64,000 bases of DNA from Hyphomicrobiales bacterium (GTDB taxonomy: Bacteria > Pseudomonadota > Alphaproteobacteria > Rhizobiales > Beijerinckiaceae), in contig CAKNFJ010000001.1 of the NCBI GenBank assembly GCA_930633495.1, positions 310,001-374,000 of the forward strand, given 5' to 3'. The notes beneath the pieces are model-generated. The model was given only the letters and a program-made list of their open reading frames with translations. It was not told the DNA's origin and made no database searches. Made by a program: the position numbers and the translations under genes. Below, one piece after another: positions 1-64,000 of this stretch (the first letter of the stretch is position 1; every line of letters starts with the position of its first letter).

Positions 1-17
1 GGCGAGCCGGAAGACTG

Positions 18-49
18 AAAACCCGCCCCGCCGAAGGCGGAACGGGTTC
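18..49 (-). terminator. Intrinsic terminator of the first exported-protein gene
   Basis: Read on the minus strand, a stem ACCCGTTCCGCC, loop TTC and a GC-rich return arm are followed by TTTTC. It lies about 40 bases past the stop codon of the gene at 89-529, so it fits a rho-independent terminator. Confidence 0.7.
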
Positions 50-88
50 TGCAAAACACATCGCGGCTGCCAAGCCCCTGCAAGAGCC

Positions 89-529
89 CTATTGGCCCAG
101 CAAGCTTCGCTGGAACTGCTGCTGCTTGAATATCTTCTTCTGGGCTTCGCGCTCGTTCTTGATCGCGCGCTTGCGGTCGTCCATCGACATGCCCGCCATC
201 GGGTCCTGCGGGCGGCGCCCACCGTCGAAACCGGGCCGGCGATCGTTGCGCCAGTCGCCCCGCGCATCGTCCCGCCTGGAGTCGCGGCGATCATCGCGCC
301 AACCGCTGCGACCGTCGTCATAGCCAGAGCCACGGCGGTCTTCGCGCAGCCCCCTGCGATCGTCGTCGCGCCCGGAATTGCGGCGCTCATAGCCCTCGCC
401 CTGCCGGCGATCGTAGGGGCGCTCGTAGCCGGACCCGCCGTAATATTGCGCCGCCGCAGGCTGGACACAGGCCAAGCCGACTGCCGCCAGCCCCAAACCA
501 GCGGCCAAAGCGCTTCGAAACACCATCAT
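89..529 (-). CDS. Exported Arg/Asp/Gly-rich hypothetical protein
   Basis: The protein has about 146 residues. The chosen start is the first of two adjacent ATGs (MMVFRSALAAG); starting further upstream would bury the signal peptide behind 20 extra residues. Residues 1-28 form a Sec signal peptide ending in AAA-Q. The mature part is a low-complexity stretch of repeated RDDRR/GYDD/GWR-type segments (roughly 35-105), followed by a more ordered basic tail with DDRKRAIKNEREAQKK. I recognise no domain. The composition suggests a periplasmic or surface-associated, charged, disordered protein. It is a single gene with its own terminator, and the gene behind it on the same strand also has its own terminator, so the two are probably transcribed separately. 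Function is unknown. Confidence 0.75.
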   Translation of the reverse strand: MMVFRSALAAGLGLAAVGLACVQPAAAQYYGGSGYERPYDRRQGEGYERRNSGRDDDRRGLREDRRGSGYDDGRSGWRDDRRDSRRDDARGDWRNDRRPGFDGGRRPQDPMAGMSMDDRKRAIKNEREAQKKIFKQQQFQRSLLGQ

Positions 530-613
530 TTCAGTAAAACCCCAGCCTTCTAGGACGAACGACACCTTCGTTCTGGTGCCAAATCGCAAATATTTCCTGA
601 TGCGGTGCCCACA

Positions 614-648
614 AGGAACGGCCCGCGCCGATTGCGCGGGCCTTGTGG
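614..648 (-). terminator. Terminator-like hairpin
   Basis: GGCCCGCGC (620-628) pairs perfectly with GCGCGGGCC (634-642), and outer CCACAA/TTGTGG segments can extend the pairing. It begins 25 bases past the stop codon of the gene at 667-1053. There is no long T run, only TTCCTTGTGG on the minus strand. Confidence 0.6.
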
Positions 649-666
649 ACGGAGCGAACCGGCGCC

Positions 667-1053
667 TCAGCGGTGGTCGCGGAAATCATACGGCGCATAA
701 TAGCCGTAAGGGGCGTAATAGCCGCGCGGCGCCGCGTAGACCGGCGGAGGCGCGTAATACTCGTCATAATACGGCGCCGCATAGGCCCGGTTGTTGGCGG
801 CGATGGCCGCGGCGCCGAGGATGCCGAGGCCAACGGCCCCAGCGACCGCCGCGCCGCGCGACGGGCCGCGCCAGCCACGATAGCCGTAATAGCCCCGGTA
901 GCCGCGATACTGCGTGTACTCGGCCTGCGCCTTGTCGAGGCGCGCCGCATCGAACAGGCGCTGTTCCTTCGCCAGGGCGGGAACCGCAAAGCTACCGGCA
1001 GCGAAACCCGCTGCGGCCAGCGTAATGGCAATCTTCTTGCTCAGAGACATCAT
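667..1053 (-). CDS. Exported Tyr/Ala-rich hypothetical protein
   Basis: The protein has 128 residues. A clear Sec signal peptide spans residues 1-28 (MMSLSKKIAITLAAAGFAAG... ALA-K). Next come a short helix-like segment (RLFDAARLDKAQAEY), a YRGY/YYGYRG tract, a hydrophobic Ala/Gly segment around residues 68-88 (AVAGAVGLGILGAAAIAA) that may be a membrane or glycine-zipper-like segment, and a C-terminal run of YYAP/YGYY repeats. The start is supported by GAAAGGAG seven bases upstream of the ATG. No catalytic motif is seen. The architecture resembles small glycine-zipper or YXXP-rich envelope proteins common in Hyphomicrobiales. Function is unknown. Confidence 0.78.
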   Translation of the reverse strand: MMSLSKKIAITLAAAGFAAGSFAVPALAKEQRLFDAARLDKAQAEYTQYRGYRGYYGYRGWRGPSRGAAVAGAVGLGILGAAAIAANNRAYAAPYYDEYYAPPPVYAAPRGYYAPYGYYAPYDFRDHR

Positions 1054-1278
1054 GACGGCATCTCCTTTCTCGGGATCGATCCCGAACCGTGAGGAAAGCT
1101 TCGCTCAGCCCGATTGAATGCGACCTGAACCAATCGCGGCAGGATTGCGGCAGGGTCAAAGCGGCCTTCCACCGACGCTCTTGCCGGGTTCGGCCCGCCG
1201 TGAGACAGGCCAGCCCGGAACCCGCCTCATCAACCGGCGGCGGGCCCGGATGTTCCCCTCCGCCGGTTTGGCCCAACC
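1054..1278. promoter_or_regulatory. Divergent intergenic region with a 14-bp palindrome
   Basis: This spacer separates the minus-strand gene at 667-1053 from the plus-strand permease at 1279. CGGGATCGATCCCG at 1071-1084 is a perfect palindrome just upstream of the Shine-Dalgarno sequence of the minus-strand gene. It could be an operator or an mRNA leader hairpin. No convincing -35/-10 pair was found. Confidence 0.35.
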
Positions 1279-2193
1279 ATGCTCGACAGCCTGATCGCCG
1301 TGTTCCTCGTCATCGCGACAGGCTGGCTCCTGAAGGTCCGCAATATCGTTTCGCCGGCGCATTGGCTCGGCGTCGAGCGGCTGACCTATCAGGTCCTGTT
1401 CCCGGCCGTGGTCATCCACACGCTCGCCATCGCCGATCTGCGCAACGTGCCGGTCCTCGCCATGGGGGCGAGCCTCGTCCTGGCCATCCTGAGCATCGCA
1501 ACCCTGCTCCTGTCGACCCGGCCGCTGCTGGCGCGGGTCGGCATCGACGGCCCGGCCTTCACCTCGATCTTCCAGGGCTCGATACGCTGGAACACCTTCG
1601 TCGCCCTGGCGCTCGCCGCCGGGCTGCAGGGGCGGAGCGGCACGACCCTGATGGCGATCGCCGTCGCCGCGATGATCCCGCTGCTCAACGTCCTGTGCGT
1701 CGTCGTCCTGTCGCGCTTTGCCAGCGGCAAGCCGACGAGCCTCGGCTCGACCGTGCGCTCGATCCTCTACAATCCCTTCATCTGGTCCTCCGCCGTCGGC
1801 CTTGCCCTCAACCAGTTCCAGTGGATGCTGCCCACGGCCCTGACCGGCTATCTCGACGTGCTGGGGCGGGCCTCCCTCGGCATCGGCCTGCTGGTCGTCG
1901 GCTCGGCGCTCGACCTGAACCGCCTGGCCCGGCCGCGCCTCGCCCATTGGGTGGCGGTCGCGCTCAAGCTCGTGGCGATGCCGCTCGCCGCCTGGCTCTA
2001 TGCCGGCTGGTTCGGCGTCACCGGGCCGGCCTTGGCCATGACGGTCGTCGCCGGCGCCGTCCCCACCGCGACGGCCGCCTATTTCCTGGCCCGCGACCTC
2101 GGGGGTGACGCCCCTCTCATGGCCGAGATCACCACGCTCCAGACCCTGCTGGCGCTGGCGACGCTGCCCGTCGCCGTGCTGTTTCTGACCTAG
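1279..2193 (+). CDS. AEC (auxin efflux carrier) family permease
   Basis: A 304-residue integral inner-membrane protein with about ten hydrophobic segments in the inverted-repeat pattern of the AEC family (MLDSLIAVFLVIATGWLL at the start; a polar central region with QGSIRWNTF; NPFIWSSAVGLALN opening the second half). Family members export or exchange organic anions such as malate or malonate, or auxin-like compounds; the substrate here cannot be read from sequence. Length is typical. The GlyThr/Pro-rich segment VVAGAVPTATAAYFLARDLG near the C-terminus matches the conserved helix of the family. It is flanked by unrelated genes and appears monocistronic. Confidence 0.88.
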   Translation: MLDSLIAVFLVIATGWLLKVRNIVSPAHWLGVERLTYQVLFPAVVIHTLAIADLRNVPVLAMGASLVLAILSIATLLLSTRPLLARVGIDGPAFTSIFQGSIRWNTFVALALAAGLQGRSGTTLMAIAVAAMIPLLNVLCVVVLSRFASGKPTSLGSTVRSILYNPFIWSSAVGLALNQFQWMLPTALTGYLDVLGRASLGIGLLVVGSALDLNRLARPRLAHWVAVALKLVAMPLAAWLYAGWFGVTGPALAMTVVAGAVPTATAAYFLARDLGGDAPLMAEITTLQTLLALATLPVAVLFLT

Positions 2194-2246
2194 AGGCTAC
2201 CGCCCCTCCCTCGGGATCTTGCCAGAAGCCCCCAATATACCAGCGC

Positions 2247-2277
2247 TTGAATTCCAATCCGATATGCAATTTATAAT
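2247..2277 (+). promoter_or_regulatory. Possible sigma-70-type promoter
   Basis: TTGAAT (2247-2252) and TATAAT (2272-2277) are separated by 19 bases in an AT-rich patch that stands out from its GC-rich surroundings. It lies about 65 bases upstream of the gene at 2344. The spacing is longer than the usual 17. Confidence 0.4.
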
Positions 2278-2343
2278 TGTATTCCGGAAGGGAATCGCTC
2301 CCGGCGAGTTGGTGTCCCCCGTCGATGAGGGAATCCGTTCGCC

Positions 2344-2604
2344 ATGAATCAGAAAGCCCGAGAGCCAGTCCCCTTCGACACCGCTCCCGAGGAGCGGGAG
2401 GGCGACGTTCCCGAGCAGCCGCTATCCCCCCTCGAAGCCGCCTCCTTCATCGAAGGCATGGCCGCGGAGCTGCGCCTCATGGCCAAGGCCACGCAGCTCA
2501 ACGCATTGGCCTATTTCCTGGAGATGGTGCGGGTCGAGGCCTCCGGCGAGGTGGTGCGGTTGTCTCGCACAGGCAGCAAGCCAGGCAGCGCCGGGCGCGG
2601 CTAG
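2344..2604 (+). CDS. Small hypothetical protein
   Basis: An 86-residue soluble protein without signal peptide or membrane segment. The N-terminus is acidic and proline-rich (residues 1-30). Residues 30-68 form an amphipathic helical region (LEAASFIEGMAAELRLMAKATQLNALAYFLEMVRVEAS, given here by its ends LEAAS and VEAS), and the tail is basic. Nothing catalytic is visible; the helical middle suggests a protein-protein interaction role. A recognisable promoter lies upstream, and the stop codon TAG is itself part of the dispersed repeat at 2601-2659. Function is unknown, but the coding call is supported by the start position and amino acid composition. Confidence 0.7.
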   Translation: MNQKAREPVPFDTAPEEREGDVPEQPLSPLEAASFIEGMAAELRLMAKATQLNALAYFLEMVRVEASGEVVRLSRTGSKPGSAGRG

Positions 2605-2659
2605 AGCATTTTCGAGCGAAGTGGATACCGGCTCGCGTGAAGAAAATGTGATAAAACAA
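2601..2659 (+). repeat. Dispersed intergenic repeat, copy 1
   Basis: The first 30 bases, beginning CTAGAGCATTTTCGAGCGAA, are identical to the reverse complement of 33611-33640; similarity continues through TCGCG...AAAATG...TAAAACAA. The element starts inside the stop codon of the preceding gene. It is non-coding. Confidence 0.8.
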
Positions 2660-2669
2660 TATCTTAGAT

Positions 2670-2700
2670 CAATTCTGCGATTCGGAGAATCGCAGAATTG
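2670..2700. terminator. Hairpin between convergent genes
   Basis: CAATTCTGCGATT (2670-2682) pairs perfectly with AATCGCAGAATTG (2688-2700) around a CGGAG loop. It sits between the 3' ends of a plus-strand gene (2604) and dprA (2730), where a bidirectional terminator is expected. There is no T run. Confidence 0.5.
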
Positions 2701-2729
2701 CTCCAGAGGCCTTCAACGATCGCGGCGCG

Positions 2730-3953
2730 TCAGGCACGCAACCGCGACAGTGCTCCGCCGGGATGGCGCCGGACCTCGCCTTCCAGCTCCAGCTCGACCA
2801 GCATGCGGTTGACGTCACGGGCGCCGTGTCCGCTGGCGCGCACCAGATCGTCGAGACCGACGGGCGTCGGGCCGAGCAATTCGAGCACGACCCGCCGAAG
2901 CGGCGACAGCCCTGCCGGCGCTTGCGCGCTTTCGGCCGGTAGCTGCAGTTCGTCATCGTTGTGTCGCGCGAACCCCGGAGCAGGCAGCACCTCGGGAAGC
3001 TCGAGCTCGTCCCACATCGCCTCGCTCACCGGCTGGCCCGACGCCTCGCGCAGGGCCGACCATTCCAGCCATGCTCCCGGCTCCTGCCGGCGAAGCGGCG
3101 CGAGCGCTTCGATGACATGGGACGCATCGGCGCAGAGCGTCGCCCCTTCCCGGATCAGATGGTTGCCGCCTTCGGCACGCGGATCGAGCGGCGAGCCCGG
3201 AACCGCGAAGACCAGCCGTCCCTGCTCGTTGGCGAAGCGCGCCGTAATCAGCGAGCCGGAGCGGCGCGCGGCTTCGACCACGACCGTCCCGAGCGAGAGC
3301 CCGGAGACCAGCCGGTTGCGACGCGGAAAATCGCGCGCTCGCGCCACCCAGCCGAGCGGCATCTCGCTGACGATCGCGCCCCGCTCGACGATGCTCTCCG
3401 CCAGCGGCAGGTTCTGCGGCGGATAGATTTCGTCGAGCCCCCCAGCAAGCACCGCCACGGTTCCGGTCTCGAGGCTGGCCTGATGGGCCGCCGTATCGAT
3501 GCCGCGCGCCAAGCCGGAAACGACGATGAAATCCGCCTCCCCCAGCTCGCGGGCGAGCCGGCCGGTGAATTTCAGGCCAGCCGCCGACGCATTGCGAGAC
3601 CCGACCAGCGCCACGGCCGGCTTTTGCAGCACCTCGACCCGGCCACGCACGGCGATGAGCGGCGGCGCGGAATCGATCGCCTGCAGCGGGATCGGATACT
3701 CTGCTTCCCCGAGCGCGATAAGGCGGGCGCCGAGCCGTCTCAGCCCCTCGATCTCCCGCTCCGCCTCGGCCGCCGGGCAGATGCGGATGGAGCGTCCGGC
3801 CTGCCGCGCCAGCTCCGGCAAGGCCTCCAGAGCGGCGGCCGCCCCGCCGAAGCGGTTCATCAGCGAGCGGAAGCTGCGCGGCCCGATGCTTTCGCTACGG
3901 ATCAGCCTCAGCCAATCGAGGCGCTGGCGATCGGACAGAACGATGCCAGCCAT
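2730..3953 (-). CDS. dprA: DNA-processing protein DprA
   Basis: A 407-residue protein that in the family loads RecA onto incoming single-stranded DNA during natural transformation. The N-terminal segment (about 1-75) is the SAM/HhH-like region. The Rossmann-like DprA core begins near residue 105 ([24 protein letters not shown], shown by [10 protein letters not shown]) and contains [41 protein letters not shown] and GSLITA...GR.VFAVPGS, all hallmark motifs. The C-terminal 70 residues resemble the winged-helix DprA C-domain ([19 protein letters not shown]). It lies 7 bases behind plsY and is the last gene of the pyrB-pyrC'-plsY-dprA unit. No other competence gene is in the window. Confidence 0.96.
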
Positions 3954-3960
3954 CTCGCTC

Positions 3961-4584
3961 TCAGCCCTTCTGGCCGATCTTGCCTTCGCGTCCGGCCAGC
4001 AGCCGGGCGATGTTCTCCCGGTGCATGATCCAGAGCAGCACGGAGAGGATGGCCATGACGAGCGCGGCCTGTGGCATTCCGGCCCAGAACCAGAGCAGGA
4101 GCGGCGCGATCACGCTGGCGATCAATGCCGAGAGCGAGGAATAGCGGAAGAGATAGGCCAACCCCAGCCAGATCACGGCGAAGGCGAGCGCGACCGTGGC
4201 CTTCACGCCGATCAGCACGCCGATATAGGTTGCGACGCCCTTGCCACCCTTGAAGCCGAGCCAGACCGGGAAGAGATGGCCGAGAAAGGCGCCGACGCCC
4301 GCCGCCAACGCGGCTTGCGGCCCGCCGAGGAAGTGTGCGCCGACGAGAACTGCAACCGTACCCTTCAGCATGTCGCCGACGAGCGTTGCCGCGGCGAGCT
4401 TCTTGTTGCCGGTGCGCAGGACGTTGGTCGCGCCGATATTGCCCGAACCGATGCTGCGCAGGTCGGGGCCACCGGCAAGCTTCGTCAGGATGATGCCGAA
4501 GGGAATCGAACCGAAGAGATAGCCGACGACGAGCGCAATCAGCGTGGCGGGGCCGGAAAGGCCCCAGTTCAACGTCTCAGCCAT
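3961..4584 (-). CDS. plsY: Glycerol-3-phosphate acyltransferase PlsY
   Basis: A 207-residue inner-membrane enzyme that transfers the acyl group from acyl-phosphate to glycerol-3-phosphate, the first step of phospholipid synthesis. Hydrophobic helices alternate with the three family motifs: [10 protein letters not shown] at about 21-30, the glycine-rich [18 protein letters not shown] loop at about 44-61, and [10 protein letters not shown] at about 109-118. Length is normal. It is followed after 7 bases by dprA and preceded by a 205-base gap carrying a palindromic repeat after pyrC'. The gap may reduce read-through, so plsY-dprA might also have its own promoter. Confidence 0.96.
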
Positions 4585-4649
4585 TCAGCCCCTCGACCCA
4601 GGTTCAGCGCAGCCACGATAGAACCCGTCGTCGCGAATAGAAAGTGCGC

Positions 4650-4757
4650 CGTCATCCCGGACACGCGGCGAAGCCGCGCCGATCCGGGATCCATTCCAGA
4701 GCGCCCCCCAGGAAAGGTTCAGGCATTGATCCCGGGTTTGCGATTCGCCCGGGATGG
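4650..4757. repeat. REP-like palindromic intergenic element
   Basis: CGTCATCCCGG and the nested palindrome GGCGAAGCCGCGCC are followed by CCGGGATCC, then a second palindrome of GATCCCGGG against CCCGGGATGG. A related sequence (GGATCCCGGA...CCCGGGATGACC) lies at 27200-27240. Elements of this type are abundant between genes in Hyphomicrobiales. Confidence 0.65.
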
Positions 4758-4789
4758 CCCCGCAGGAAATATCCTGAGGCTCCCGGCGT

Positions 4790-6091
4790 TCAGCCTGCCT
4801 CAGCCTCGTAAACCAGTCGGCCGCCGACGAAGGTCGCGGCGACGATGCCCTCCAGCCGCGCCTCGTCGAAGGGCGAGTTCTTGGCGCGGGACTTGAGCTT
4901 GCGCTTGTCGACCACGAAGGGCGCCTCGGGATCGAACAGCACGAGGTCGGCGGGCGTGCCGACGGCGAGCTTGCCGGCGGAAAGGCCGATCAGCGCGGCC
5001 GGCCTCGCCGAGAGCGCGGTGAGGAGCTGCGGCAGGCCGATCTGCCCGGCCTGTACCAGGCGCTGGGCAGCCGAGAGCATGGTCTCGATGCCGAGCGCTC
5101 CGTCGGCGCATTCGGAGAAGGGCTGGCGCTTGGTCTCGACGTCCTGCGGATCGTGATCTGAGACGACGACGTCGATCACGCCCTCTGCCAGGGCGGCGAC
5201 CATGGCGAGGCGGTCGTCCTCATGGCGCAGCGGTGGTGTGACCTTGCAGAAGGTGCGGTACTCGCCGACGTCGTTCTCGTTGAGGGTCAGATTGTTGATC
5301 GAGACACCGCAGGTGACGCGCACGCCGTCCTGCTTGGCGCGTCGCACCAGCTCGACCGATTCCGCGCAGGAGATCATCGCGGCGTGGTAGCGGGCGCCAC
5401 TGGCGCGGGCGAGGCGGATGTCGCGCTCCAGCATCACCGTTTCGGCCTCGATCGGGATGCCCGGCAGGCCCTTGCGGCTGGCGAACTCGCCCTCGTTCAT
5501 CACGCCGGAGCCGCGCAGGTCGGGATCCTCGACATGATTCATGATCAGCGCGTCGAAATTGCGGGCATAGATCATGGCCCGGCGCATGACCTGCGGGTTG
5601 CGCAGCCCCTTCGCGCCGTCGCAGAAGGAGACCGCCCCGGCCTCCAGCAGCAGGCCGAACTCGGTGATCTCCTTGCCTTCCAACCCCTTGGTCAGGGCGG
5701 CGCAGGAGAGCACGTTGACGACGGCCTTGTCGCGGGCGCGGCGCTTGACGAAATCGATGATCGCGGGGTCGTCGATCACCGGATTGGTGTCCGGGCGGCA
5801 GACGACCGTGGTGACGCCGCCGGCAGCAGCCGCCTGCGAGCCGGTGCCGAGCGTCTCGCGGAATTCGGCGCCGGGCTCGCCGAGGAAGGCGCGCAGGTCG
5901 ACGAGGCCCGGCGTCAGCACCTGCCCCTTCGCATCGATGCGGCGCACGCCCTCGCCGGTGGCGGGGGCGCCCTGCCATTCGACCGCGGCGATGGCGCCGT
6001 GGCGGATGAGGACGGAGCCTGCGCCTTCTCGCCCGGTCGCGGGGTCGATCAGGCGCGCGTTGACGATTGCGATGTCCTGCGTGTCAGCCAT
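4790..6091 (-). CDS. pyrC: Dihydroorotase-like protein (PyrC'/PyrX type, probably non-catalytic)
   Basis: A 433-residue amidohydrolase-superfamily protein that follows pyrB after 17 bases. The fold is a clear dihydroorotase, but the metal-binding HxH that normally follows the first beta strand (DLHVH) reads D65-L-R67-A-F69, and the usual His of the HVST motif is Met239 in MISCAES. His186 (NHVED) and Asp312 (SDHDP) are kept. Loss of three His ligands is the pattern of the inactive dihydroorotase homologue encoded next to pyrB in Pseudomonas (PyrC'), which serves as a structural partner of aspartate transcarbamoylase. I infer the same structural role here, and that a catalytic dihydroorotase is encoded elsewhere in the genome. 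Databases usually label this gene simply dihydroorotase. Confidence 0.9.
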   Translation of the reverse strand: MADTQDIAIVNARLIDPATGREGAGSVLIRHGAIAAVEWQGAPATGEGVRRIDAKGQVLTPGLVDLRAFLGEPGAEFRETLGTGSQAAAAGGVTTVVCRPDTNPVIDDPAIIDFVKRRARDKAVVNVLSCAALTKGLEGKEITEFGLLLEAGAVSFCDGAKGLRNPQVMRRAMIYARNFDALIMNHVEDPDLRGSGVMNEGEFASRKGLPGIPIEAETVMLERDIRLARASGARYHAAMISCAESVELVRRAKQDGVRVTCGVSINNLTLNENDVGEYRTFCKVTPPLRHEDDRLAMVAALAEGVIDVVVSDHDPQDVETKRQPFSECADGALGIETMLSAAQRLVQAGQIGLPQLLTALSARPAALIGLSAGKLAVGTPADLVLFDPEAPFVVDKRKLKSRAKNSPFDEARLEGIVAATFVGGRLVYEAEAG

Positions 6092-6108
6092 GTTCGGTCT
6101 CTTTACGC

Positions 6109-7053
6109 TCAGACATTCGGCAGGTGCTGGGCCAGCGCGTCGAGCACTGCCATGCGGACGGCGACGCCCATCTCGACCTGCTCGCGGATCAGCGACTGGG
6201 CACCGTCGGCGACGGCCGAGGAAATCTCGACGCCGCGGTTCATCGGGCCGGGATGCATCACCAGCGCGTCCGGCTGCGCTCGCGCGAGCTTCTCCTGATC
6301 GAGCCCGTAATAGCGGAAATACTCCTTCGCCGAGGGCACGAAAGCGCCGTTCATGCGCTCGAGCTGGAGGCGCAGCATCATCACGATGTCGGCGCCTTCC
6401 AACCCCTCGTTCATGTCGGTGAAGACATCGACGCCCATGCGCTCGATGCCGGGCGGCAGCAGCGTCGTCGGCGCGATCAGCCGAACCTTCGCGCCGAGCG
6501 CGTTCAGCAGGATGATGTTGGAGCGGGCGACGCGCGAATGCAGGATGTCGCCACAGATCGCCACCGTCAGGCCCTGGATGCGGCCCTTGTTGCGGCGGAT
6601 CGTCAGCGCGTCGAGCAGCGCTTGCGTCGGATGCTCATGGGCGCCGTCGCCGGCATTGATCACCGAGCAGCCGACCTTGCGGGCGAGCAGGTTGACCGCG
6701 CCCGCCGCATGGTGGCGCACGACGATGATGTCGGGGCGCATGGCGCTGAGCGTCGCCGCGGTATCGATCAGGGTCTCGCCCTTCTTCACCGAGGAGAAGG
6801 CGACGGACATGTTCATCACATCGGCGCCGAGGCGCTTTCCGGCGAGCTCGAAGGAGGCTTGTGTGCGAGTCGAGGGCTCGAAGAACAGGTTGATCTGGGT
6901 GCGCCCGCGCAGGGCCGTGGTCTTCTTCTCGACCTGCCGGGAGAGGGAAACATAGTCCTCCGCCCTGTCCAACAGCGCTTCGATGTCCAGATGGGACAAC
7001 CCCTCGATCCCGAGGAGGTGGCGGTGCGGGTAGATCGGTGCTGGCGATGTCAT
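6109..7053 (-). CDS. pyrB: Aspartate carbamoyltransferase catalytic subunit
   Basis: A 314-residue enzyme that joins carbamoyl phosphate and aspartate in the committed step of pyrimidine synthesis. Motifs present are the carbamoyl phosphate loop [37 protein letters not shown] and the aspartate-side HPGPMNRG. The frame stays open for 70 codons upstream, but the family N-terminus begins at [16 protein letters not shown], so the ATG at 7051-7053 was chosen. It heads the pyrB-pyrC'-plsY-dprA unit and is divergent from the serine hydrolase gene, whose possible start (7124) is only 70 bases away. No attenuator-like leader was recognised. Confidence 0.96.
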
Positions 7054-7123
7054 TTGAAGCAGGCTGTTTAGGCGCGAGTCGAGCGCGGCGCAAGCTGCCC
7101 CGAACCGGGAGGGCACATGTCCT

Positions 7124-8317
7124 GTGAGTCGTGGAGCTTTCAGCAAAACGGCGCTACCACTCGGGTTTTCCGCTGCGCGTGAGGATGCCGCCTTGTCCAG
7201 CTCCACCGAAGCCTTCGTTCCCGCTCCCGATGGCGCCATCTGGCAGACGATCGCACCCGCCAAGGCCGGTTTCGACCCGGAGCGGCTGAAAGCCGCAGTG
7301 GCGTTCGCCCGCGAGCAGGAGAGCCCCTGGCCGCGCAGCCTCTACTACTCGGACGGCAGCTATGTCGGGAATGTCGAGTGGAACGAACGCGGCCCGTGGA
7401 CCGAGATCGTCGGACCGGTGCGCGAGCGCGGCGGCCCGGCCGGCCTCATCCTGAAGGGCGGCCGCATCGTCGCCGAATGGGGCGACACCGCCCGCACCGA
7501 CATGACCTTCTCGATCGCCAAGAGCTATCTGTCGGTGCTCGCCGGCATCGCCTTCGACGACGGGCTGATCCGCGACGTCGAGGAACCGGTCGGCAGGAGC
7601 GTGGACGATCCGGCCTTCGCCGGCCCGCATAACGGCCAGATCACCTGGCGCCATCTGCTGCAGCAATCGAGCGAGTGGCAGGGCGAAATCTTCGGCAAGT
7701 CCGACCAGGTCGACCACAACCGCCAGATCGGCCCCGACGCCGACAACAGCCGCAAGGGCCAGCGCCGCGCGCTGAAGCAACCCGGCACCTTCTACGAATA
7801 CAACGACGTTCGCGTGAACGTGCTGGGTTACGCCCTGCTCCAGCGCTTCCGCCGGCCGCTGCCGGAGGTGCTGCGCGAGCGCGTCATGGACCCGATCGGG
7901 GCCTCCCGCGACTGGGAGTGGCAGGGCTACAGCTCCTCCCATGTCACGATCGACGGGCGCGATATCCAGTCCGTGCCCGGCGGCGGCCATTGGGGCGGCG
8001 GGCTCTTCATCGGCGCGCGCGACCATGCCCGCTTCGGCCTGCTGGTCGGCCGCCAGGGCGATTGGGGCGGCCGGCAGATCCTGTCGCGCGACTGGGTCAG
8101 GCGCATGCTGACCCCCTCGCCGACCCTGACCAATTACGGCTATCTCTGGTGGCTCACCGCACGGCCGAACGTGCCGCCCGCGGCCTTCTCGGCGTTGGGC
8201 GCCGGCAGCAACGTGATCTGGGTCGATCCGGAAAACGATGTCGTCGCGGTTCTGCGCTGGATCAACGGCGCGCAGACCGACGCCTTCATCGACCGGCTTC
8301 TGGCAGCGCGGGCCTGA
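7124..8317 (+). CDS. Serine hydrolase of the beta-lactamase (class C) family
   Basis: Counting from the GTG at 7124 the protein has 397 residues; a TTG at 7193 (residue 24) with GAGG eight bases upstream is an equally good start, and no ATG lies near. The SxxK motif is Ser130-Ile-Ala-Lys133 and the Tyr-x-Asn element is Y226-N227 (YEYND). The C-terminal part ([46 protein letters not shown]) follows the pattern of esterase or D-aminopeptidase-like members of the group (COG1680). No signal peptide is visible with either start, suggesting a cytoplasmic esterase or amidase rather than a periplasmic penicillin-binding enzyme. Substrate unknown. It converges on panB with 7 bases between the genes. 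Confidence 0.85.
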
Positions 8318-8324
8318 GGGCGGC

Positions 8325-9146
8325 TCAGCCCTCTTTCACCCCATAGACCTGCTCAGGCCCGGGAAAGCGTCGAGCCCGGACCTCGGCGGCATAATCGGCC
8401 ACGGCCTTGTCGACGCCTTCGGCGAGGTTGCCGAAGAGCTTGACGAATTTCGGCACGCGCCCGGTCAGGCCGAGCATGTCGTCGAGCACAAGTACCTGCC
8501 CGTCGCAGGCCGCCGAGGCGCCGATGCCGATGGTCGGGATCGAGACCCTGGTGGTGATATCGGCCGCGAGCGGCTCGGCCACTGCCTCCAGCACCACGGC
8601 GAAGGCACCGGCCTGCGTCACCGCCTCGGCATCGGCGATGATCGCCGGCCATTCCGCCCGGCTGCGCCCCTGGGCCTTGAAGCCGCCGAGCACGTTCACC
8701 GCCTGCGGCGTCAACCCGACATGCGCCATCACCGGGATGCCGCGCTCGACCAGGAAGGCGATGGTCTTCGCCATGCGCTGCCCGCCTTCGAGCTTCAACG
8801 CCCCGCAACCGGTTTCCTGCATGATGCGGGCGGCGTTACGGAACGCCTGTTCCGGGCTTTCCTCGTAGCTGCCGAAGGGCATGTCGATGACGACCAGCGC
8901 CCGCCGGGAGCCGCGCATCACCGCTTGCCCGTGCAGGATCATCATTTCCAGCGTCACCGGCACGGTACTGTCGAGGCCGTGCACGACCATGCCGAGGGAA
9001 TCCCCGACAAGCAGAAAATCGCAGTGGCGATCCGCCAGCGCCGCCATGGGGGCGGTGTAGGCCGTCAGCGAAACGATCGGTTCGGCGGCCTTGCGGCTGC
9101 GGATGTCCAGCGCGGTCAGGCGCCTGATCTGTGCTTGCGACGACAC
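8325..9146 (-). CDS. panB: 3-methyl-2-oxobutanoate hydroxymethyltransferase
   Basis: A 273-residue TIM-barrel enzyme that converts alpha-ketoisovalerate to ketopantoate with methylenetetrahydrofolate, the first step of pantothenate and CoA synthesis. Signature segments in order are [67 protein letters not shown] and [20 protein letters not shown], which carry the Mg-binding Asp/Glu residues. Length is normal. panC is not adjacent. It is transcribed divergently from topA, with about 200 bases between the starts. Confidence 0.96.
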
Positions 9147-9352
9147 GTTCGCCTCCCCATCTCCCGGCCAAAGCAGGGGAAAGGCCCTAAACCGTTCGGT
9201 GCGGCACTAAAAGCACAATCCGCGTTTGACACGGCCCGCCCGCTGAACCACTTTCGCGCGCAATTCCGAAACGCCGGAGCCTTGCCGGTCGCGGGACCGC
9301 CCTTCACGGGCCGGGTCCGCGCTCTGAAAAGGCTGTGATCGAGACCAACACC

Positions 9353-11992
9353 ATGAAGCTCCTCGTCGTCGAGTCGCCGGCCAAGGCCAAGACGATCAAC
9401 AAATATCTCGGCTCCGACTACGAGGTCGTGGCGTCGTTCGGCCATATCCGCGACCTGCCGGCCAAGGACGGCTCGGTCGAGCCGGAGAACGACTTCGCCA
9501 TGAAGTGGGAAATCGAGGGCCGCGGCGCCAAGCAGGTCGCCGAGATCGCGCGTGCCGTGAAGGGCGCCGAGAAGCTGATCCTCGCCACCGACCCGGATCG
9601 CGAGGGCGAGGCGATCTCCTGGCATGTGCTGGAGGCGCTGAACCAGAAGAAGGTGCTCAAGGGCATCCCGGTCGAGCGCGTCACCTTCAACGCCGTCACC
9701 AAGGACGCCGTGCAGAAGGCGCTGGCCAATCCGCGCGCCATCGACCAGGCACTGGTCGATGCCTATCTGGCGCGCCGCGCGCTGGACTACCTCGTCGGCT
9801 TCACCCTCTCGCCGGTGCTGTGGCGCAAATTGCCCGGCGCCCGTTCGGCCGGCCGCGTGCAGTCGGTGGCGCTGCGCATTGTCTGCGACCGCGAGCGCGA
9901 AATCGAGGCCTTCCGGGCGCGCGAGTACTGGTCGCTGGTGGCGACGCTCGCGACCGAATCCGGCCACACCTTCGAGGCGCGCCTCGTCGGCGCCGACGGC
10001 AAGAAGATCGCAAGGCTCGATATCGGCACCGCCGAGGAGGCCAAGGCCTTCAAGGAGGCGCTGGAAACCGCCCTCTTCGCCGTGAGCGAGGTCGAGGCCA
10101 AGCCGGTCAAGCGCCATCCCTATCCACCCTTCCAGACCTCGACCCTGCAGCAGGAGGCCTCGCGCAAGCTGGGGCTGGCTCCCGCGCGGACGATGCAGCT
10201 CGCGCAGCGGCTCTATGAAGGCGTCGATATCGGTGGCGAGACGGTCGGCCTCATCACCTATATGCGTACCGACGGCGTCGATATGGACGGCTCCGCCATC
10301 GCCGCCGCCCGCCGCGTCATCGGCAAGGAGTTCGGCGACAAATATGTGCCGAACGTGCCGCGCAAATACACGGTCAAAGCCAAGAACGCGCAGGAAGCCC
10401 ACGAGGCCATCCGCCCGACCGATCTCGGCCGGCTGCCGGCCATGGTCGCGCGCCATCTCGAACCCGAACAGGCCAGGCTCTACGAGCTGATCTGGAAGCG
10501 TACCATCGCGAGCCAAATGGAATCCGCCGAGCTCGAACGCACCACCGTCGACATCGCCGCCAAGGTGGGGGCACGCAATCTCGACCTGCGCGCCTCCGGC
10601 CAGGTCGTGCTCTTCGACGGCTTCCTGACGCTCTATCAGGAGAGCCGCGACGACGACGAGGACGAGGATTCGAAGAAGCTGCCGGCGATGAAGGCCGGCG
10701 ACAGGCTGGAGAAGCGCACTATTGCCGCCGACCAGCATTTCACCGAGCCGCCGCCGCGCTTCTCGGAAGCGAGCCTCGTCAAGCGCATGGAAGAGCTCGG
10801 CATCGGCCGGCCCTCGACCTATGCCGCGACGCTCTCGACATTGCGCGACCGCGAATATGTCCGTGTCGAGAAGAAGCGCCTCGTGCCCGAGGACAAGGGC
10901 ATGCTGGTGACAGCGTTCCTGGAGAGCTTTTTCAAGCGCTATGTCGAATTCGACTTCACCGCGAATTTGGAAGAGAATCTCGACCGCGTCTCGAACGCCG
11001 AGATCGACTGGAAGGCGCTGCTGCGCCAGTTCTGGGAAGAGTTCACCGCCTCCATCGGCGAGACCAAGGATCTGCGCGTCGGCGACGTGCTGGAAGCGCT
11101 GAACGGCATCCTCGGCGACTATATCTTCCCGCCGAAGGCCGATGGCTCCGATCCGCGCGTCTGCCCGACCTGCGGCAACGGCCAGCTCTCGCTCAAGCTC
11201 GGCAAGTTCGGCGCCTTCGTCGGCTGCTCGAACTATCCCGAGTGCCGCTACACCCGACCCCTTTCGATCCCGGCAGCCGAGGGCGAGGCCTCAGCCGAGG
11301 GCGGCCAGGGTACGCCGGGCGTGCGCGTGCTCGGCACCGATCCGGCGACCGGCCTCGAAGTCACGATGCGGGACGGCCGTTTCGGCCCCTATATCCAGCT
11401 CGGCGAAGGCGAGAAGCCGAAGCGCTCCAGCCTGCCCAAGGGCATGACCCCGGCGAGCGTCACGCTGGAAAAGGCGCTGGCGCTGCTGTCGCTGCCGCGC
11501 GAGGTGGCGAAGCATCCTGAATCGGGCGAGCCGATCCTGGTCGGCATCGGTCGCTACGGGCCTTATGTCCAGCACGGCAAGGTCTACGCCAATATCGACA
11601 AGGGCGACGACGTGCTCGAACTCGGCGCCAACCGCGCCATCGACCTGATCGTCGCCAAGGAGAGCGGTGGCGGCGGACGACGCGGCGGTGCGGCGGCGAC
11701 GCCGGGGCGCGCGCTGGGCGACCACCCCTCCGGCGGCGCGCTGGAGGTCAAGGCCGGGCGCTACGGCCCCTATGTCGCCTGGGGCAAGATCTTCGCGACC
11801 CTGCCCAAGGCGATGGCGCCGGAAAGCATCACGCTGGAGCAGGCGATCGAACTGGTGAATGCCAAGGCCGAGGCCAAGGGCGGTGCCAAGGGCAAGGCGA
11901 AGGCCGCCGGAGCCGCGAAGGCCAAGGCGCCGGCGAAGAAGGCCACGACGAAGAAAGAGCCCGCCGCCAAGACCAAGGCCGCGCGGGGCTGA
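9353..11992 (+). CDS. topA: DNA topoisomerase I (type IA)
   Basis: An approximately 879-residue enzyme that relaxes negative supercoils. The start at MKLLVVESPAKAKTI is preferred; an in-frame GTG 18 bases earlier is possible but has poor spacing. The Toprim domain (1-140) contains ATDPDREGEAISWH, and the catalytic Tyr is in LITYMRTDG (about residue 303). One four-cysteine zinc ribbon (CPTCGNGQ...GCSNYPECRY) is followed by Topo-C repeats (DGRFGPYIQLGEGEKPKRSS, RYGPYVQHG, RYGPYVAWG). A Lys/Ala-rich tail (KAAGAAKAKAPAKKATTKKE) gives a basic DNA-binding end. In many alphaproteobacteria topA directly follows dprA; here it lies 5 kb away on the other strand. Confidence 0.96.
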   Translation: MKLLVVESPAKAKTINKYLGSDYEVVASFGHIRDLPAKDGSVEPENDFAMKWEIEGRGAKQVAEIARAVKGAEKLILATDPDREGEAISWHVLEALNQKKVLKGIPVERVTFNAVTKDAVQKALANPRAIDQALVDAYLARRALDYLVGFTLSPVLWRKLPGARSAGRVQSVALRIVCDREREIEAFRAREYWSLVATLATESGHTFEARLVGADGKKIARLDIGTAEEAKAFKEALETALFAVSEVEAKPVKRHPYPPFQTSTLQQEASRKLGLAPARTMQLAQRLYEGVDIGGETVGLITYMRTDGVDMDGSAIAAARRVIGKEFGDKYVPNVPRKYTVKAKNAQEAHEAIRPTDLGRLPAMVARHLEPEQARLYELIWKRTIASQMESAELERTTVDIAAKVGARNLDLRASGQVVLFDGFLTLYQESRDDDEDEDSKKLPAMKAGDRLEKRTIAADQHFTEPPPRFSEASLVKRMEELGIGRPSTYAATLSTLRDREYVRVEKKRLVPEDKGMLVTAFLESFFKRYVEFDFTANLEENLDRVSNAEIDWKALLRQFWEEFTASIGETKDLRVGDVLEALNGILGDYIFPPKADGSDPRVCPTCGNGQLSLKLGKFGAFVGCSNYPECRYTRPLSIPAAEGEASAEGGQGTPGVRVLGTDPATGLEVTMRDGRFGPYIQLGEGEKPKRSSLPKGMTPASVTLEKALALLSLPREVAKHPESGEPILVGIGRYGPYVQHGKVYANIDKGDDVLELGANRAIDLIVAKESGGGGRRGGAAATPGRALGDHPSGGALEVKAGRYGPYVAWGKIFATLPKAMAPESITLEQAIELVNAKAEAKGGAKGKAKAAGAAKAKAPAKKATTKKEPAAKTKAARG

Positions 11993-12002
11993 ACGCCTCG
12001 CG

Positions 12003-12398
12003 TCAGCCGCGGATCGCGACGCATTCGATCTCGATGTCGAACGGCAAGGGCCAGGGCTTGATGGCCGCGCTCGTGCGAGCGGGGAAGCCCTCGCCGAAGC
12101 GCTCCCTGTAGACCGCGTTGACCGCGCCCATCAGCGCGGGGTCGGTCACGAACACGGTCGCCTTCACGACCTTGTCGAGTGACGAGCCGGCGTACCGCAG
12201 CAGCACGTCGAGCGCATCGAGGCAGGCGCGCGTCTGCACCTCGATATCGCCGGTCACGATCTCGCCGGTGAGGCAATCGACGGGCGGCATGCCGCAGGTG
12301 AAAAGCAGGTCGCCTGCCCGCACCAGCGCCGAAGTCGGCGCGCCCAGCCGGCGGATCGCTTCCGATATGACCGGGACTTCGATGATGTCTCTCTGCAT
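12003..12398 (-). CDS. RidA family protein (YjgF/YER057c/UK114)
   Basis: A 131-residue single-domain protein. RidA members hydrolyse reactive enamines and imines produced by PLP enzymes. Landmarks are ALVRAGDLLFTCGMPP, QTRACLDALDVLLRYAGSSLDKVVKATVFVTDP, and the C-terminal PFDIEIECVAIRG strand with Glu-x-Glu-Cys. The Arg that binds substrate carboxylates in canonical RidA is probably R107 of FPARTSAAI. It starts three bases after the stop of the DUF2778 gene, so the two are likely one transcript. It ends 10 bases from the convergent topA. A second RidA-like gene at 23161 belongs to the aromatic cluster and is only distantly similar. Confidence 0.9.
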   Translation of the reverse strand: MQRDIIEVPVISEAIRRLGAPTSALVRAGDLLFTCGMPPVDCLTGEIVTGDIEVQTRACLDALDVLLRYAGSSLDKVVKATVFVTDPALMGAVNAVYRERFGEGFPARTSAAIKPWPLPFDIEIECVAIRG

Positions 12399-12401
12399 GG
12401 G

Positions 12402-13496
12402 CTAGAGGCTCGCGACCACCACGATGCGCCTGACCTCGCCGCGCAGGAAGGCCTGCAGGAAGCGGTCGTAGTCCTTGAAGGAGATGCAGCCGTTCGAGTC
12501 GCCACGCGGCCCGAGCAGGTAGGTATGGGCGAGCAGCCCGGCGCGGCCATGGATCGCGCCGCTGCCGCCGACCGGGTTCAGGCGGATGGCGCGGACGCCG
12601 TGGAACAACGCCTCGCGCTCGGTCAAGGTATAGGTGTGCGGCGGCGTCACGCCCTTCATCCGGACATGGGCGTAGCGCACATCGTCCATCATCTCGCCGA
12701 GGCCGGAATGCGCCTCGAGCCGCTCGCCATTCGGCATATGGACCGTCTTGGCGGCGATGTCGTAGATCGCAGTGCCGGCCTCGGCAGTGCGCGGCGGCGT
12801 GCCGGCCGAGGGGCTGAGCCGGGTGATGCGGCCGCGATCGACGATATCGTCCTGCGGCGCGGCATAGGCGAGCGCCGTGCCGGCCGGCTCCTGCTTCTGC
12901 ACCCCGAAGAGTTTTTCGAAGAAGTTGCGGTTGTCCTCCGGCGTCGGCGCGGCAGTCGCGGCCGTGCGGTTGCGGCGCGGCGATGTCGGCTGTGCCATGC
13001 GAGGTTGCTGCGGCGGCTGCTGAGACTCCGCCTTCGGCAACAGATCCAGCGGGCGCGGCACCGGGATCGGCGCGGCCTTCTCGGCCAGGACCGCCGGCCC
13101 TTGCGGCGGCAGCGGCAGGGTGGGCTCCGCGGCCGGGGCGATCGCGGCGGCGAAGGATGACGGCGGGACCGGGTTCGCCGGCTGGAAGGCAGAGCGGACC
13201 GGGGCGTTCTGGCCGAAGGGGGTGGCCTTGCCGCCCGACAAGGCGGGGTCGAGCAGGCCGCTATAGGACGGCGCCGGCTGATGCGCGGCCCGGCCGGCGG
13301 AAACCTTGCGAGAGGTCGCGGCGGGCGTGCCGCCGGTATCGGTTCCGGGCGCGCCCTGCCCCAGCATCCAGAAGCCGGACATCGCGCCGCAGCTCAATGC
13401 GATGGCGAGGAAGGCCCCTTTCAGCAGAGGCCGACGGCGGCGACGCGAGCGCACATAGGGCACGCCACCTTCCCGCACATAGGTTGCATAGGTCAT
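12402..13496 (-). CDS. Membrane-anchored DUF2778 (Tlde1-like) protein
   Basis: A protein of about 364 residues. The start MTYATYVREGG was chosen over a longer frame because it gives a short basic cytoplasmic N-terminus (RSRRRRRPLLK) followed by one membrane segment (GAFLAIALSCGAMSGFWML). A long Pro/Ala-rich linker (about 55-225) leads to the C-terminal DUF2778 domain: GTAIYDIAAKTVHMPNGE, SGLGEMMDD, GVTPPHTY, a conserved GAIHGRAGLL with His, and GDSNGCISFKDY with the Ser/Cys pair. DUF2778 is the fold of Tlde1, an L,D-transpeptidase-related peptidoglycan enzyme known as a type VI effector. With an N-terminal anchor and no T6SS genes nearby, a housekeeping periplasmic cell-wall role is more likely. 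Substrate unproven. Confidence 0.85.
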   Translation of the reverse strand: MTYATYVREGGVPYVRSRRRRRPLLKGAFLAIALSCGAMSGFWMLGQGAPGTDTGGTPAATSRKVSAGRAAHQPAPSYSGLLDPALSGGKATPFGQNAPVRSAFQPANPVPPSSFAAAIAPAAEPTLPLPPQGPAVLAEKAAPIPVPRPLDLLPKAESQQPPQQPRMAQPTSPRRNRTAATAAPTPEDNRNFFEKLFGVQKQEPAGTALAYAAPQDDIVDRGRITRLSPSAGTPPRTAEAGTAIYDIAAKTVHMPNGERLEAHSGLGEMMDDVRYAHVRMKGVTPPHTYTLTEREALFHGVRAIRLNPVGGSGAIHGRAGLLAHTYLLGPRGDSNGCISFKDYDRFLQAFLRGEVRRIVVVASL

Positions 13497-13871
13497 CCGC
13501 CACACTCTCGATACGCTTACGCCACGCCCGGCGGCCGCAGGCACAGATCCACCGCCCGCGCCCCGACAAAGGGAGGCGCGATGCGCGTCGCGGTGTGACC
13601 GAGCATGCCGGGAGAACCCAAACTTCGTTCTGCTTCGATAAGGCGCCTTGTTGGTTAATCGCCGGTGAACCGCATCGATAATTTTTGCGGAAACGGCCTT
13701 ATCGGAGTTCGGGCCGGCGCGGCCTCCCAAGGCCATGCAAAGACGACGCGATCATGGCCGTCAGGCGGAGGAACCAAGACGATTCTTTCCGGCCCGCCGC
13801 GATTGGCCCATCTTTTTCGGGCAAGGCAGGCGGAGCAGCCCATTTCTCCCAACCCAGCCCTCGAATCGGAT
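13497..13871. other. Divergent intergenic region without a recognised element
   Basis: These 375 bases separate the DUF2778 gene from the MFS permease gene. Both possible reading extensions (residues before MTYATY on one strand, before MSLASQ on the other) have arginine-rich shadow composition and are not believed to be coding. A promoter for each gene must lie here, but I see no clear -35/-10 pair or palindrome. Confidence 0.5.
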
Positions 13872-15221
13872 ATGTCGCTAGCATCGCAGCCGCAGGGCTT
13901 GTCGCCCGGAGAATCCGAAGCCTTCATGGCGGCTGCGCAGGAGGGCACGACCGACGTGACCGAAACAGCCGCCGAGCCGAAGACGAGCTCCGTCGCAGCG
14001 CTGGGCGCCATCGTCGGCGGCGCGCTCATCCTGCAGATCGCCGCCACGATCGTGAACACGGCCGTGCCGCTGAAGATGGCGCTGGAGCAGAAGGCGCCGC
14101 TGCTGATCGGCCTCGTCGGCTCGGCCTATTCCGTCGGCTTCCTCGCCGGCTGCTTCGTGATTCCCGCCTTCATCCGCCGGGTCGGGCATATCCGCGCCTT
14201 CGCCGTCTTCGCGGCGCTGCAAGCCGTGCTGACGCTGAGCTTCGTCATGACGCCGCTCGACCTCTGGGGCATTTCGCGACTGGGAATGGGCTTTGCCGGT
14301 GCCGGTCACGCCATCTGCATCGAAAGCTGGATCAGCGGGCAGGCCAAGGCCGGTCAGCGCGGGCGCATCTTCGGCTTCTACCAGATCCTCAACCGTCTCG
14401 TGCTGATCGGCTCTCAGATCGGCGTCGGCTATGTCTCGCTGCAATCGAACGACATCTTCCTGCTCGCCAGCGCCGCCTTCTCGATCGCGCTGATCCCCGT
14501 CGGCATGACCAAGGCCAAGGGCCCGGAGTCGGGCGCCGTGATCTCGGTCAGGCTCAACACGATCTGGCAATACGCGCCGGCCTCGGTGATCGGCTGCCTC
14601 TATGTCGGGCTGATGGGCGGCGCGCTGACCAATGTGGCGCCGGCCTACGGCATCCTGATCGGCCTCGACCAGGCCTGGGCGATCCTGCTGACCGCCGGCA
14701 TCCAGATCGGCGCGCTGGTGCTGCAATGGCCGCTCGGGCTGCTGGCGGACCGCGTCGACAGCCGCAAGATCATGCTGAGCGCGACGCTTTCGGTCGTGTT
14801 CTGCGCGCTGGCGCTCGGAGCCGTGCTCGGGCTCGCCCTGCCCCATGCCCGCTTCTGGCTCTTCGGGCTGTTCGCGCTGATCGGCGCGGGCTCGATGCCG
14901 ATCTACACTGTCGCCGTCGCCCATGCCTATTTCAGGCTCGGCCGCGAGCGGGCGCTCGGCCTTTCGGCACAGCTCCTGTTTCTCTGGGCGACGGGCTCCG
15001 CGATCGGCCCGCTGGTCTCGACCGCCTTCATGCAGGTGCTCGGGCCGAACGGGCTGCTCGCCTATCTCGGCCTGCTCTCGGCGGCGGCGGCCGCCTACCT
15101 AGCTTTCCGCCTGCGGGTGAAGCCGCCGGAGGCGAACCCCTTCCCCGAGCGCAAGCCGACCGCGCCGACCATTCCCGACGTCTCGCCTTCGGGACGGCGC
15201 AGCCACGCCGAGGGGAAGTAG
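13872..15221 (+). CDS. MFS transporter (YcaD-like)
   Basis: A 449-residue inner-membrane permease with about twelve hydrophobic segments beginning near residue 40 (GAIVGGALILQIAATIVNTA). The loop after helix 4-5 reads CIESWISGQAKAGQRGRIFGFYQ, matching the ESW...RG motif of YcaD-like MFS proteins. A second loop, LGLLADRVDSRK, is the usual D-R-x-x-R/K MFS motif before the second half. The N-terminal 35 residues are hydrophilic. The ATG at 13872 was chosen because residues further upstream are arginine-rich and unlike a coding region; a later ATG (MAAAQEG) is also possible. Substrate unknown. It appears monocistronic and is followed by a palindromic repeat. Confidence 0.86.
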   Translation: MSLASQPQGLSPGESEAFMAAAQEGTTDVTETAAEPKTSSVAALGAIVGGALILQIAATIVNTAVPLKMALEQKAPLLIGLVGSAYSVGFLAGCFVIPAFIRRVGHIRAFAVFAALQAVLTLSFVMTPLDLWGISRLGMGFAGAGHAICIESWISGQAKAGQRGRIFGFYQILNRLVLIGSQIGVGYVSLQSNDIFLLASAAFSIALIPVGMTKAKGPESGAVISVRLNTIWQYAPASVIGCLYVGLMGGALTNVAPAYGILIGLDQAWAILLTAGIQIGALVLQWPLGLLADRVDSRKIMLSATLSVVFCALALGAVLGLALPHARFWLFGLFALIGAGSMPIYTVAVAHAYFRLGRERALGLSAQLLFLWATGSAIGPLVSTAFMQVLGPNGLLAYLGLLSAAAAAYLAFRLRVKPPEANPFPERKPTAPTIPDVSPSGRRSHAEGK

Positions 15222-15301
15222 GCCAGGATGGTTTCCCTCTCCGTCCTTCTGGGGCGCTGCAATGCAACGCCGATCAAAAAGGCGGGGACAGCGCGCAGAA
15301 C

Positions 15302-15446
15302 CCTCTCCTGTAAGGAGAGGGCAGGGTGAGGTGTAGATCGTTGGACGCTTTAGCCGTGACCTGACGGCCGCGACGGTGAGGTTGACACCTCACTGGTCCA
15401 GGGGCCGACACCTCACCCCTACCCCTCTCCTTACAGGAGAGGGGTT
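15302..15446. repeat. Composite palindromic repeat, intergenic copy
   Basis: Two outer arms face each other: CCCTCTCCTGTAAGGAGAGGG followed by CAGGGTGAGGTGTAG on the left (given by its first 20 bases CCCTCTCCTGTAAGGAGAGG), and its inverted relative at 15411-15446. Bases 15395-15446 are the reverse complement of 28171-28222 inside dnaE2 with one mismatch in 52. The copy lies between the MFS gene and the 3' end of the convergent monooxygenase gene, where its hairpins could also stop transcription. Confidence 0.85.
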
Positions 15447-15501
15447 CCCGCGCCGCCCGTGCTTTCTGAAACCACGGTGATTGAGGGCGAAACCACAAAC
15501 G

Positions 15502-17826
15502 TTACTCCGCCACGGCGTGGCGGCTCGGCTTGGCCTTGAGCTTCAGTTCTTCCAGATCCTGACGCTCGCGCGGCGTGTTGCGCATGAGCTGGTCCTTGCC
15601 CGGCTGATACTGCACCGGCTGGGCGGTATCGACGCCGTACCAGGCGGCGGCCCGCAGCACGAAGGACGGATCGGCCAGATGCGGCCGCCCGAGCGCGACG
15701 AGATCGGCGCGGCCGGCGGCGACGATGGTGTTGACCTGATCGGCCGTGGTGATGTTGCCGACGCACATGGTCGCGACCTCGGCCTCGTTGCGGATGCGGT
15801 CCGAGAACGGCGTCTGGAACATGCGGCCATAGACCGGGCGCGATTCCCGAGCAGTCTGGCCGGTCGAGACATCGACGAGGTCGCAGCCCTCAGTGGCGAA
15901 GGCCTCGGCGATGGCGACGGAATCGGCCGCCGAAAGGCCGCCCTCGACCCAGTCGGTCGCGGAGATGCGAACCGACATCGGCTTCTCGCGCGGCCAGGCC
16001 TCGCGCAGCGCCCGGAAGATCTCCAGCGGATAGCGCAGGCGGTTCTCGACCGAGCCGCCGTATTCGTCCGTGCGCTTGTTGGTCAGCGGCGACAGGAAGC
16101 TCGCCAGCAGATAGCCATGGGCGCAGTGCAGCTCCAGCATGTCGAAACCGGCGCGCTCGCCGCGCTCTGCGGCGGCGACGAACTCCGCCTTGACCCGGTC
16201 CATGTCGGCGCGGGTCATCTCGCGCGGCACCTGGCTTTCCGGATAATAGGGCAGCGGCGAAGCCGAGACGATCGGCCAGGCGCCTTCCGGCAGAGGCCGG
16301 TCCATGCCCTCCCACATCAGTCTGGTCGCGCCCTTGCGGCCGGCATGGCCGAGCTGAAGGCAGATCTTCGCGGCGGAATTCGCGTGAACGAAGCCGACGA
16401 TCCGCGTCCAGGCGGCTTCCTGCTCGTCGTTCCACAAGCCGGTGCAGCCGGGGGTGATGCGGGCGTCGGGCGCGACGCAGGTCATCTCGGTGAAGATCAG
16501 GCCGGGGCCGCCGATGGCGCGCGAGCCGTAATGCATTAGGTGCCAGTCGCCCGGCAGGCCGTCTTCGGCTGAGTACTGGCACATCGGCGAGAGCGTCATG
16601 CGGTTTTCGACCCGCATCTCGCGCAGTTTGAAGGGCTGGAAGGCCGGCGGCACGGGCGAGCCGTCCTTGCGCCGCTTCGCCAGATCGCCGAGGCCGTCAG
16701 CGACGAGCCTGTCGACGGCCTCGACCATCTCCGGCGCGCGCAGGGCGAGGTTGTCATAGGTGATCGCCTTGGAACGGGTCATCAGGCCGAAGGCGAAGCG
16801 CAGGGGCTCGAAATCCCAGAAGCGCTTGAGTTCCTCGAACCAGACCAGTGAGACATCGGCCGCGTGCTGGGTCTTCTCGACCTCCTCGCGGCGCTGCGTC
16901 TCGAACAGCTTGAGGCCGGCCGCGACATCGAGCTTCGCCTGCCCCATCGCCTTGTGCAGGGCGATAGCGTCCTCCATCGCGAGCTTGGTGCCCGAGCCGA
17001 TCGAAAAATGCGCCGTCGCCTTGGCATCGCCGATCAGCACGACGTTCTCGACCACCCAATGGCGGCAGCGGATCATCGGGAAATTGCGCCAGAGCGAGCG
17101 GTTGGTGATGAGCCTGTGGCCCTGCAACTCCTCGGCGAAGACGCCTTCGAGGAAGGCGGCTGACTGTGCCTCGTCCAGCTTGCCGAGCCCGGCCTTCTCG
17201 AAGGTCTCGGGGTCGGTTTCCAGCACCCAGGTCGAGCGGCCAGTCTCATACTGGTAGCAATGGGCGATGAAGAGCCCGTGCTCCGTCTCCTTGAAGAAGA
17301 AGCTGAAGGCGTCGAAGGGGCGGGTCGAGCCCATCCAGGCGAATTTGTTGGGGCGCAGGTCGGTTTCCGGCTGGAAACGCTCGCGCCAGTTCTCGCGCAG
17401 GCGGCTGTTGACGCCGTCTGCCGCGACGACGAGGTCGTATTCGCGCTTCAACGTCTCGACTTCGGCGACGTCGTCCCCGAAATGCAGGCCGACGCCGAGC
17501 TCGCGCGCCCTCGCCTGCACCAGCATCAGCAGCGAGCGACGCGAGCAGCCGCAGAAGCCGTTGCCCGGCACGCGGTAGCTGTCGCCCTTGAAGTGAATTT
17601 CGATGTCGTCCCAATAGGCGAAATTGTCGCGGATCGCGGCGTAGCTCTTCGCATCCGCCGCCTTGAAGGTGTCGAGCGTCTGGTCCGAGAAGACGACACC
17701 GAAGCCGAAGGTGTCGTCGGCCTGGTTGCGCTCGAAGACGTCGACCGTGATCTCCGGCCAATCGCGCTTCATCAAGAGCGCGAAATAGAGCCCTGCCGGC
17801 CCTCCACCCACTACCGCGATGCGCAT
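15502..17826 (-). CDS. Flavin monooxygenase / OYE-type reductase fusion (2-aminobenzoyl-CoA or salicylyl-CoA type)
   Basis: A protein of about 774 residues with two enzymes in one chain. Residues 1 to about 375 form an FAD-dependent aromatic hydroxylase: [28 protein letters not shown] and [17 protein letters not shown]. Residues from about 395 form an old-yellow-enzyme reductase: [40 protein letters not shown] and [10 protein letters not shown]. This order is that of 2-aminobenzoyl-CoA monooxygenase/reductase of Azoarcus evansii and of proteins annotated as salicylyl-CoA 5-hydroxylase. The ATG at 17826 has GGAGG six bases upstream and is preferred to the ATG four codons earlier. It is divergent from the SDR-MarR-hydratase-dehydrogenase-ligase operon, which fits dearomatisation of an aryl-CoA followed by beta-oxidation. 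Which substrate is used cannot be decided here. Confidence 0.9.
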
Positions 17827-18061
17827 CGACGCCTCCATCCGGGGAACCGGCCGATCCGGCCTGGAAATTATTTTAAGCCTAAAATGATTTTGAACTCAAG
17901 AGCCATTATCGATCACCGCGCAGCGAATGGCCAAATCGGCAACACAAGCCGATAAGCCACGCATTGCGCTGCACAATCTTCGTTCCGGCAATTCGCAAAA
18001 ATCAAGAGGCTTGCAAATTGATTGAGACTTAAAATATATTCGAAGGCGGAGGTCGAAGCTC
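17827..18061. promoter_or_regulatory. Divergent promoter region with two candidate MarR operators
   Basis: The spacer is AT-rich relative to its flanks. TTTTAAGCCTAAAA at 17871-17884 is palindromic at 12 of 14 positions and lies about 45 bases from the monooxygenase start. On the other side GAGACTTAAAATATATTC (18025-18042) lies about 20 bases before the SDR start. Read outward, both contain CTTAAAATA. A MarR gene in the divergent operon is the obvious candidate to bind both. Inference from motif and context. Confidence 0.5.
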
Positions 18062-18817
18062 ATGACTCTGCAGGGACAGCACGCTCTGGTGACGGGGGGC
18101 GGACGAGGCATCGGCCGCGCCATCGCCGCCACACTGACGCAAGCCGGGGCCCGAGTCAGCATTCTCGGACGCGACGAGGCCATCCTGCGGGAGGCCGTTG
18201 CCGCCGGTGCCGCCGCCGATTGCGCCACCTGCGACGTGCGGGACGGAGCCTCCGTCGCGGCCGCGCTCGGCCATCTCTCCCGCGAGCACGGCTTCGACAT
18301 CGCGATCGCCAATGCGGGGGCGGTCGAGACCGGTCCGTTCATGCGCAGCGACAGCGAGCGCTTCCGCCGCATGTTCGACATCAACCTGATCGGCACGGTC
18401 AACCTGTTCCATGCCGTTCTGCCCGCCATGCTGGAGCGCCGGCGCGGCCGGCTGATCGCCATCGCCTCGACGGCCGGCCACCGCGGCTATGCCTATGTCA
18501 GCGCCTATGCGGCGGCGAAGCATGCCGTGATCGGGCTCACCAAGTCGCTGGCGCTGGAGACGGCGCGCAGCGGCGTCACCGTCAACGCCGTCTGTCCGGG
18601 CTATGCCGACACCGACATGGTCGCGGCCGGGCTCGACACCATCGCCACCAAGACCGGCAAGAGCCGCGAGCAGGCGCTCTCGGAGATGGTCAAGGACAAT
18701 CCGCAAGGCCGGCTGATCGCGCCCGAGGAGGTCGCGGCCGCCGTGCTCTATCTCTGTGGTCCCGGAAGCGACGCGGTCACCGGCCAGTCGCTGATGGTCA
18801 ATGGCGGGGAGTTCTGA
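18062..18817 (+). CDS. SDR-family dehydrogenase (3-hydroxyacyl-CoA type)
   Basis: A 251-residue classical short-chain dehydrogenase. The cofactor loop is VTGGGRGIGRAIA (TGxxxGIG), followed by NAGAVETG and the catalytic Ser/Tyr/Lys in IASTAGHRGYAYVSAYAAAKHAV. VCPGYADTDM follows the fold's nicotinamide region. Placed first in an operon with enoyl-CoA hydratase, acyl-CoA dehydrogenase and an aryl-CoA ligase, its likely job is oxidation of a 3-hydroxyacyl-CoA during breakdown of the dearomatised ring, as proposed for the SDR of the abm cluster. Its stop codon is one base from the MarR start. Confidence 0.88.
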   Translation: MTLQGQHALVTGGGRGIGRAIAATLTQAGARVSILGRDEAILREAVAAGAAADCATCDVRDGASVAAALGHLSREHGFDIAIANAGAVETGPFMRSDSERFRRMFDINLIGTVNLFHAVLPAMLERRRGRLIAIASTAGHRGYAYVSAYAAAKHAVIGLTKSLALETARSGVTVNAVCPGYADTDMVAAGLDTIATKTGKSREQALSEMVKDNPQGRLIAPEEVAAAVLYLCGPGSDAVTGQSLMVNGGEF

Positions 18818-18818
18818 G

Positions 18819-19370
18819 ATGGAAACGCCTTCCTCCACCCTGGTGCTCGACCGCGAGACCAAGGCGAGCGAACGCCCCGCCGACCACAAGGACGAACTGC
18901 GCCTGTGGCTGCGGATGCTGACCTGCTCGACCCTGATCGAGACGGAGATCCGCAACCGGCTGCGCGAGGAATTCAGGACCACGCTGCCGCGCTTCGACCT
19001 GATGGCACAGCTCGACAAGACCGCTGTCGGCATGACGGTGGGCGAGGTCTCGCAACGGCTGATGGTATCCAACGGCAACGTCACGGCGGTCGTGGCCGGG
19101 CTCGTGACCGACGGGCTCGTCGACAAGCGCCCGGCGCCGCAGGATCGCCGCGTGCAGATCCTCACCCTGACGGCGCAGGGCCGCAAGGCCTTCCGCGCCA
19201 TGGCCGAGCGGCACGAGGACTGGATCGCGGAGCTCTTTGCCGGCCTCGACCAGCCGCAGATCGCGCAGCTCTTCCGGCTGCTCGGAGAGACCAAGGCCTC
19301 GCTGCATCGCGCCATCGCCGGTCGGGCGAAGGATGCTGCCGACGAGGCCGCGAAGGGAGAATCCCGATGA
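18819..19370 (+). CDS. MarR-family transcriptional regulator
   Basis: A protein of about 183 residues. The ATG at 18819 has GGGGAG nearby and begins one base after the SDR stop; an earlier in-frame ATG inside the SDR gene is not used. The winged-helix domain runs from about residue 28 ([20 protein letters not shown]) through [29 protein letters not shown] (recognition helix) and [22 protein letters not shown] (the wing with its DRR signature). Aromatic-acid MarR proteins usually sense the CoA thioester or free acid and repress the neighbouring operon. Its stop overlaps the start of the enoyl-CoA hydratase gene (ATGA), so translation is coupled. Confidence 0.92.
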
Positions 19371-20200
19371 CCATCGCCAACGCCACCACCCTCCCGCTCG
19401 CCGGCTTCGAGCCGCAGCATTTCAGCCTGTCCGTCGCCGGCAAGGTCGCGACCGTGACGCTGAACCGGCCTGACAAAAAGAATCCGCTGACCTTCGCAAG
19501 CTACCGCGAACTCACGGATTTCTTCCTCGCAGCCCAGAAGGAGGAAGCGGTCAAGGCGATCGTCGTGACCGGCGCCGGCGGCAATTTCTCCTCGGGCGGC
19601 GACGTCTTCGAGATCATCGGCCCGCTGGTCGCGATGGAGACCAAGGATCTGCTGAAGTTCACCCGCATGACCGGCGAGCTGGTCAAGGCGATGCGCGCCG
19701 GCCCGCAGCCGATCGTCGCGGCGATCGACGGGGTCTGCGCGGGCGCCGGCGCCATCGTCGCCATGGCCTCTGATCTCCGCATCGGCACGGCCGGCAGCAA
19801 GATCGCCTTCCTGTTCAACCGCGTCGGGCTCGCCGGCTGCGACATGGGCGCCTGCGCGATGCTGCCGCGCATCATCGGCCAGGGCCGCGCCGCCGAGCTG
19901 CTCTATACCGGCCGCGTGCTCAGGGGGGAGGAGGCCGAGCGCTGGGGCTTCCTCAACCGGCTCTGCGCCCCCGAAGCCGTGCTGCCCGAAGCGCAAGCCC
20001 TCGCAGCCGAGCTGGCGGATGGACCGACCTTCGCCAACGCCATGACCAAGCGCATGCTGGAGATGGAATGGGCGATGTCGGTCGAAAGCGCCATCGAAGC
20101 GGAAGCCGTGGCGCAGGCGCTGTGCATGCAGACCGAGGATTTCGCCCGCGCCTATCACGCCTTCGCCAACAAGCAGAAGCCGGTCTTCGAGGGCAACTGA
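19367..20200 (+). CDS. Enoyl-CoA hydratase/isomerase family protein
   Basis: A 277-residue crotonase-fold enzyme starting at the ATG that overlaps the MarR stop codon. Core motifs are [36 protein letters not shown] (first oxyanion-hole strand), and [25 protein letters not shown] (second oxyanion-hole region), with [21 protein letters not shown] in the active-site lid. The catalytic Glu positions of classical hydratases are not obvious, so isomerase or ring-hydrolase activity is possible. In the abm cluster a hydratase of this type acts on the non-aromatic CoA ester. It is followed after one base by the acyl-CoA dehydrogenase. Confidence 0.9.
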
Positions 20201-20201
20201 C

Positions 20202-21410
20202 ATGAATAGCGCTCCCCGCCTCGGCCTCGACATCCTCGGCGACACGCTGGACTGGCCGTTCTTCGAGGAGCGGCATCGCGCCTTCGCTGCCGAGCTTTCC
20301 GGCTGGGCCGATTCCCATCTCGCCGCTCTCCCCCATGACGATGTCGATGAGGCCTGCCGGGCGCGTGTGGCGGCTCTGGGCGCGGCGGGCTTCCTGAAGG
20401 CCGCCGTGCCGGCCGCCTATGGCGGGCTCAACGACAAGCTGGACGTGCGCACGCTCTGCCTCGCCCGCGAGATCCTGGCCGCGCATGACGGCCTTGCCGA
20501 TTTCTCCTTCGCCATGCAAGGGCTCGGCACCGGCTCGATCAGCATCGCCGGCTCCGAGGCGATGAAGCGGCGCATCCTGCCCGATGTCGCCACCGGCAAG
20601 CGCATCGCCGCCTTCGCCCTGTCCGAGAAGGAGGCGGGCTCCGACGTCGCCGCCATGGCGACGACCGCCACGCCAGACGGTGCATCCCATGTCCGCATCG
20701 ACGGCGAGAAGAGCTGGATCTCCAATGGCGGCATCGCCGACCATTTCGTCGTCTTCGCCCGCACCGGCGAGGCGCCGGGCGCGCGCGGGCTCTCGGCCTT
20801 TCTGGTCGAGGCCGATACGCCCGGCCTGACCATCGCCGAGCGGATCGAGGTGATCGCGCCGCATCCGCTCGCGACCCTGCGCTTCGAGGGCTGCCGGGTG
20901 CCGATCGAGAACCGCATCGGCGGACCGGGCGACGGCTTCAAGGTCGCGATGGCGACGCTCGACATCTTCCGCTCGACAGTCGGCGCGGCCGCGCTCGGCT
21001 TCGCAAGGCGGGCGCTGCACGAGACGCTGGCCCATGCCAATGGCCGCAAGCTCTTCGGTGGCACGCTCGGCGATCTCCAGCTCTCGCAGGCGGCGATCGC
21101 CGACAGCGGCGCGCAAGTCGATGCCGCCGCCCTCCTCGTCTACCGCGCCGCCTGGACCAAAGACCGCGGCGCCGCCCGCGTCACCCGCGAAGCGGCGCTG
21201 GCCAAACTTGTCGCGACCGAGAACGCCCAACGCGTGATCGACCGGGCCGTCCAGATCCATGGCGGCCTCGGCGTCACCAAGGGCGTCAAGGTGGAGGAGC
21301 TCTACAGGGAGATCAGGGCGCTGCGCATCTACGAGGGCGCCTCGGAAGTCCAGAAGGTCGTGATCGCGCGCGACCTGCTGAAAGCACATGCCGGAAGAGC
21401 ACATCTTTAG
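20202..21410 (+). CDS. Acyl-CoA dehydrogenase
   Basis: A 402-residue FAD enzyme with the three-part family layout: N-terminal helical domain ([18 protein letters not shown]), middle beta domain with [15 protein letters not shown] and [20 protein letters not shown], and C-terminal helical domain with [54 protein letters not shown] (its ends QIHGGLG and [14 protein letters not shown]). The catalytic base is probably the Glu of YEGASE. It starts one base after the hydratase stop and precedes the ligase, consistent with beta-oxidation of the dearomatised product. Confidence 0.93.
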
Positions 21411-21472
21411 AGACGGATTCACCGCTCAGGTCGATCCAGCCTGAGCGGCTCCGGCTCTTGCAGGGGAACGCA

Positions 21473-23113
21473 ATGACAGCAACCGGATTTGCGAGATCAG
21501 GGCATCAAGACAGCTTCGCGCGGGACAATCTGCCGCCGCGCGAAAGCTGGCCCGATCTGAGACTGGAAGAGGCAGGGCTGAGCTACCCGGAACGGCTGAA
21601 CTGCGTCGCAGAACTGCTCGACCGGCACATCGCGGAGGGGCACGGCGGCCGGACGGCCGTGCTCGCTCCCGATCTGCACTGGAGCTATGCGGACCTTGCC
21701 GACAAGGTGAACCGCATCGCCAATGTGCTGACCCGCGATCTCGGCATGGTCAGCGGCAACCGCGTGCTGCTGCGCGCCGGCAACACGCCGATGATGGTCG
21801 CCGCCTATCTCGCCGTCATCAAGGCCGGCGGCGTCGCGGTCGCGACAATGCCGATGCTGCGGGCGGGCGAGCTCGCCTATCCGCTGCGCAAGGCGAAGAT
21901 CGCGCTGGCGCTCTGCGACCACCGCCTGACCGGCGAGCTTGAAGCCGCGAAGGCACAGGTGCCGGAACTCGCGCGCATCGTCGCATTCGGCAATGCCGGC
22001 AGCGAGCTCGAAGCGCTGATGGCACAGCCAGGCTACGAGCTTTTCGAAGCCTGCGACACAGCGCGCGACGATGTCTGCCTGATCGCCTTCACCTCCGGCA
22101 CCACCGGCGAGCCGAAGGGCACGATGCATTTCCATCAGGACATGCTGGCGATCTGCGACTGCTACGGCGCGCGCGTGTTGAAAGCCTCTCCGGAGGACCG
22201 CTTCACCGGCTCGCCGCCGCTGGCCTTCACCTTCGGGCTCGGCGGGCTCGTGCTCTTCCCGATGCGGATCGGCGCGGCGATGGTGCTGCCCGAGAAGGCC
22301 GGCCCGGCCGACCTCCTCGACGCCATCGAGCGCTACAAGGTCAGCGTCGTCTTCACCGCGCCGACCGCCTATCGCGCCATCCTCGACAAGCTCGACGGGC
22401 GCGACATCGCTTCCCTCAGGATCTGCGTTTCGGCCGGCGAGGCCCTGCCCAAGGCGACTTTCGACGCCTGGCAGGCGCGGACGGGCATGCCGCTGCTCGA
22501 CGGCATCGGCGCGACCGAGATGCTGCACATCTTCATCGGTGCGCCGCGCGAGGCAATCCGGCCGGGCTCGACCGGGATTCCGGTGCCGGGCTACGAAGCC
22601 AAGATCGTCGACGCCGAAGGCAGGGAGGTGCCGGACGGCACGCCCGGGCGTCTCGCGGTGCGCGGGCCTACCGGCTGCCGCTATCTCGCCGACCCGCGAC
22701 AGGCGGTCTATGTCCTCGATGGCTGGAACGTCACCGGCGACACCTATCTGCGCGATGCGGACGGCTATTTCTGGTATCAGGCCCGCTCCGACGACATGAT
22801 CATCTCGGCCGGCTACAACATCGCCGGCCCGGAGGTCGAAGCCTGCCTGCTGACGCATGAGGCGGTGGCGGAATGCGGCGTCGTCGGCGCGCCCTGCCCC
22901 GAGCGTGGCCAGATCGTGAAGGCTTATATCGTGCTGCGTGCCGGCGTCTCCGGCGATGAAGCGCTGGTCAAGGCGTTGCAGGACCATGTGAAGGCCAGTA
23001 TCGCGCCCTACAAGTATCCGCGCGCCATCGAATTCGTCGACGCCCTGCCGAAGACGGCGACGGGCAAGCTGCAACGCTTCGCTCTGCGCCAGATCGCGCG
23101 TGGCGAGACCTGA
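21473..23113 (+). CDS. Aryl-CoA ligase (benzoate/2-aminobenzoate-CoA ligase family)
   Basis: A protein of about 546 residues of the AMP-forming ligase superfamily. It starts at the ATG preceded by CAGGGGAACGCA; five codons upstream another ATG exists without a ribosome-binding site. Motifs are the P-loop AFTSGTTGEPKGTMHFHQ, the aromatic-pocket region SPPLAFTFGLGG, YEAKIVDAEGREVPDG, the hinge-region SDDMIISAGYNIAGPEVE, and the C-terminal catalytic Lys in KTATGKLQRF. SPPLAFTFGLGGLV is the pattern of benzoate-CoA and 2-aminobenzoate-CoA ligases. It supplies the aryl-CoA substrate for the divergent monooxygenase/reductase; anthranilate is the favoured acid by context. Confidence 0.9.
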   Translation: MTATGFARSGHQDSFARDNLPPRESWPDLRLEEAGLSYPERLNCVAELLDRHIAEGHGGRTAVLAPDLHWSYADLADKVNRIANVLTRDLGMVSGNRVLLRAGNTPMMVAAYLAVIKAGGVAVATMPMLRAGELAYPLRKAKIALALCDHRLTGELEAAKAQVPELARIVAFGNAGSELEALMAQPGYELFEACDTARDDVCLIAFTSGTTGEPKGTMHFHQDMLAICDCYGARVLKASPEDRFTGSPPLAFTFGLGGLVLFPMRIGAAMVLPEKAGPADLLDAIERYKVSVVFTAPTAYRAILDKLDGRDIASLRICVSAGEALPKATFDAWQARTGMPLLDGIGATEMLHIFIGAPREAIRPGSTGIPVPGYEAKIVDAEGREVPDGTPGRLAVRGPTGCRYLADPRQAVYVLDGWNVTGDTYLRDADGYFWYQARSDDMIISAGYNIAGPEVEACLLTHEAVAECGVVGAPCPERGQIVKAYIVLRAGVSGDEALVKALQDHVKASIAPYKYPRAIEFVDALPKTATGKLQRFALRQIARGET

Positions 23114-23160
23114 CCTCCAGACCAACCCGAGCCAAACGGCCGAAACCGAGGCAAGCATTC

Positions 23161-23568
23161 ATGTCCGAACTTCCGCAATCGCGCGCCATCCTGCCCGAAG
23201 GCTGGCCGCAGCCCCGCGGCTATGCCAACGGCATGGTGGCGGAGGGCCGCGTGCTGGTGACGGGCGGCCTCGTCGGCTGGAACGCCGAGGGTGTCTTCGC
23301 GCAAGGCTTCATCGGCCAGCTGCGCCAGGCCTTCCTCAACATCAAGGCGGTGGTCGAGGCCGGCGGCGGGCGGGTCGAGGATATCGTGCGCCTGACCTGG
23401 TACGTCACCGACATCGCGACCTATCGCGCCAGCCTCAAGGAAATGGGGCCGGTCTATCGCGAGGTCTTCGGGCGGCATTTTCCGGCGATGGCGGTGGTCG
23501 CGGTGACCGCGCTGGTCGAGCTGGAGGCGCTGCTGGAGATCGAGGCGACGGCGGTGGTCGCGCGCTAG
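23161..23568 (+). CDS. RidA family protein of the aromatic cluster
   Basis: A 135-residue YjgF-like protein, last gene of the operon, 47 bases behind the ligase. Landmarks are RGYANGMVAEGRVLVTGGLVGWN, QLRQAFLNIKAVVEAGGGRVEDIVRLTWYVTDI (its ends QLRQAFLNI and VTDI) and FPAMAVVAVTALVELEALLEIEATAVV. It has no Arg at the position corresponding to the substrate carboxylate-binding residue of RidA (F-P-A-M here versus F-P-A-R in the gene at 12003), so it is probably not a classical RidA. In a 2-aminobenzoyl-CoA pathway it might hydrolyse the imine/enamine of the reduced amino-ring product. Confidence 0.87.
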   Translation: MSELPQSRAILPEGWPQPRGYANGMVAEGRVLVTGGLVGWNAEGVFAQGFIGQLRQAFLNIKAVVEAGGGRVEDIVRLTWYVTDIATYRASLKEMGPVYREVFGRHFPAMAVVAVTALVELEALLEIEATAVVAR

Positions 23569-23575
23569 CTCGCGC

Positions 23576-23683
23576 GTCATGCTCGGGCTTGACCCGAGCA
23601 TCTCATGACATGACGGCTCGGGAGCCTCTTTCTGAAAGAGATTCTCGGGTCGGCGCCCCGTCGCCCGAGAATGACGGCCGGGT
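23576..23683. repeat. Palindromic element between convergent genes
   Basis: ATGCTCGGG (23579-23587) and CCCGAGCAT (23593-23601) form a perfect hairpin, followed by further palindromic parts (CTTTCTGAAAG; TTCTCGGGTC against CGCCCGAGAATGACG). It lies between the RidA-like gene and the 3' end of cysN and probably doubles as a bidirectional terminator. Confidence 0.6.
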
Positions 23684-23686
23684 AAC

Positions 23687-25336
23687 CTAAATCCCCGCGC
23701 CGTCTTGCAACGTCCCGATAGGCGCCTTGCTCCAGAGCCGCATGTGGAGCGCCCGCAGGGCCGGGCGCAGCAGGATATCGCCGAAGGCCAGCGCCAATGA
23801 AACCGGCGCATTCCGGGTCAGCGCAAACGCCGCCGCGAACAGCCCCATTGTGCTCAGCACCCGCCAGCTCACGGCCGCGAGCCAGGCTCGACGATCGGGC
23901 GTGCCCCGCCGGCCGACGACCCGGATAACGTTGCGCCGCAAACGGGTGAGCGCGCCGCCCTCGACCACCACCTGCCCGGCGGATTCCTCGCCCGGCTCGA
24001 CAAAGCCGAACGCGACCGTCTCGTTACTGATGCGATCGATCAGGATGAAGCCACCGAGCTCGTGGCTCTGCGCATAGGGCAGCGAGACCAGCGGCCGGTC
24101 GAGCCGGAGCGTCACGAGGCCGATGCCGTTCATGCGCAGGCTCTGCGCCGGGAGCGGCTTGAACCCCTCGATATCGATGCTGTGGTGCAGGGTCTCGACC
24201 GTCGCGCCGGCGCTCTGCGTCGCAAGCTTGACCAGGAACTGACCGCCCTCGAGCATGGCGCGCTCGCCCGTCCAGAGCAGGCGCGCCCGGAGCCCGCGGC
24301 TGACAGGCAATGCGGCGCCCGCGGCGACGATGACATCTCCGCGCGAGATGTCGATGTCGTCCTCCAGCGTCAGCGTCGCCGCCTGACCGGCAGCAATCTG
24401 CGCACCGTCGCCGGACGCGCCGATGATCCGGGCGATCCGGCTCCTGCGGCCGGATGGCAGCGCCAACACCGGGTCGCCGACGCGCGCCCGGCCGCTGACC
24501 GGCGTACCGGCATAGCCGCGAAAGTCGAGGTCGGGCCGGTTGACCCATTGCACCGGCAGGACGAAGCCGTTCTCGCGCGGGGCCGGAGCGTCAAGCGCCA
24601 CGCTTTCGAGCAAGGGCAGCAGCGCCGGCCCGTCATACCAGGACATGGCGGCAGACCGGGCCATGACGTTGTCGCCGTCGCGTGCCGAGACCGGGACGAA
24701 GCGGACCGAGGCGAAACCGAGATCCTTCACCGCCGCGCGATAATCGGCCGCGATCTGCTCGAAGACCGCCTCGTCATAGTCGACGAGGTCCATCTTGTTG
24801 ATCGCGACCACGACATGGCGGACGCCGACCAGCGAGACGATGAAGGAATGGCGCCGGGTTTGCGGCAGCAGGCCCTTGCGCGCATCGACGAGGATGATGG
24901 CGAGATCCGCGGTGGAGGCCCCGGTCGCCATGTTGCGGGTATACTGCTCGTGGCCGGGCGTGTCGGCGACGATGAAGCTGCGCTTCTCCGTGGCGAAATA
25001 GCGATAGGCGACATCGATGGTGATGCCCTGCTCGCGTTCCGCCGAAAGGCCGTCGACCAGCAGCGCGAAATCGAGCAGCGCACCTTGCGTCCCGAATCTG
25101 CGGGAATCGTTGTCCAGCGCGGAAAGCTGATCCTCGAAGACGGCGCCGGCCTCGTAGAGCATCCGGCCGATCAGCGTCGACTTGCCGTCGTCGACCGAGC
25201 CGCAGGTGATGAAGCGCAGCAGCGAATGCTGGCCGGTTTCGCTGACGCGGGGCGTATCATTCGCCGGAAACGGGGTCTGCGCCGGTTTCGGCGCCTTTTT
25301 CGTCTTCGTCAGATTCTTGGCGAGCGCGAAGCCCAT
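23687..25336 (-). CDS. cysN: Sulfate adenylyltransferase subunit 1 with C-terminal DUF2061-like segment
   Basis: A 549-residue GTPase subunit of ATP sulfurylase, which with CysD makes adenosine 5'-phosphosulfate. The GTPase domain has SVDDGKSTLIGRML, DTPGHEQYTRNM and NKMD, followed by two beta-barrel domains (to about residue 465). A fused CysC kinase would normally add about 180 residues with its own P-loop; it is absent. Instead residues about 480-540 (AVSWRVLSTMGLFAAAFALT, then SLALAFGDILLRPALRALHMRLW) have the W-R-x-x-T...E/D-x-x-x-K/R-x-x-x-x-x-x-H-x-R-x-W pattern of DUF2061, a two-helix membrane domain. Loss of the kinase fits the APS-type CysH next door, which does not need PAPS. Start overlaps the cysD stop (TGATG). 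Confidence 0.93.
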   Translation of the reverse strand: MGFALAKNLTKTKKAPKPAQTPFPANDTPRVSETGQHSLLRFITCGSVDDGKSTLIGRMLYEAGAVFEDQLSALDNDSRRFGTQGALLDFALLVDGLSAEREQGITIDVAYRYFATEKRSFIVADTPGHEQYTRNMATGASTADLAIILVDARKGLLPQTRRHSFIVSLVGVRHVVVAINKMDLVDYDEAVFEQIAADYRAAVKDLGFASVRFVPVSARDGDNVMARSAAMSWYDGPALLPLLESVALDAPAPRENGFVLPVQWVNRPDLDFRGYAGTPVSGRARVGDPVLALPSGRRSRIARIIGASGDGAQIAAGQAATLTLEDDIDISRGDVIVAAGAALPVSRGLRARLLWTGERAMLEGGQFLVKLATQSAGATVETLHHSIDIEGFKPLPAQSLRMNGIGLVTLRLDRPLVSLPYAQSHELGGFILIDRISNETVAFGFVEPGEESAGQVVVEGGALTRLRRNVIRVVGRRGTPDRRAWLAAVSWRVLSTMGLFAAAFALTRNAPVSLALAFGDILLRPALRALHMRLWSKAPIGTLQDGAGI

Positions 25337-26238
25337 CAGAAATAGCCTTCCTGCTTCTTCTGCTCCATCGAGCCGGAGCCGTCATGGTCGATGACGCGGC
25401 CCTGCCGCTCCGAGGATCGGGACGCGCGCATCTCGGCGATGATGTCGGTGAGACTCGCCGCTTCGCTCTCCACCGCCCCGGTCAGCGGGTAGCAACCCAG
25501 CGTGCGGAAGCGAACCATGCGGGTTTCGATCACCTCGCCGGGGCGCAGTTCCATGCGCTCGTCGTCGCGCATGATCCAGGCGCCGTCGCGCTGCACCACG
25601 GGGCGGGGCGCGGCGAAATAGAGCGGCACGACGGGGATGTTCTCCAGCGCGATGTAGTCCCAGACATCGCGCTCGGTCCAGTTCGAGAGCGGAAAGACCC
25701 GGAAGCTCTCGCCGCGATGCTTGCGGGTGTTGAAGAGCTGCCAGGGCTCCGGCCGCTGGTTCTTCGGGTCCCAGCGATGCTCCTCCGAGCGCAGTGAGAA
25801 GACCCGTTCCTTGGCCCGGCTCTTCTCCTCGTCGCGGCGCGCGCCACCGAAAGCGGCGTCGAACTTGTGGAGGTCGAGCGCCTGCTTCAACCCTTGCGTC
25901 TTCATCACGTCGGTATGGATGCGCGAGCCCGAGGCGAACGGGCTGATGCCGGCCTCGACGCCCTCGCGGTTTATATGGACGATCAGGTCGAGCCCGAGGC
26001 GCTTCGCCGTCTCGTCGCGGAAGGCGATCATGTCGCGGAACTTCCAGGTCGTGTCGACATGGAGCAGCGGGAAAGGCGGCCGGGCCGGGTAGAACGCCTT
26101 CATGGCGAGATGCAGCAGGACGGCGGAGTCCTTGCCGATCGAATAGAGCAGCACCGGCTTGTCGCAGGTCGCCACCACCTCGCGGATGATGAAGATGGCT
26201 TCGGCCTCGAGCTTCTGGAGATGGCTGAGCTGGATCAT
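25336..26238 (-). CDS. cysD: Sulfate adenylyltransferase subunit 2
   Basis: A 300-residue ATP-pyrophosphatase-type enzyme that adenylates sulfate. It contains the PP-loop [54 protein letters not shown] (its ends FDAAFGG and RVFS), [15 protein letters not shown] and [16 protein letters not shown]. The ATG at 26238 overlaps the cysH stop codon (ATGA) and starts [13 protein letters not shown], the family's usual N-terminus; an open frame further upstream is the antisense of cysH coding. The last residue overlaps the cysN start. CysD and CysN act as a cytoplasmic heterodimer. Confidence 0.96.
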
Positions 26239-27044
26239 GCGGTCACCTGTGCCGGCGCGGGCTTGGCGCGCGCCAGTGTTCCGTCCGGCCCGACATGGAG
26301 GCCGCATTCCTTGGCGGCATCGTCCTCCCACCACCAGCGCCCAGCCCGCTCGGGCTCGCCGGGGCGAATGGCGCGGGTGCAGGGCTGGCAGCCGATCGAG
26401 ACAAAGCCGCGTGCATGGAGCGGGTTGAGCGGCACGGCATTCTCTTCGGCGAAAGCCAGCGCGCGCTCACGCGTCCAGTCGATCAGCGGACTGGCCTTGA
26501 CGAGACCGCGCGCGGCATCGGCCTCCGCGAGGGGAACAGCGCCGCGCGCGGCCGACTGGTCGGCCCGCAGGCCGGTCAGCCAGATATCGGCACCGGCGAG
26601 CGCCCGGCCGAGCGGCTCGACCTTGCGGATGCCGCAGCAGGATTTGCGGGCGTCGCGCGAGGCGTAAAAGCCATTGATGCCGTTCTGGCGGACATAGAGC
26701 TCGACCGCCTCGTGGCGCGGGTAATAGGGGCGGATCAGGATACCGTAACGCGCCTCCGTCTCCTGCCAGAGTGCATAGACCTCCGGAAAGAGCCGGCCCG
26801 TGTCGAGCGTGGCGAAGGTCACCGGCAGTTTCGCCGTCGCGATGAAGTGGGTCAGCACCTGGTCTTCGAGGCCGAAGGAGGTGGTGAAGACTACCGGACC
26901 TTGCGCGCTCGCCACGATGCCGGCGAGACGTTCGACAACTCCCGCCTCGGCGAACGCCCCATTGAGCGCAGCCGCACGCTGCGCTAGACGCACCTCTGCC
27001 GGCACGGTCGTCACGGGTTCTTCCGAGCCGAGGCTGCTCGCCAT
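26235..27044 (-). CDS. cysH: Adenylylsulfate (APS) reductase, CysH family
   Basis: A protein of about 269 residues that reduces activated sulfate to sulfite with thioredoxin. The PP-loop-like region reads [16 protein letters not shown], then [11 protein letters not shown]. It has both cysteine pairs of the iron-sulfur type, [12 protein letters not shown] and [21 protein letters not shown]; plant- and alphaproteobacteria-type enzymes with this CC/CxxC set carry a 4Fe-4S cluster and use APS directly. This explains why no CysC kinase is needed nearby. The ATG at 27044 ([10 protein letters not shown]) was chosen over one 21 codons earlier. It is the first gene of cysH-cysD-cysN; sulfite reductase is not in the window. 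Confidence 0.95.
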
Positions 27045-27277
27045 GGTCCTGGCCACCTGTTCGGTAAATCGAACGAACCACTTATACCCATGGCGGCTAA
27101 GGTTCAATTTACAGCAGGTAGCGTGTTTTTTCTTATTTCACTTCTATTGGAGAAGTTTGTTTTGGCGGACGCTTCCGACGCCGCCGGGAGCGGTGCTCCG
27201 GAATGGATCCCGGATCTCCCTGCGGTCGCCCGGGATGACCCGCGCGGAAGTGGAAAGACAGAACAAGGCACTACCCT
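27045..27277 (-). promoter_or_regulatory. Upstream region of the cys operon with a palindrome and a REP-like element
   Basis: ACTTCT (27140-27145), ATTGG and AGAAGT (27151-27156) form an inverted repeat about 100 bases upstream of cysH in an AT-rich patch; on the minus strand it is not followed by a T run, so it looks more like an operator than a terminator. At 27200-27240 lies GGATCCCGGA...CCCGGGATGACC, related to the element at 4650-4757. No named regulator can be assigned. Confidence 0.4.
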
Positions 27278-30200
27278 TCAATGGAAATCCCGCGACTTCG
27301 GCAGGATTCGCACATTGCGTGGATGGCGGTGGCGCGGCAGCGGCGGGTTCTTCAGCTCGTCGACCGGCATGGGGACTTCAGCGCGATGCGTGTCCGAGAG
27401 CGAGAGCAGATCGATCGAGCGATCGACGATGCGCTGGGCCATGAGATGGACGACGCCCTCGACGCTCTTCTGCACCCGGCCCTCGACCAGCATGAGCCGT
27501 GCGCCCATGACCTCGCGGCGGAAGCGCTCGAACAAGCGCGCCCAGATCACGACATTGGTGATGCCGGTCTCGTCCTCCAGCGTGACGAAGATGGCGTTGC
27601 CCTTGCCCGGCCGCTGGCGCACCAGCACGATCCCGGCCGTGCGGACGAAGGCCGCATCGGGCTTCGCCTCGGTCTCGGCGCAGCTCAGGATGCCCTCACG
27701 GCGGAAGCGCGGGCGCAAGAGCTGCATCGGATGCCCCTTCAGCGAGAGCCGCACCGTCTGATAGTCGGCGACGATATGCTCGGCCAGCGGCATGGTGGGC
27801 AGCGCCATGCTCCGTTCCGAACCCAGCTCGCGCGCCTTCGCCGCCTGGAACAACGGCAGAGCGGAATCGTCCGGCAAACGCCGCACGGCCCAGAGCGCCT
27901 CGCGGCGATCAAACCCGAGCGAGCGGAAGGCATCGGCATCGGCGAGCAGGCGCATGGCGCGCGCAGGGAGATTGGCGCGGCGCATCAGTTCCTCGACGTC
28001 GCGATAGGGGCCGCCTGCTTCCCGTTCCCGGGCGATGGCCTTGCCCCAATCCTCCCTGAAGCCATCGATCTGGCGGAAGCCGAGGCGGAGTGCGAAGGGG
28101 TGTTTCTTCACTCGTTCACATGTCGCGGCTTTTGATCCATGCGCCACATTTCGAACGGACACGCTGGAAGAACCCCTCTCCTGTAAGGAGAGGGGTAGGG
28201 GTGAGGTGTAGGCCCCTGGACCAGCGAAGTGCCGCCTTTCGGCTGCGCTGCGGTGAGGTCTCACCACATCGTCCAAGGGCCTACCCCTCACCCTGCCCTC
28301 TCCCTCCGGGAGAGGGTTCCCCGCGCTTTTCTTGGCAGGGTCATCATTACCGTCCCCGACCGTCTCCAGCCCGTTATCCCAAGCACTCAGATTCACATCG
28401 GCCGGTCTCGGTTCGACCCCACCATTCTCTTCCGCCTCCCGCACGATTTGGGCCGGAGCGTAGAAACCCATCGGCTGGGAATTCAGCAACGCACAGGCGA
28501 AAGCGGCCGGATGATGCTTCTTCAGATAGGAGGAGATGTAGACCAGCTTGGCAAAGGAAGCCGCGTGGCTCTCCGGGAAGCCGTAGCTGCCGAAGCCCCT
28601 GATCTGGTCGAAGCAGCGCTGGGCAAAATCGCGCTCATAGCCGCGCGCGACCATGCGCTCGACCATCATGTCCTGAAAATGATGGATGGTGCCGGCATTG
28701 CGGAAGGTCGCCATCGCCTTGCGCAGGCCGTTGGCTTCGATATCGGAGAATTTGGCGGCCACCATGGCGAGCTTCATGGCCTGCTCCTGAAAGAGCGGTA
28801 CGCCCTTGGTCTTGTTCAGGACTTCGAACAGCTCGTCCTTATCGCCCTTGCCGGGTGCGGGAGACGGATAGGTTACCTCCTCGATCCCCGCCCGCCGCTT
28901 CAGATAGGGATGGACCATGTTGCCCTGGATCGGGCCGGGGCGGACGATCGCAACCTGAATAACGAGATCGTAGAATTCGCGCGGCCTGAGCCGCGGCAGC
29001 ATGTTCATCTGCGCGCGGCTCTCGACCTGAAAGACGCCGAGCGACTTGCCCTCGCAGAGCATGTCGTAGGTCGCTGCGTCGCCATCCGTGAAATCGGCGA
29101 GCTGGTAAGGTTTTCCGCCATTGGCGGCGATCAGATCGAACGCCTTGCGAATGCAGGTCAGCATGCCCAGCGCGAGCACATCGACCTTCATCAGCTGAAG
29201 TTCGTCGATATCGTCGCGGTCCCATTCGATGAAGGTGCGGTCCTCCATCGCGGCGTTGCCGATCGGCACCGTCTCGTCGAGGCGCCCGCGCGACAGCACG
29301 AAGCCGCCGACATGCTGCGAGAGATGGCGCGGATAGCCCAATAGCCGGGTGGCGAAATCGACGGCGCGGCGGATCGTCGGATTGGTCGGATCGAGCCCGG
29401 CCTGGCGAACGCGGGCATCGCCGATCTCGCTGCCCCAGCTTCCCCAATTCGTATCGGCGATGCGGGCGGTAACGTCCTCGGTCAGGCCCAGCACCTTGCC
29501 GGCCTCGCGAATGGCGCTGCGCGGCCGGTAATGGATCACGGTGGCGGCGATACCGGCTCGTTCGCGGCCATATCGCCAATAAATCCACTGGATCACCTCC
29601 TCGCGCCGCTCATGCTCGAAATCAACGTCGATATCGGGCGGCTCCTTACGCTCGGTGGAAATGAAGCGCTCGAACAGCACGTCGTTATCGGCCGGATCGA
29701 CCGCGGTGATGCCGAGCACATAGCAGACGGCGGAATTGGCGGCCGAGCCGCGGCCCTGGCAGAGGATGCCCTTGCTCTCGGCGAATTCGACGATCTGCCG
29801 GATTGTCAGGAAATAGCGGGCGTATTCGAGCTTCCCGATCAGATCGAGCTCCTTCGCCAGCAGCTTCTCGACCTTCTCTGGAACGCCATCCGGATAGCGG
29901 ATCAGGCAGCAGCGGCGGACCAGCTCAACCAGCCAATCTTGATCCTTCCAGCCGGGCGGGATCGGCTCGTCGGGATATTCGTATTTCAGCTGGCCGAGAT
30001 CGAATTCGATGCGAGAGAAGAGGGCTTGCGTCTCGGCGATGGCCTCGGGCGCATCGCGGAAGAGGCGGACCATCTCCTGCGGCAGCTTGAGGTGGCGCTC
30101 GGCATTGGATTCAAGCAGGCGCCCGGCCCGCTCGATGGTGGTGCCCTCGCGGATGCAGGTCAGCACGTCCTGCAGGTCGCGCTGCGCGATGGAATCGTAG

Positions 30201-30901
30201 AGCGTGTCATTGGTCGCGATCAGCGGCGTGCGGGTCGCGGCAGCGATGGCCTTGAGCCGCGCGAGACGGCGGCGGTCATCGCCGCGACGGTGCATGCTGG
30301 CGGCGAGCCAGACCGCGCCGGGCGCGGCATCGTCGAGCCGGGCGAGGGTTTCGGAGAGTCCGTCGAGACTGCGGCCCGGCATCAGGATCAGCAGCAGGTC
30401 GCGGGCATCGTTGAGCAGATCGTCGAGGACGAGGTGGCATTCGCCCTTCTTCACGCCGTCCTTCAGGTTGCCGTGGCTAAGCAGGCGGCAAAGCCGGCCC
30501 CAGCCGGCGCGATTGGCCGGGTAGACGACGATGTCGGGCGTCCCGTCGGCGAAGACGAGGCGAGTGCCGGTCGCGAGCTTGAAGCGCTCCGCCTTCGCCT
30601 TCATCTGCGCGGGCGTGAAAGGCAAGGCGGCGAATTCAGGGTTCTCGACCCAGTAATATTCGCCGGGGCTGCCGCCTTCCCGGACCTTGTCGGGCGACGG
30701 CAAACCATCCTCCCGCAGATGCTTCAGCGCCGCCCAGGCGCGCACCACGCCGGCCACCGTATTGCGGTCGGCGATGCCGATGCCGGCATATCCGAGCAGC
30801 AGGGCCGTCAGCACCATATGCGGCCCAGGCGAAGCGCCGCGCAGGAAGGAAAAATGCGAAGCCGCAACGGGTTCGGCAAAGGGGTTCGCAATCCGATTCA
30901 T
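27278..30901 (-). CDS. dnaE2: Error-prone DNA polymerase DnaE2 with in-frame repeat insertion
   Basis: A 1,207-residue C-family polymerase; relatives are usually about 1,050-1,150 residues. The PHP domain opens with FSFLRGASPGPHMVL and GIADRNTVAGVVRA; the palm has PPDIDVDFEHERREEV near residue 420; later come QVESRAQMNMLPRL, VSRG/HVGGFVLSRG and the C-terminal OB fold (RPGKGNAIFVTLEDETG). Between VNLSAWDNGLE and HPFALRLGFRQIDGFRE, where family members are contiguous or nearly so, about 80 extra residues occur; residues about 862-911 are encoded by a palindromic repeat (28171-28318) and look unnatural (SPLPLSLQERG, NPLPEGEGRVRG). The frame stays open, so the protein may still be functional. It starts in an ATGA overlap with imuB and belongs to the SOS cassette. 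Confidence 0.93.
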   Translation of the reverse strand: MNRIANPFAEPVAASHFSFLRGASPGPHMVLTALLLGYAGIGIADRNTVAGVVRAWAALKHLREDGLPSPDKVREGGSPGEYYWVENPEFAALPFTPAQMKAKAERFKLATGTRLVFADGTPDIVVYPANRAGWGRLCRLLSHGNLKDGVKKGECHLVLDDLLNDARDLLLILMPGRSLDGLSETLARLDDAAPGAVWLAASMHRRGDDRRRLARLKAIAAATRTPLIATNDTLYDSIAQRDLQDVLTCIREGTTIERAGRLLESNAERHLKLPQEMVRLFRDAPEAIAETQALFSRIEFDLGQLKYEYPDEPIPPGWKDQDWLVELVRRCCLIRYPDGVPEKVEKLLAKELDLIGKLEYARYFLTIRQIVEFAESKGILCQGRGSAANSAVCYVLGITAVDPADNDVLFERFISTERKEPPDIDVDFEHERREEVIQWIYWRYGRERAGIAATVIHYRPRSAIREAGKVLGLTEDVTARIADTNWGSWGSEIGDARVRQAGLDPTNPTIRRAVDFATRLLGYPRHLSQHVGGFVLSRGRLDETVPIGNAAMEDRTFIEWDRDDIDELQLMKVDVLALGMLTCIRKAFDLIAANGGKPYQLADFTDGDAATYDMLCEGKSLGVFQVESRAQMNMLPRLRPREFYDLVIQVAIVRPGPIQGNMVHPYLKRRAGIEEVTYPSPAPGKGDKDELFEVLNKTKGVPLFQEQAMKLAMVAAKFSDIEANGLRKAMATFRNAGTIHHFQDMMVERMVARGYERDFAQRCFDQIRGFGSYGFPESHAASFAKLVYISSYLKKHHPAAFACALLNSQPMGFYAPAQIVREAEENGGVEPRPADVNLSAWDNGLETVGDGNDDPAKKSAGNPLPEGEGRVRGRPLDDVVRPHRSAAERRHFAGPGAYTSPLPLSLQERGSSSVSVRNVAHGSKAATCERVKKHPFALRLGFRQIDGFREDWGKAIAREREAGGPYRDVEELMRRANLPARAMRLLADADAFRSLGFDRREALWAVRRLPDDSALPLFQAAKARELGSERSMALPTMPLAEHIVADYQTVRLSLKGHPMQLLRPRFRREGILSCAETEAKPDAAFVRTAGIVLVRQRPGKGNAIFVTLEDETGITNVVIWARLFERFRREVMGARLMLVEGRVQKSVEGVVHLMAQRIVDRSIDLLSLSDTHRAEVPMPVDELKNPPLPRHRHPRNVRILPKSRDFH
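28171..28318. repeat. Composite palindromic repeat inside dnaE2
   Basis: The left arm AACCCCTCTCCTGTAAGGAG... and the right arm ending ...CTCCGGGAGAGGGTT are inverted relatives (each with its own small hairpin and then a GGGGTGAGGTGTAGGCCC-like stretch). Bases 28171-28222 match the reverse complement of 15395-15446 with one mismatch in 52. Here the element is translated in frame within the polymerase gene. Confidence 0.88.
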
Positions 30902-32445
30902 GCGAAGAGCCCGTGTAGGAACCAGCGCGGCGGAGCGCTATCGGCTTCGTAGAAACCGGCCCGATAGAGCCAGAAGCGGCGCCCTTGCGCATCCTCGACC
31001 CGGTAATAGTCGCGCATTGGCTCGTCGCTGCCGTCGCGCCACCATTCAGGTGCGATGCGCTCGGGGCCTTCGGCGCGAGCGACGTCATGGGTGAGGCGGC
31101 GCCAGCGGAAGCGGATCGGCGGTCCATCAGGCACTTCCGCGATGGCCTCGACCGGCTGCGGCGGCTCGAAGAGCTGGAGCGGGCGGGCTGGCGGTTCCTG
31201 CGGCTCGGGTGCAGACCATGCCACCTCCGGCAGCGGCGCGGCGGCCGAGAGCGCCTTGGCGGCGCGGACGGGGTGATGCGTGTCCTGCGCTGCGAAGCGC
31301 AGTACCCGGTCGCGGCCGAAGCGGGTGACGAGCCGATCGACCAGATCCGCCACCGCCTCCTGCTCGACCGCGCGGCCGTCGAGGCTGTGCTGGGGCGTGT
31401 CGAGCGGCTCGCAAAGCGGTACGGCGAGCTTGATCGCGTCGAAGCCGAAGCCGGGATCGAGCGGATCGGCCAGGGTCTCGATGCGCTCGCGATAGAGCCG
31501 GAGTAGCGCCGCAGAGTCGCGCGAGGGCCTGCCAGTCTCGATGGCGAGGCGCCGCACGGCACCGTCACTGCGGAAGAAGCCGATCTCGAAGACGCGCCCG
31601 CCTTGCCCGCGCGCCTCCAGCACGCGGGCCGCCTCCCCGATCAGCCGGACGACCACCGCCTCGAGGCTCACTGTGTCGGCGAATGGTTCGGCGAAATGGC
31701 GCTCGACCACGCAGTCCGGCGGCGGGCGCAGCGGCGTGATGCGCCGGTCCTCCTGGCCGAGGATGCGCCGGAGCTTGACCGCCAGCGCCTCCCCGAAACG
31801 CGCCGAAAGCGTCTCCGAGGGGCGCTCCGCGAGATGATCGAGCGTCTTGAGGCCGGCGCGGGAGAGCGCGATCACGGTCTCGGCATCGGTGTCCAGCGCG
31901 GCGACCGGCAGCGGACGCAACAGCGCTTCCTCCTGCCCCGGTGGGATGATGCCGCCGCGGCCATGACGGGCGCAGGCGCGGGCGGCGTCAGGCGTGCCGG
32001 CGATGGCGGCTCTCAGGCGCCTCAGGCCGATGCGCTGCATGGAGCGCCCAGCCAGCATCCCAAGCCCCGCCTCGCCGCCGAAAAGATGGGCACAGCCGGT
32101 GATGTCGAGCATCAGGCCATGGGGCTCGTCGAGCGCGACCAGTGGGGTGAAACGGTCGCAGAACCCGGCGAGCGCTTCGAGGAATTCGCGATCTGCCTGC
32201 GGCTCGGCCTCCTGCGCGACGAGATCGGGAATGCGGGCGCGGGCATCGGCCAGCGTCATCCCGCGCGTCAGGCCGAGATCGACGGCGCGCTGGTCGCAAT
32301 CGACGAGGCGCAGCGCATTGCCCTGCATCTCGATCAGCCCATGCGGCCTCTCAGCCGGCGCGCCGGAGGCCGGAATCACGCCCGTCCGCCGCAACCTGTC
32401 CGTCGCCAGGAAGGGGAACCAGAGGGCGAGATAGCGGCGCGGCAT
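30898..32445 (-). CDS. imuB: ImuB, catalytically inactive Y-family polymerase homologue
   Basis: A protein of about 515 residues. The start MPRRYLALWFPFLATDRLRR is the family N-terminus; a longer frame of 35 codons is not used. ImuB resembles Y-family polymerases (little-finger and palm remnants: PHGLMLDITGCAHLFGGEAGL; RHGRGGIIPPGQE; GLKTLDHLAERPSETLSARFG) but lacks the acidic catalytic set and instead bridges DnaE2 to the sliding clamp. ARPLQLFEPP near residue 405 is a plausible beta-clamp-binding motif. Its start lies 95 bases inside the imuA reading frame, and its stop overlaps dnaE2 (ATGA), so the three proteins are translationally linked. Confidence 0.92.
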   Translation of the reverse strand: MPRRYLALWFPFLATDRLRRTGVIPASGAPAERPHGLIEMQGNALRLVDCDQRAVDLGLTRGMTLADARARIPDLVAQEAEPQADREFLEALAGFCDRFTPLVALDEPHGLMLDITGCAHLFGGEAGLGMLAGRSMQRIGLRRLRAAIAGTPDAARACARHGRGGIIPPGQEEALLRPLPVAALDTDAETVIALSRAGLKTLDHLAERPSETLSARFGEALAVKLRRILGQEDRRITPLRPPPDCVVERHFAEPFADTVSLEAVVVRLIGEAARVLEARGQGGRVFEIGFFRSDGAVRRLAIETGRPSRDSAALLRLYRERIETLADPLDPGFGFDAIKLAVPLCEPLDTPQHSLDGRAVEQEAVADLVDRLVTRFGRDRVLRFAAQDTHHPVRAAKALSAAAPLPEVAWSAPEPQEPPARPLQLFEPPQPVEAIAEVPDGPPIRFRWRRLTHDVARAEGPERIAPEWWRDGSDEPMRDYYRVEDAQGRRFWLYRAGFYEADSAPPRWFLHGLFA

Positions 32446-33217
32446 GGTCTGTATGGGAAGCCAGTCTGTCGGATCGGTCAAAAAGGCTGCGTTCCGCGAA
32501 AGATCGTCGGTCACGGTCCCACTCCACACGCCACTCACGCTCCGCCGCACCGCCGCGTTGGCGCAGCAATCTCAGGGAAAAGGCCGGGGCGCCCGGGGCA
32601 TTCGCCTCCAACGCCCGCGAGGCGAGCGCCCGGACCTGCCAGCGCGTGCGGGCCGCGCTCGGCGCCTGCGCCGCCGCGACGCGCAGCAGCAGGACCGGCA
32701 CGCCCGAGCCTTCCGCCGCCAGGGCGAGACGACGGCTCGCCGTCAGATCGAAGGAGCGCGCCTCGCCCCAGGGCTCGATCAGCACGGCGCCCAGCGCCGG
32801 GCAGCGCGCCGCCTCGGCGCCGGCCCGCAGCACGCCCTCGCCGTCGCGCGCCCGCACCAGCAGGAGGCGAGACGGGTCGAGGCCGAGCTCGTTCAGGCCC
32901 GGCGCATGCAGCCGCCCGGCCTCGGCATCGACGAAATCTTGCCGTGCCCAGAGGATCGGCCGTTCGGCGGCCTTTTCCTCCGCCTGCCCTGCCCGCAGGG
33001 CGAGCCCCAGCGCAAAGCCGGTCGCGGCGGAAAGATCGGCAACCTCGGCGGCATAGATCTCATGTAGCGCCGCGCGTGCCAGGCCGCCATTCAGCGTCTC
33101 GTCCAGTGAGGCCACTCCCAAGCCGATCCGCCGGCCCAAGGCCGGGCTGCTCCGCAAGGCCATCTCGGCGTGGCTGCGGAGCAGATCGGATAGGGTCGGG
33201 GCGGCGGCTGCGGTCAT
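32351..33217 (-). CDS. imuA: ImuA, SOS mutasome accessory protein
   Basis: A protein of about 288 residues related to RecA/SulA-like proteins. Landmarks are RRIGLGVASLDETLNGGLARAALHEIYA (its ends RRIGLG and LHEIYA), ATGFALGLALRA, RPILWARQDF, GLDPSRLLLVRARD and, at the end, EREWRVEWDRDRRSF and HAAPLSRPLVPLPGD. The Walker A lysine of true RecA is not present. The start MTAAAAPTLSDLLRS was chosen over an upstream ATG whose extension is arginine-rich and would overlap the LexA box. A LexA box lies 16 bases upstream of this ATG, so the cassette imuA-imuB-dnaE2 is damage-inducible. Confidence 0.92.
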   Translation of the reverse strand: MTAAAAPTLSDLLRSHAEMALRSSPALGRRIGLGVASLDETLNGGLARAALHEIYAAEVADLSAATGFALGLALRAGQAEEKAAERPILWARQDFVDAEAGRLHAPGLNELGLDPSRLLLVRARDGEGVLRAGAEAARCPALGAVLIEPWGEARSFDLTASRRLALAAEGSGVPVLLLRVAAAQAPSAARTRWQVRALASRALEANAPGAPAFSLRLLRQRGGAAEREWRVEWDRDRRSFAERSLFDRSDRLASHTDHAAPLSRPLVPLPGDGQVAADGRDSGLRRAG

Positions 33218-33232
33218 GGCAATGCAATTTTT

Positions 33233-33247
33233 GTTCTCTATTTGTTC
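33233..33247 (-). promoter_or_regulatory. LexA (SOS) box
   Basis: GTTC-TCTATTT-GTTC is a perfect match to the alphaproteobacterial LexA consensus GTTC-N7-GTTC, here read as GAAC-N7-GAAC on the transcribed strand, directly upstream of imuA. The surrounding bases are AT-rich as expected for a promoter. Confidence 0.85.
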
Positions 33248-33410
33248 TTTATAGAGCGGTCTTCGGCGGAAGGCGAGTCGAGTCTTGCCCGATCCGTTTG
33301 CCGGGCCAGGCCCGCAGCCTGCCACGGAAGGGCGACCGCGGCTCCAGAAACGTCATCCGCGGCAACCGTCCACAAGACCAAGATCATGCTGAGTTTTGAC
33401 GGAACCCTTT

Positions 33411-33545
33411 CGTCATTCCAGGCTTCGCGTCAGCGAAGATCCGGCCCCCGGAACCGACGCCTTCCCAGAAAAGCGCGCCCCTGGCGCCTGCCCGGCAAAG
33501 CGCATCGGTTCCGGGCTCGCGCCTCGGGCGCGCCCCGGAATGACG
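33411..33545. repeat. REP-like palindromic element
   Basis: CGTCATTCCAGGCTTCGCG at one end faces CGCCCCGGAATGACG at the other, with inner palindromic parts around GGTTCCGGGCTCGCGCCT. It occupies much of the 433 bases between imuA and the cardiolipin synthase start; nothing coding was seen in that spacer. Confidence 0.6.
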
Positions 33546-33581
33546 GCGCGCTTCCGTGTGAAACCAGCGGGCGCTAGGCTT

Positions 33582-33640
33582 TTGTTTTACCCCATTTTCC
33601 TCTCGCGAAACGGTATCCACTTCGCTCGAAAATGCTCTAG
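33582..33640 (-). repeat. Dispersed intergenic repeat, copy 2
   Basis: Reverse complement of the repeat at 2601-2659: thirty identical bases (33611-33640), then the diverged part with TTCGCG, AAAATG and TAAAACAA. It ends 10 bases before the start codon of the cardiolipin synthase gene. Confidence 0.8.
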
Positions 33641-33650
33641 CTTCGCGAGC

Positions 33651-35096
33651 ATGTGGGGGATTCTCCAAGCCTATTGGCCGCATATCCTCGCCGTCATCTC
33701 GATCGTGACGGCGACGATCACCAGCGCCCATGCGGTGATGACGAAGGACGAGGTGCGCGCCGCGATCGGCTGGGTCGGCGTCATCATCCTGTCGCCGATC
33801 ATCGGGCCGCTGCTCTACGCCATCGCCGGCGTGAACCGCATCCGCCGCGCCTCGCTGCTCGCGCAGCGCGCCGGCCATGGCAAGGCGGGAACGCGGATCC
33901 ACGCCAGCAACAAGGCGGTCGGCGCGCGGTTCGGGCAGCGCTTCGCGGCCCTCAAGACGCTGGGCGACCGCGTCGTCCACCACCCCCTGACCACCGGAAA
34001 CCGCATCGAGACGCTGCGGACCGGGGACGAGGCCTATGGCGCCATGCTCGTCGCCATCGCGGCGGCGGAGCGCAGCATCATTCTCGAAAGCTACATCTTC
34101 GATCGCGACCCGATCGGACTGCGCATCGCCGACGCGCTGATCGCCGCTCATCGCCGCGGCGTTGCGGTGCGGGTGCTGATCGATGCGGTCGGCGCCCGCT
34201 ATTCGGTGCCCAGCATCGCCGGCCATCTGCGCGAGGGCGGCGTCGCCGTCGACGTGTTCAACGGCAACATCATCATGGGCCTGAGGCTGCCCTACGCCAA
34301 TCTGCGGACGCACCGGAAGATCATCGTCGTCGACGGAACGGTCGCCTTCATGGGCGGCATGAACATCCGCCAGGGCTTCACCCGCGAGTTCGCCGGCGAA
34401 AGCTTCGCCCACGATACGCATTTCCGCCTGACCGGCCCCGTCATCGCCGATCTCTTCACGGTCGCGGCCGAAGACTGGCGCTTCGCCTCGGGGGAGGCGC
34501 TCACGGGCCCGGCCTGGGAGATTCCTCCCTCGACCTCCGGCGAGTTTCCGGCTCTGGTGCGCGCCGTTCCCTCGGGGCCGGACAGCTATCTGGAGACCAA
34601 TCACAAGCTCTTGATGGGTGCGCTCTCCGTCGCGCGGCGCTCGGTCAGGATCATGTCGCCCTATTTCCTGCCGGACCAGGAACTGATCAGCGCCATCGTC
34701 ACGGCCGGACGGCGCGGCGTGGACATCGACATCGTCGTGCCCTCCGTCAACAATCTGGTGCTGGTCGACCGGGCGATGACCGCGCAATTCGACCAGCTTC
34801 TGAAGAATTATTGCCGCATCTGGCGCTCGACCGGGCCGTTCGACCACTCCAAGCTCTTCGTCGTCGACGGTTGCTGGGCCTATGTCGGCTCCTCCAATCT
34901 CGATCCGCGCTCGCTGCGCCTCAACTTCGAGATCGACATCGAGGTGCTCGACCATGAATTCGCCGGCGGAATCGCGGCGCGCGTCGAGGCGGTGATGGCG
35001 CAGGCGACGCCGGTCACGCTTGCCGGCCTGCGCGCACGGCCCTATGTCATGCGTCTGATGGACAGGCTGATCTGGCTCGGCTCGCCCTATCTTTAG
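33651..35096 (+). CDS. cls: Cardiolipin synthase (phospholipase D family)
   Basis: A 481-residue inner-membrane enzyme that condenses two phosphatidylglycerol molecules (or an equivalent donor pair). Two N-terminal membrane segments (about 8-27 and 38-60) form the PLDc_N region, followed by two HKD motifs: HRKIIVVDGTVAFMGGMN (about residues 222-239) and HSKLFVVDGCWAYVGSSN (about 399-416). The ATG at 33651 was chosen; the frame further upstream translates the REP-like element and the dispersed repeat and is not credible. It is followed after 89 bases by an EEP-family gene, an arrangement also seen for clsB-ybhP in Escherichia coli. Confidence 0.93.
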   Translation: MWGILQAYWPHILAVISIVTATITSAHAVMTKDEVRAAIGWVGVIILSPIIGPLLYAIAGVNRIRRASLLAQRAGHGKAGTRIHASNKAVGARFGQRFAALKTLGDRVVHHPLTTGNRIETLRTGDEAYGAMLVAIAAAERSIILESYIFDRDPIGLRIADALIAAHRRGVAVRVLIDAVGARYSVPSIAGHLREGGVAVDVFNGNIIMGLRLPYANLRTHRKIIVVDGTVAFMGGMNIRQGFTREFAGESFAHDTHFRLTGPVIADLFTVAAEDWRFASGEALTGPAWEIPPSTSGEFPALVRAVPSGPDSYLETNHKLLMGALSVARRSVRIMSPYFLPDQELISAIVTAGRRGVDIDIVVPSVNNLVLVDRAMTAQFDQLLKNYCRIWRSTGPFDHSKLFVVDGCWAYVGSSNLDPRSLRLNFEIDIEVLDHEFAGGIAARVEAVMAQATPVTLAGLRARPYVMRLMDRLIWLGSPYL

Positions 35097-35185
35097 AACC
35101 GGCCCGGTCACATCTCTGACGCCATGGATCTCCAAGCTCCGGCCCGCTCGAGTCGAGCGCGTCCGAGGCTGCAACCGGCAGAGCG

Positions 35186-36229
35186 ATGCAGAAGAAGAGT
35201 CCGAGTCTGCGCAGCAGCATCATCGCCTCGCTCCGCCAGCGGAAGAGCCGCAACGAAGCGGCCGGGCATGGGCTGGGCGAACGGCCGACCGGCACGCTGA
35301 TCGCCTCCTATAACGTTCACAAATGCGTCGGCGTCGACGGCCGTTTCGACCCCAGCCGCATCGCGCAGGTGATCCGCGAAATCGCTCCCGACGTCATCGC
35401 CCTGCAGGAAGCCGACAAGCGCTTCGGCGCCCGCCACGGCCTGCTCGACCTCGCCAGGCTGAAGGACGAAACGGGCCTCGTTCCGGTTCCCGTCGCCAGC
35501 GCCAACGCGGCCGCCCATGGCTGGCACGGCAATGTCGTGCTGTTTCGCCAGGGGCTGGTGCGCGATGTCCATCAGGTCTCGCTGCCCGGGCTCGAGCCTC
35601 GCGGCGCACTGGTCGTCGATCTCGATCTGGAAGGCGGCGCGGAACTGCGCATCGTCGCCGCGCATCTCGGCCTGCTGCGCCGCTCCCGCTCGCAGCAGAC
35701 GCGCATGCTGCTCGACGTGATGCGAAACCGGGACGAGCGCCCCACCCTCCTGCTCGGCGACCTCAACGAATGGCGGCTCGGCCACCGTTCGGCCCTGAAG
35801 GAGCTCGGCCCGGCCTTCGGCGCACTGCCGATGCCCGTGCCCAGCTTTCCATCCGGCCTGCCTCTGCTGGCACTCGACCGGATCATCGCCAATCGCCCCG
35901 AAATGCTGTCCGAGGTCACCGTCCACGATACGCCGCTGGCGCGCGTCGCCTCCGACCACCTCCCGATCAAGGCTTTTCTCGCCCCGAGCCTCGCAGAGCT
36001 CTCCCTGCCCGCCGACACGGCAGACGATCACGCCAACGGCAAGGCCGCCGACGTCATCGGTTTTCGCAATGGCGCAACGCAGATCGGCTCCGAAGAATTG
36101 TCCCTACCGCTCTCGGCGCTCCCGGACGGGAGCGAGCGCAGCAACCGCGAGCTCGTCAGGAGAGCTGGCGCGCGCCTGAAACGGGCCGTGCAACGGACGC
36201 TGCGGCGGCCGGACGCTCCGCCTCGCTGA
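35186..36229 (+). CDS. Endonuclease/exonuclease/phosphatase family protein
   Basis: A 347-residue cytoplasmic-looking protein with the EEP (DNase I-like) fold from about residue 35 to 260: IASYNVHKCVGVDGRFD (Asn), DVIALQEAD (metal-binding Glu), VVAAHLGLLRRSR (catalytic His), LLGDLNEW (Asp/Asn) and the terminal ASDHLPI (Asp/His pair). All catalytic positions are present. The C-terminal 75 residues are low in order and basic (RRAGARLKRAVQRTLRRP). Position directly behind cls parallels E. coli YbhP, so a phosphodiesterase or phosphatase role in membrane lipid metabolism is plausible, but a nuclease cannot be excluded. Confidence 0.88.
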   Translation: MQKKSPSLRSSIIASLRQRKSRNEAAGHGLGERPTGTLIASYNVHKCVGVDGRFDPSRIAQVIREIAPDVIALQEADKRFGARHGLLDLARLKDETGLVPVPVASANAAAHGWHGNVVLFRQGLVRDVHQVSLPGLEPRGALVVDLDLEGGAELRIVAAHLGLLRRSRSQQTRMLLDVMRNRDERPTLLLGDLNEWRLGHRSALKELGPAFGALPMPVPSFPSGLPLLALDRIIANRPEMLSEVTVHDTPLARVASDHLPIKAFLAPSLAELSLPADTADDHANGKAADVIGFRNGATQIGSEELSLPLSALPDGSERSNRELVRRAGARLKRAVQRTLRRPDAPPR

Positions 36230-36360
36230 GGCCTCCGCTTTCCCGCGGCCCAGCGTCATGGCGTCCATGCGCTGCGACGCTGGCACGCCATGGCGGCGCG
36301 GGGACCTACATCCAGGGACCTGCATCTAAAGATTTGCTCAGCCCCCAAGGCTTCTTTATC

Positions 36361-36378
36361 CCTCTTGTCGACAAGAGG
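36361..36378 (+). promoter_or_regulatory. GntR operator overlapping the ribosome-binding site
   Basis: CCTCTTGTCGACAAGAGG is a perfect 18-bp palindrome built on the GntR/FCD-type core TTGT-CG-ACAA. Its right arm contains AAGAGG, the only Shine-Dalgarno-like sequence before the regulator's ATG at 36386. The same core recurs at 37113-37122. Confidence 0.75.
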
Positions 36379-36385
36379 TGTACGC

Positions 36386-37096
36386 ATGAAGACGAGCAAA
36401 CCGACCATCGACGCAGCGCCCGAGCGCAAGCGCGGTTCCGGCGTCAAGGTCGTCTACGACCTGCTGCGGGACGAAATCCTCGATCTGGTCCTGCCGCCGG
36501 GCAGCCCGATCGACGAAGTCCAGCTCGCCGAACGCTTCGGGATGTCGCGCACGCCCATCCGCGAGGCGCTGGTGCGCCTGGCCGGCGAAGGGCTCATCGT
36601 CACCCTGCCCAATCGGTCGACGATGGTCTCGAATCTGGACTTCCTGAACCTGTCGCCCTTCTTCGATGCGCTCCTGCTGATGTACCGGGTGACCACGGTC
36701 CTGGCCGCGCAGAATCATCGATCGGACGATCTCGATACGATCCGGGCCCGCCAGACGGAGTTCGCCGCCGCGGTGCGGGCGCAGGACGCGCTCGCGATGA
36801 TCGCGACCAATGCAGCCTTTCACTCGGCCATCGCGGAAGCTGGGCGCAATCCGTACTTCAACAGCCTTTTCAGCCGCCTGCTCGACGAGGGGCGGCGCTT
36901 CCTGCGCCTCTACTACCAGTCATATGACGACCGCCTGCCGCAGCAGTTCGTCGACGAGCACGAGGCCATGATCGCCGCGATCGCCGGGCGGGACTTGGCG
37001 ACGGCGGAGCGCCTGGGCCGCGCACATGCGGAGCAGATCGTCGAGCAAATCCAGAAGCTTACGATCGGAGACGATCGCCTTGAGATCGCGCTTTGA
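36386..37096 (+). CDS. GntR-family (FCD) transcriptional regulator
   Basis: A 236-residue repressor. The ATG at 36386 was chosen because the upstream extension would translate through the operator. The winged-helix domain covers residues about 18-85 (VVYDLLRDEILDLVLPPGSP, then IDEVQLAERFGMSRTPIREALVRLAGEGLI shown by its core MSRTPIREALVRL). The FCD effector domain follows (FDALLLMYRVTTVLAA, with conserved Asp and His residues such as NAAFHSAIAEAG and DEHEAMIAAIAGRD) that usually bind a metal and a small carboxylate ligand. Location ahead of hydroxyproline-type genes, with matching operators before itself and before the next gene, suggests control of that pathway (HypR-like) and of its own expression. 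Confidence 0.92.
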   Translation: MKTSKPTIDAAPERKRGSGVKVVYDLLRDEILDLVLPPGSPIDEVQLAERFGMSRTPIREALVRLAGEGLIVTLPNRSTMVSNLDFLNLSPFFDALLLMYRVTTVLAAQNHRSDDLDTIRARQTEFAAAVRAQDALAMIATNAAFHSAIAEAGRNPYFNSLFSRLLDEGRRFLRLYYQSYDDRLPQQFVDEHEAMIAAIAGRDLATAERLGRAHAEQIVEQIQKLTIGDDRLEIAL

Positions 37097-37112
37097 AATC
37101 CCTGTCGATTTC

Positions 37113-37122
37113 TTGTCGACAA
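37113..37122 (+). promoter_or_regulatory. Second GntR operator core
   Basis: TTGTCGACAA, identical to the core of the 36361-36378 palindrome, lies about 95 bases upstream of the DHDPS-family gene in an AT-rich patch (CAAATAATATGCAATG follows). A partial copy, TGTCGA, lies 11 bases before it. Confidence 0.65.
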
Positions 37123-37216
37123 ATAATATGCAATGTGCCATAAGGGCGCTCAGGGGAACTGGCCGGCAGGCGGCATCGCGTTCTCCCTCAACCCGCGAAG
37201 CGAGCAGGAGAGTGTG

Positions 37217-38179
37217 ATGAAAGCGAAGATTTTCTCCGGCGTGATCCCCGCCCTGATGACTCCCTGCAAGGCGGACCGGACCCCGGATTTCGATGCGCTC
37301 GTGCGCAAGGGCAAGGAGATGATCGCCGCCGGCATGTCGGCCGTGGTCTATTGCGGCTCGATGGGCGACTGGCCCCTGCTGACCGACGCCCAGCGCATGG
37401 AAGGCGTCGAGCGGCTGGTGAAGGCCGGCATTCCGCTCATCGTCGGCACCGGCGCGATCAACACGGCCTCCGCCGTCGCCCTCTCGGCCCATGCGCAGAA
37501 GGTCGGCGCCCAGGGACTGATGGTGATCCCGCGCGTCCTGTCGCGTGGCACGGTCATCCTCGCCCAGAAGGAGCACTTCAAGGCGATTCTTGCGGCTGCG
37601 CCCGATCTGCCGGCCGTGATCTACAACAGCCCCTATTACGGCTTCGCCACCCGGGCCGACCTGTTCTTCGCCCTGCGGGCCGAACATCCGAACCTCGTCG
37701 GCTTCAAGGAGTTCGGCGGTGCGGATGACATGCGCTACGCCGCCGAGAACATCACCAGCCGCGACGACGAGGTCTCGCTGATGATCGGCGTCGACACCAC
37801 CGTGGTCCATGGCTTCGTCAACTGCGGCGCCACCGGCGCGATCACCGGCATCGGCAACGTCCTGCCGAAGGAGGTGATCCACCTGTGCAAGCTCTCGGAA
37901 GCCGCGGCCGCAGGCGACATCGATGCCCGCCAGCGCGCCCAGGAGCTGGAGCAGGCGCTCGCCGTGCTCTCCTCCTTCGACGAAGGCCCGGACCTCGTCC
38001 TCTACTTCAAGTACCTGCTGGTGCTGAAGGGTGAGACGGAATACACCCTGCACTTCAACGAGACCGACAAGCTGACCGAAAGCCAGCGCGGCTACGCCGA
38101 GGCGCAGTTCAAGCTGTTCAACAGCTGGTATGCCGCCTGGACGAAGCAGCCCGGCGCCGTCCAGAAATACGCCGCCTGA
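37217..38179 (+). CDS. DHDPS-family enzyme, probably a hydroxyproline-pathway deaminase
   Basis: A 320-residue aldolase-type TIM barrel. The Schiff-base Lys is K164 in GFKEFGG and the catalytic Tyr is Y136 in IYNSPYYG; the usual TTGE-like loop reads CGSMGDWPLLT, so it is not a classical lysine-pathway DapA. Paired with a 4-hydroxyproline epimerase-type gene, the best guess is a 1-pyrroline-4-hydroxy-2-carboxylate deaminase, which in hydroxyproline catabolism makes 2-oxoglutarate semialdehyde. The start at 37217 has AGCAGGAG upstream; a longer frame is rejected. The family is broad, so the substrate is inferred from context. Confidence 0.85.
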   Translation: MKAKIFSGVIPALMTPCKADRTPDFDALVRKGKEMIAAGMSAVVYCGSMGDWPLLTDAQRMEGVERLVKAGIPLIVGTGAINTASAVALSAHAQKVGAQGLMVIPRVLSRGTVILAQKEHFKAILAAAPDLPAVIYNSPYYGFATRADLFFALRAEHPNLVGFKEFGGADDMRYAAENITSRDDEVSLMIGVDTTVVHGFVNCGATGAITGIGNVLPKEVIHLCKLSEAAAAGDIDARQRAQELEQALAVLSSFDEGPDLVLYFKYLLVLKGETEYTLHFNETDKLTESQRGYAEAQFKLFNSWYAAWTKQPGAVQKYAA

Positions 38180-38263
38180 AAGCTCACACGCCGGATCGGG
38201 CGTGCCGCGGGTGCCATCTTCGCCTCCGCCGCGCGCCCGTCACGCCGTTGAAGGAACGGATCC

Positions 38264-39265
38264 ATGGCCAGCTACACCTTCTCCTGCATCGACGGCCACA
38301 CCTGCGGCAATCCCGTCCGCCTCGTTTCGGGCGGCGGGCCGCGGCTGGACGGCGCCAACATGCTGGAGAAGCGCGCGCATTTCCTGCGTGAGTTCGACTG
38401 GATCCGCACCGGCCTGATGTTCGAGCCGCGTGGACACGACATGATGTCCGGCTCGATCCTCTATCCGCCGACCCGGCCGGATTGCGATGTCGCGGTGCTG
38501 TTCATCGAAACCTCGGGCTGCCTGCCGATGTGCGGCCACGGCACCATCGGCACGATCACCATGGGCATCGAGAACGGGCTGATCACGCCGCGCGAACCCG
38601 GCAGGCTCTCGATCGATGCACCCGCCGGAAAGGTCGACATCACCTACCGCCAGGAGGGCCGCTTCGTCGAAGAGGTGCGCCTGACCAACGTCCCCGGTTT
38701 CCTCTACGCGGAAGGGCTGACGGCCGAGGTCGAGGGCCTGGGCGAGATCGTGGTCGATGTCGCCTATGGCGGCAATTTCTATGCGATCGTCGAGCCGCAG
38801 AAGAACTTCCGCGACATGGCGGACCATACCGCCGGAGAGCTCGTCGGCTGGTCGCCGAAGCTGCGCGCCGCGCTCAACGCGAAATACGAGTTCATCCACC
38901 CCGAGCACCCGGAGATCCGGGGCCTGAGCCACATCCAATGGACCGGCAAGGCCACCAAGCCGGAAGCCCATGCCCGAAACGCCGTGTTCTATGGCGAGAA
39001 GGCGATCGACCGCTCGCCCTGCGGCACCGGCACCTCGGCGCGGATGGCTCAGCTCGCCGCCAAGGGCAAGCTCAAGGTCGGGGACGAGTTCGTCCACGAA
39101 TCGATCATCGGCTCCCTGTTCAAGGGCCGCGTCGAGGCCGCGACTACCGTCGCCAATCGCGAAGCGATCATCCCCTCCATCGCCGGATGGGCGCGGATGA
39201 CGGGCATCAACACGATCTTCATCGACGATCGCGACCCCTTCGCGCACGGCTTCGTGGTGACCTGA
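38264..39265 (+). CDS. Proline racemase family protein (4-hydroxyproline 2-epimerase type)
   Basis: A 333-residue cofactor-independent epimerase. Both catalytic cysteines are present: C90 in LPMCGHGTIG and C253 in RSPCGTGTSARM. Cys at both positions indicates epimerase chemistry (trans-4-hydroxy-L-proline to cis-4-hydroxy-D-proline) rather than the dehydratase branch, which has Thr or Ser at one site. Other family segments are FSCIDGHTCGNPVRLV, VDVAYGGNFYAIV and ESIIGSLFKGRV. It starts 84 bases behind the deaminase-type gene. The D-hydroxyproline oxidase and semialdehyde dehydrogenase expected in a full pathway are not adjacent. Confidence 0.9.
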   Translation: MASYTFSCIDGHTCGNPVRLVSGGGPRLDGANMLEKRAHFLREFDWIRTGLMFEPRGHDMMSGSILYPPTRPDCDVAVLFIETSGCLPMCGHGTIGTITMGIENGLITPREPGRLSIDAPAGKVDITYRQEGRFVEEVRLTNVPGFLYAEGLTAEVEGLGEIVVDVAYGGNFYAIVEPQKNFRDMADHTAGELVGWSPKLRAALNAKYEFIHPEHPEIRGLSHIQWTGKATKPEAHARNAVFYGEKAIDRSPCGTGTSARMAQLAAKGKLKVGDEFVHESIIGSLFKGRVEAATTVANREAIIPSIAGWARMTGINTIFIDDRDPFAHGFVVT

Positions 39266-39304
39266 AGCCGGCGGCCGGCGCTTCCGAACTCGCGATGCCC
39301 TTGC

Positions 39305-39395
39305 CGTCATTGCGAGGAGCGCGGGCGACGAAGCAATGCAGGGGGCATCGAGCACTGTCGCCCCCTGGATTGCTTCGCTGACGCTCGCAATGACG
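39305..39395. repeat. Palindromic intergenic element with terminal inverted repeats
   Basis: CGTCATTGCGAG (39305-39316) and CTCGCAATGACG (39384-39395) are perfect inverted repeats enclosing inner inverted parts (GAAGCAATGCAGGGGGC against GCCCCCTGGATTGCTTC, imperfect). This is a very common intergenic element type in Hyphomicrobiales and other proteobacteria. Confidence 0.8.
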
Positions 39396-39474
39396 CAGGT
39401 GCTCTATCGAGGACCGTGGGCATCATCCCGAACGGATCCGGGGATGGCCCCGAGGTCGAGAATCGTGGCGGTGC

Positions 39475-39771
39475 CTACCGCTTCATCTCGATCTCGATGA
39501 AACTCAGGCGGGTCGTGCCGGCGTTCTTGACGTCGTGCTTCACGCCCTTGGGCCGGATGTAGCTCTGCCCGGCCTTGACCTCCGCCTGCGTCACGACGCC
39601 GTCGACCTCATAGGCCATGACCGCGTCGGTCATGATGACCACGGCGTAGTCCATGCCGTGCTCATGCCAGCCCGTCGTGGCGCCGGGCTCGAAATCCCAC
39701 CGCGTGATCTTCGCGCGTTCGTCTTCGGTCAACACCGTAGCGACGGCAGGCACAGTACATTCGAATGGCAT
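39475..39771 (-). CDS. Cupin domain protein
   Basis: A 98-residue single-cupin protein. The first cupin motif is GWHEHGMDYAVVIMTDAVMAYE with two His residues, and the second is GQSYIRPKGVKHDVKNAG with the conserved His. Metal-binding residues are thus present. Proteins of this size are often isomerases, dioxygenase-like enzymes or small-ligand sensors; nothing here distinguishes these. It is a lone minus-strand gene between the hydroxyproline-type genes and a long palindromic spacer, so its role is open. Confidence 0.85.
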   Translation of the reverse strand: MPFECTVPAVATVLTEDERAKITRWDFEPGATTGWHEHGMDYAVVIMTDAVMAYEVDGVVTQAEVKAGQSYIRPKGVKHDVKNAGTTRLSFIEIEMKR

Positions 39772-40254
39772 CGTCTCTCACTTCCGCGCGCCGGGGCTCC
39801 GTGGAGCTTGCGCCGGCCAGCGGCCCCTTTCGTCAGCAGGCCAGATCGATCCGGCCGAGGCCGAACCGGCCGGACGCCAAGCGAGAGCGATGACACAAGC
39901 GGCTGAAGCGCCGCCTCCTGCTCATCTGCCTCGTCGGCTTGTCCGACCGATCGCAGGTTCGTCGACGCAGCATCCAGGGTCAACGCTCAGCGGCGCCGCA
40001 TTCCCCTTCGCGTGGAACAACATCGTCGGCATGTCGGGCCCGGGGCGCCCGCGCCGGACCGGCAGCCACAGGTTCCTTGCCGTTCCGGGGCACGCCGCAG
40101 GCGTGAATCCGGAACCTACGACTGGATGAGACAATCCTTATGCCCCGTTGTGAGCAGCGCACCCGGTCGTAGGTTCCGGGTTCTTCGCTGCGCGAAGCCC
40201 CGGAATGACAAGGGTGGTTGTGACCAGAAACAATCCGGGAATTGCCCGCACTTC
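39772..40254. other. Intergenic spacer with a long palindromic element
   Basis: No credible gene was seen in these 483 bases. From 40076 to 40212 there is a nested inverted repeat: outer CTTGCCGTTCCGGGG against CCCCGGAATGACAAG, inner GGAACCTACGAC (40111-40122) against GTCGTAGGTTCC (40166-40177). The remaining part is unstructured and may carry the cupin promoter. Confidence 0.6.
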
Positions 40255-41202
40255 CTAGCGCCCGGCTTGCGAAACGCCCCACTCCTCAAGCGCTCGCGTC
40301 AGCAGCGCCCTGCCCGGTCGCGCGAGCTCCATCGTCAAGGTGTAGGAGGTTTCTCCGTTCAACCTGATCGGCAGGTCGAGCCATTGCCCGCGCAGGATCG
40401 TCGCGGCGATGTTCTGGAGAGATTGAGCGTCGGCAGAAGGGACGAACAGACACTCGCCGCCGGCCTGCCTGCGTCCCACCATGTCGAGGTGCTCCCCGGA
40501 GCGCTCTCCTGTCTGGCGCATGCGAGGAACCCCGCACTCCGCTCCGCTTTCGCCCGAGAGCTTTGCGGTCATCGTCAGGCCCTGTCCGGCTTCCCCCGGC
40601 GAAAACGTCAGGCGGAGAGACAGTTTGGTTCCGTTGATCGCGAGTGTCCCGCTGACGCTGGAAATCCGGCCGCTCGTGTCGATCAGTGCCGGCTCCGCGG
40701 CCCAGGTGACGACGCCGCTCTTCACCGTAGGCTGCCCGATATCGTCGGTATTGTCCTCGATCAGCCCGCCCCGGACAGCGCCGCCCAAAGCGGCTTGCTT
40801 GACCTCCGCCGGTGGCTGCTGCCCCTCCTCCTTCCACTGGAAGGGATAAAGACCATCGAGATCGAGCGGAAAGCGCTTGGTGAAACGGGCCTGACCGAAA
40901 AGCCTGAGAAACTCCTCACCCTGGGTTCCGGCCGTGACCAGATCGGACCCGATCGGATCGGGCCGGAAGAAGACGGCGAAATCGCCGCATTTCTTCAACG
41001 CCTCCGCGAGGTTCTTCTCCATCATGTTGAGAACGTGGCAAGGTGGCCGTTTGCGCGGCGGGCTCTTCCCCGCTTCCGCGCGGCCTTGCGCGACGGCCGG
41101 CGAGGCCGCGACGGCCCATGCCAGAAGCCAGCCGGCGAAGGCGGCCTGCCTGCGAGACGAGCGCAAGGCGTTTCCAGATGCTGTCATCGGGCGTGCGGGC
41201 AT
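40255..41202 (-). CDS. Secreted hypothetical protein downstream of the secretion exporter
   Basis: A 315-residue protein (310 if the second Met is used) with a Sec signal peptide (AAFAGWLLAWAVAASPAVAQ, cleavage after AQ near residue 40). The mature part has four cysteines spread over the chain (RPPCHVLN, KKCGDF, AECGVP, GECLFV), a region rich in beta strands (VSGTLAINGTKLSLRLTF, GLTMTAKLSG), and no recognised domain. It begins 78 bases after the ABC exporter gene on the same strand, so co-transcription with the type I secretion genes is possible. Function unknown. Confidence 0.7.
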   Translation of the reverse strand: MPARPMTASGNALRSSRRQAAFAGWLLAWAVAASPAVAQGRAEAGKSPPRKRPPCHVLNMMEKNLAEALKKCGDFAVFFRPDPIGSDLVTAGTQGEEFLRLFGQARFTKRFPLDLDGLYPFQWKEEGQQPPAEVKQAALGGAVRGGLIEDNTDDIGQPTVKSGVVTWAAEPALIDTSGRISSVSGTLAINGTKLSLRLTFSPGEAGQGLTMTAKLSGESGAECGVPRMRQTGERSGEHLDMVGRRQAGGECLFVPSADAQSLQNIAATILRGQWLDLPIRLNGETSYTLTMELARPGRALLTRALEEWGVSQAGR

Positions 41203-41280
41203 CGCCTCACCATCTCACATCCTGCCCGACCCTATCCAGCCCGGCCGGCACCGTCTCGTCGCCCCCTTCAACACTCTGGA

Positions 41281-43455
41281 TCAGATACCCCCGGCCTTTT
41301 CATTGAGGAGGCGCAACACCTCCGTCACGGGTCCGTCCGCAACGACGCGGCCGCCATCGACGACGATCACCCGTGTCGCCAAGGCCAGCACCGCGTTGCG
41401 ATGGGTGGTGACGATGACCGTCTGATCCGGCCGCAGCCTCTCCTTGAAGCGCGTGACGAACTGCCGCTCCGTCGCCGTATCCATCGAGCTCGTCGGATCA
41501 TCGAGGAAAATGATCCGTCCCGAGGCGAGAAGCGCCCGAGCCAGGCCGAGAATCTGCCGCTGCCCGCTCGACAATTGCTGACCGCGCTCGCCGACCTGCC
41601 GTTCGAAGCCGGCGGGATGGGATTGAATGAAATCGGCCAGCCCCGACAGCTTCGCCACTTCGAGCAGTTCGGCATCCGAGGCACTTGGCTTCGACAGGCG
41701 CAGGTTCTGCCGGATGCTGCCGTTGAAGACATGCGTGTCATGCGTCACGACATTGATCGCCGACCGGATTTCCTGCGGGTGATACTGGCGGATGTCGACG
41801 CCGTCGATCAGCAACTCTCCGGCGTCCAGCTCATAGAGCCGCCCCAGAAGCCGGCCGACGGTCGTCTTCCCGGCCCCGATGCGCCCAAGGATGGCAACAC
41901 GCTCGCCGGGGCGGATCTTGACGTTGAAGCCATTGAGAACGGGGCGGGCTTGCCCGGCATAGGTAAAGCTCGCGCCGCGAAACTCGATATTGCCTTGGTC
42001 GATCGAGCGCGAAACCAGCATCCGCTTGTCGCTGCGCTCGTCGGGCAGCTTCATGATGGCGTCGAGGCTGTGGTAGGCGCTGACCGCCTGGCGCACGCGC
42101 GACAGCATCAGGGCGATCTGTCCGAGCGGAGCGACCGCGCGGCTGCCCAGCATAGCCGAGGCGATGATGCCGCCGGTCGTGATCATGCCAAGGTCGAACA
42201 GATAGGCGCCGACGACGATGGTGACGACGGTGACCATGTTCTGCAGCAGATAGGACAGGTTCGCCGCGAAGGCCGCGTAGTTCTTGATCCGGTGCGTCGT
42301 GTTCGTCGACGTGGTCGTGATGTCGCGCCAGCGCCTCAGGAAAATTCCCTCGGCGCGCACGGCCTTGATCGTCTCGAGCCCGGCGACGATCTCGACCATC
42401 AGCGACTGCCGGTGAGAACTCGACTTGTCGGCGCGGCTGATCTCCGCCGCGATCAGCCGCTGGACGACGAAGCCGAGAAGGATGAGTCCGAGGATCGCGA
42501 CAACCGGGAATATAACGAGATACGGGCTGATCGCCAGGATCACGCCCAGGAAAATGAAGGCAAAGATGAAGTCGACGAAGTAGACGACCGTGTTCGAGCC
42601 GATGAACTCGCGCAGGAATTCGTATTCCGATATCCGCTGAACCGTGATGCCCGTGGTCGGCGTATTCGCCTGCAGGGTCGTGTTCATGATCCTTTCGATC
42701 AGCAGGCTCGAAATCCGGATATCGAGCTGCCGGGCCATATGATCGACCAGAAAGGCACGCGCGGAGCGCAGCAGCACATCGAAGAGCAGCGCGATGGCCG
42801 CGCCGATGGCCAGGACCCACAGCGTCGAGATCGCCTTGTTCGGCAGCACGCGATCATAGACGTTCATCGTGAAGAGCGGGCCAACCAGCGCCAGCAGGTT
42901 CACGAAGGCGGACGCGAAGAAAGCCTCGAGATAGCTGCGCCAATGCGGGCGAAGCGCCGCCAGCAGCCAGTTGCGGTCGACATCGACCGCCTGATCCCCG
43001 GTGGGATCCGCGGCAGAGAGTTGCGGCGAGAACCGCAGGATATCGCCGCCGTCGATCGCCCTCAGCACCTCGACCGGCGCCGTCGAAACGCCCCCCTGCC
43101 GCGGCGAGTAGACCTGGACCTTGCCTTCTTCGAGAGAGAGGATCAGGACCGGCGCCGCTTCCTGCAGCCAGGCGATCGCGGGAAAATCGGTTTCGACCGG
43201 AGCGCCGGCATCGAAGCGAACCCAGTCGGCACGCAGCCCGACACGTTCGGCGGCGCGGATGAGATGTTCCTGGGAGAGCCCCTCCTCGCCGACGGGAAGT
43301 CCTGCGGTCAGGACGGAGGCCGCCGTTGGGCGCTCGAAATGCGTCGCCAATTGTACGAGGCAAAGCAGCAGCGGATCGTCAGCCTCACCTGCCGGTGAAA
43401 CAGGTGAAGGAGATGCTTGCGCATCTCCTTCCCGCAGCGCTTGGGTGCCAAGCAT
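41281..43455 (-). CDS. Type I secretion ABC transporter/permease (LapB/LssB-like)
   Basis: A 724-residue inner-membrane exporter. An N-terminal C39-like domain (about 20-145; PLLLCLVQLATHFERPTAAS) looks degenerate: no convincing catalytic Cys-His pair, as usual for RTX exporters that do not cleave a leader. The membrane domain spans about 165-440 and the ATPase domain follows, with GRIGAGKTT (Walker A, about 525), LSSGQRQILGLARALL (signature) and IIFLDDPTSSMDT (Walker B). Length is typical. It lies 24 bases behind the TolC-family gene and presumably exports the giant protein encoded at 45788-61498, together with the HlyD adaptor encoded at 62484. Confidence 0.94.
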   Translation of the reverse strand: MLGTQALREGDAQASPSPVSPAGEADDPLLLCLVQLATHFERPTAASVLTAGLPVGEEGLSQEHLIRAAERVGLRADWVRFDAGAPVETDFPAIAWLQEAAPVLILSLEEGKVQVYSPRQGGVSTAPVEVLRAIDGGDILRFSPQLSAADPTGDQAVDVDRNWLLAALRPHWRSYLEAFFASAFVNLLALVGPLFTMNVYDRVLPNKAISTLWVLAIGAAIALLFDVLLRSARAFLVDHMARQLDIRISSLLIERIMNTTLQANTPTTGITVQRISEYEFLREFIGSNTVVYFVDFIFAFIFLGVILAISPYLVIFPVVAILGLILLGFVVQRLIAAEISRADKSSSHRQSLMVEIVAGLETIKAVRAEGIFLRRWRDITTTSTNTTHRIKNYAAFAANLSYLLQNMVTVVTIVVGAYLFDLGMITTGGIIASAMLGSRAVAPLGQIALMLSRVRQAVSAYHSLDAIMKLPDERSDKRMLVSRSIDQGNIEFRGASFTYAGQARPVLNGFNVKIRPGERVAILGRIGAGKTTVGRLLGRLYELDAGELLIDGVDIRQYHPQEIRSAINVVTHDTHVFNGSIRQNLRLSKPSASDAELLEVAKLSGLADFIQSHPAGFERQVGERGQQLSSGQRQILGLARALLASGRIIFLDDPTSSMDTATERQFVTRFKERLRPDQTVIVTTHRNAVLALATRVIVVDGGRVVADGPVTEVLRLLNEKAGGI

Positions 43456-43479
43456 GGCGACCTGCCTTTCGGCCTAACG

Positions 43480-44937
43480 TCAGAGGCCGGGCGGAGGAAC
43501 GCCGAGACGTCCCTTGTTCGGCGAGTAACGCGGCAAGGTTTCAGCATCGGCGGTCGGCGGCACGCCGGCCTCGGTGCGGGCATAGGCCTCCGCCTGCTTG
43601 GGCGGGCGCAAGCCGAAGGACGAGACCAGCTGGCCGGTCGAGGCCAGAATCCGGTATTCCGAGAAACGCGCGGCCATCGCCGCCGTCTCGTGGAGGACCT
43701 TCGCGTTGTAGCGCGTGTTCTGCGCGTCCAGCAGATCGAGCAGCGAACGGCGCCCGACCTGGAACTGCTCGGAATAGGCCGACACCAGCCGGTCGCCGAG
43801 GCTGGCCTGCTGGCCGAGCACGCCGGTCAGTTCGGACTGACGCAGCCGCCGCTCGAAGGAAAGCTTCACGGCTTCCCGAACCTCGCGCAGGATCTGGTCG
43901 CGGTTGAACTGGGCTTCCGCGACGCGCCGGGTCTGCTCCTGAATCGAAGCCTGATCGATCCCACCATTGTAGAGATTCATGCGCATGACCGCGCGGGCCT
44001 GAAGATCGGTAGAGCGGCCCTCCACGCCGTCGATATCCCGGCCGGAGCGGGCGCGCCCTTCGAGGAAGACTTCCGGCAGCATCTTGCCGCGGGCCTTCTT
44101 CACGAGGGCATGCGCCGCGTCGATATCGGCGGTGGCAATCTGAATGCGGGGATTGTTGCGAACCGCAAGCGCAAGCCCGCTTTCGACGGACTTCGGCAGC
44201 CGGCCTGCCATCGACGCCGGCATAGCCCCCTTCCCGAAAGGCTTGCCCACGAGCCGCTGCAGGCGAATCTTGGCCTCGTTGAGATTCTGCTTCGCTTCGA
44301 TGGCCCGCGCCTCGGCGGCCTTCACACGCTCTTCGCCCTGCTTCAAATCCGCATCGGTGAGGGAGCCGCTCGACACGTTGCCGCGAATGCGCTGCACGGT
44401 GTCCTGCAGGAAGCCGATGTTCTGCGAGGCGAGTCCGGTCAGCCGTTCCTGCAGGAGAATGTCGAAATACTCGCGCGCGACTTCAAGGGCGAGAAACTCG
44501 GACCGCTCGAGAACGCGGTGCGAGGCACCGTCCACCCGCGAGGCCTGGCGCTCGACTTCCGCATCGGTGGTGAAGCCGTCGAACAGCTTCCAGGTGCCCA
44601 CGACGCCGATCTCGACCGGAGAAAAACCCTGGTTGTCGCGCGACCCCGTCAACCGCTCGACGGCGGAGTACCTGCGTTCGAGATTCCGTGACCCAACGGA
44701 ACCTTCGGCATCAATGCGCGGCATATAGAGACCGCGAGCCTGACGCAGCTCGAATTCGATCGCCTCGCGATTCTCGATGGCCGCCCCGATCTGAGGATTC
44801 GAATCAATCGTAGTCGCGATCGCCTCACGCAGGGACAGCGCAAAGGATTGCGTTGCTGCCAGGAGCGGAAGGGCGCCGACGACAACCCCGCCCAACAACA
44901 TTGCCCGCAACGAGATTCCTCGCTTGCCTGAACTCAC
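43480..44937 (-). CDS. TolC-family outer membrane channel protein
   Basis: A 485-residue protein with a signal peptide (ending about residue 34, SFA-LSLREA). The two repeats of the OEP fold are visible: SLREAIATTIDSNPQIGAAI and GLALAVRNNPRIQIATADID, each followed by long helical stretches. The segment YNGGIDQASIQEQTRRVAEAQFNRDQ resembles LapE/AggA-type channels. The C-terminal tail is proline-rich. It is upstream of the ABC transporter gene in the same unit and provides the outer-membrane duct for the type I system. Confidence 0.92.
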   Translation of the reverse strand: MSSGKRGISLRAMLLGGVVVGALPLLAATQSFALSLREAIATTIDSNPQIGAAIENREAIEFELRQARGLYMPRIDAEGSVGSRNLERRYSAVERLTGSRDNQGFSPVEIGVVGTWKLFDGFTTDAEVERQASRVDGASHRVLERSEFLALEVAREYFDILLQERLTGLASQNIGFLQDTVQRIRGNVSSGSLTDADLKQGEERVKAAEARAIEAKQNLNEAKIRLQRLVGKPFGKGAMPASMAGRLPKSVESGLALAVRNNPRIQIATADIDAAHALVKKARGKMLPEVFLEGRARSGRDIDGVEGRSTDLQARAVMRMNLYNGGIDQASIQEQTRRVAEAQFNRDQILREVREAVKLSFERRLRQSELTGVLGQQASLGDRLVSAYSEQFQVGRRSLLDLLDAQNTRYNAKVLHETAAMAARFSEYRILASTGQLVSSFGLRPPKQAEAYARTEAGVPPTADAETLPRYSPNKGRLGVPPPGL

Positions 44938-45192
44938 TTCTGTGCCCCCCGTGATCCCCCCGGGATCAACTTCAAGCGCCGCATCCGCAAACAGGACGAA
45001 AGCCGTCCATCCTTGCTCTCAATAACTCTCAAATCCACGAACAAGATACAAAAGGCATGATTGAAACACCAATCCCAAAAATTGGCATAAAATCCCTATG
45101 CAAATGAATTGTCTTTTTGAAACAAGATAAAAACCGAATGAAAATGCCGCTAGAACGCGCCGATAACCTTCGAATCGGAAGGTTCGCCCCCG
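44938..45192 (-). promoter_or_regulatory. AT-rich upstream region of the TolC-ABC unit
   Basis: This spacer is distinctly AT-rich, unlike the coding DNA on both sides, and probably holds the promoter of the TolC-ABC genes. AACCTTC (45166-45172) pairs with GAAGGTT (45179-45185) and may end transcription of the small gene at 45193. No specific operator could be assigned. Confidence 0.45.
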
Positions 45193-45573
45193 CTACCTGA
45201 CCATGGTGGCGCGCATGCGCGCGTGGTAGCATTCGCAGTTCCACAGGCGGTCGGAATCCACCTCCCGGTACGACAGCATGCCCAGCGCGATGCCGCATGC
45301 CGTGCGGGAGGCGTAAGCCCAGGTAATGCGCTCGGAGCGGCTGGCTTCCGTCGCGAGCTGCACGGAAACCTTTGTCGCCTCGGCATAACGCGCCTGGATT
45401 TCGTCCTGAATAACCGAGAGATTCTGCTCCCGCGCCAGAGAAGAATGGCCCCAGGCCTGGCAAACCGCAGGCGCACTCCGTGACGGAGGCGTCCCGGAGA
45501 GATCGGCCGCCTGCGCCGCAACAGACAGAAGCAGCGGCAAGACAGCAGCGCAGACCAAAGACAAGGCTCTCAT
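45193..45573 (-). CDS. Small exported cysteine-containing protein in the secretion locus
   Basis: A 126-residue protein. The start MRALSLVCAAVLPLLLSVAA has GAGGAAG just upstream; a longer frame would hide the signal peptide. The mature protein (from about residue 23) is mainly helical (LAREQNLSVIQDEIQARYAEA) and carries Cys residues in AVCQAWG, RTACGIALG and WNCECYH, so disulfides or a metal site are possible. No domain is recognised. It lies between the giant substrate gene and the TolC-family gene on the same strand, which makes it a candidate periplasmic accessory of the secretion system, but direct evidence is lacking. Confidence 0.72.
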   Translation of the reverse strand: MRALSLVCAAVLPLLLSVAAQAADLSGTPPSRSAPAVCQAWGHSSLAREQNLSVIQDEIQARYAEATKVSVQLATEASRSERITWAYASRTACGIALGMLSYREVDSDRLWNCECYHARMRATMVR

Positions 45574-45739
45574 TTCTTCCTCAGCGCGCTCATTCTTAGC
45601 AAAATTCAGGCTAGTGGACCGCATGATCTTGCTCAAGCGGTTTCCATGACGTTCCGGCAGCTGCCTAGAATTTGAGCCGCCGATGTCACCAAAAAGAGAC
45701 GGTTTCACCACAACCAGAGCCGCATGCCAAAGTTTTCGC

Positions 45740-45769
45740 GGCCGGCAGCGCCTTAAGGCGACACCGGCC
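45740..45769 (-). terminator. Hairpin after the giant adhesin gene
   Basis: On the minus strand GGCCGGTGTCGCC, TTAA and GGCGCTGCCGGCC form a stem with one mismatched step, about 20 bases past the stop of the adhesin gene. Only a short A/T stretch (GAAAACTTT) follows, so it may be a terminator or a 3' stabilising structure. Confidence 0.5.
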
Positions 45770-45787
45770 CCGATTCGTCGAATGCGG

Positions 45788-48700
45788 TCAGGTCACGACC
45801 GTGGGTGTGGTCTGGTCGTGATCGTAGAGGATCTGGACGGAGCCGACCGGCGGGGTCGTGAAGGTCGCGACCTCCACCTGGGTTCCGCCCTCCGCGGTTC
45901 CGTTGCTGTCCACCAGCAGATGGTTTCCGGACACGCTGACGACTTCCGCAGCCTCCGCTGCATTGGTCGGCGCCGCCGTCCCCAGCGTGGCCAGCAGGTT
46001 GCTCAGATCGATCACATCGCCCTGGTTCCCATTGTAATCCTGGATGAGATCGGGAGTACCCACCGTCAGATGCGCCGGGTCGATGACGAAGGTATCGCCC
46101 ATTTGGCCACCGCCCGGAGCGTCCTGCCTCGCCGCATCCGCGAGCGTGACGCTGCTGCCTCCCCCGACGGTATCGGTGCCGCCGGTCGCCGCAGCGGCTG
46201 GATCGGTCCCCAGAACCGCATCGAGCAGAACCTCGACATAGGTTCCGGTCTGCCCGTCAGCGAAGTAGACCACGCCTTCGCCGGCAACAGCCTGACCGTC
46301 GATCACCTCGGTCGATGCCGTCGTGGCCGTGCCGATGCCGATGATCCCGTGATCGCCCAGATGCGTCAGTTCGTTCGCCTCGCCAACGCCGTCGCCATTG
46401 GCATCCTGCCAGATCAGCAGCTTGCTGAACGCCTCGTCGCTGGCGTCGACGACGCCATTGCCGCTGCTGTCGAGCGAAGCAAGGGCCTCCGCGCCGCTGG
46501 CAAAGCTGCCTCCGGCGAAGTTGGGCGTGAAGATCTCGCTGCCGCTGTCGATCTTGCCGTCACCGTTGAGATCGACGGCGAGGATGCCGTCATGGCTGCT
46601 GTTCCAGGCAACCTGATCGGCAGCGCCGTCGGCGTTGATGTCGAACGCCGTGGTCGCAGCGAAACCGTAGCCGTCGCCGCCCATATCCAGAACGATCGGG
46701 TCCGCCGCGCCGACGAAATTCTGACCGCTCAGATTGCCATAGCCGACACCACTGACGGTCATGATGTGCTCGACCTCCATCCCGCTATTACCCGGATTGG
46801 TGCTGTCGCTGATCGTCACCGAATAGATACCGGCATCGGCTGTAGAGCCGGTCCCCGAATAGGCGATAACGGTATAAGTGCCGGCTCCGGAAAGAAAGTC
46901 GTTCGTCGCCGACTGAAGCAGCGTTTCGATCGAACTGCCATTCCCATCGTTTACAAGCGTCGCCCCTCCGGTCACGAGCTCTATGACCTTGACGCCCGCC
47001 GCGACATTGACGCCGCTACCAGAGATGGTCTGGAAGACACCGTCGGTGATACTGCTTCCATTGACAGATACCGAGATCCGGTCGTTCGTCACCGAGAAGT
47101 TATTGACGGTCGCGACAGTATTGTCGCCATTGCCGACGCCACTGTGGTTGAAGACAACCTTGTCCGCGGCACCATCGCCTGCGCCGAGATTGACCGTCCA
47201 GTTGCGCCCGCTCAGCGAACCCGCATTGATCGTGACCGTATCGGCACCGGCGCCAGCATTGACGACGCTGCCGCTTCCGGTGCTTGCGGTAATCGCATCG
47301 CCGTAGGCCGAACCCGTGATCGTGATCATCTCGGCCTGGTTACCGAGGTTGATCGTCACGCCACTGGTCGCCGAGGCTGCGGAAACCGCCTCGACATCGG
47401 ACAGCCTGTTGTCGGCAAGAGCGTTGAGATCGGCGGAGGTCGATTTCAACGCGATGGTATCCGTGCCGCCGTCGAGATCGATGGTGCCGCCCCCCTGGAG
47501 GATGGCATCGAGCTGCCCGCCGGTCAGCGTCAGCGTATCCGCCCCGCTCGAACCGATGAGGTTGCCTGTCTCGACATTGCTGACGGTCGGGGTTCCCGCC
47601 GCAGAAATGTCCGCGACACCGCTGACCTTGACGTTCAGCACATCGCTGCTGCCGCCCGCGAGATCGACCGTTCCAAGGGACGACCATTGCTGCGCGGACA
47701 AGCTTACAGTGTCGGAGCTGCCGCTGCCGGTCAGCGTCTCGATGCCGCTCAATGCCCCCGTCGAGAAGTCGACCGTCGTCGCATTGGTCAGCGTGACCGC
47801 ATCGCTGCCGTTGCCGCCATCGATGCTTTCGCCGCTGGCGAAATCACCGTTCGCGAGGCGGAATTCGTCGTTGCCGCCCCCGCCCGTCATCGTGTCCTTG
47901 CCGCCGCTGCCGGCAATGATGTCGTTGCCCGAACCGCCGGTGATCGTGTCGGCCCCGGAGGAGCCGGTGATCGTGAACCCTTCGCTCTGGTTCGAGAGGT
48001 TCAACGTCGCCGCGGCTGTCAGGGTGACCTTTTCGATCTCGGCGATCTGCGCATCGCTCGTGCTGGCGAAATTGGCACCGACGTTCAGCGTATCGGTGCC
48101 GCCGCCGCCATTGATCAGCCTGTCGGCCTGATCGGCGACGATCGTGTCATCGCCGGTGCCGGCATAGATCACGTCGGCGCCGCCGCCGCCATCGATCGTG
48201 TCGTTGTTGCCGTCACGCCCGATCAGAATCTCGCCGGACGATGTGCCGGTCAGCGCCGAACTACCGGCCTGGGCGCGATCGACCGTCACCGTGGCGCTGT
48301 CGGACACCGAACCGTTCTGGCCGGAGTAGCTGAACGAGCCGCCGTCGCTGTCATTGTCCTTGAAGGTGACATTGCCGCTGGCCAGTGCCACGCTCGTGGC
48401 GTCGTTCGCGCCGCCCACGCTCGCAAGAGTGGAGCCCGCATCGTCATTGGCCAGCAGCGCCGCCGCCGCGATGACGATATTGGCGCCCGAACCGCTGATA
48501 TTGGTCAGGACCCGGTCGCCATGGAGCGGATTCGCCGGGCTGTCGACCTTGTTCAGGTTGATCGTCAGGGTCGCCGAGGCCGAGTCTCCATCCGCATCCT
48601 TGACGGTATAGGTGAAGGTTTCGGCAGCGTTGGCCGGAATATTCCCAGCGTCGGCGGTCAGCGTATAGGTGTAGCCGCCGTTCTTGTTGATGACCAACTT

Positions 48701-51700
48701 GCCGTAAGCGCCGTTCACCTCGAAGTTGCCGGAACCGTCGATCGTGCTGTCGGTCGTCGCACCATAGGCGATCGCCGTCACCAGCAAGGGCTGGTCAGCG
48801 CCGGATGCATCGGAGCTGCCGATGACGTCCCCGGTCTGGATAACGCTGGTGGTATCGGAAGAGACCAGGCGCACCTTCAACTCGTAAGCGTTGCTCTGGT
48901 CCTCATAGGTGCGGACGGTCGTGACCGTCTGGCCGTTGGTATCGACGAAGCCGAGCACGTCGAGCGTATAGCTCTGCCCGGCGATGGTCACGGTCGCCGT
49001 TTGCGTCGAGATCGAGATGATATCGCGGCTCGCCTCCGGGTCGCTCGAGTTGCTGGTTTCGGTGTGATCGAAATTGATCTGGATCGGCCCGACCTCGATC
49101 TCCTCGCCGTTGATGATCGCGGTGAACTTCACCGTCAACGTGACCGTGTCCAGCGATCCGCCACTCACCGGGTAGTTGTAGTGCGTGAAGGTTCCCAGGC
49201 TGAACGTCTGGTTGGTGGTGACCGGAGCGTTCGCCAGAGCAAGATTGTCGACGAAACCATAGCCCGACTGGCCGCTGCCCCCGGTTCCCCAGCGGATCTC
49301 GTCAACCGATCCGTCGCCGTCGCGATCGTAGCTCGTCGCGCTGCCGGACGTCATGGAAACGCTGGTCCATGCAGCGTTGATTGCGCCGATGCCAAGATCG
49401 TCCACCACGATGTTGAGCGTCGCGGTATCGTTGTTGGCGATCGGAACGTCGTCGACGATTGTGACGTCCAGGCTGCCCGTCGCCGACGAGCCATCCACAT
49501 CCGTCACCACGACCGCGAAGCTTTCAGTGACGCTGTTCGCGCCGCCGTTCGACTGCGGACCATGCGCCAGCGTGTTGTCCTGCAGGACATAGCTGTACGA
49601 GAAGCTGCCCCCGGTCGTCACACCGCCTGCGACCGTCGGGGTGAACCCCGTGATCGTCAGCAGGCCAGCCGGCGTATCGACGGTCTGTCCCGCGGTGAAC
49701 ACGCCGTTCGTCATCACGGCCACGCCGCCGACCGTCACGTTCCCCAGTCCGTCAGGCGTCGAAATCGTGAACGTGCCGGTCTGCGTCAGATCCGGCGCAG
49801 ACGGCGCGGTGCCATCCACGAGATGCTTCTCGTAGACCGTCTCCTCCCCGCCAGCGACTCCGAGGCCACCGATCGTCACCCCGTCATTCGCGCCGTTGAT
49901 CGTGATCTTCAGCGTCGTCGTCGAGGTGTCGCCGTCGCCATCCGTGATCGTGTAGCTGAACGTCTCCGTCAGCGTCTCGTTCGCAGACAGTCCCTGAACC
50001 GCCGCATGCGTGTTGTTCAGCGTGTAGCTGTAGCTGCCGTCAGCCGCGATGGTCACCGAGCCGTAGCTGCCCGCGACCGCCGCGCCGACCTGCCCGACGG
50101 CCGAGGCGACCGTCCCGACCGCGACACCCGTCACCGTCGCACCGTCAGCGCCGCGCACATCCGCAACGCCGTCCGTCGCATTCGCGTCCGGGGATGCGAC
50201 CGCGGCGGCCGTCAGCACGTTGCCGTTTGCAACCAGAGGACCGTCCTCCGCAACGCTGTCCGTATCCGGCTGCGCAACCGGAGCGTCGTCCGCGATCTGG
50301 ATCGTCAGCGTCGCCGAAGCATCGTCGGCCGCGTTGCCGTCGCCGTCCGCCACCACGATCGCGAAGCTGTCGCTCGCCGGCTGGCTGTCGTTGTCGACAT
50401 TGTCGGTCAGCCTGTAGGTGTAGTTCACCGTGTTGCCCACGATCGTGTCGATCGTCAGCGTCCCGTGCAAACCCTGGTAGCTCTGGCCGACCGCCAGCGC
50501 CTGCCCCCCGATCGTCACCGTCGAGGCGCCGTCGCCGCCCGTGTAGCTGAACGAGCCCGTCGTGATCTCGCTGTTCGACGCGGCATCCGAGCCCGCAGGC
50601 TCGCCGGTCCGCACCGGAAGACCCGCCTCGCTCACCTGCGTCCCCGGAGCGCCGGCCTGCGGAACCGTCAGGCCCGGCACGTCGTCCGTGCCCGTGATCG
50701 TGATCGTCACCGTCGTCGTCGACGGGTTCCCGTCATTGTCGGTGATCGTGTAGCTGAAGACGTCCGTCACCTGCTGGCCGGCGATCAGCGCCTGCACCGC
50801 AGGGCTGGCGTTGTTCAGCGTGTAGACATAGGCCCCGTCCGACCCGATCGTGATCGAGCCGTAAGTCCCCGCGACAGCCGTGCCGACCGAGCCGCCGGCG
50901 ACGCCCGTCACCGACGCGCCGTCCGCGCCCTGCGTGTCGTTGCCCAGCACGTTGCCGCTCGCGCTCAGAGGACCGTCCTCCGCAACGCTGTCCGTATCCG
51001 GCTGCGCAACCGGAGCGTCGTCCGCGATCTGGATCGTCAGCGTCGCCGAAGCATCGTCGGCCGCGTTGCCGTCGCCGTCCGCCACCACGATCGCGAAGCT
51101 GTCGCTCGCCGGCTGGCTGTCGTTGTCGACATTGTCGGTCAGCCTGTAGGTGTAGTTCACCGTGTTGCCCACGATCGTGTCGATCGTCAGCGTCCCGTGC
51201 AAACCCTGGTAGCTCTGGCCGACCGCCAGCGCCTGGCCCCCGATCGTCACCGTCGAGGCGCCGTCGCCGCCCGTGTAGCTGAACGAGCCCGTCGTGATCT
51301 CGCTGTTCGACGCGGCATCCGAGCCCGCAGGCTCGCCGGTCCGCACCGGAAGACCCGCCTCGCTCACCTGCGTCCCCGGAGCGCCGGCCTGCGGAACCGT
51401 CAGGCCCGGCACGTCGTCCGTGCCCGTGATCGTGATCGTCACCGTCGTCGTCGACGGGTCCCCGTCATTGTCGGTGATCGTGTAGCTGAAGACGTCCGTC
51501 ACCTGCTGGCCGGCAACCAGCGCCTGCACCGCGGGGCTGGCGTTGTTCAGCGTGTAGACATAGGCCCCGTCCGACCCGATCGTGATCGAGCCGTAAGTCC
51601 CCGCGACAGCCGTGCCGACCGAGCCGCCGGCGACGCCCGTCACCGACGCGCCGTCCGCGCCCTGCGTGTCGTTGCCCAGCACGTTGCCGCTCGCGCTCAG

Positions 51701-54700
51701 AGGACCGTCCTCCGCAACGCTGTCCGTATCCGGCTGCGCAACCGGAGCGTCGTCCGCGATCTGGATCGTCAGCGTCGCCGAAGCATCGTCGGCCGCGTTG
51801 CCGTCGCCGTCCGCCACCACGATCGCGAAGCTGTCGCTCGCCGGCTGGCTGTCGTTGTCGACATTGTCGGTCAGCCTGTAGGTGTAGTTCACCGTGTTGC
51901 CCACGATCGTGTCGATCGTCAGCGTCCCGTGCAAACCCTGGTAGCTCTGGCCGACCGCCAGCGCCTGCCCCCCGATCGTCACCGTCGAGGCGCCGTCGCC
52001 GCCCGTGTAGCTGAACGAGCCCGTCGTGATCTCGCTGTTCGACGCGGCATCCGAGCCCGCAGGCTCGCCGGTCCGCACCGGAAGACCCGCCTCGCTCACC
52101 TGCGTCCCCGGAGCGCCGGCCTGCGGAACCGTCAGGCCCGGCACGTCGTCCGTGCCCGTGATCGTGATCGTCACCGTCGTCGTCGACGGGTCCCCGTCAT
52201 TGTCGGTGATCGTGTAGCTGAAGACGTCCGTCACCTGCTGGCCGGCAACCAGCGCCTGCACCGCGGGGCTGGCGTTGTTCAGCGTGTAGACATAGGCCCC
52301 GTCCGACCCGATCGTGATCGAGCCGTAAGTCCCCGCGACAGCCGTGCCGACCGAGCCGCCGGCGACGCCCGTCACCGACGCGCCGTCCGCGCCCTGCGTG
52401 TCGTTGCCCAGCACGTTGCCGCTCGCGCTCAGAGGACCGTCCTCCGCAACGCTGTCCGTATCCGGCTGCGCAACCGGAGCGTCGTCCGCGATCTGGATCG
52501 TCAGCGTCGCCGAAGCATCGTCGGCCGCGTTGCCGTCGCCGTCCGCCACCACGATCGCGAAGCTGTCGCTCGCCGGCTGGCTGTCGTTGTCGACATTGTC
52601 GGTCAGCCTGTAGGTGTAGTTCACCGTGTTGCCCACGATCGTGTCGATCGTCAGCGTCCCGTGCAAACCCTGGTAGCTCTGGCCGACCGCCAGCGCCTGG
52701 CCCCCGATCGTCACCGTCGAGGCGCCGTCGCCGCCCGTGTAGCTGAACGAGCCCGTCGTGATCTCGCTGTTCGACGCGGCATCCGAGCCCGCAGGCTCGC
52801 CGGTCCGCACCGGAAGACCCGCTTCGCTCACCTGCGTCCCCGGAGCGCCGGCCTGCGGAACCGTCAGGCCCGGCACGTCGTCCGTGCCCGTGATCGTGAT
52901 CGTCACCGTCGTCGTCGACGGATCCCCGTCATTGTCGGTGATCGTGTAGCTGAAGACGTCCGTCACCTGCTGGCCGGCAACCAGCGCCTGCACCGCGGGG
53001 CTGGCGTTGTTCAGCGTGTAGACATAGGCCCCGTCCGACCCGATCGTGATCGAGCCGTAAGTCCCCGCGACAGCCGTGCCGACCGAGCCGCCGGCGACGC
53101 CCGTCACCGACGCGCCGTCCGCGCCCTGCGTGTCGTTGCCCAGCACGTTGCCGCTCGCGCTCAGAGGACCGTCCTCCGCAACGCTGTCCGTATCCGGCTG
53201 CGCAACCGGAGCGTCGTCCGCGATCTGGATCGTCAGCGTCGCCGAAGCATCGTCGGCCGCGTTGCCGTCGCCGTCCGCCACCACGATCGCGAAGCTGTCG
53301 CTCGCCGGCTGGCTGTCGTTGTCGACATTGTCGGTCAGCCTGTAGGTGTAGTTCACCGTGTTGCCCACGATCGTGTCGATCGTCAGCGTCCCGTGCAAAC
53401 CCTGGTAGCTCTGGCCGACCGCCAGCGCCTGGCCCCCGATCGTCACCGTCGAGGCGCCGTCGCCGCCCGTGTAGCTGAACGAGCCCGTCGTGATCTCGCT
53501 GTTCGACGCGGCATCCGAGCCCGCAGGCTCGCCGGTCCGCACCGGAAGACCCGCTTCGCTCACCTGCGTCCCCGGAGCGCCGGCCTGCGGAACCGTCAGG
53601 CCCGGCACGTCGTCCGTGCCCGTGATCGTGATCGTCACCGTCGTCGTCGACGGATCCCCGTCATTGTCGGTGATCGTGTAGCTGAAGACGTCCGTCACCT
53701 GCTGGCCGGCAACCAGCGCCTGCACCGCGGGGCTGGCGTTGTTCAGCGTGTAGACATAGGCCCCGTCCGACCCGATCGTGATCGAGCCGTAAGTCCCCGC
53801 GACAGCCGTGCCGACCGAGCCGCCGGCGACGCCCGTCACCGACGCGCCGTCCGCGCCCTGCGTGTCGTTGCCCAGCACGTTGCCGCTCGCGCTCAGAGGA
53901 CCGTCCTCCGCAACGCTGTCCGTATCCGGCTGCGCAACCGGAGCGTCGTCCGCGATCTGGATCGTCAGCGTCGCCGAAGCATCGTCGGCCGCGTTGCCGT
54001 CGCCGTCCGCCACCACGATCGCGAAGCTGTCGCTCGCCGGCTGGCTGTCGTTGTCGACATTGTCGGTCAGCCTGTAGGTGTAGTTCACCGTGTTGCCCAC
54101 GATCGTGTCGATCGTCAGCGTCCCGTGCAAACCCTGGTAGCTCTGGCCGACCGCCAGCGCCTGGCCCCCGATCGTCACCGTCGAGGCGCCGTCGCCGCCC
54201 GTGTAGCTGAACGAGCCCGTCGTGATCTCGCTGTTCGACGCGGCATCCGAGCCCGCAGGCTCGCCGGTCCGCACCGGAAGACCCGCCTCGCTCACCTGCG
54301 TCCCCGGAGCGCCGGCCTGCGGAACCGTCAGGCCCGGCACGTCGTCCGTGCCCGTGATCGTGATCGTCACCGTCGTCGTCGACGGATCCCCGTCATTGTC
54401 GGTGATCGTGTAGCTGAAGACGTCCGTCACCTGCTGGCCGGCAACCAGCGCCTGCACCGCGGGGCTGGCGTTGTTCAGCGTGTAGACATAGGCCCCGTCC
54501 GACCCGATCGTGATCGAGCCGTAAGTCCCCGCGACAGCCGTGCCGACCGAGCCGCCGGCGACGCCCGTCACCGACGCGCCGTCCGCGCCCTGCGTGTCGT
54601 TGCCCAGCACGTTGCCGCTCGCGCTCAGAGGACCGTCCTCCGCAACGCTGTCCGTATCCGGCTGCGCAACCGGAGCGTCGTCGACGATGTTGACCGACAG

Positions 54701-57700
54701 AGTCTCGCTGACCTGCTCGTTATCCTGGTCGGTCAGCACGATCGCCAGATTCTCGAACAAGCTGTTGTTGCCCGCCCCGGATCCATGCGCCTCGTTATCG
54801 ACGAGCGTGTAGCTGTAGCTCACCGTGCCGCTCGCCGCGTCGTAGCCGGTCACCGTGAAGGTGTTGCCGAGGCCCGTCGTCGCGAAGCTCAGCGTGCCGG
54901 TCAGCACCCCGTTCGAGATCACCGTATGGCCGTCGATGGTCAGCGTCTTGACGCCATCGCCGGACGCGATCGTGAACGTGCCCGTCCCCGTCTCCCCGGC
55001 GCTCCCCGGCGTCGAGCCGGGGCCGCCCGGCGTCCCCGCATCGAGCGCGGCCTCGTGAACCGTCACGTCGCCGCCGCTCGCCGAAGGCGTCAGGTTCGCG
55101 ATCACCGGCTTCACGCCCTCGATCGTGATCGTCAGCGTGGCCGTGTCGCTGTCACCGTCGCCATCAGCCAGCGTATAGGTGAACACATCCGCGACGCCAC
55201 CCGGCGTGCCGGCATTACGCACATAGCTGTAGTCGCCGTTGGCGTGGATTGTCAGGGTGCCATATTCACCCTGAATCTGGGCGCTGGAACCGGGATTGAT
55301 GGTCTGAGGAGCACCGCCACCGGGGTTATTGCTGGCAATGGCCGTCAGGCTGGCGCCATCCGCGCCCTGCGTGTCCGCGACGCCATCCTGCGCGTTGGCA
55401 TCTTCGGCGACGCCGATCTCGACGCCCGTCAGGACGTTGCCGGTCGCCACTTGCGGCGGAGCATAGCTGAAATCGTCGAAGCCGAAATAGGCGCCCGGCG
55501 GCGACTGAAGCGTCAGATGATGAACCTCTCCGAGCCCTGAAAGGCCAACCAGGGTCGGCCCCCCGGACATGCCCGGCTGCACGATCTGGGTGATGGTCCC
55601 CACGACGGCGCCGTTGGCGTCGTAACCCGTCACCGTAATAGCGACCGGCGACGAGCTCTGCGACGACATCCAGATGGAAACGGGCACGAACGAGGCATTG
55701 TCGGCCCGGGCAATCGTCACCGGATCGCCGGGAGCTCCCTCATAGCCGCTGACCTCGGCCCCGTTCTTCTCGCCGATGAACGCAGTATTGTTACCGGACT
55801 GAGGCGCATAGGTCGGGTAAGGCCCCGTACCGGCCGGGTTGTAGATGCCGGCCTGCTTGAAAATGAAGCCGTCGAAGGATGCGCCGCCCGGCGACAGCGG
55901 CTGCTCTGCGTTGTCGGACAGAACGATGCTGTCGAAATTGATGACTGTCGGAGCGGCGATAGAGTCGACATCGTCATGCGCGACGGGAACATCGTCCGCG
56001 ATCGCGATCGACAGGGTCGTGCCCGTCGGGTCGCCGTCGGAATCCACCACCTGCACCACGAAGTCGTCATGCGTCGCGTCGCCCGTGGTGTTGTCCGCGA
56101 GCGTGTAGGAATAGGTGAAGTCGTTCGCCGCAGCCGTGCCGTAAACCGTCAGCGTGCCGTACTGGCCCTGCACCACGATCCCCGCCGCGCCGGCATTGCT
56201 CACATCGACCTGCGCGCCGTTGCTGTCGGTCACATACAACTGCCCGATCGTGTCCGCGCCCGTCGTGATCGCGAAGGAACCCGTCGCCGTCTCGCTCGGA
56301 TCCGCGTTCCCGGCCCCGCCGCTCGCCGCAAGCTCGCCGGAACCCGCAGGCTCGCCGCCATTGCGGCCAGGCAGACCGGCCTCGCTCACGCTCGTGTCCG
56401 AACCCGCGCCGAGCACGATCGTCGGCGTCGAATCCTTCACCAGCGTGATCGTCACCGTCGCCGTCGCCGGATCGTTGTCCCCGTCGACGATCTGGTACTG
56501 GAACGTCACCGTCCCGTCCTCGCCGGCAGCCGGCGTATAGGTGAAGGTGCCGTCATTGTTGTAGACGACCGTCCCGGTCCCGCCCTGCAGCGAACCCGCG
56601 ACCAGGCTCACCTTCGCCGGATCCGTGATCGCCACGCCGTCCGCGCCCGGCACGTCGTTGCCGAACACGTTCACCGTCACCGCCGTGTTCTCGGCCGCCT
56701 GCGTCGCGCTGTCGTTCACCGCCGTCGGGACATCGTCCGCGATCGCGATCGACAGGGTCGTGCCCGTCGGGTCGCCGTCGGAATCCACCACCTGCACCGC
56801 GAAGTCGTCATGCGTCGCGTCGCCCGTGGTGTTGTCCGCGAGCGTGTAGGAATAGGTGAAGTCGTTCGCCGCAGCCGTGCCGTAAACCGTCAGCGTGCCG
56901 TACTGGCCCTGCACCACGATCCCCGCCGCGCCGGCATTGCTCACATCGACCTGCGCGCCGTTGCTGTCGGTCACATACAGCTGCCCGATCGTGTCCGCGC
57001 CCGTCGTGATCGCGAAGGAACCCGTCGCCGTCTCGCTCGGATCCGCGTTCCCGGCCCCGCCGCTCGCCGCAAGCTCGCCGGAACCCGCAGGCTCGCCGCC
57101 ATTGCGGCCAGGCAGACCGGCCTCGCTCACGCTCGTGTCCGAACCCGCGCCGAGCACGATCGTCGGCGTCGAATCCTTCACCAGCGTGATCGTCACCGTC
57201 GCCGTCGCCGGATCGTTGTCCCCGTCGACGATCTGGTACTGGAACGTCACCGTCCCGTCCTCGCCGGCAGCCGGCGTATAGGTGAAGGTGCCGTCATTGT
57301 TGTAGACGACCGTCCCGGTCCCGCCCTGCAGCGAACCCGCGACCAGGCTCACCTTCGCCGGGTCCGTGATCGCCACGCCGTCCGCGCCCGGCACGTCGTT
57401 GCCGAACACGTTCACCGTCACCGCCGTGTTCTCGGCCGCCTGCGTCGCGCTGTCGTTCACCGCCGTCGGGACATCGTCCGCGATCGCGATCGACAGGGTC
57501 GTGCCCGTCGGGTCGCCGTCGGAATCCACCACCTGCACCGCGAAGTCGTCATGCGTCGCGTCGCCCGTGGTGTTGTCCGCGAGCGTGTAGGAATAGGTGA
57601 AGTCGTTCGCCGCAGCCGTGCCGTAAACCGTCAGCGTGCCGTACTGGCCCTGCACCACGATCCCCGCCGCGCCGGCATTGCTCACATCGACCTGCGCGCC

Positions 57701-60700
57701 GTTGCTGTCGGTCACATACAACTGCCCGATCGTGTCCGCGCCCGTCGTGATCGCGAAGGAACCCGTCGCCGTCTCGCTCGGATCCGCGTTCCCGGCCCCG
57801 CCGCTCGCCGCAAGCTCGCCGGAACCCGCAGGCTCGCCGCCATTGCGGCCAGGCAGACCGGCCTCGCTCACGCTCGTGTCCGAACCCGCGCCGAGCACGA
57901 TCGTCGGCGTCGAATCCTTCACCAGCGTGATCGTCACCGTCGCCGTCGCCGGATCGTTGTCCCCGTCGACGATCTGGTACTGGAACGTCACCGTCCCGTC
58001 CTCGCCGGCAGCCGGCGTATAGGTGAAGGTGCCGTCATTGTTGTAGACGACCGTCCCGGTCCCGCCCTGCAGCGAACCCGCGACCAGGCTCACCTTCGCC
58101 GGATCCGTGATCGCCACGCCGTCCGCGCCCGGCACGTCGTTGCCGAACACGTTCACCGTCACCGCCGTGTTCTCGGCCGCCTGCGTCGCGCTGTCGTTCA
58201 CCGCCGTCGGGACATCGTCCGCGATCGCGATCGACAGGGTCGTGCCCGTCGGGTCGCCGTCGGAATCCACCACCTGCACCGCGAAGTCGTCATGCGTCGC
58301 GTCGCCCGTGGTGTTGTCCGCGAGCGTGTAGGAATAGGTGAAGTCGTTCGCCGCGGCCGTCCCGTAAACCGTCAGCGTGCCGTACTGGCCCTGCACCACG
58401 ATCCCCGCCGCGCCGGCATTGCTCACATCGACCTGCGCGCCGTTGCTGTCGGTCACATACAGCTGCCCGATCGTGTCCGCGCCCGTCGTGATCGCGAAGG
58501 AACCCGTCGCCGTCTCGCTCGGATCCGCGTTCCCGGCCCCGCCGCTCGCCGCAAGCTCGCCGGAACCCGCAGGCTCGCCGCCATTGCGGCCAGGCAGACC
58601 GGCCTCGCTCACGCTCGTGTCCGAACCCGCGCCGAGCACGATCGTCGGCGTCGAATCCTTCACCAGCGTGATCGTCACCGTCGCCGTCGCCGGATCGTTG
58701 TCCCCGTCGACGATCTGGTACTGGAACGTCACCGTCCCGTCCTCGCCGGCAGCCGGCGTATAGGTGAAGGTGCCGTCATTGTTGTAGACGACCGTCCCGG
58801 TCCCGCCCTGCAGCGAACCCGCGACCAGGCTCACCTTCGCCGGGTCCGTGATCGCCACGCCGTCCGCGCCCGGCACGTCGTTGCCGAACACGTTCACCGT
58901 CACCGCCGTGTTCTCGGCCGCCTGCGTCGCGCTGTCGTTCACCGCCGTCGGGACATCGTCCGCGATCGCGATCGACAGGGTCGTGCCCGTCGGGTCGCCG
59001 TCGGAATCCACCACCTGCACCGCGAAGTCGTCATGCGTCGCGTCGCCCGCGGTGTTGTCCGCGAGCGTGTAGGAATAGGTGAAGTCGTTCGCCGCGGCCG
59101 TCCCGTAAACCGTCAGCGTGCCGTACTGGCCCTGCACCACGATCCCCGCCGCGCCGGCATTGCTCACATCGACCTGCGCGCCGTTGCTGTCGGTCACATA
59201 CAACTGCCCGATCGTGTCCGCGCCCGTCGTGATCGCGAAGGAACCCGTCGCCGTCTCGCTCGGATCCGCGTTCCCGGCCCCGCCGCTCGCCGCAAGCTCG
59301 CCGGAACCCGCAGGCTCGCCGCCATTGCGGCCAGGCAGACCGGCCTCGCTCACGCTCGTGTCCGAACCCGCGCCGAGCACGATCGTCGGCGTCGAATCCT
59401 TCACCAGCGTGATCGTCACCGTCGCCGTCGCCGGATCGTTGTCCCCGTCGACGATCTGGTACTGGAACGTCACCGTCCCGTCCTCGCCGGCAGCCGGCGT
59501 ATAGGTGAAGGTGCCGTCGTTGTTGTAGACGACCGTCCCGGTCCCGCCCTGCAGCGAACCCGCGACCAGGCTCACCTTCGCCGGATCCGTGATCGCCACG
59601 CCATCCGCGCCCGGCACGTCGTTGCCGAACACGTTCACCGTCACCGCCGTGTTCTCGACAGCCTGCACCGCGCTGTCGTTCACCGCCGTCGGAACATCGT
59701 CCGCGATCGCAATGACCAGATTCCCGGCAGGCGCGCTGTCGCCATCGCTATCGGTCACCGTTACGGCGAAGCTCACCGAGGTGTTGTCGCCCGCGGTATT
59801 GTCCAGCAGCGTGTAGGAGTAGCTGATCGTGCCGACACCCGTCGCCGCGTTGTAGACGTAGCTCGCCGTCAGCGAACCCGTCGCGTCGGTGAAGGTCTGC
59901 GGCGTGCCGCTCAGCACATGGCCGCCCAGCGTCACCGTGCTCACGCCATCCGGCGAATTGAACCCGATCGTGCCGGTCGTCGTCTCCGAATTCGCCGCTG
60001 CGTTCGAGCCGGCGGATTCGCCGCCGCGTGCCGGAAGACCGGCCTCGGACACCCTGGTGCTCTCGCTTCCCGCCGTCGGCAATGTCACGGTGGGGCCCGT
60101 ATCGCCGAGCGAGATGGTCAGCGTCGTCGAGGACGCATCTCCGTCGCCATCGGTCAGCGTGTAGGTGAAGACGTCGCTCACCCCGCCGGCGGAGCCGGGA
60201 TTGCGCTGGTAGCTGTAGCTGCCGTCCGACGAGATCGTCAGCGTGCCGTACTGGCCGTTCACGACCGTATTCGTTCCGACCGAAGCAGCCGCGCCGCCCG
60301 CCGTGGTCGCGATCACGGACGTCACCGTCGCGCCATCCGCGCCGCGCACATCCGCATTGCCCGTGCCTTCGGCCGTCCCCGCACCCGTGACGACATTGCC
60401 GATCGCGGCAGCGGACGAGCCCGCCGCCACGCTGTCCGTATCGGCATGCGCAACCGGAACGTCGTCGGCGACCGAAATCTGCACATTGGTCTGCGCGGTG
60501 CCGGCGCCCGTCTCGACGACGACGGCGATCGAACCGAGGTCGACACCTTGCGTGCCGCCGCCAGCCACGTTGGGCAGCGGCCCGAGCAGCGTCGTCGTGA
60601 CGACGACCTCGGTCGTTCCGAACACCTGTCCGGGGACAGACTCGATCTGCAGGAGGACGGTATCGACGCCGCCGACGCGGCCGACGATCGCGGTATCCGA

Positions 60701-61498
60701 AAGACGGACCCAGACGAGATCGGCGCCCGCGAGACCGTTGGTCTCGGTCTGCAGGGCGCTGAGATCGCCGGCGAAGCGCACGCTGGTGACCGGCGCCGTG
60801 CCGGTGTTGAAGCCGAGGACGGCGCGGCCGACCTCGTCCGTCCGCGCGCCGTCGGATCCGCTCGACAGGGCCGATTCGGACATCGAAATGCCCGTCGTCG
60901 ACGCAAGGGCGCTCGGCCCGACGCTCAACCGCTGCACGACACCCAGTTCACGCTGCTCGAGCGTGGGGAACTGCAGATCCGTCGGCGGGAGCAGGTCGGT
61001 GATGCCGAAGAAGGAGCCGACATTGCCGTTCGGAACGGCGAAGTTGCCGCCGGAGCTGTTCACATTGGAGGCCTGCGCGCCCGCGGCCGCGACGATGCCC
61101 TCGCGGCTGAAGACCGCAGCCAGTGTCCCGGCCGGCACCTCGACATCGCCGAGCATCAGGGTCGGGACGTTGGTGACGCCGTTATCGATCACGATCGCGC
61201 GACCGTCGGCCTGCTTGAGGACGATATCCTTGCCCGTGATCTCGATGTTGTCGAGCGAAGTGCCTTGCGGCAGGCGAACGACCTTGGAAGCGGCCGCGTC
61301 GAAGTGAATGGCCGCAGGAGGCGCTACGACGGCCGGGCCGCCCGATTGCGCCGGCTGCTCCGCCGGCTTCGGCGCAGCCTGATCGGCAGCGGCCTGGGCA
61401 AGCTGGACGCGCCCATCGCGACCTGCAACCGTATCCTGCGGGGCCTGCTCCACCTGGACATCCGTGTCCAGACCGGCATTGCCGAGACCTTCAACCAT
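45788..61498 (-). CDS. Giant type I-secreted repeat protein (adhesin-like, DUF5801/VCBS/RTX)
   Basis: A 5,236-residue protein. The N-terminal 130 residues are Ala/Pro-rich and then contain VVRLPQGTSLDNIEITGKDI and VPTLMLGDVEVPAG, a head module typical of such alphaproteobacterial proteins. Cadherin/VCBS-like and DUF5801-like modules follow, each ending in DDxPxAxxD and containing SEAGLPxRxGEPAGS. Two tandem arrays stand out: residues 600-1834 (five units of 247) and 2273-3736 (six of 244). Near residue 4415 a few RTX-type nonapeptides occur (GGGGADVIYAGTGDDTI), near 4940 an EF-hand-like DLNGDGKIDSGSE, and the last 110 residues (GDTFVIDPAHL...GDVIDLSNLL) are a type I secretion target domain. 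No catalytic domain was seen. A role in adhesion or biofilm is inferred. Confidence 0.93.
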   Translation of the reverse strand: MVEGLGNAGLDTDVQVEQAPQDTVAGRDGRVQLAQAAADQAAPKPAEQPAQSGGPAVVAPPAAIHFDAAASKVVRLPQGTSLDNIEITGKDIVLKQADGRAIVIDNGVTNVPTLMLGDVEVPAGTLAAVFSREGIVAAAGAQASNVNSSGGNFAVPNGNVGSFFGITDLLPPTDLQFPTLEQRELGVVQRLSVGPSALASTTGISMSESALSSGSDGARTDEVGRAVLGFNTGTAPVTSVRFAGDLSALQTETNGLAGADLVWVRLSDTAIVGRVGGVDTVLLQIESVPGQVFGTTEVVVTTTLLGPLPNVAGGGTQGVDLGSIAVVVETGAGTAQTNVQISVADDVPVAHADTDSVAAGSSAAAIGNVVTGAGTAEGTGNADVRGADGATVTSVIATTAGGAAASVGTNTVVNGQYGTLTISSDGSYSYQRNPGSAGGVSDVFTYTLTDGDGDASSTTLTISLGDTGPTVTLPTAGSESTRVSEAGLPARGGESAGSNAAANSETTTGTIGFNSPDGVSTVTLGGHVLSGTPQTFTDATGSLTASYVYNAATGVGTISYSYTLLDNTAGDNTSVSFAVTVTDSDGDSAPAGNLVIAIADDVPTAVNDSAVQAVENTAVTVNVFGNDVPGADGVAITDPAKVSLVAGSLQGGTGTVVYNNDGTFTYTPAAGEDGTVTFQYQIVDGDNDPATATVTITLVKDSTPTIVLGAGSDTSVSEAGLPGRNGGEPAGSGELAASGGAGNADPSETATGSFAITTGADTIGQLYVTDSNGAQVDVSNAGAAGIVVQGQYGTLTVYGTAAANDFTYSYTLADNTAGDATHDDFAVQVVDSDGDPTGTTLSIAIADDVPTAVNDSATQAAENTAVTVNVFGNDVPGADGVAITDPAKVSLVAGSLQGGTGTVVYNNDGTFTYTPAAGEDGTVTFQYQIVDGDNDPATATVTITLVKDSTPTIVLGAGSDTSVSEAGLPGRNGGEPAGSGELAASGGAGNADPSETATGSFAITTGADTIGQLYVTDSNGAQVDVSNAGAAGIVVQGQYGTLTVYGTAAANDFTYSYTLADNTTGDATHDDFAVQVVDSDGDPTGTTLSIAIADDVPTAVNDSATQAAENTAVTVNVFGNDVPGADGVAITDPAKVSLVAGSLQGGTGTVVYNNDGTFTYTPAAGEDGTVTFQYQIVDGDNDPATATVTITLVKDSTPTIVLGAGSDTSVSEAGLPGRNGGEPAGSGELAASGGAGNADPSETATGSFAITTGADTIGQLYVTDSNGAQVDVSNAGAAGIVVQGQYGTLTVYGTAAANDFTYSYTLADNTTGDATHDDFAVQVVDSDGDPTGTTLSIAIADDVPTAVNDSATQAAENTAVTVNVFGNDVPGADGVAITDPAKVSLVAGSLQGGTGTVVYNNDGTFTYTPAAGEDGTVTFQYQIVDGDNDPATATVTITLVKDSTPTIVLGAGSDTSVSEAGLPGRNGGEPAGSGELAASGGAGNADPSETATGSFAITTGADTIGQLYVTDSNGAQVDVSNAGAAGIVVQGQYGTLTVYGTAAANDFTYSYTLADNTTGDATHDDFAVQVVDSDGDPTGTTLSIAIADDVPTAVNDSATQAAENTAVTVNVFGNDVPGADGVAITDPAKVSLVAGSLQGGTGTVVYNNDGTFTYTPAAGEDGTVTFQYQIVDGDNDPATATVTITLVKDSTPTIVLGAGSDTSVSEAGLPGRNGGEPAGSGELAASGGAGNADPSETATGSFAITTGADTIGQLYVTDSNGAQVDVSNAGAAGIVVQGQYGTLTVYGTAAANDFTYSYTLADNTTGDATHDDFVVQVVDSDGDPTGTTLSIAIADDVPVAHDDVDSIAAPTVINFDSIVLSDNAEQPLSPGGASFDGFIFKQAGIYNPAGTGPYPTYAPQSGNNTAFIGEKNGAEVSGYEGAPGDPVTIARADNASFVPVSIWMSSQSSSPVAITVTGYDANGAVVGTITQIVQPGMSGGPTLVGLSGLGEVHHLTLQSPPGAYFGFDDFSYAPPQVATGNVLTGVEIGVAEDANAQDGVADTQGADGASLTAIASNNPGGGAPQTINPGSSAQIQGEYGTLTIHANGDYSYVRNAGTPGGVADVFTYTLADGDGDSDTATLTITIEGVKPVIANLTPSASGGDVTVHEAALDAGTPGGPGSTPGSAGETGTGTFTIASGDGVKTLTIDGHTVISNGVLTGTLSFATTGLGNTFTVTGYDAASGTVSYSYTLVDNEAHGSGAGNNSLFENLAIVLTDQDNEQVSETLSVNIVDDAPVAQPDTDSVAEDGPLSASGNVLGNDTQGADGASVTGVAGGSVGTAVAGTYGSITIGSDGAYVYTLNNASPAVQALVAGQQVTDVFSYTITDNDGDPSTTTVTITITGTDDVPGLTVPQAGAPGTQVSEAGLPVRTGEPAGSDAASNSEITTGSFSYTGGDGASTVTIGGQALAVGQSYQGLHGTLTIDTIVGNTVNYTYRLTDNVDNDSQPASDSFAIVVADGDGNAADDASATLTIQIADDAPVAQPDTDSVAEDGPLSASGNVLGNDTQGADGASVTGVAGGSVGTAVAGTYGSITIGSDGAYVYTLNNASPAVQALVAGQQVTDVFSYTITDNDGDPSTTTVTITITGTDDVPGLTVPQAGAPGTQVSEAGLPVRTGEPAGSDAASNSEITTGSFSYTGGDGASTVTIGGQALAVGQSYQGLHGTLTIDTIVGNTVNYTYRLTDNVDNDSQPASDSFAIVVADGDGNAADDASATLTIQIADDAPVAQPDTDSVAEDGPLSASGNVLGNDTQGADGASVTGVAGGSVGTAVAGTYGSITIGSDGAYVYTLNNASPAVQALVAGQQVTDVFSYTITDNDGDPSTTTVTITITGTDDVPGLTVPQAGAPGTQVSEAGLPVRTGEPAGSDAASNSEITTGSFSYTGGDGASTVTIGGQALAVGQSYQGLHGTLTIDTIVGNTVNYTYRLTDNVDNDSQPASDSFAIVVADGDGNAADDASATLTIQIADDAPVAQPDTDSVAEDGPLSASGNVLGNDTQGADGASVTGVAGGSVGTAVAGTYGSITIGSDGAYVYTLNNASPAVQALVAGQQVTDVFSYTITDNDGDPSTTTVTITITGTDDVPGLTVPQAGAPGTQVSEAGLPVRTGEPAGSDAASNSEITTGSFSYTGGDGASTVTIGGQALAVGQSYQGLHGTLTIDTIVGNTVNYTYRLTDNVDNDSQPASDSFAIVVADGDGNAADDASATLTIQIADDAPVAQPDTDSVAEDGPLSASGNVLGNDTQGADGASVTGVAGGSVGTAVAGTYGSITIGSDGAYVYTLNNASPAVQALVAGQQVTDVFSYTITDNDGDPSTTTVTITITGTDDVPGLTVPQAGAPGTQVSEAGLPVRTGEPAGSDAASNSEITTGSFSYTGGDGASTVTIGGQALAVGQSYQGLHGTLTIDTIVGNTVNYTYRLTDNVDNDSQPASDSFAIVVADGDGNAADDASATLTIQIADDAPVAQPDTDSVAEDGPLSASGNVLGNDTQGADGASVTGVAGGSVGTAVAGTYGSITIGSDGAYVYTLNNASPAVQALIAGQQVTDVFSYTITDNDGNPSTTTVTITITGTDDVPGLTVPQAGAPGTQVSEAGLPVRTGEPAGSDAASNSEITTGSFSYTGGDGASTVTIGGQALAVGQSYQGLHGTLTIDTIVGNTVNYTYRLTDNVDNDSQPASDSFAIVVADGDGNAADDASATLTIQIADDAPVAQPDTDSVAEDGPLVANGNVLTAAAVASPDANATDGVADVRGADGATVTGVAVGTVASAVGQVGAAVAGSYGSVTIAADGSYSYTLNNTHAAVQGLSANETLTETFSYTITDGDGDTSTTTLKITINGANDGVTIGGLGVAGGEETVYEKHLVDGTAPSAPDLTQTGTFTISTPDGLGNVTVGGVAVMTNGVFTAGQTVDTPAGLLTITGFTPTVAGGVTTGGSFSYSYVLQDNTLAHGPQSNGGANSVTESFAVVVTDVDGSSATGSLDVTIVDDVPIANNDTATLNIVVDDLGIGAINAAWTSVSMTSGSATSYDRDGDGSVDEIRWGTGGSGQSGYGFVDNLALANAPVTTNQTFSLGTFTHYNYPVSGGSLDTVTLTVKFTAIINGEEIEVGPIQINFDHTETSNSSDPEASRDIISISTQTATVTIAGQSYTLDVLGFVDTNGQTVTTVRTYEDQSNAYELKVRLVSSDTTSVIQTGDVIGSSDASGADQPLLVTAIAYGATTDSTIDGSGNFEVNGAYGKLVINKNGGYTYTLTADAGNIPANAAETFTYTVKDADGDSASATLTINLNKVDSPANPLHGDRVLTNISGSGANIVIAAAALLANDDAGSTLASVGGANDATSVALASGNVTFKDNDSDGGSFSYSGQNGSVSDSATVTVDRAQAGSSALTGTSSGEILIGRDGNNDTIDGGGGADVIYAGTGDDTIVADQADRLINGGGGTDTLNVGANFASTSDAQIAEIEKVTLTAAATLNLSNQSEGFTITGSSGADTITGGSGNDIIAGSGGKDTMTGGGGNDEFRLANGDFASGESIDGGNGSDAVTLTNATTVDFSTGALSGIETLTGSGSSDTVSLSAQQWSSLGTVDLAGGSSDVLNVKVSGVADISAAGTPTVSNVETGNLIGSSGADTLTLTGGQLDAILQGGGTIDLDGGTDTIALKSTSADLNALADNRLSDVEAVSAASATSGVTINLGNQAEMITITGSAYGDAITASTGSGSVVNAGAGADTVTINAGSLSGRNWTVNLGAGDGAADKVVFNHSGVGNGDNTVATVNNFSVTNDRISVSVNGSSITDGVFQTISGSGVNVAAGVKVIELVTGGATLVNDGNGSSIETLLQSATNDFLSGAGTYTVIAYSGTGSTADAGIYSVTISDSTNPGNSGMEVEHIMTVSGVGYGNLSGQNFVGAADPIVLDMGGDGYGFAATTAFDINADGAADQVAWNSSHDGILAVDLNGDGKIDSGSEIFTPNFAGGSFASGAEALASLDSSGNGVVDASDEAFSKLLIWQDANGDGVGEANELTHLGDHGIIGIGTATTASTEVIDGQAVAGEGVVYFADGQTGTYVEVLLDAVLGTDPAAAATGGTDTVGGGSSVTLADAARQDAPGGGQMGDTFVIDPAHLTVGTPDLIQDYNGNQGDVIDLSNLLATLGTAAPTNAAEAAEVVSVSGNHLLVDSNGTAEGGTQVEVATFTTPPVGSVQILYDHDQTTPTVVT
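50291..54682 (-). repeat. Tandem array B: six 732-bp coding units
   Basis: Unit boundaries fall exactly every 732 bases (54682, 53950, 53218, 52486, 51754, 51022 to 50291), each unit starting DDAPVAQPDTDSVAEDGPLS. The units are almost identical at DNA level; the last one (51022-50291) differs most visibly (LIAGQQ, DNDGNPS). A seventh, diverged start (DDAPVAQPD...VANGNVLTAAA) follows. Confidence 0.95.
55997..59701 (-). repeat. Tandem array A: five 741-bp coding units
   Basis: Units start at 59701, 58960, 58219, 57478 and 56737 with DDVPTAVNDSA and end at 55997. They are nearly identical in DNA, with a few scattered substitutions (for example NTAGD in one unit, NTTGD in others). A further start, DDVPVAHDDVDSI, continues into unique sequence. 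Confidence 0.95.
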
Positions 61499-61866
61499 GA
61501 TTTCACCCGATCACGCTGACGTTTGGCGGATCGTTCGGCGAAAGTTTTGCGGGAAGCAAGTGGGCCGATATACCGGCGTATATCTACAGGCCACCAATTT
61601 TGCAGATGCTTAACACCCGACTGCTTCAATCAATATTCCGCTTGGTCATTCGAGTCATATTTCGTTTCGAATTCGGGATTCCGCTGCGGCAGAATGCCAG
61701 CGGATTCGACTGACGAGCGATAAGCCCAGCCAAATCGCAGCCACCCTTCATGCATATCGCAGCACATGCGGGTCGCTTCGTGGGCCGCAACCTTTGGCCA
61801 AGCCTGTCGTCTCACCGATGCAAAAAGCAACGGGGGCCGATTTCCTTGCCGTAAAGACAGATGATT
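61499..61866 (-). promoter_or_regulatory. Upstream region of the giant adhesin gene
   Basis: These 368 bases between the RHH/PAS regulator and the adhesin start hold no credible gene. GATATAC (61567-61573), CGGC and GTATATC (61578-61584) form a clean 7-bp inverted repeat about 70-85 bases upstream of the ATG, and the stretch around 61600-61690 is AT-rich. The palindrome is a possible binding site for the neighbouring RHH protein; this is speculative. Confidence 0.45.
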
Positions 61867-62484
61867 TCAGCGAGTGCCTTGTGCCGGCCTTGATTGCGCC
61901 GAGGGATGCAGCACGCAGAGGAGAAGCGCATGGCCGTGGGCACGTTCCAGCAAGGTGACGCGGACGGTCGCCTTCCATGATTGCTGCCCTGCTTCGAGCG
62001 AGCAAGGGATCGAGAGGATACGCTGCTCGTTCTCGTCAAACAGCATCAGAACGCGGCTGATTTCGGCGGCGAGCTCGAAACGGAGCTGGGACTGGGCGCC
62101 GACACTGGCGACGAAATTCCGCATCGGGGTGTTGAAGAGCCGGATCTGCTTGTGCCGGTCGATGACGAAAGCCGGCTCCGCCATCAGGTCGATGATGCGT
62201 TGCCAGCGCCCCTTCGCATGGGCGGGCTGCTCGGCCTGCGCTTCCCGCATGAACCACTCGATCGCCGCGACGCGCAGGCGCGCCGTCGCATTGCCGGAAT
62301 CGTTGCCGATGAGCTGGGCGACATAAGTCGACAGCTTCTCCTTGCGCCGCCTGGCAATATATTCGAGCGCCTGCCAGAAGGCGTCTTCGAGCTTGAAGGC
62401 GCGCCGCCGCCCCTGCACGGTCAGCAAGCGCAGGCGCGGTCCCTTGGGCGCAGAACTGTCGACGTCTTCCGTATTCGGATCCAT
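61867..62484 (-). CDS. Ribbon-helix-helix protein with PAS-like C-terminal domain
   Basis: A 205-residue protein. Residues about 25-62 (RRRAFKLEDAFWQALEYIAR, then KEKLSTYVAQLIGND) match the RHH_4 pattern of short N-terminal strand followed by two helices, a DNA-binding dimer fold. Residues about 90-195 (RWQRIIDLMAEPAFVIDRHK, QIRLFNTPMRNFVASVG) read like a PAS sensor domain. Start: the ATG at 62484 overlaps the HlyD stop codon (TGATG), so the two are translationally coupled. It lies between hlyD and the giant substrate gene. A regulator of adhesin expression, possibly sensing a ligand or redox state, is the natural hypothesis. No HTH or response-regulator receiver is present. Confidence 0.82.
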   Translation of the reverse strand: MDPNTEDVDSSAPKGPRLRLLTVQGRRRAFKLEDAFWQALEYIARRRKEKLSTYVAQLIGNDSGNATARLRVAAIEWFMREAQAEQPAHAKGRWQRIIDLMAEPAFVIDRHKQIRLFNTPMRNFVASVGAQSQLRFELAAEISRVLMLFDENEQRILSIPCSLEAGQQSWKATVRVTLLERAHGHALLLCVLHPSAQSRPAQGTR

Positions 62485-63830
62485 CAACGCTCGGTCAATG
62501 CCTCCTGCCTGGCGCGATTGATCGGCTTGAGCAGATAGGTCAGAATCGACTTCTCGCCGGTCACGATATCCACGTCCGCAGTCATGCCCGGTATGATGGA
62601 GTGCGTATTCTTGCCCATCTTCAGCGAGGTTTCGTCGCTGCGGACAAGTACGACGTAGAACGTCTCTTTCAGGTTCGAGTCGTAGACGCTGTCGGCCGAT
62701 ACCTGCTCGACGACGCCGGTAAGCCCGCCATACTGATAGAAATCATAGGCCGAGACCTTGATCAGCGCCTTCTGCCCCGGGGCGATGAAGGCGATGTCGG
62801 ACGGCTTGACGCGCGCCTCGATCAGCAGCTTTCCGTCCGAAGGAACGATGTCGAGCAGGCGCTCTCCGGGATTCACATAGGCGCCAACCGTGTTGACCGC
62901 GAGCGCGTTCACGATGCCATCGACCGGAGAGCGGATATCGGTTCGGCGAACCCGCTCTTCCGCCCCGCGCAACGTCTCCTGCACCACGGACCATTCGGCG
63001 CGCTTGGCCGTCAGTTCGGCCAGGGCTTCGCGGCGAAACAGCGAGGTCTGCTCGGCAAGCTGCGAACTGGCCTCGCGGAGCGCCGCCTCCAGCTTGGCCG
63101 TGGTTTCCTTCGCCGCCGTCAGCTGGCCTTTCAGCTCGACCACCTGCCGCTGCGCCCTGATCAGTTCGAGCTGCGACACGAGGTTGCGGCTCGCCATCGG
63201 CTGAATGATCGAGAGCTCCTTTTCCGCCAGAGCGAGAGACTCGGTAAAGCGCTGCGTCTGCGCGGCGGTCTCGCCCAGCTCGCGCTTGCGCTGTTCGAGA
63301 CGCTCCTGAAGCCCGTCGAGACGGGCGCGGGCATTCTCCTGCCGGGCCGTCAGCAGCTTGCGCTCGTTGAGGCAGACACCAGGCGCATCAGCCTCGATGT
63401 CCTTCGGACATTCGAAGGCGGAATCCGGCCCGTTGGTCTCCGCTTCGAGACGCGCGATCTGCGCCCGCAATGCGCGCCCCTGCGCCTCCGCCTCCCCCGC
63501 CTTCGCCGCATTGGGCGTGTCGTCGAGCCGGATGAGAAGCTCGCCCTGCGTCACCCGCTGACCCTGCCGCACGAGGATTTCCCGCACGATGCCGGCCTCG
63601 GCGCTTTGAACGACCTGCGTGCGCGCCGAAGGGATGACGCGCCCGGAGCCGCGGGTAACCTCCTCGACGCGGGAAAAATTGGCCCAGACAAGGCCGGCGA
63701 CCAGAAACGCACCGATCAGCTTGATGGCCTGCGACGCCAAACGCGGCGGCCGGTCGCCCGTCCGAAAAACCTGCTTCTTCGTCTTGGCTCGAAACCCGGG
63801 GATGGATCGCAGACCGCCTTGGCCGATCAT
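62484..63830 (-). CDS. HlyD-family type I secretion adaptor protein
   Basis: A protein of about 448 residues (451 if a GTG at 63839 is used). One membrane helix (about 36-53, AIKLIGAFLVAGLVWANFS), then a periplasmic part: barrel-sandwich hybrid halves (SAEAGIVREILVRQGQRVTQGELLIRLDD and its return, RRTDIRSPVDGIVNALAV), separated by a long coiled-coil region (about 110-290), and the beta barrel (LLIEARVKPSDIAFIAPGQKALI, given by its ends LLIEARVKP and GQKALI). C-terminal GMTADVDIVTGEKSILTYLLKPI is the family signature end. It bridges the ABC exporter to TolC. The first gene of the locus in transcription order; its stop overlaps the regulator start. Confidence 0.94.
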   Translation of the reverse strand: MIGQGGLRSIPGFRAKTKKQVFRTGDRPPRLASQAIKLIGAFLVAGLVWANFSRVEEVTRGSGRVIPSARTQVVQSAEAGIVREILVRQGQRVTQGELLIRLDDTPNAAKAGEAEAQGRALRAQIARLEAETNGPDSAFECPKDIEADAPGVCLNERKLLTARQENARARLDGLQERLEQRKRELGETAAQTQRFTESLALAEKELSIIQPMASRNLVSQLELIRAQRQVVELKGQLTAAKETTAKLEAALREASSQLAEQTSLFRREALAELTAKRAEWSVVQETLRGAEERVRRTDIRSPVDGIVNALAVNTVGAYVNPGERLLDIVPSDGKLLIEARVKPSDIAFIAPGQKALIKVSAYDFYQYGGLTGVVEQVSADSVYDSNLKETFYVVLVRSDETSLKMGKNTHSIIPGMTADVDIVTGEKSILTYLLKPINRARQEALTER

Positions 63831-64000
63831 CGACGTCACGAAATTGGCACTCCCGCTCGCTAAGAGCCGCCGAGCATACTAAGCTACCGCAACTACCATA
63901 AAGGTTCCGGCAAGACGAGCAATTCGATCATCGACATCGAAATTTAACGTAAACATCTTCCTATTGTGCAAATTTAAGAGATATTGCAGGGAATTGGCTA
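63831..64000 (-). promoter_or_regulatory. Upstream region of the type I secretion locus
   Basis: AT-rich sequence at the end of the window (for example GAAATTTAACGTAAACATC). It probably contains the promoter for hlyD and the regulator gene, but no defined motif could be assigned, and the window ends here. Confidence 0.35.

What the first reader, a model, noticed from the sequence alone, without database searches (positions are those of the whole stretch)
28171..28318. Palindromic intergenic repeat translated in frame inside dnaE2
The element matches an intergenic copy at 15395-15446 (51 of 52 bases in the overlap) and has the same two-arm inverted structure, yet it sits in the open frame of the DnaE2 polymerase, adding about 50 residues (with flanks about 80) at a point where family members are normally contiguous. 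This recalls Rickettsia palindromic elements that insert in frame into genes. The protein stays open, so a mobile palindrome may be evolving new coding sequence, or the polymerase may be impaired.
Basis: partly seen in the sequence, partly recalled or inferred. Interest (0 to 1): 0.8.

Follow-up and report, generated by a model that had tools for sequence, protein, structure and literature searches.

The report
Palindromic repeats colonise a polymerase loop
In this Bosea genome a 148-base palindromic repeat, found at about 40 places, sits in frame inside the gene for the error-prone polymerase DnaE2, at a spot where other Bosea strains carry unrelated repeats or none, and it is most likely tolerated as a floppy, nearly neutral loop.

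Summary
Window 28171-28318 is one of about 40 copies of a palindromic repeat (F1) in its genome, translated in frame inside dnaE2 (27278-30901, minus strand). The host genus is Bosea.

The insert is neither unique nor randomly placed. At the same linker, between the polymerase fingers and the helix-hairpin-helix domain, other Bosea carry F1, unrelated palindromic families, stacks of two, or only short linkers. Of 37 Bosea genomes, 19 have a repeat there, 16 have none and 2 were not parsed.

Codons on both sides are under purifying selection (dN/dS 0.07-0.29), while the linker shows pN close to pS. AlphaFold2 predicts the insert to be disordered. An impaired or newly functional polymerase is not supported; a tolerated landing site is.

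Different repeats in one loop also occur in Bosea UvrC, penicillin-binding protein 1C and a GT28-type glycosyltransferase. DNA polymerase III alpha, UvrC and PBP1C are also on a published list of Rickettsia proteins carrying palindromic elements. Whether the sites coincide is untested.

Repeats inside genes, DnaE2 included, are already in print for other bacteria. New here are the multi-family landing sites and the overlap of host proteins.

The parts
27278..30901 (-). dnaE2, error-prone DNA polymerase, 1207 aa
   Evidence: NF004225 at 1359 bits, cut-off 939; Pfam polymerase, finger, HHH and OB domains
28100..28363 (-). DnaE2 linker TVGDG...KKH, codons 847-934, that holds the insert
   Evidence: predicted disordered between two short strands
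28171..28318 (.). F1 palindromic repeat, 148 nt, read in frame on the minus strand
28172..28196 (.). outer hairpin with loop TGTAA in the plus strand
   Evidence: fold
28296..28316 (.). outer hairpin at the other end of F1
   Evidence: fold
28319..28326 (.). CCCCGCGC, intact right-hand extension of the F1 end
   Evidence: against the intergenic copies
15299..15446 (-). second F1 copy in the window, intergenic, 81% identical over 148 nt
30898..32550 (-). upstream ORF, weakly similar to Y-family DNA polymerase IV (below cut-offs), inferred imuB-like; overlaps the dnaE2 start by 4 nt
   Evidence: the imuB label is inference

Best explanation
A 148-base dispersed palindromic repeat is translated in frame in a linker of dnaE2, and it most likely persists because this linker is predicted to be a disordered loop that tolerates almost any stop-free, in-frame insert, so that unrelated repeat families would keep landing, stacking, decaying and being exchanged there. 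Shown by calls or sequence: the repeat and its copies; the open frame; other families at the same linker in other Bosea; purifying selection on both flanking parts with a near-neutral linker; absence from near relatives; more than one repeat family in one loop of UvrC, PBP1C and a GT28-type glycosyltransferase. Predicted: disorder of the insert between two short strands. Inferred: that insertion is largely blind to site and selection removes inserts that break the frame or a domain, leaving permissive loops as landing pads; that linker alleles move between strains by homologous recombination; that DnaE2 stays active. Unknown: what mobilises the repeats.
For: Same linker, different families: of 37 Bosea genomes, F1 in 8, F2/F2b in 5, F3 in 1, F4 in 4, F5 in 1 (contig ends in it), none in 16, 2 unparsed. 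F2/F2b, F3 and F4 are dispersed repeats in the genomes searched. Stacks and nesting: P0010, P0014, P0117. Purifying selection among 8 F1 carriers (28 pairs): dN/dS 0.11-0.23 before and 0.07-0.29 after the linker, linker pN/pS 0.53-1.26. AlphaFold2: model residues 843-925 (P0001 850-932) below pLDDT 50, between strands 837-840 and 929-932. Near-identical neighbours with 219 nt of repeats versus 21 nt in the linker (G031, G009). Other loops colonised by more than one type of insert.
Against: No activity was measured. The arms of F1 in dnaE2 differ at only 2.6-2.8% of sites, also at synonymous positions, so the insert as DNA does not drift freely; intergenic arms are conserved too (6-8%). The linker alleles alternate on the tree with at least 39 changes, part of which must be loss or exchange rather than new landings. 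Disorder is a prediction from 43 sequences. How strongly these loops are enriched over other loops was not measured.
Confidence: 0.8

Rival explanations
1. The inserts change DnaE2 activity or partner binding and are selected, for example by tuning mutagenesis, as Di Nocera et al. speculated for repeats in repair genes.
For: Hosts include DNA repair proteins (DnaE2, UvrC); the same idea is voiced in PMC3733652.
Against: Linker amino acids evolve near neutrally and different strains have unrelated sequences or none at the site. Hosts also include PBP1C, CobN, an acyltransferase and a glycosyltransferase.
Confidence: 0.08
2. The hairpin acts as nucleic acid, for example slowing transcription or translation of dnaE2, or as a chromosomal binding site, and its coding is a by-product.
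For: Very stable RNA fold, z = -10.6; arms conserved also at synonymous sites.
Against: Intergenic copies show conserved arms too, so this is a property of the element family and not of dnaE2; 16 of 35 parsed Bosea genomes have no repeat at the site.
Confidence: 0.09
3. The insert is an assembly artefact or dnaE2 is a decaying pseudogene.
For: Repeats can break contigs: G015 dnaE2 is split at the element. L115 (B. vaviloviae SD260) has a repeat hairpin followed by a frame shift. A second DnaE2-like gene without insert lies on contig C2.
Against: The window lies in a 5.1-Mb contig. The same site and frame recur in other assemblies, including the one-contig genome G010. Codons downstream of the insert are under purifying selection.
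Confidence: 0.03

Closest known systems
Rickettsia palindromic elements (RPE), in particular RPE-4/6/7 as listed in the R. japonica genome paper PMC3767692
   Same: Palindromic repeats of about 100-150 bp that occur between genes and, in frame, inside genes, at solvent-exposed places; host list includes DNA polymerase III alpha, UvrC and PBP1C.
   Different: Other genus and GC-rich sequence; sequence kinship to RPEs not tested. In Bosea the occupants of one site are of several families and many close relatives lack any insert, whereas in that paper all Rickettsia orthologs examined carried inserted DNA at the same sites.
GTAG and CGTC REP elements inside genes, Di Nocera et al. 2013, PMC3733652
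   Same: Palindromic repeats entirely within ORFs, including DnaE2, uvr and recB genes; flexible loops named as one possible reason. F2/F3 of other Bosea show the CGTC tag, an ATCCCGGG stem and a CCA tail.
   Different: F1 is 148 nt with GCGGGGAACC ends, not a 20-40 bp tagged unit. The paper found coinciding sites only for recB of two Xanthomonas and different sites otherwise.
MITE
   Same: Short, non-coding, inverted ends, dispersed.
   Different: No target-site duplication seen (0 of 19); no partner transposase identified, and only RAYT was looked for.

Membership tests
RPE-like in-frame palindromic insert (works like) | palindromic repeat of about 100-150 bp, dispersed, also translated in frame inside a conserved gene | tested here: met
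Rickettsia palindromic element (membership) | sequence homology to RPE families of Rickettsia | not tested
   no Rickettsia sequence was compared
[quoted passage not shown]
   148 nt, ends GCGGGGAACC; definition from PMC3733652
GTAG REP (F1) | RAYT transposase in the genome | tested here: not met
   PF01797: no match in the own genome, found in 5 of 14 control genomes
CGTC REP (F2/F3 of other Bosea) | CGTC tag, 8-9 bp stem beginning AT, CCA tail | tested here: met
   L026 and L016 linkers read by eye
CGTC REP (F2/F3 of other Bosea) | loop of 4-5 bases | tested here: not met
   loop of about 13-14 bases in L026 and L016; the paper notes odd loops in Bradyrhizobium
MITE | target-site duplication | tested here: not met
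   0 of 19 copies with a repeat of 3 or more, shuffled mean 0.27; ends set by pattern, so low power
DnaE2 error-prone polymerase | curated family model over cut-off with polymerase domains on both sides of the insert | tested here: met

The most novel reading that the evidence does not exclude
Alphaproteobacteria share a small set of landing-pad proteins: loops of DNA polymerase III alpha-type enzymes, UvrC and PBP1C have been colonised over and over, in frame, by unrelated palindromic repeats in lineages as far apart as Bosea and Rickettsia, so that noncoding repeats are a recurring source of new protein sequence in the same few places.
Probability: 0.35. Interest if true: 0.8.

Novelty: new variant of a known kind. 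Interest (0 to 1): 0.62.

Why it matters
The R. japonica paper left open whether different palindromic elements at one protein site mean a hot spot or one old insert that diverged (PMC3767692). Bosea offers many close relatives in which unrelated families occupy the same loop and near-identical neighbours lack any insert, so hot spots can be tested directly. It also supplies natural alleles with and without 50-130 extra residues for asking how much repeat-derived sequence a working polymerase, nuclease or transpeptidase tolerates, and how noncoding DNA becomes protein.

Tried and rejected
Unique to this strain: rejected. Conserved domain insert: rejected, the linker differs completely between relatives. 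RAYT in this genome: none found. Rfam family in 15200-28400: none at gathering threshold. Target-site duplication: none seen.

'Only DnaE2 is hit': I leaned to this because all 19 passing proteins (148 candidates) and all 10 (75 candidates) were DnaE2, and dropped it. Those searches see only proteins of similar length, and one search missed PBP1C and CobN that carry F2b. F1 also sits in a GT28-type glycosyltransferase and F2b in PBP1C, UvrC, an acyltransferase and CobN. In the own genome I found F1 in a recognisable gene only in dnaE2 (by eye); F2, F2b and F3 copies there were not examined in full.

Selection on the peptide of the arms: 7 of 7 distinct arm changes in 8 dnaE2 copies are synonymous against 19 of 40 in 23 intergenic copies. 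The 8 copies were picked by a peptide pattern and other DnaE2 carry substitutions there, so this is not claimed. Several F1 gains in dnaE2: not claimed; similar right flanks suggest one insertion plus loss or exchange.

Other long open frames over F1: of nine scanned with Pfam, two are the glycosyltransferase, two have a domain away from the element, five have no family; a tenth (L202) was not scanned. Of 20 long frames over F2b, four are real hosts, seven were scanned with NCBIfam and 13 were judged by eye only; two lie upstream of argS.

Rows dropped or unparsed: P0017 and P0034 of 127 proteins, and the short P0019 from the tree (124 rows); G013 and G036; L129; 1 of 30 glycosyltransferase, 3 of 30 PBP1C and 14 of 30 UvrC loci; 17 of 40 intergenic places in the arm comparison. 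Family tags are peptide patterns and at least one (F4 of P0039) is doubtful. The 120 proteins are best hits to an insert-bearing query, so their insert frequency is no population estimate. F5, LRAERSNP-type and PPPGGEELEVGG-type inserts were not counted genome-wide; that they are repeats is inferred from folding and recall.

Full report
What is there. The window carries dnaE2 on the minus strand (27278-30901, 1207 aa), recognised well above cut-off as an error-prone DNA polymerase. Inside it, 28171-28318 is a strongly palindromic unit, called F1 here. F1 aligns at 41 non-overlapping places in the loci fetched from its genome, dnaE2 included, some of them part copies; 26 besides dnaE2 are full length. 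Full intergenic copies run from about GCGCGGGGAACC to GGTTCCCCGCGC; some have one terminal hairpin replaced by a different hairpin.

Host. Genomes with the same genus code have contigs whose lengths equal those of named records of Bosea robiniae, B. thiooxidans and B. psychrotolerans, and most named protein hits are Bosea. The window is therefore taken as Bosea.

The site in relatives. I read the DnaE2 linker between ...DNxLE and ALRLGFRQ in 37 Bosea genomes. F1 sits there in 8, F2 and/or F2b in 5, F3 in 1, F4 in 4 and F5 in 1 whose contig ends within it; 16 have no repeat and 2 were not parsed. P0010 and P0014 hold half an F2 next to F1, and P0117 has F5 nested in F4. F2/F2b, F3 and F4 recur at many places in the genomes searched (F4 has none in the own genome and F3 none in G011). 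F2 and F3 share their termini but are read in different frames. Outside Bosea, 51 of 58 parsed loci have the short form; of the 7 longer ones Hephaestia caeni (L149) has a palindromic insert of its own, and the others were not shown to be repeats.

History. On a tree of 124 DnaE2 proteins built without the linker, insert states change at least 39 times, with inserts and empty linkers alternating between close relatives. G031 and G009 are nearly identical next to the linker, yet one has 219 nt with repeats and the other 21 unrelated nt (the ungapped comparison loses register about 200 nt to the left). Among 47 proteins of one clade the four columns most tied to linker type lie 3-9 residues before it. 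I infer that linker alleles are exchanged by homologous recombination. Similar right flanks suggest that F1 entered dnaE2 once.

Selection. Among 8 F1 carriers (28 pairs), about 500 codons before and 270 after the linker have dN/dS of 0.11-0.23 and 0.07-0.29, while the linker has pN/pS of 0.53-1.26. The arms of F1 are conserved also at synonymous sites, and its centre differs at 36% of sites. Intergenic arms are conserved too, so this looks like a property of the element; whether structure or gene conversion causes it is open.

Structure. AlphaFold2 on 1200 residues with 43 aligned sequences (mean pLDDT 76.6) gives pLDDT below 50 for model residues 843-925 (DnaE2 850-932), between short strands at 837-840 and 929-932. 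The match to E. coli DNA polymerase III alpha ends at its residue 817 and a weak second match resumes at 834. The insert is thus predicted to be a disordered excursion between fingers and helix-hairpin-helix domain.

Reading frame. Of 26 full intergenic copies in the own genome, 6 are open in the frame used by dnaE2. Among the 150 F1 matches listed over 61 Bosea genomes, all 10 in dnaE2 are stop-free against 35 of 140 others, two of which are the glycosyltransferase below (counted by eye).

Other hosts. F1 lies in frame in a GT28-type glycosyltransferase in G015 and G027, before its C-terminal domain. In 29 of 30 parsed loci this linker holds F1 in 2, F2b-type sequence in 8, LRAERSNP-type sequence in 6, and 14-18 residues without repeat in 13, among them the own genome. 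F2b lies in frame in a dihydrolipoamide acyltransferase between lipoyl and E3-binding domains, in UvrC, in PBP1C and in CobN. The PBP1C loop has 20-26 residues in 22 of 27 parsed loci, F2b in 4 and F2 in 1; of 16 parsed UvrC loops 5 hold F2b-type and 7 PPPGGEELEVGG-type sequence, the rest degenerate or other. These hosts were found before I read the Rickettsia list.

What is known. Di Nocera et al. 2013 (PMC3733652; passages, one section and half the discussion read) report REPs inside genes of several species, DnaE2, uvr and recB among them, name flexible loops as one reason and mutator effects as another, and find coinciding sites only for recB. The R. japonica paper (PMC3767692; passages and one section read) lists DNA polymerase III alpha, UvrC and PBP1C among hosts of RPE-4/6/7 and leaves hot spots against common origin open, leaning to common origin. 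A survey of bacterial DNA polymerases (PMC12926913) does not use the words insertion, linker, repeat or Bosea in its main text. In the rows shown by my searches (open-licence papers, often only the top of longer lists) I saw no paper on repeats inside Bosea genes.

Verdict. Best supported is a tolerant loop repeatedly colonised by unrelated palindromic repeats and kept as near-neutral sequence. An impaired or improved polymerase is not supported, though activity is untested. The kind is known; the multi-family landing sites and the overlap of hosts with Rickettsia are the new part, and the latter needs a position-by-position test.

Noticed in passing
window 45788-61498 (minus strand): A 5236-aa open frame built of near-identical tandem units: six copies at 732-base spacing and five at 741-base spacing, 98-99% identical.
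   Followed up: no
L083 (G000:C2:352600-357200): A second DnaE2-like gene (54% identical) on another contig has a short linker without a repeat.
   Followed up: partly
L060, L061, L071-L074, L076, L079, L080: Some F1 copies have one terminal hairpin replaced by a different hairpin, as if ends were exchanged between elements.
   Followed up: no
L115, from about 5416: In Bosea vaviloviae SD260 the linker holds a single repeat hairpin and the dnaE2 frame shifts after it; natural breakage or assembly error.
   Followed up: partly
L238, L240, L245, L249, L193, L194: In-frame palindromic repeats in an E2 acyltransferase, UvrC, PBP1C, CobN and a GT28-type glycosyltransferase of other Bosea.
   Followed up: partly
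L149 (Hephaestia caeni): A DnaE2 from a sphingomonad carries its own palindromic insert beginning CGTCATGCCGG at the same linker.
   Followed up: partly
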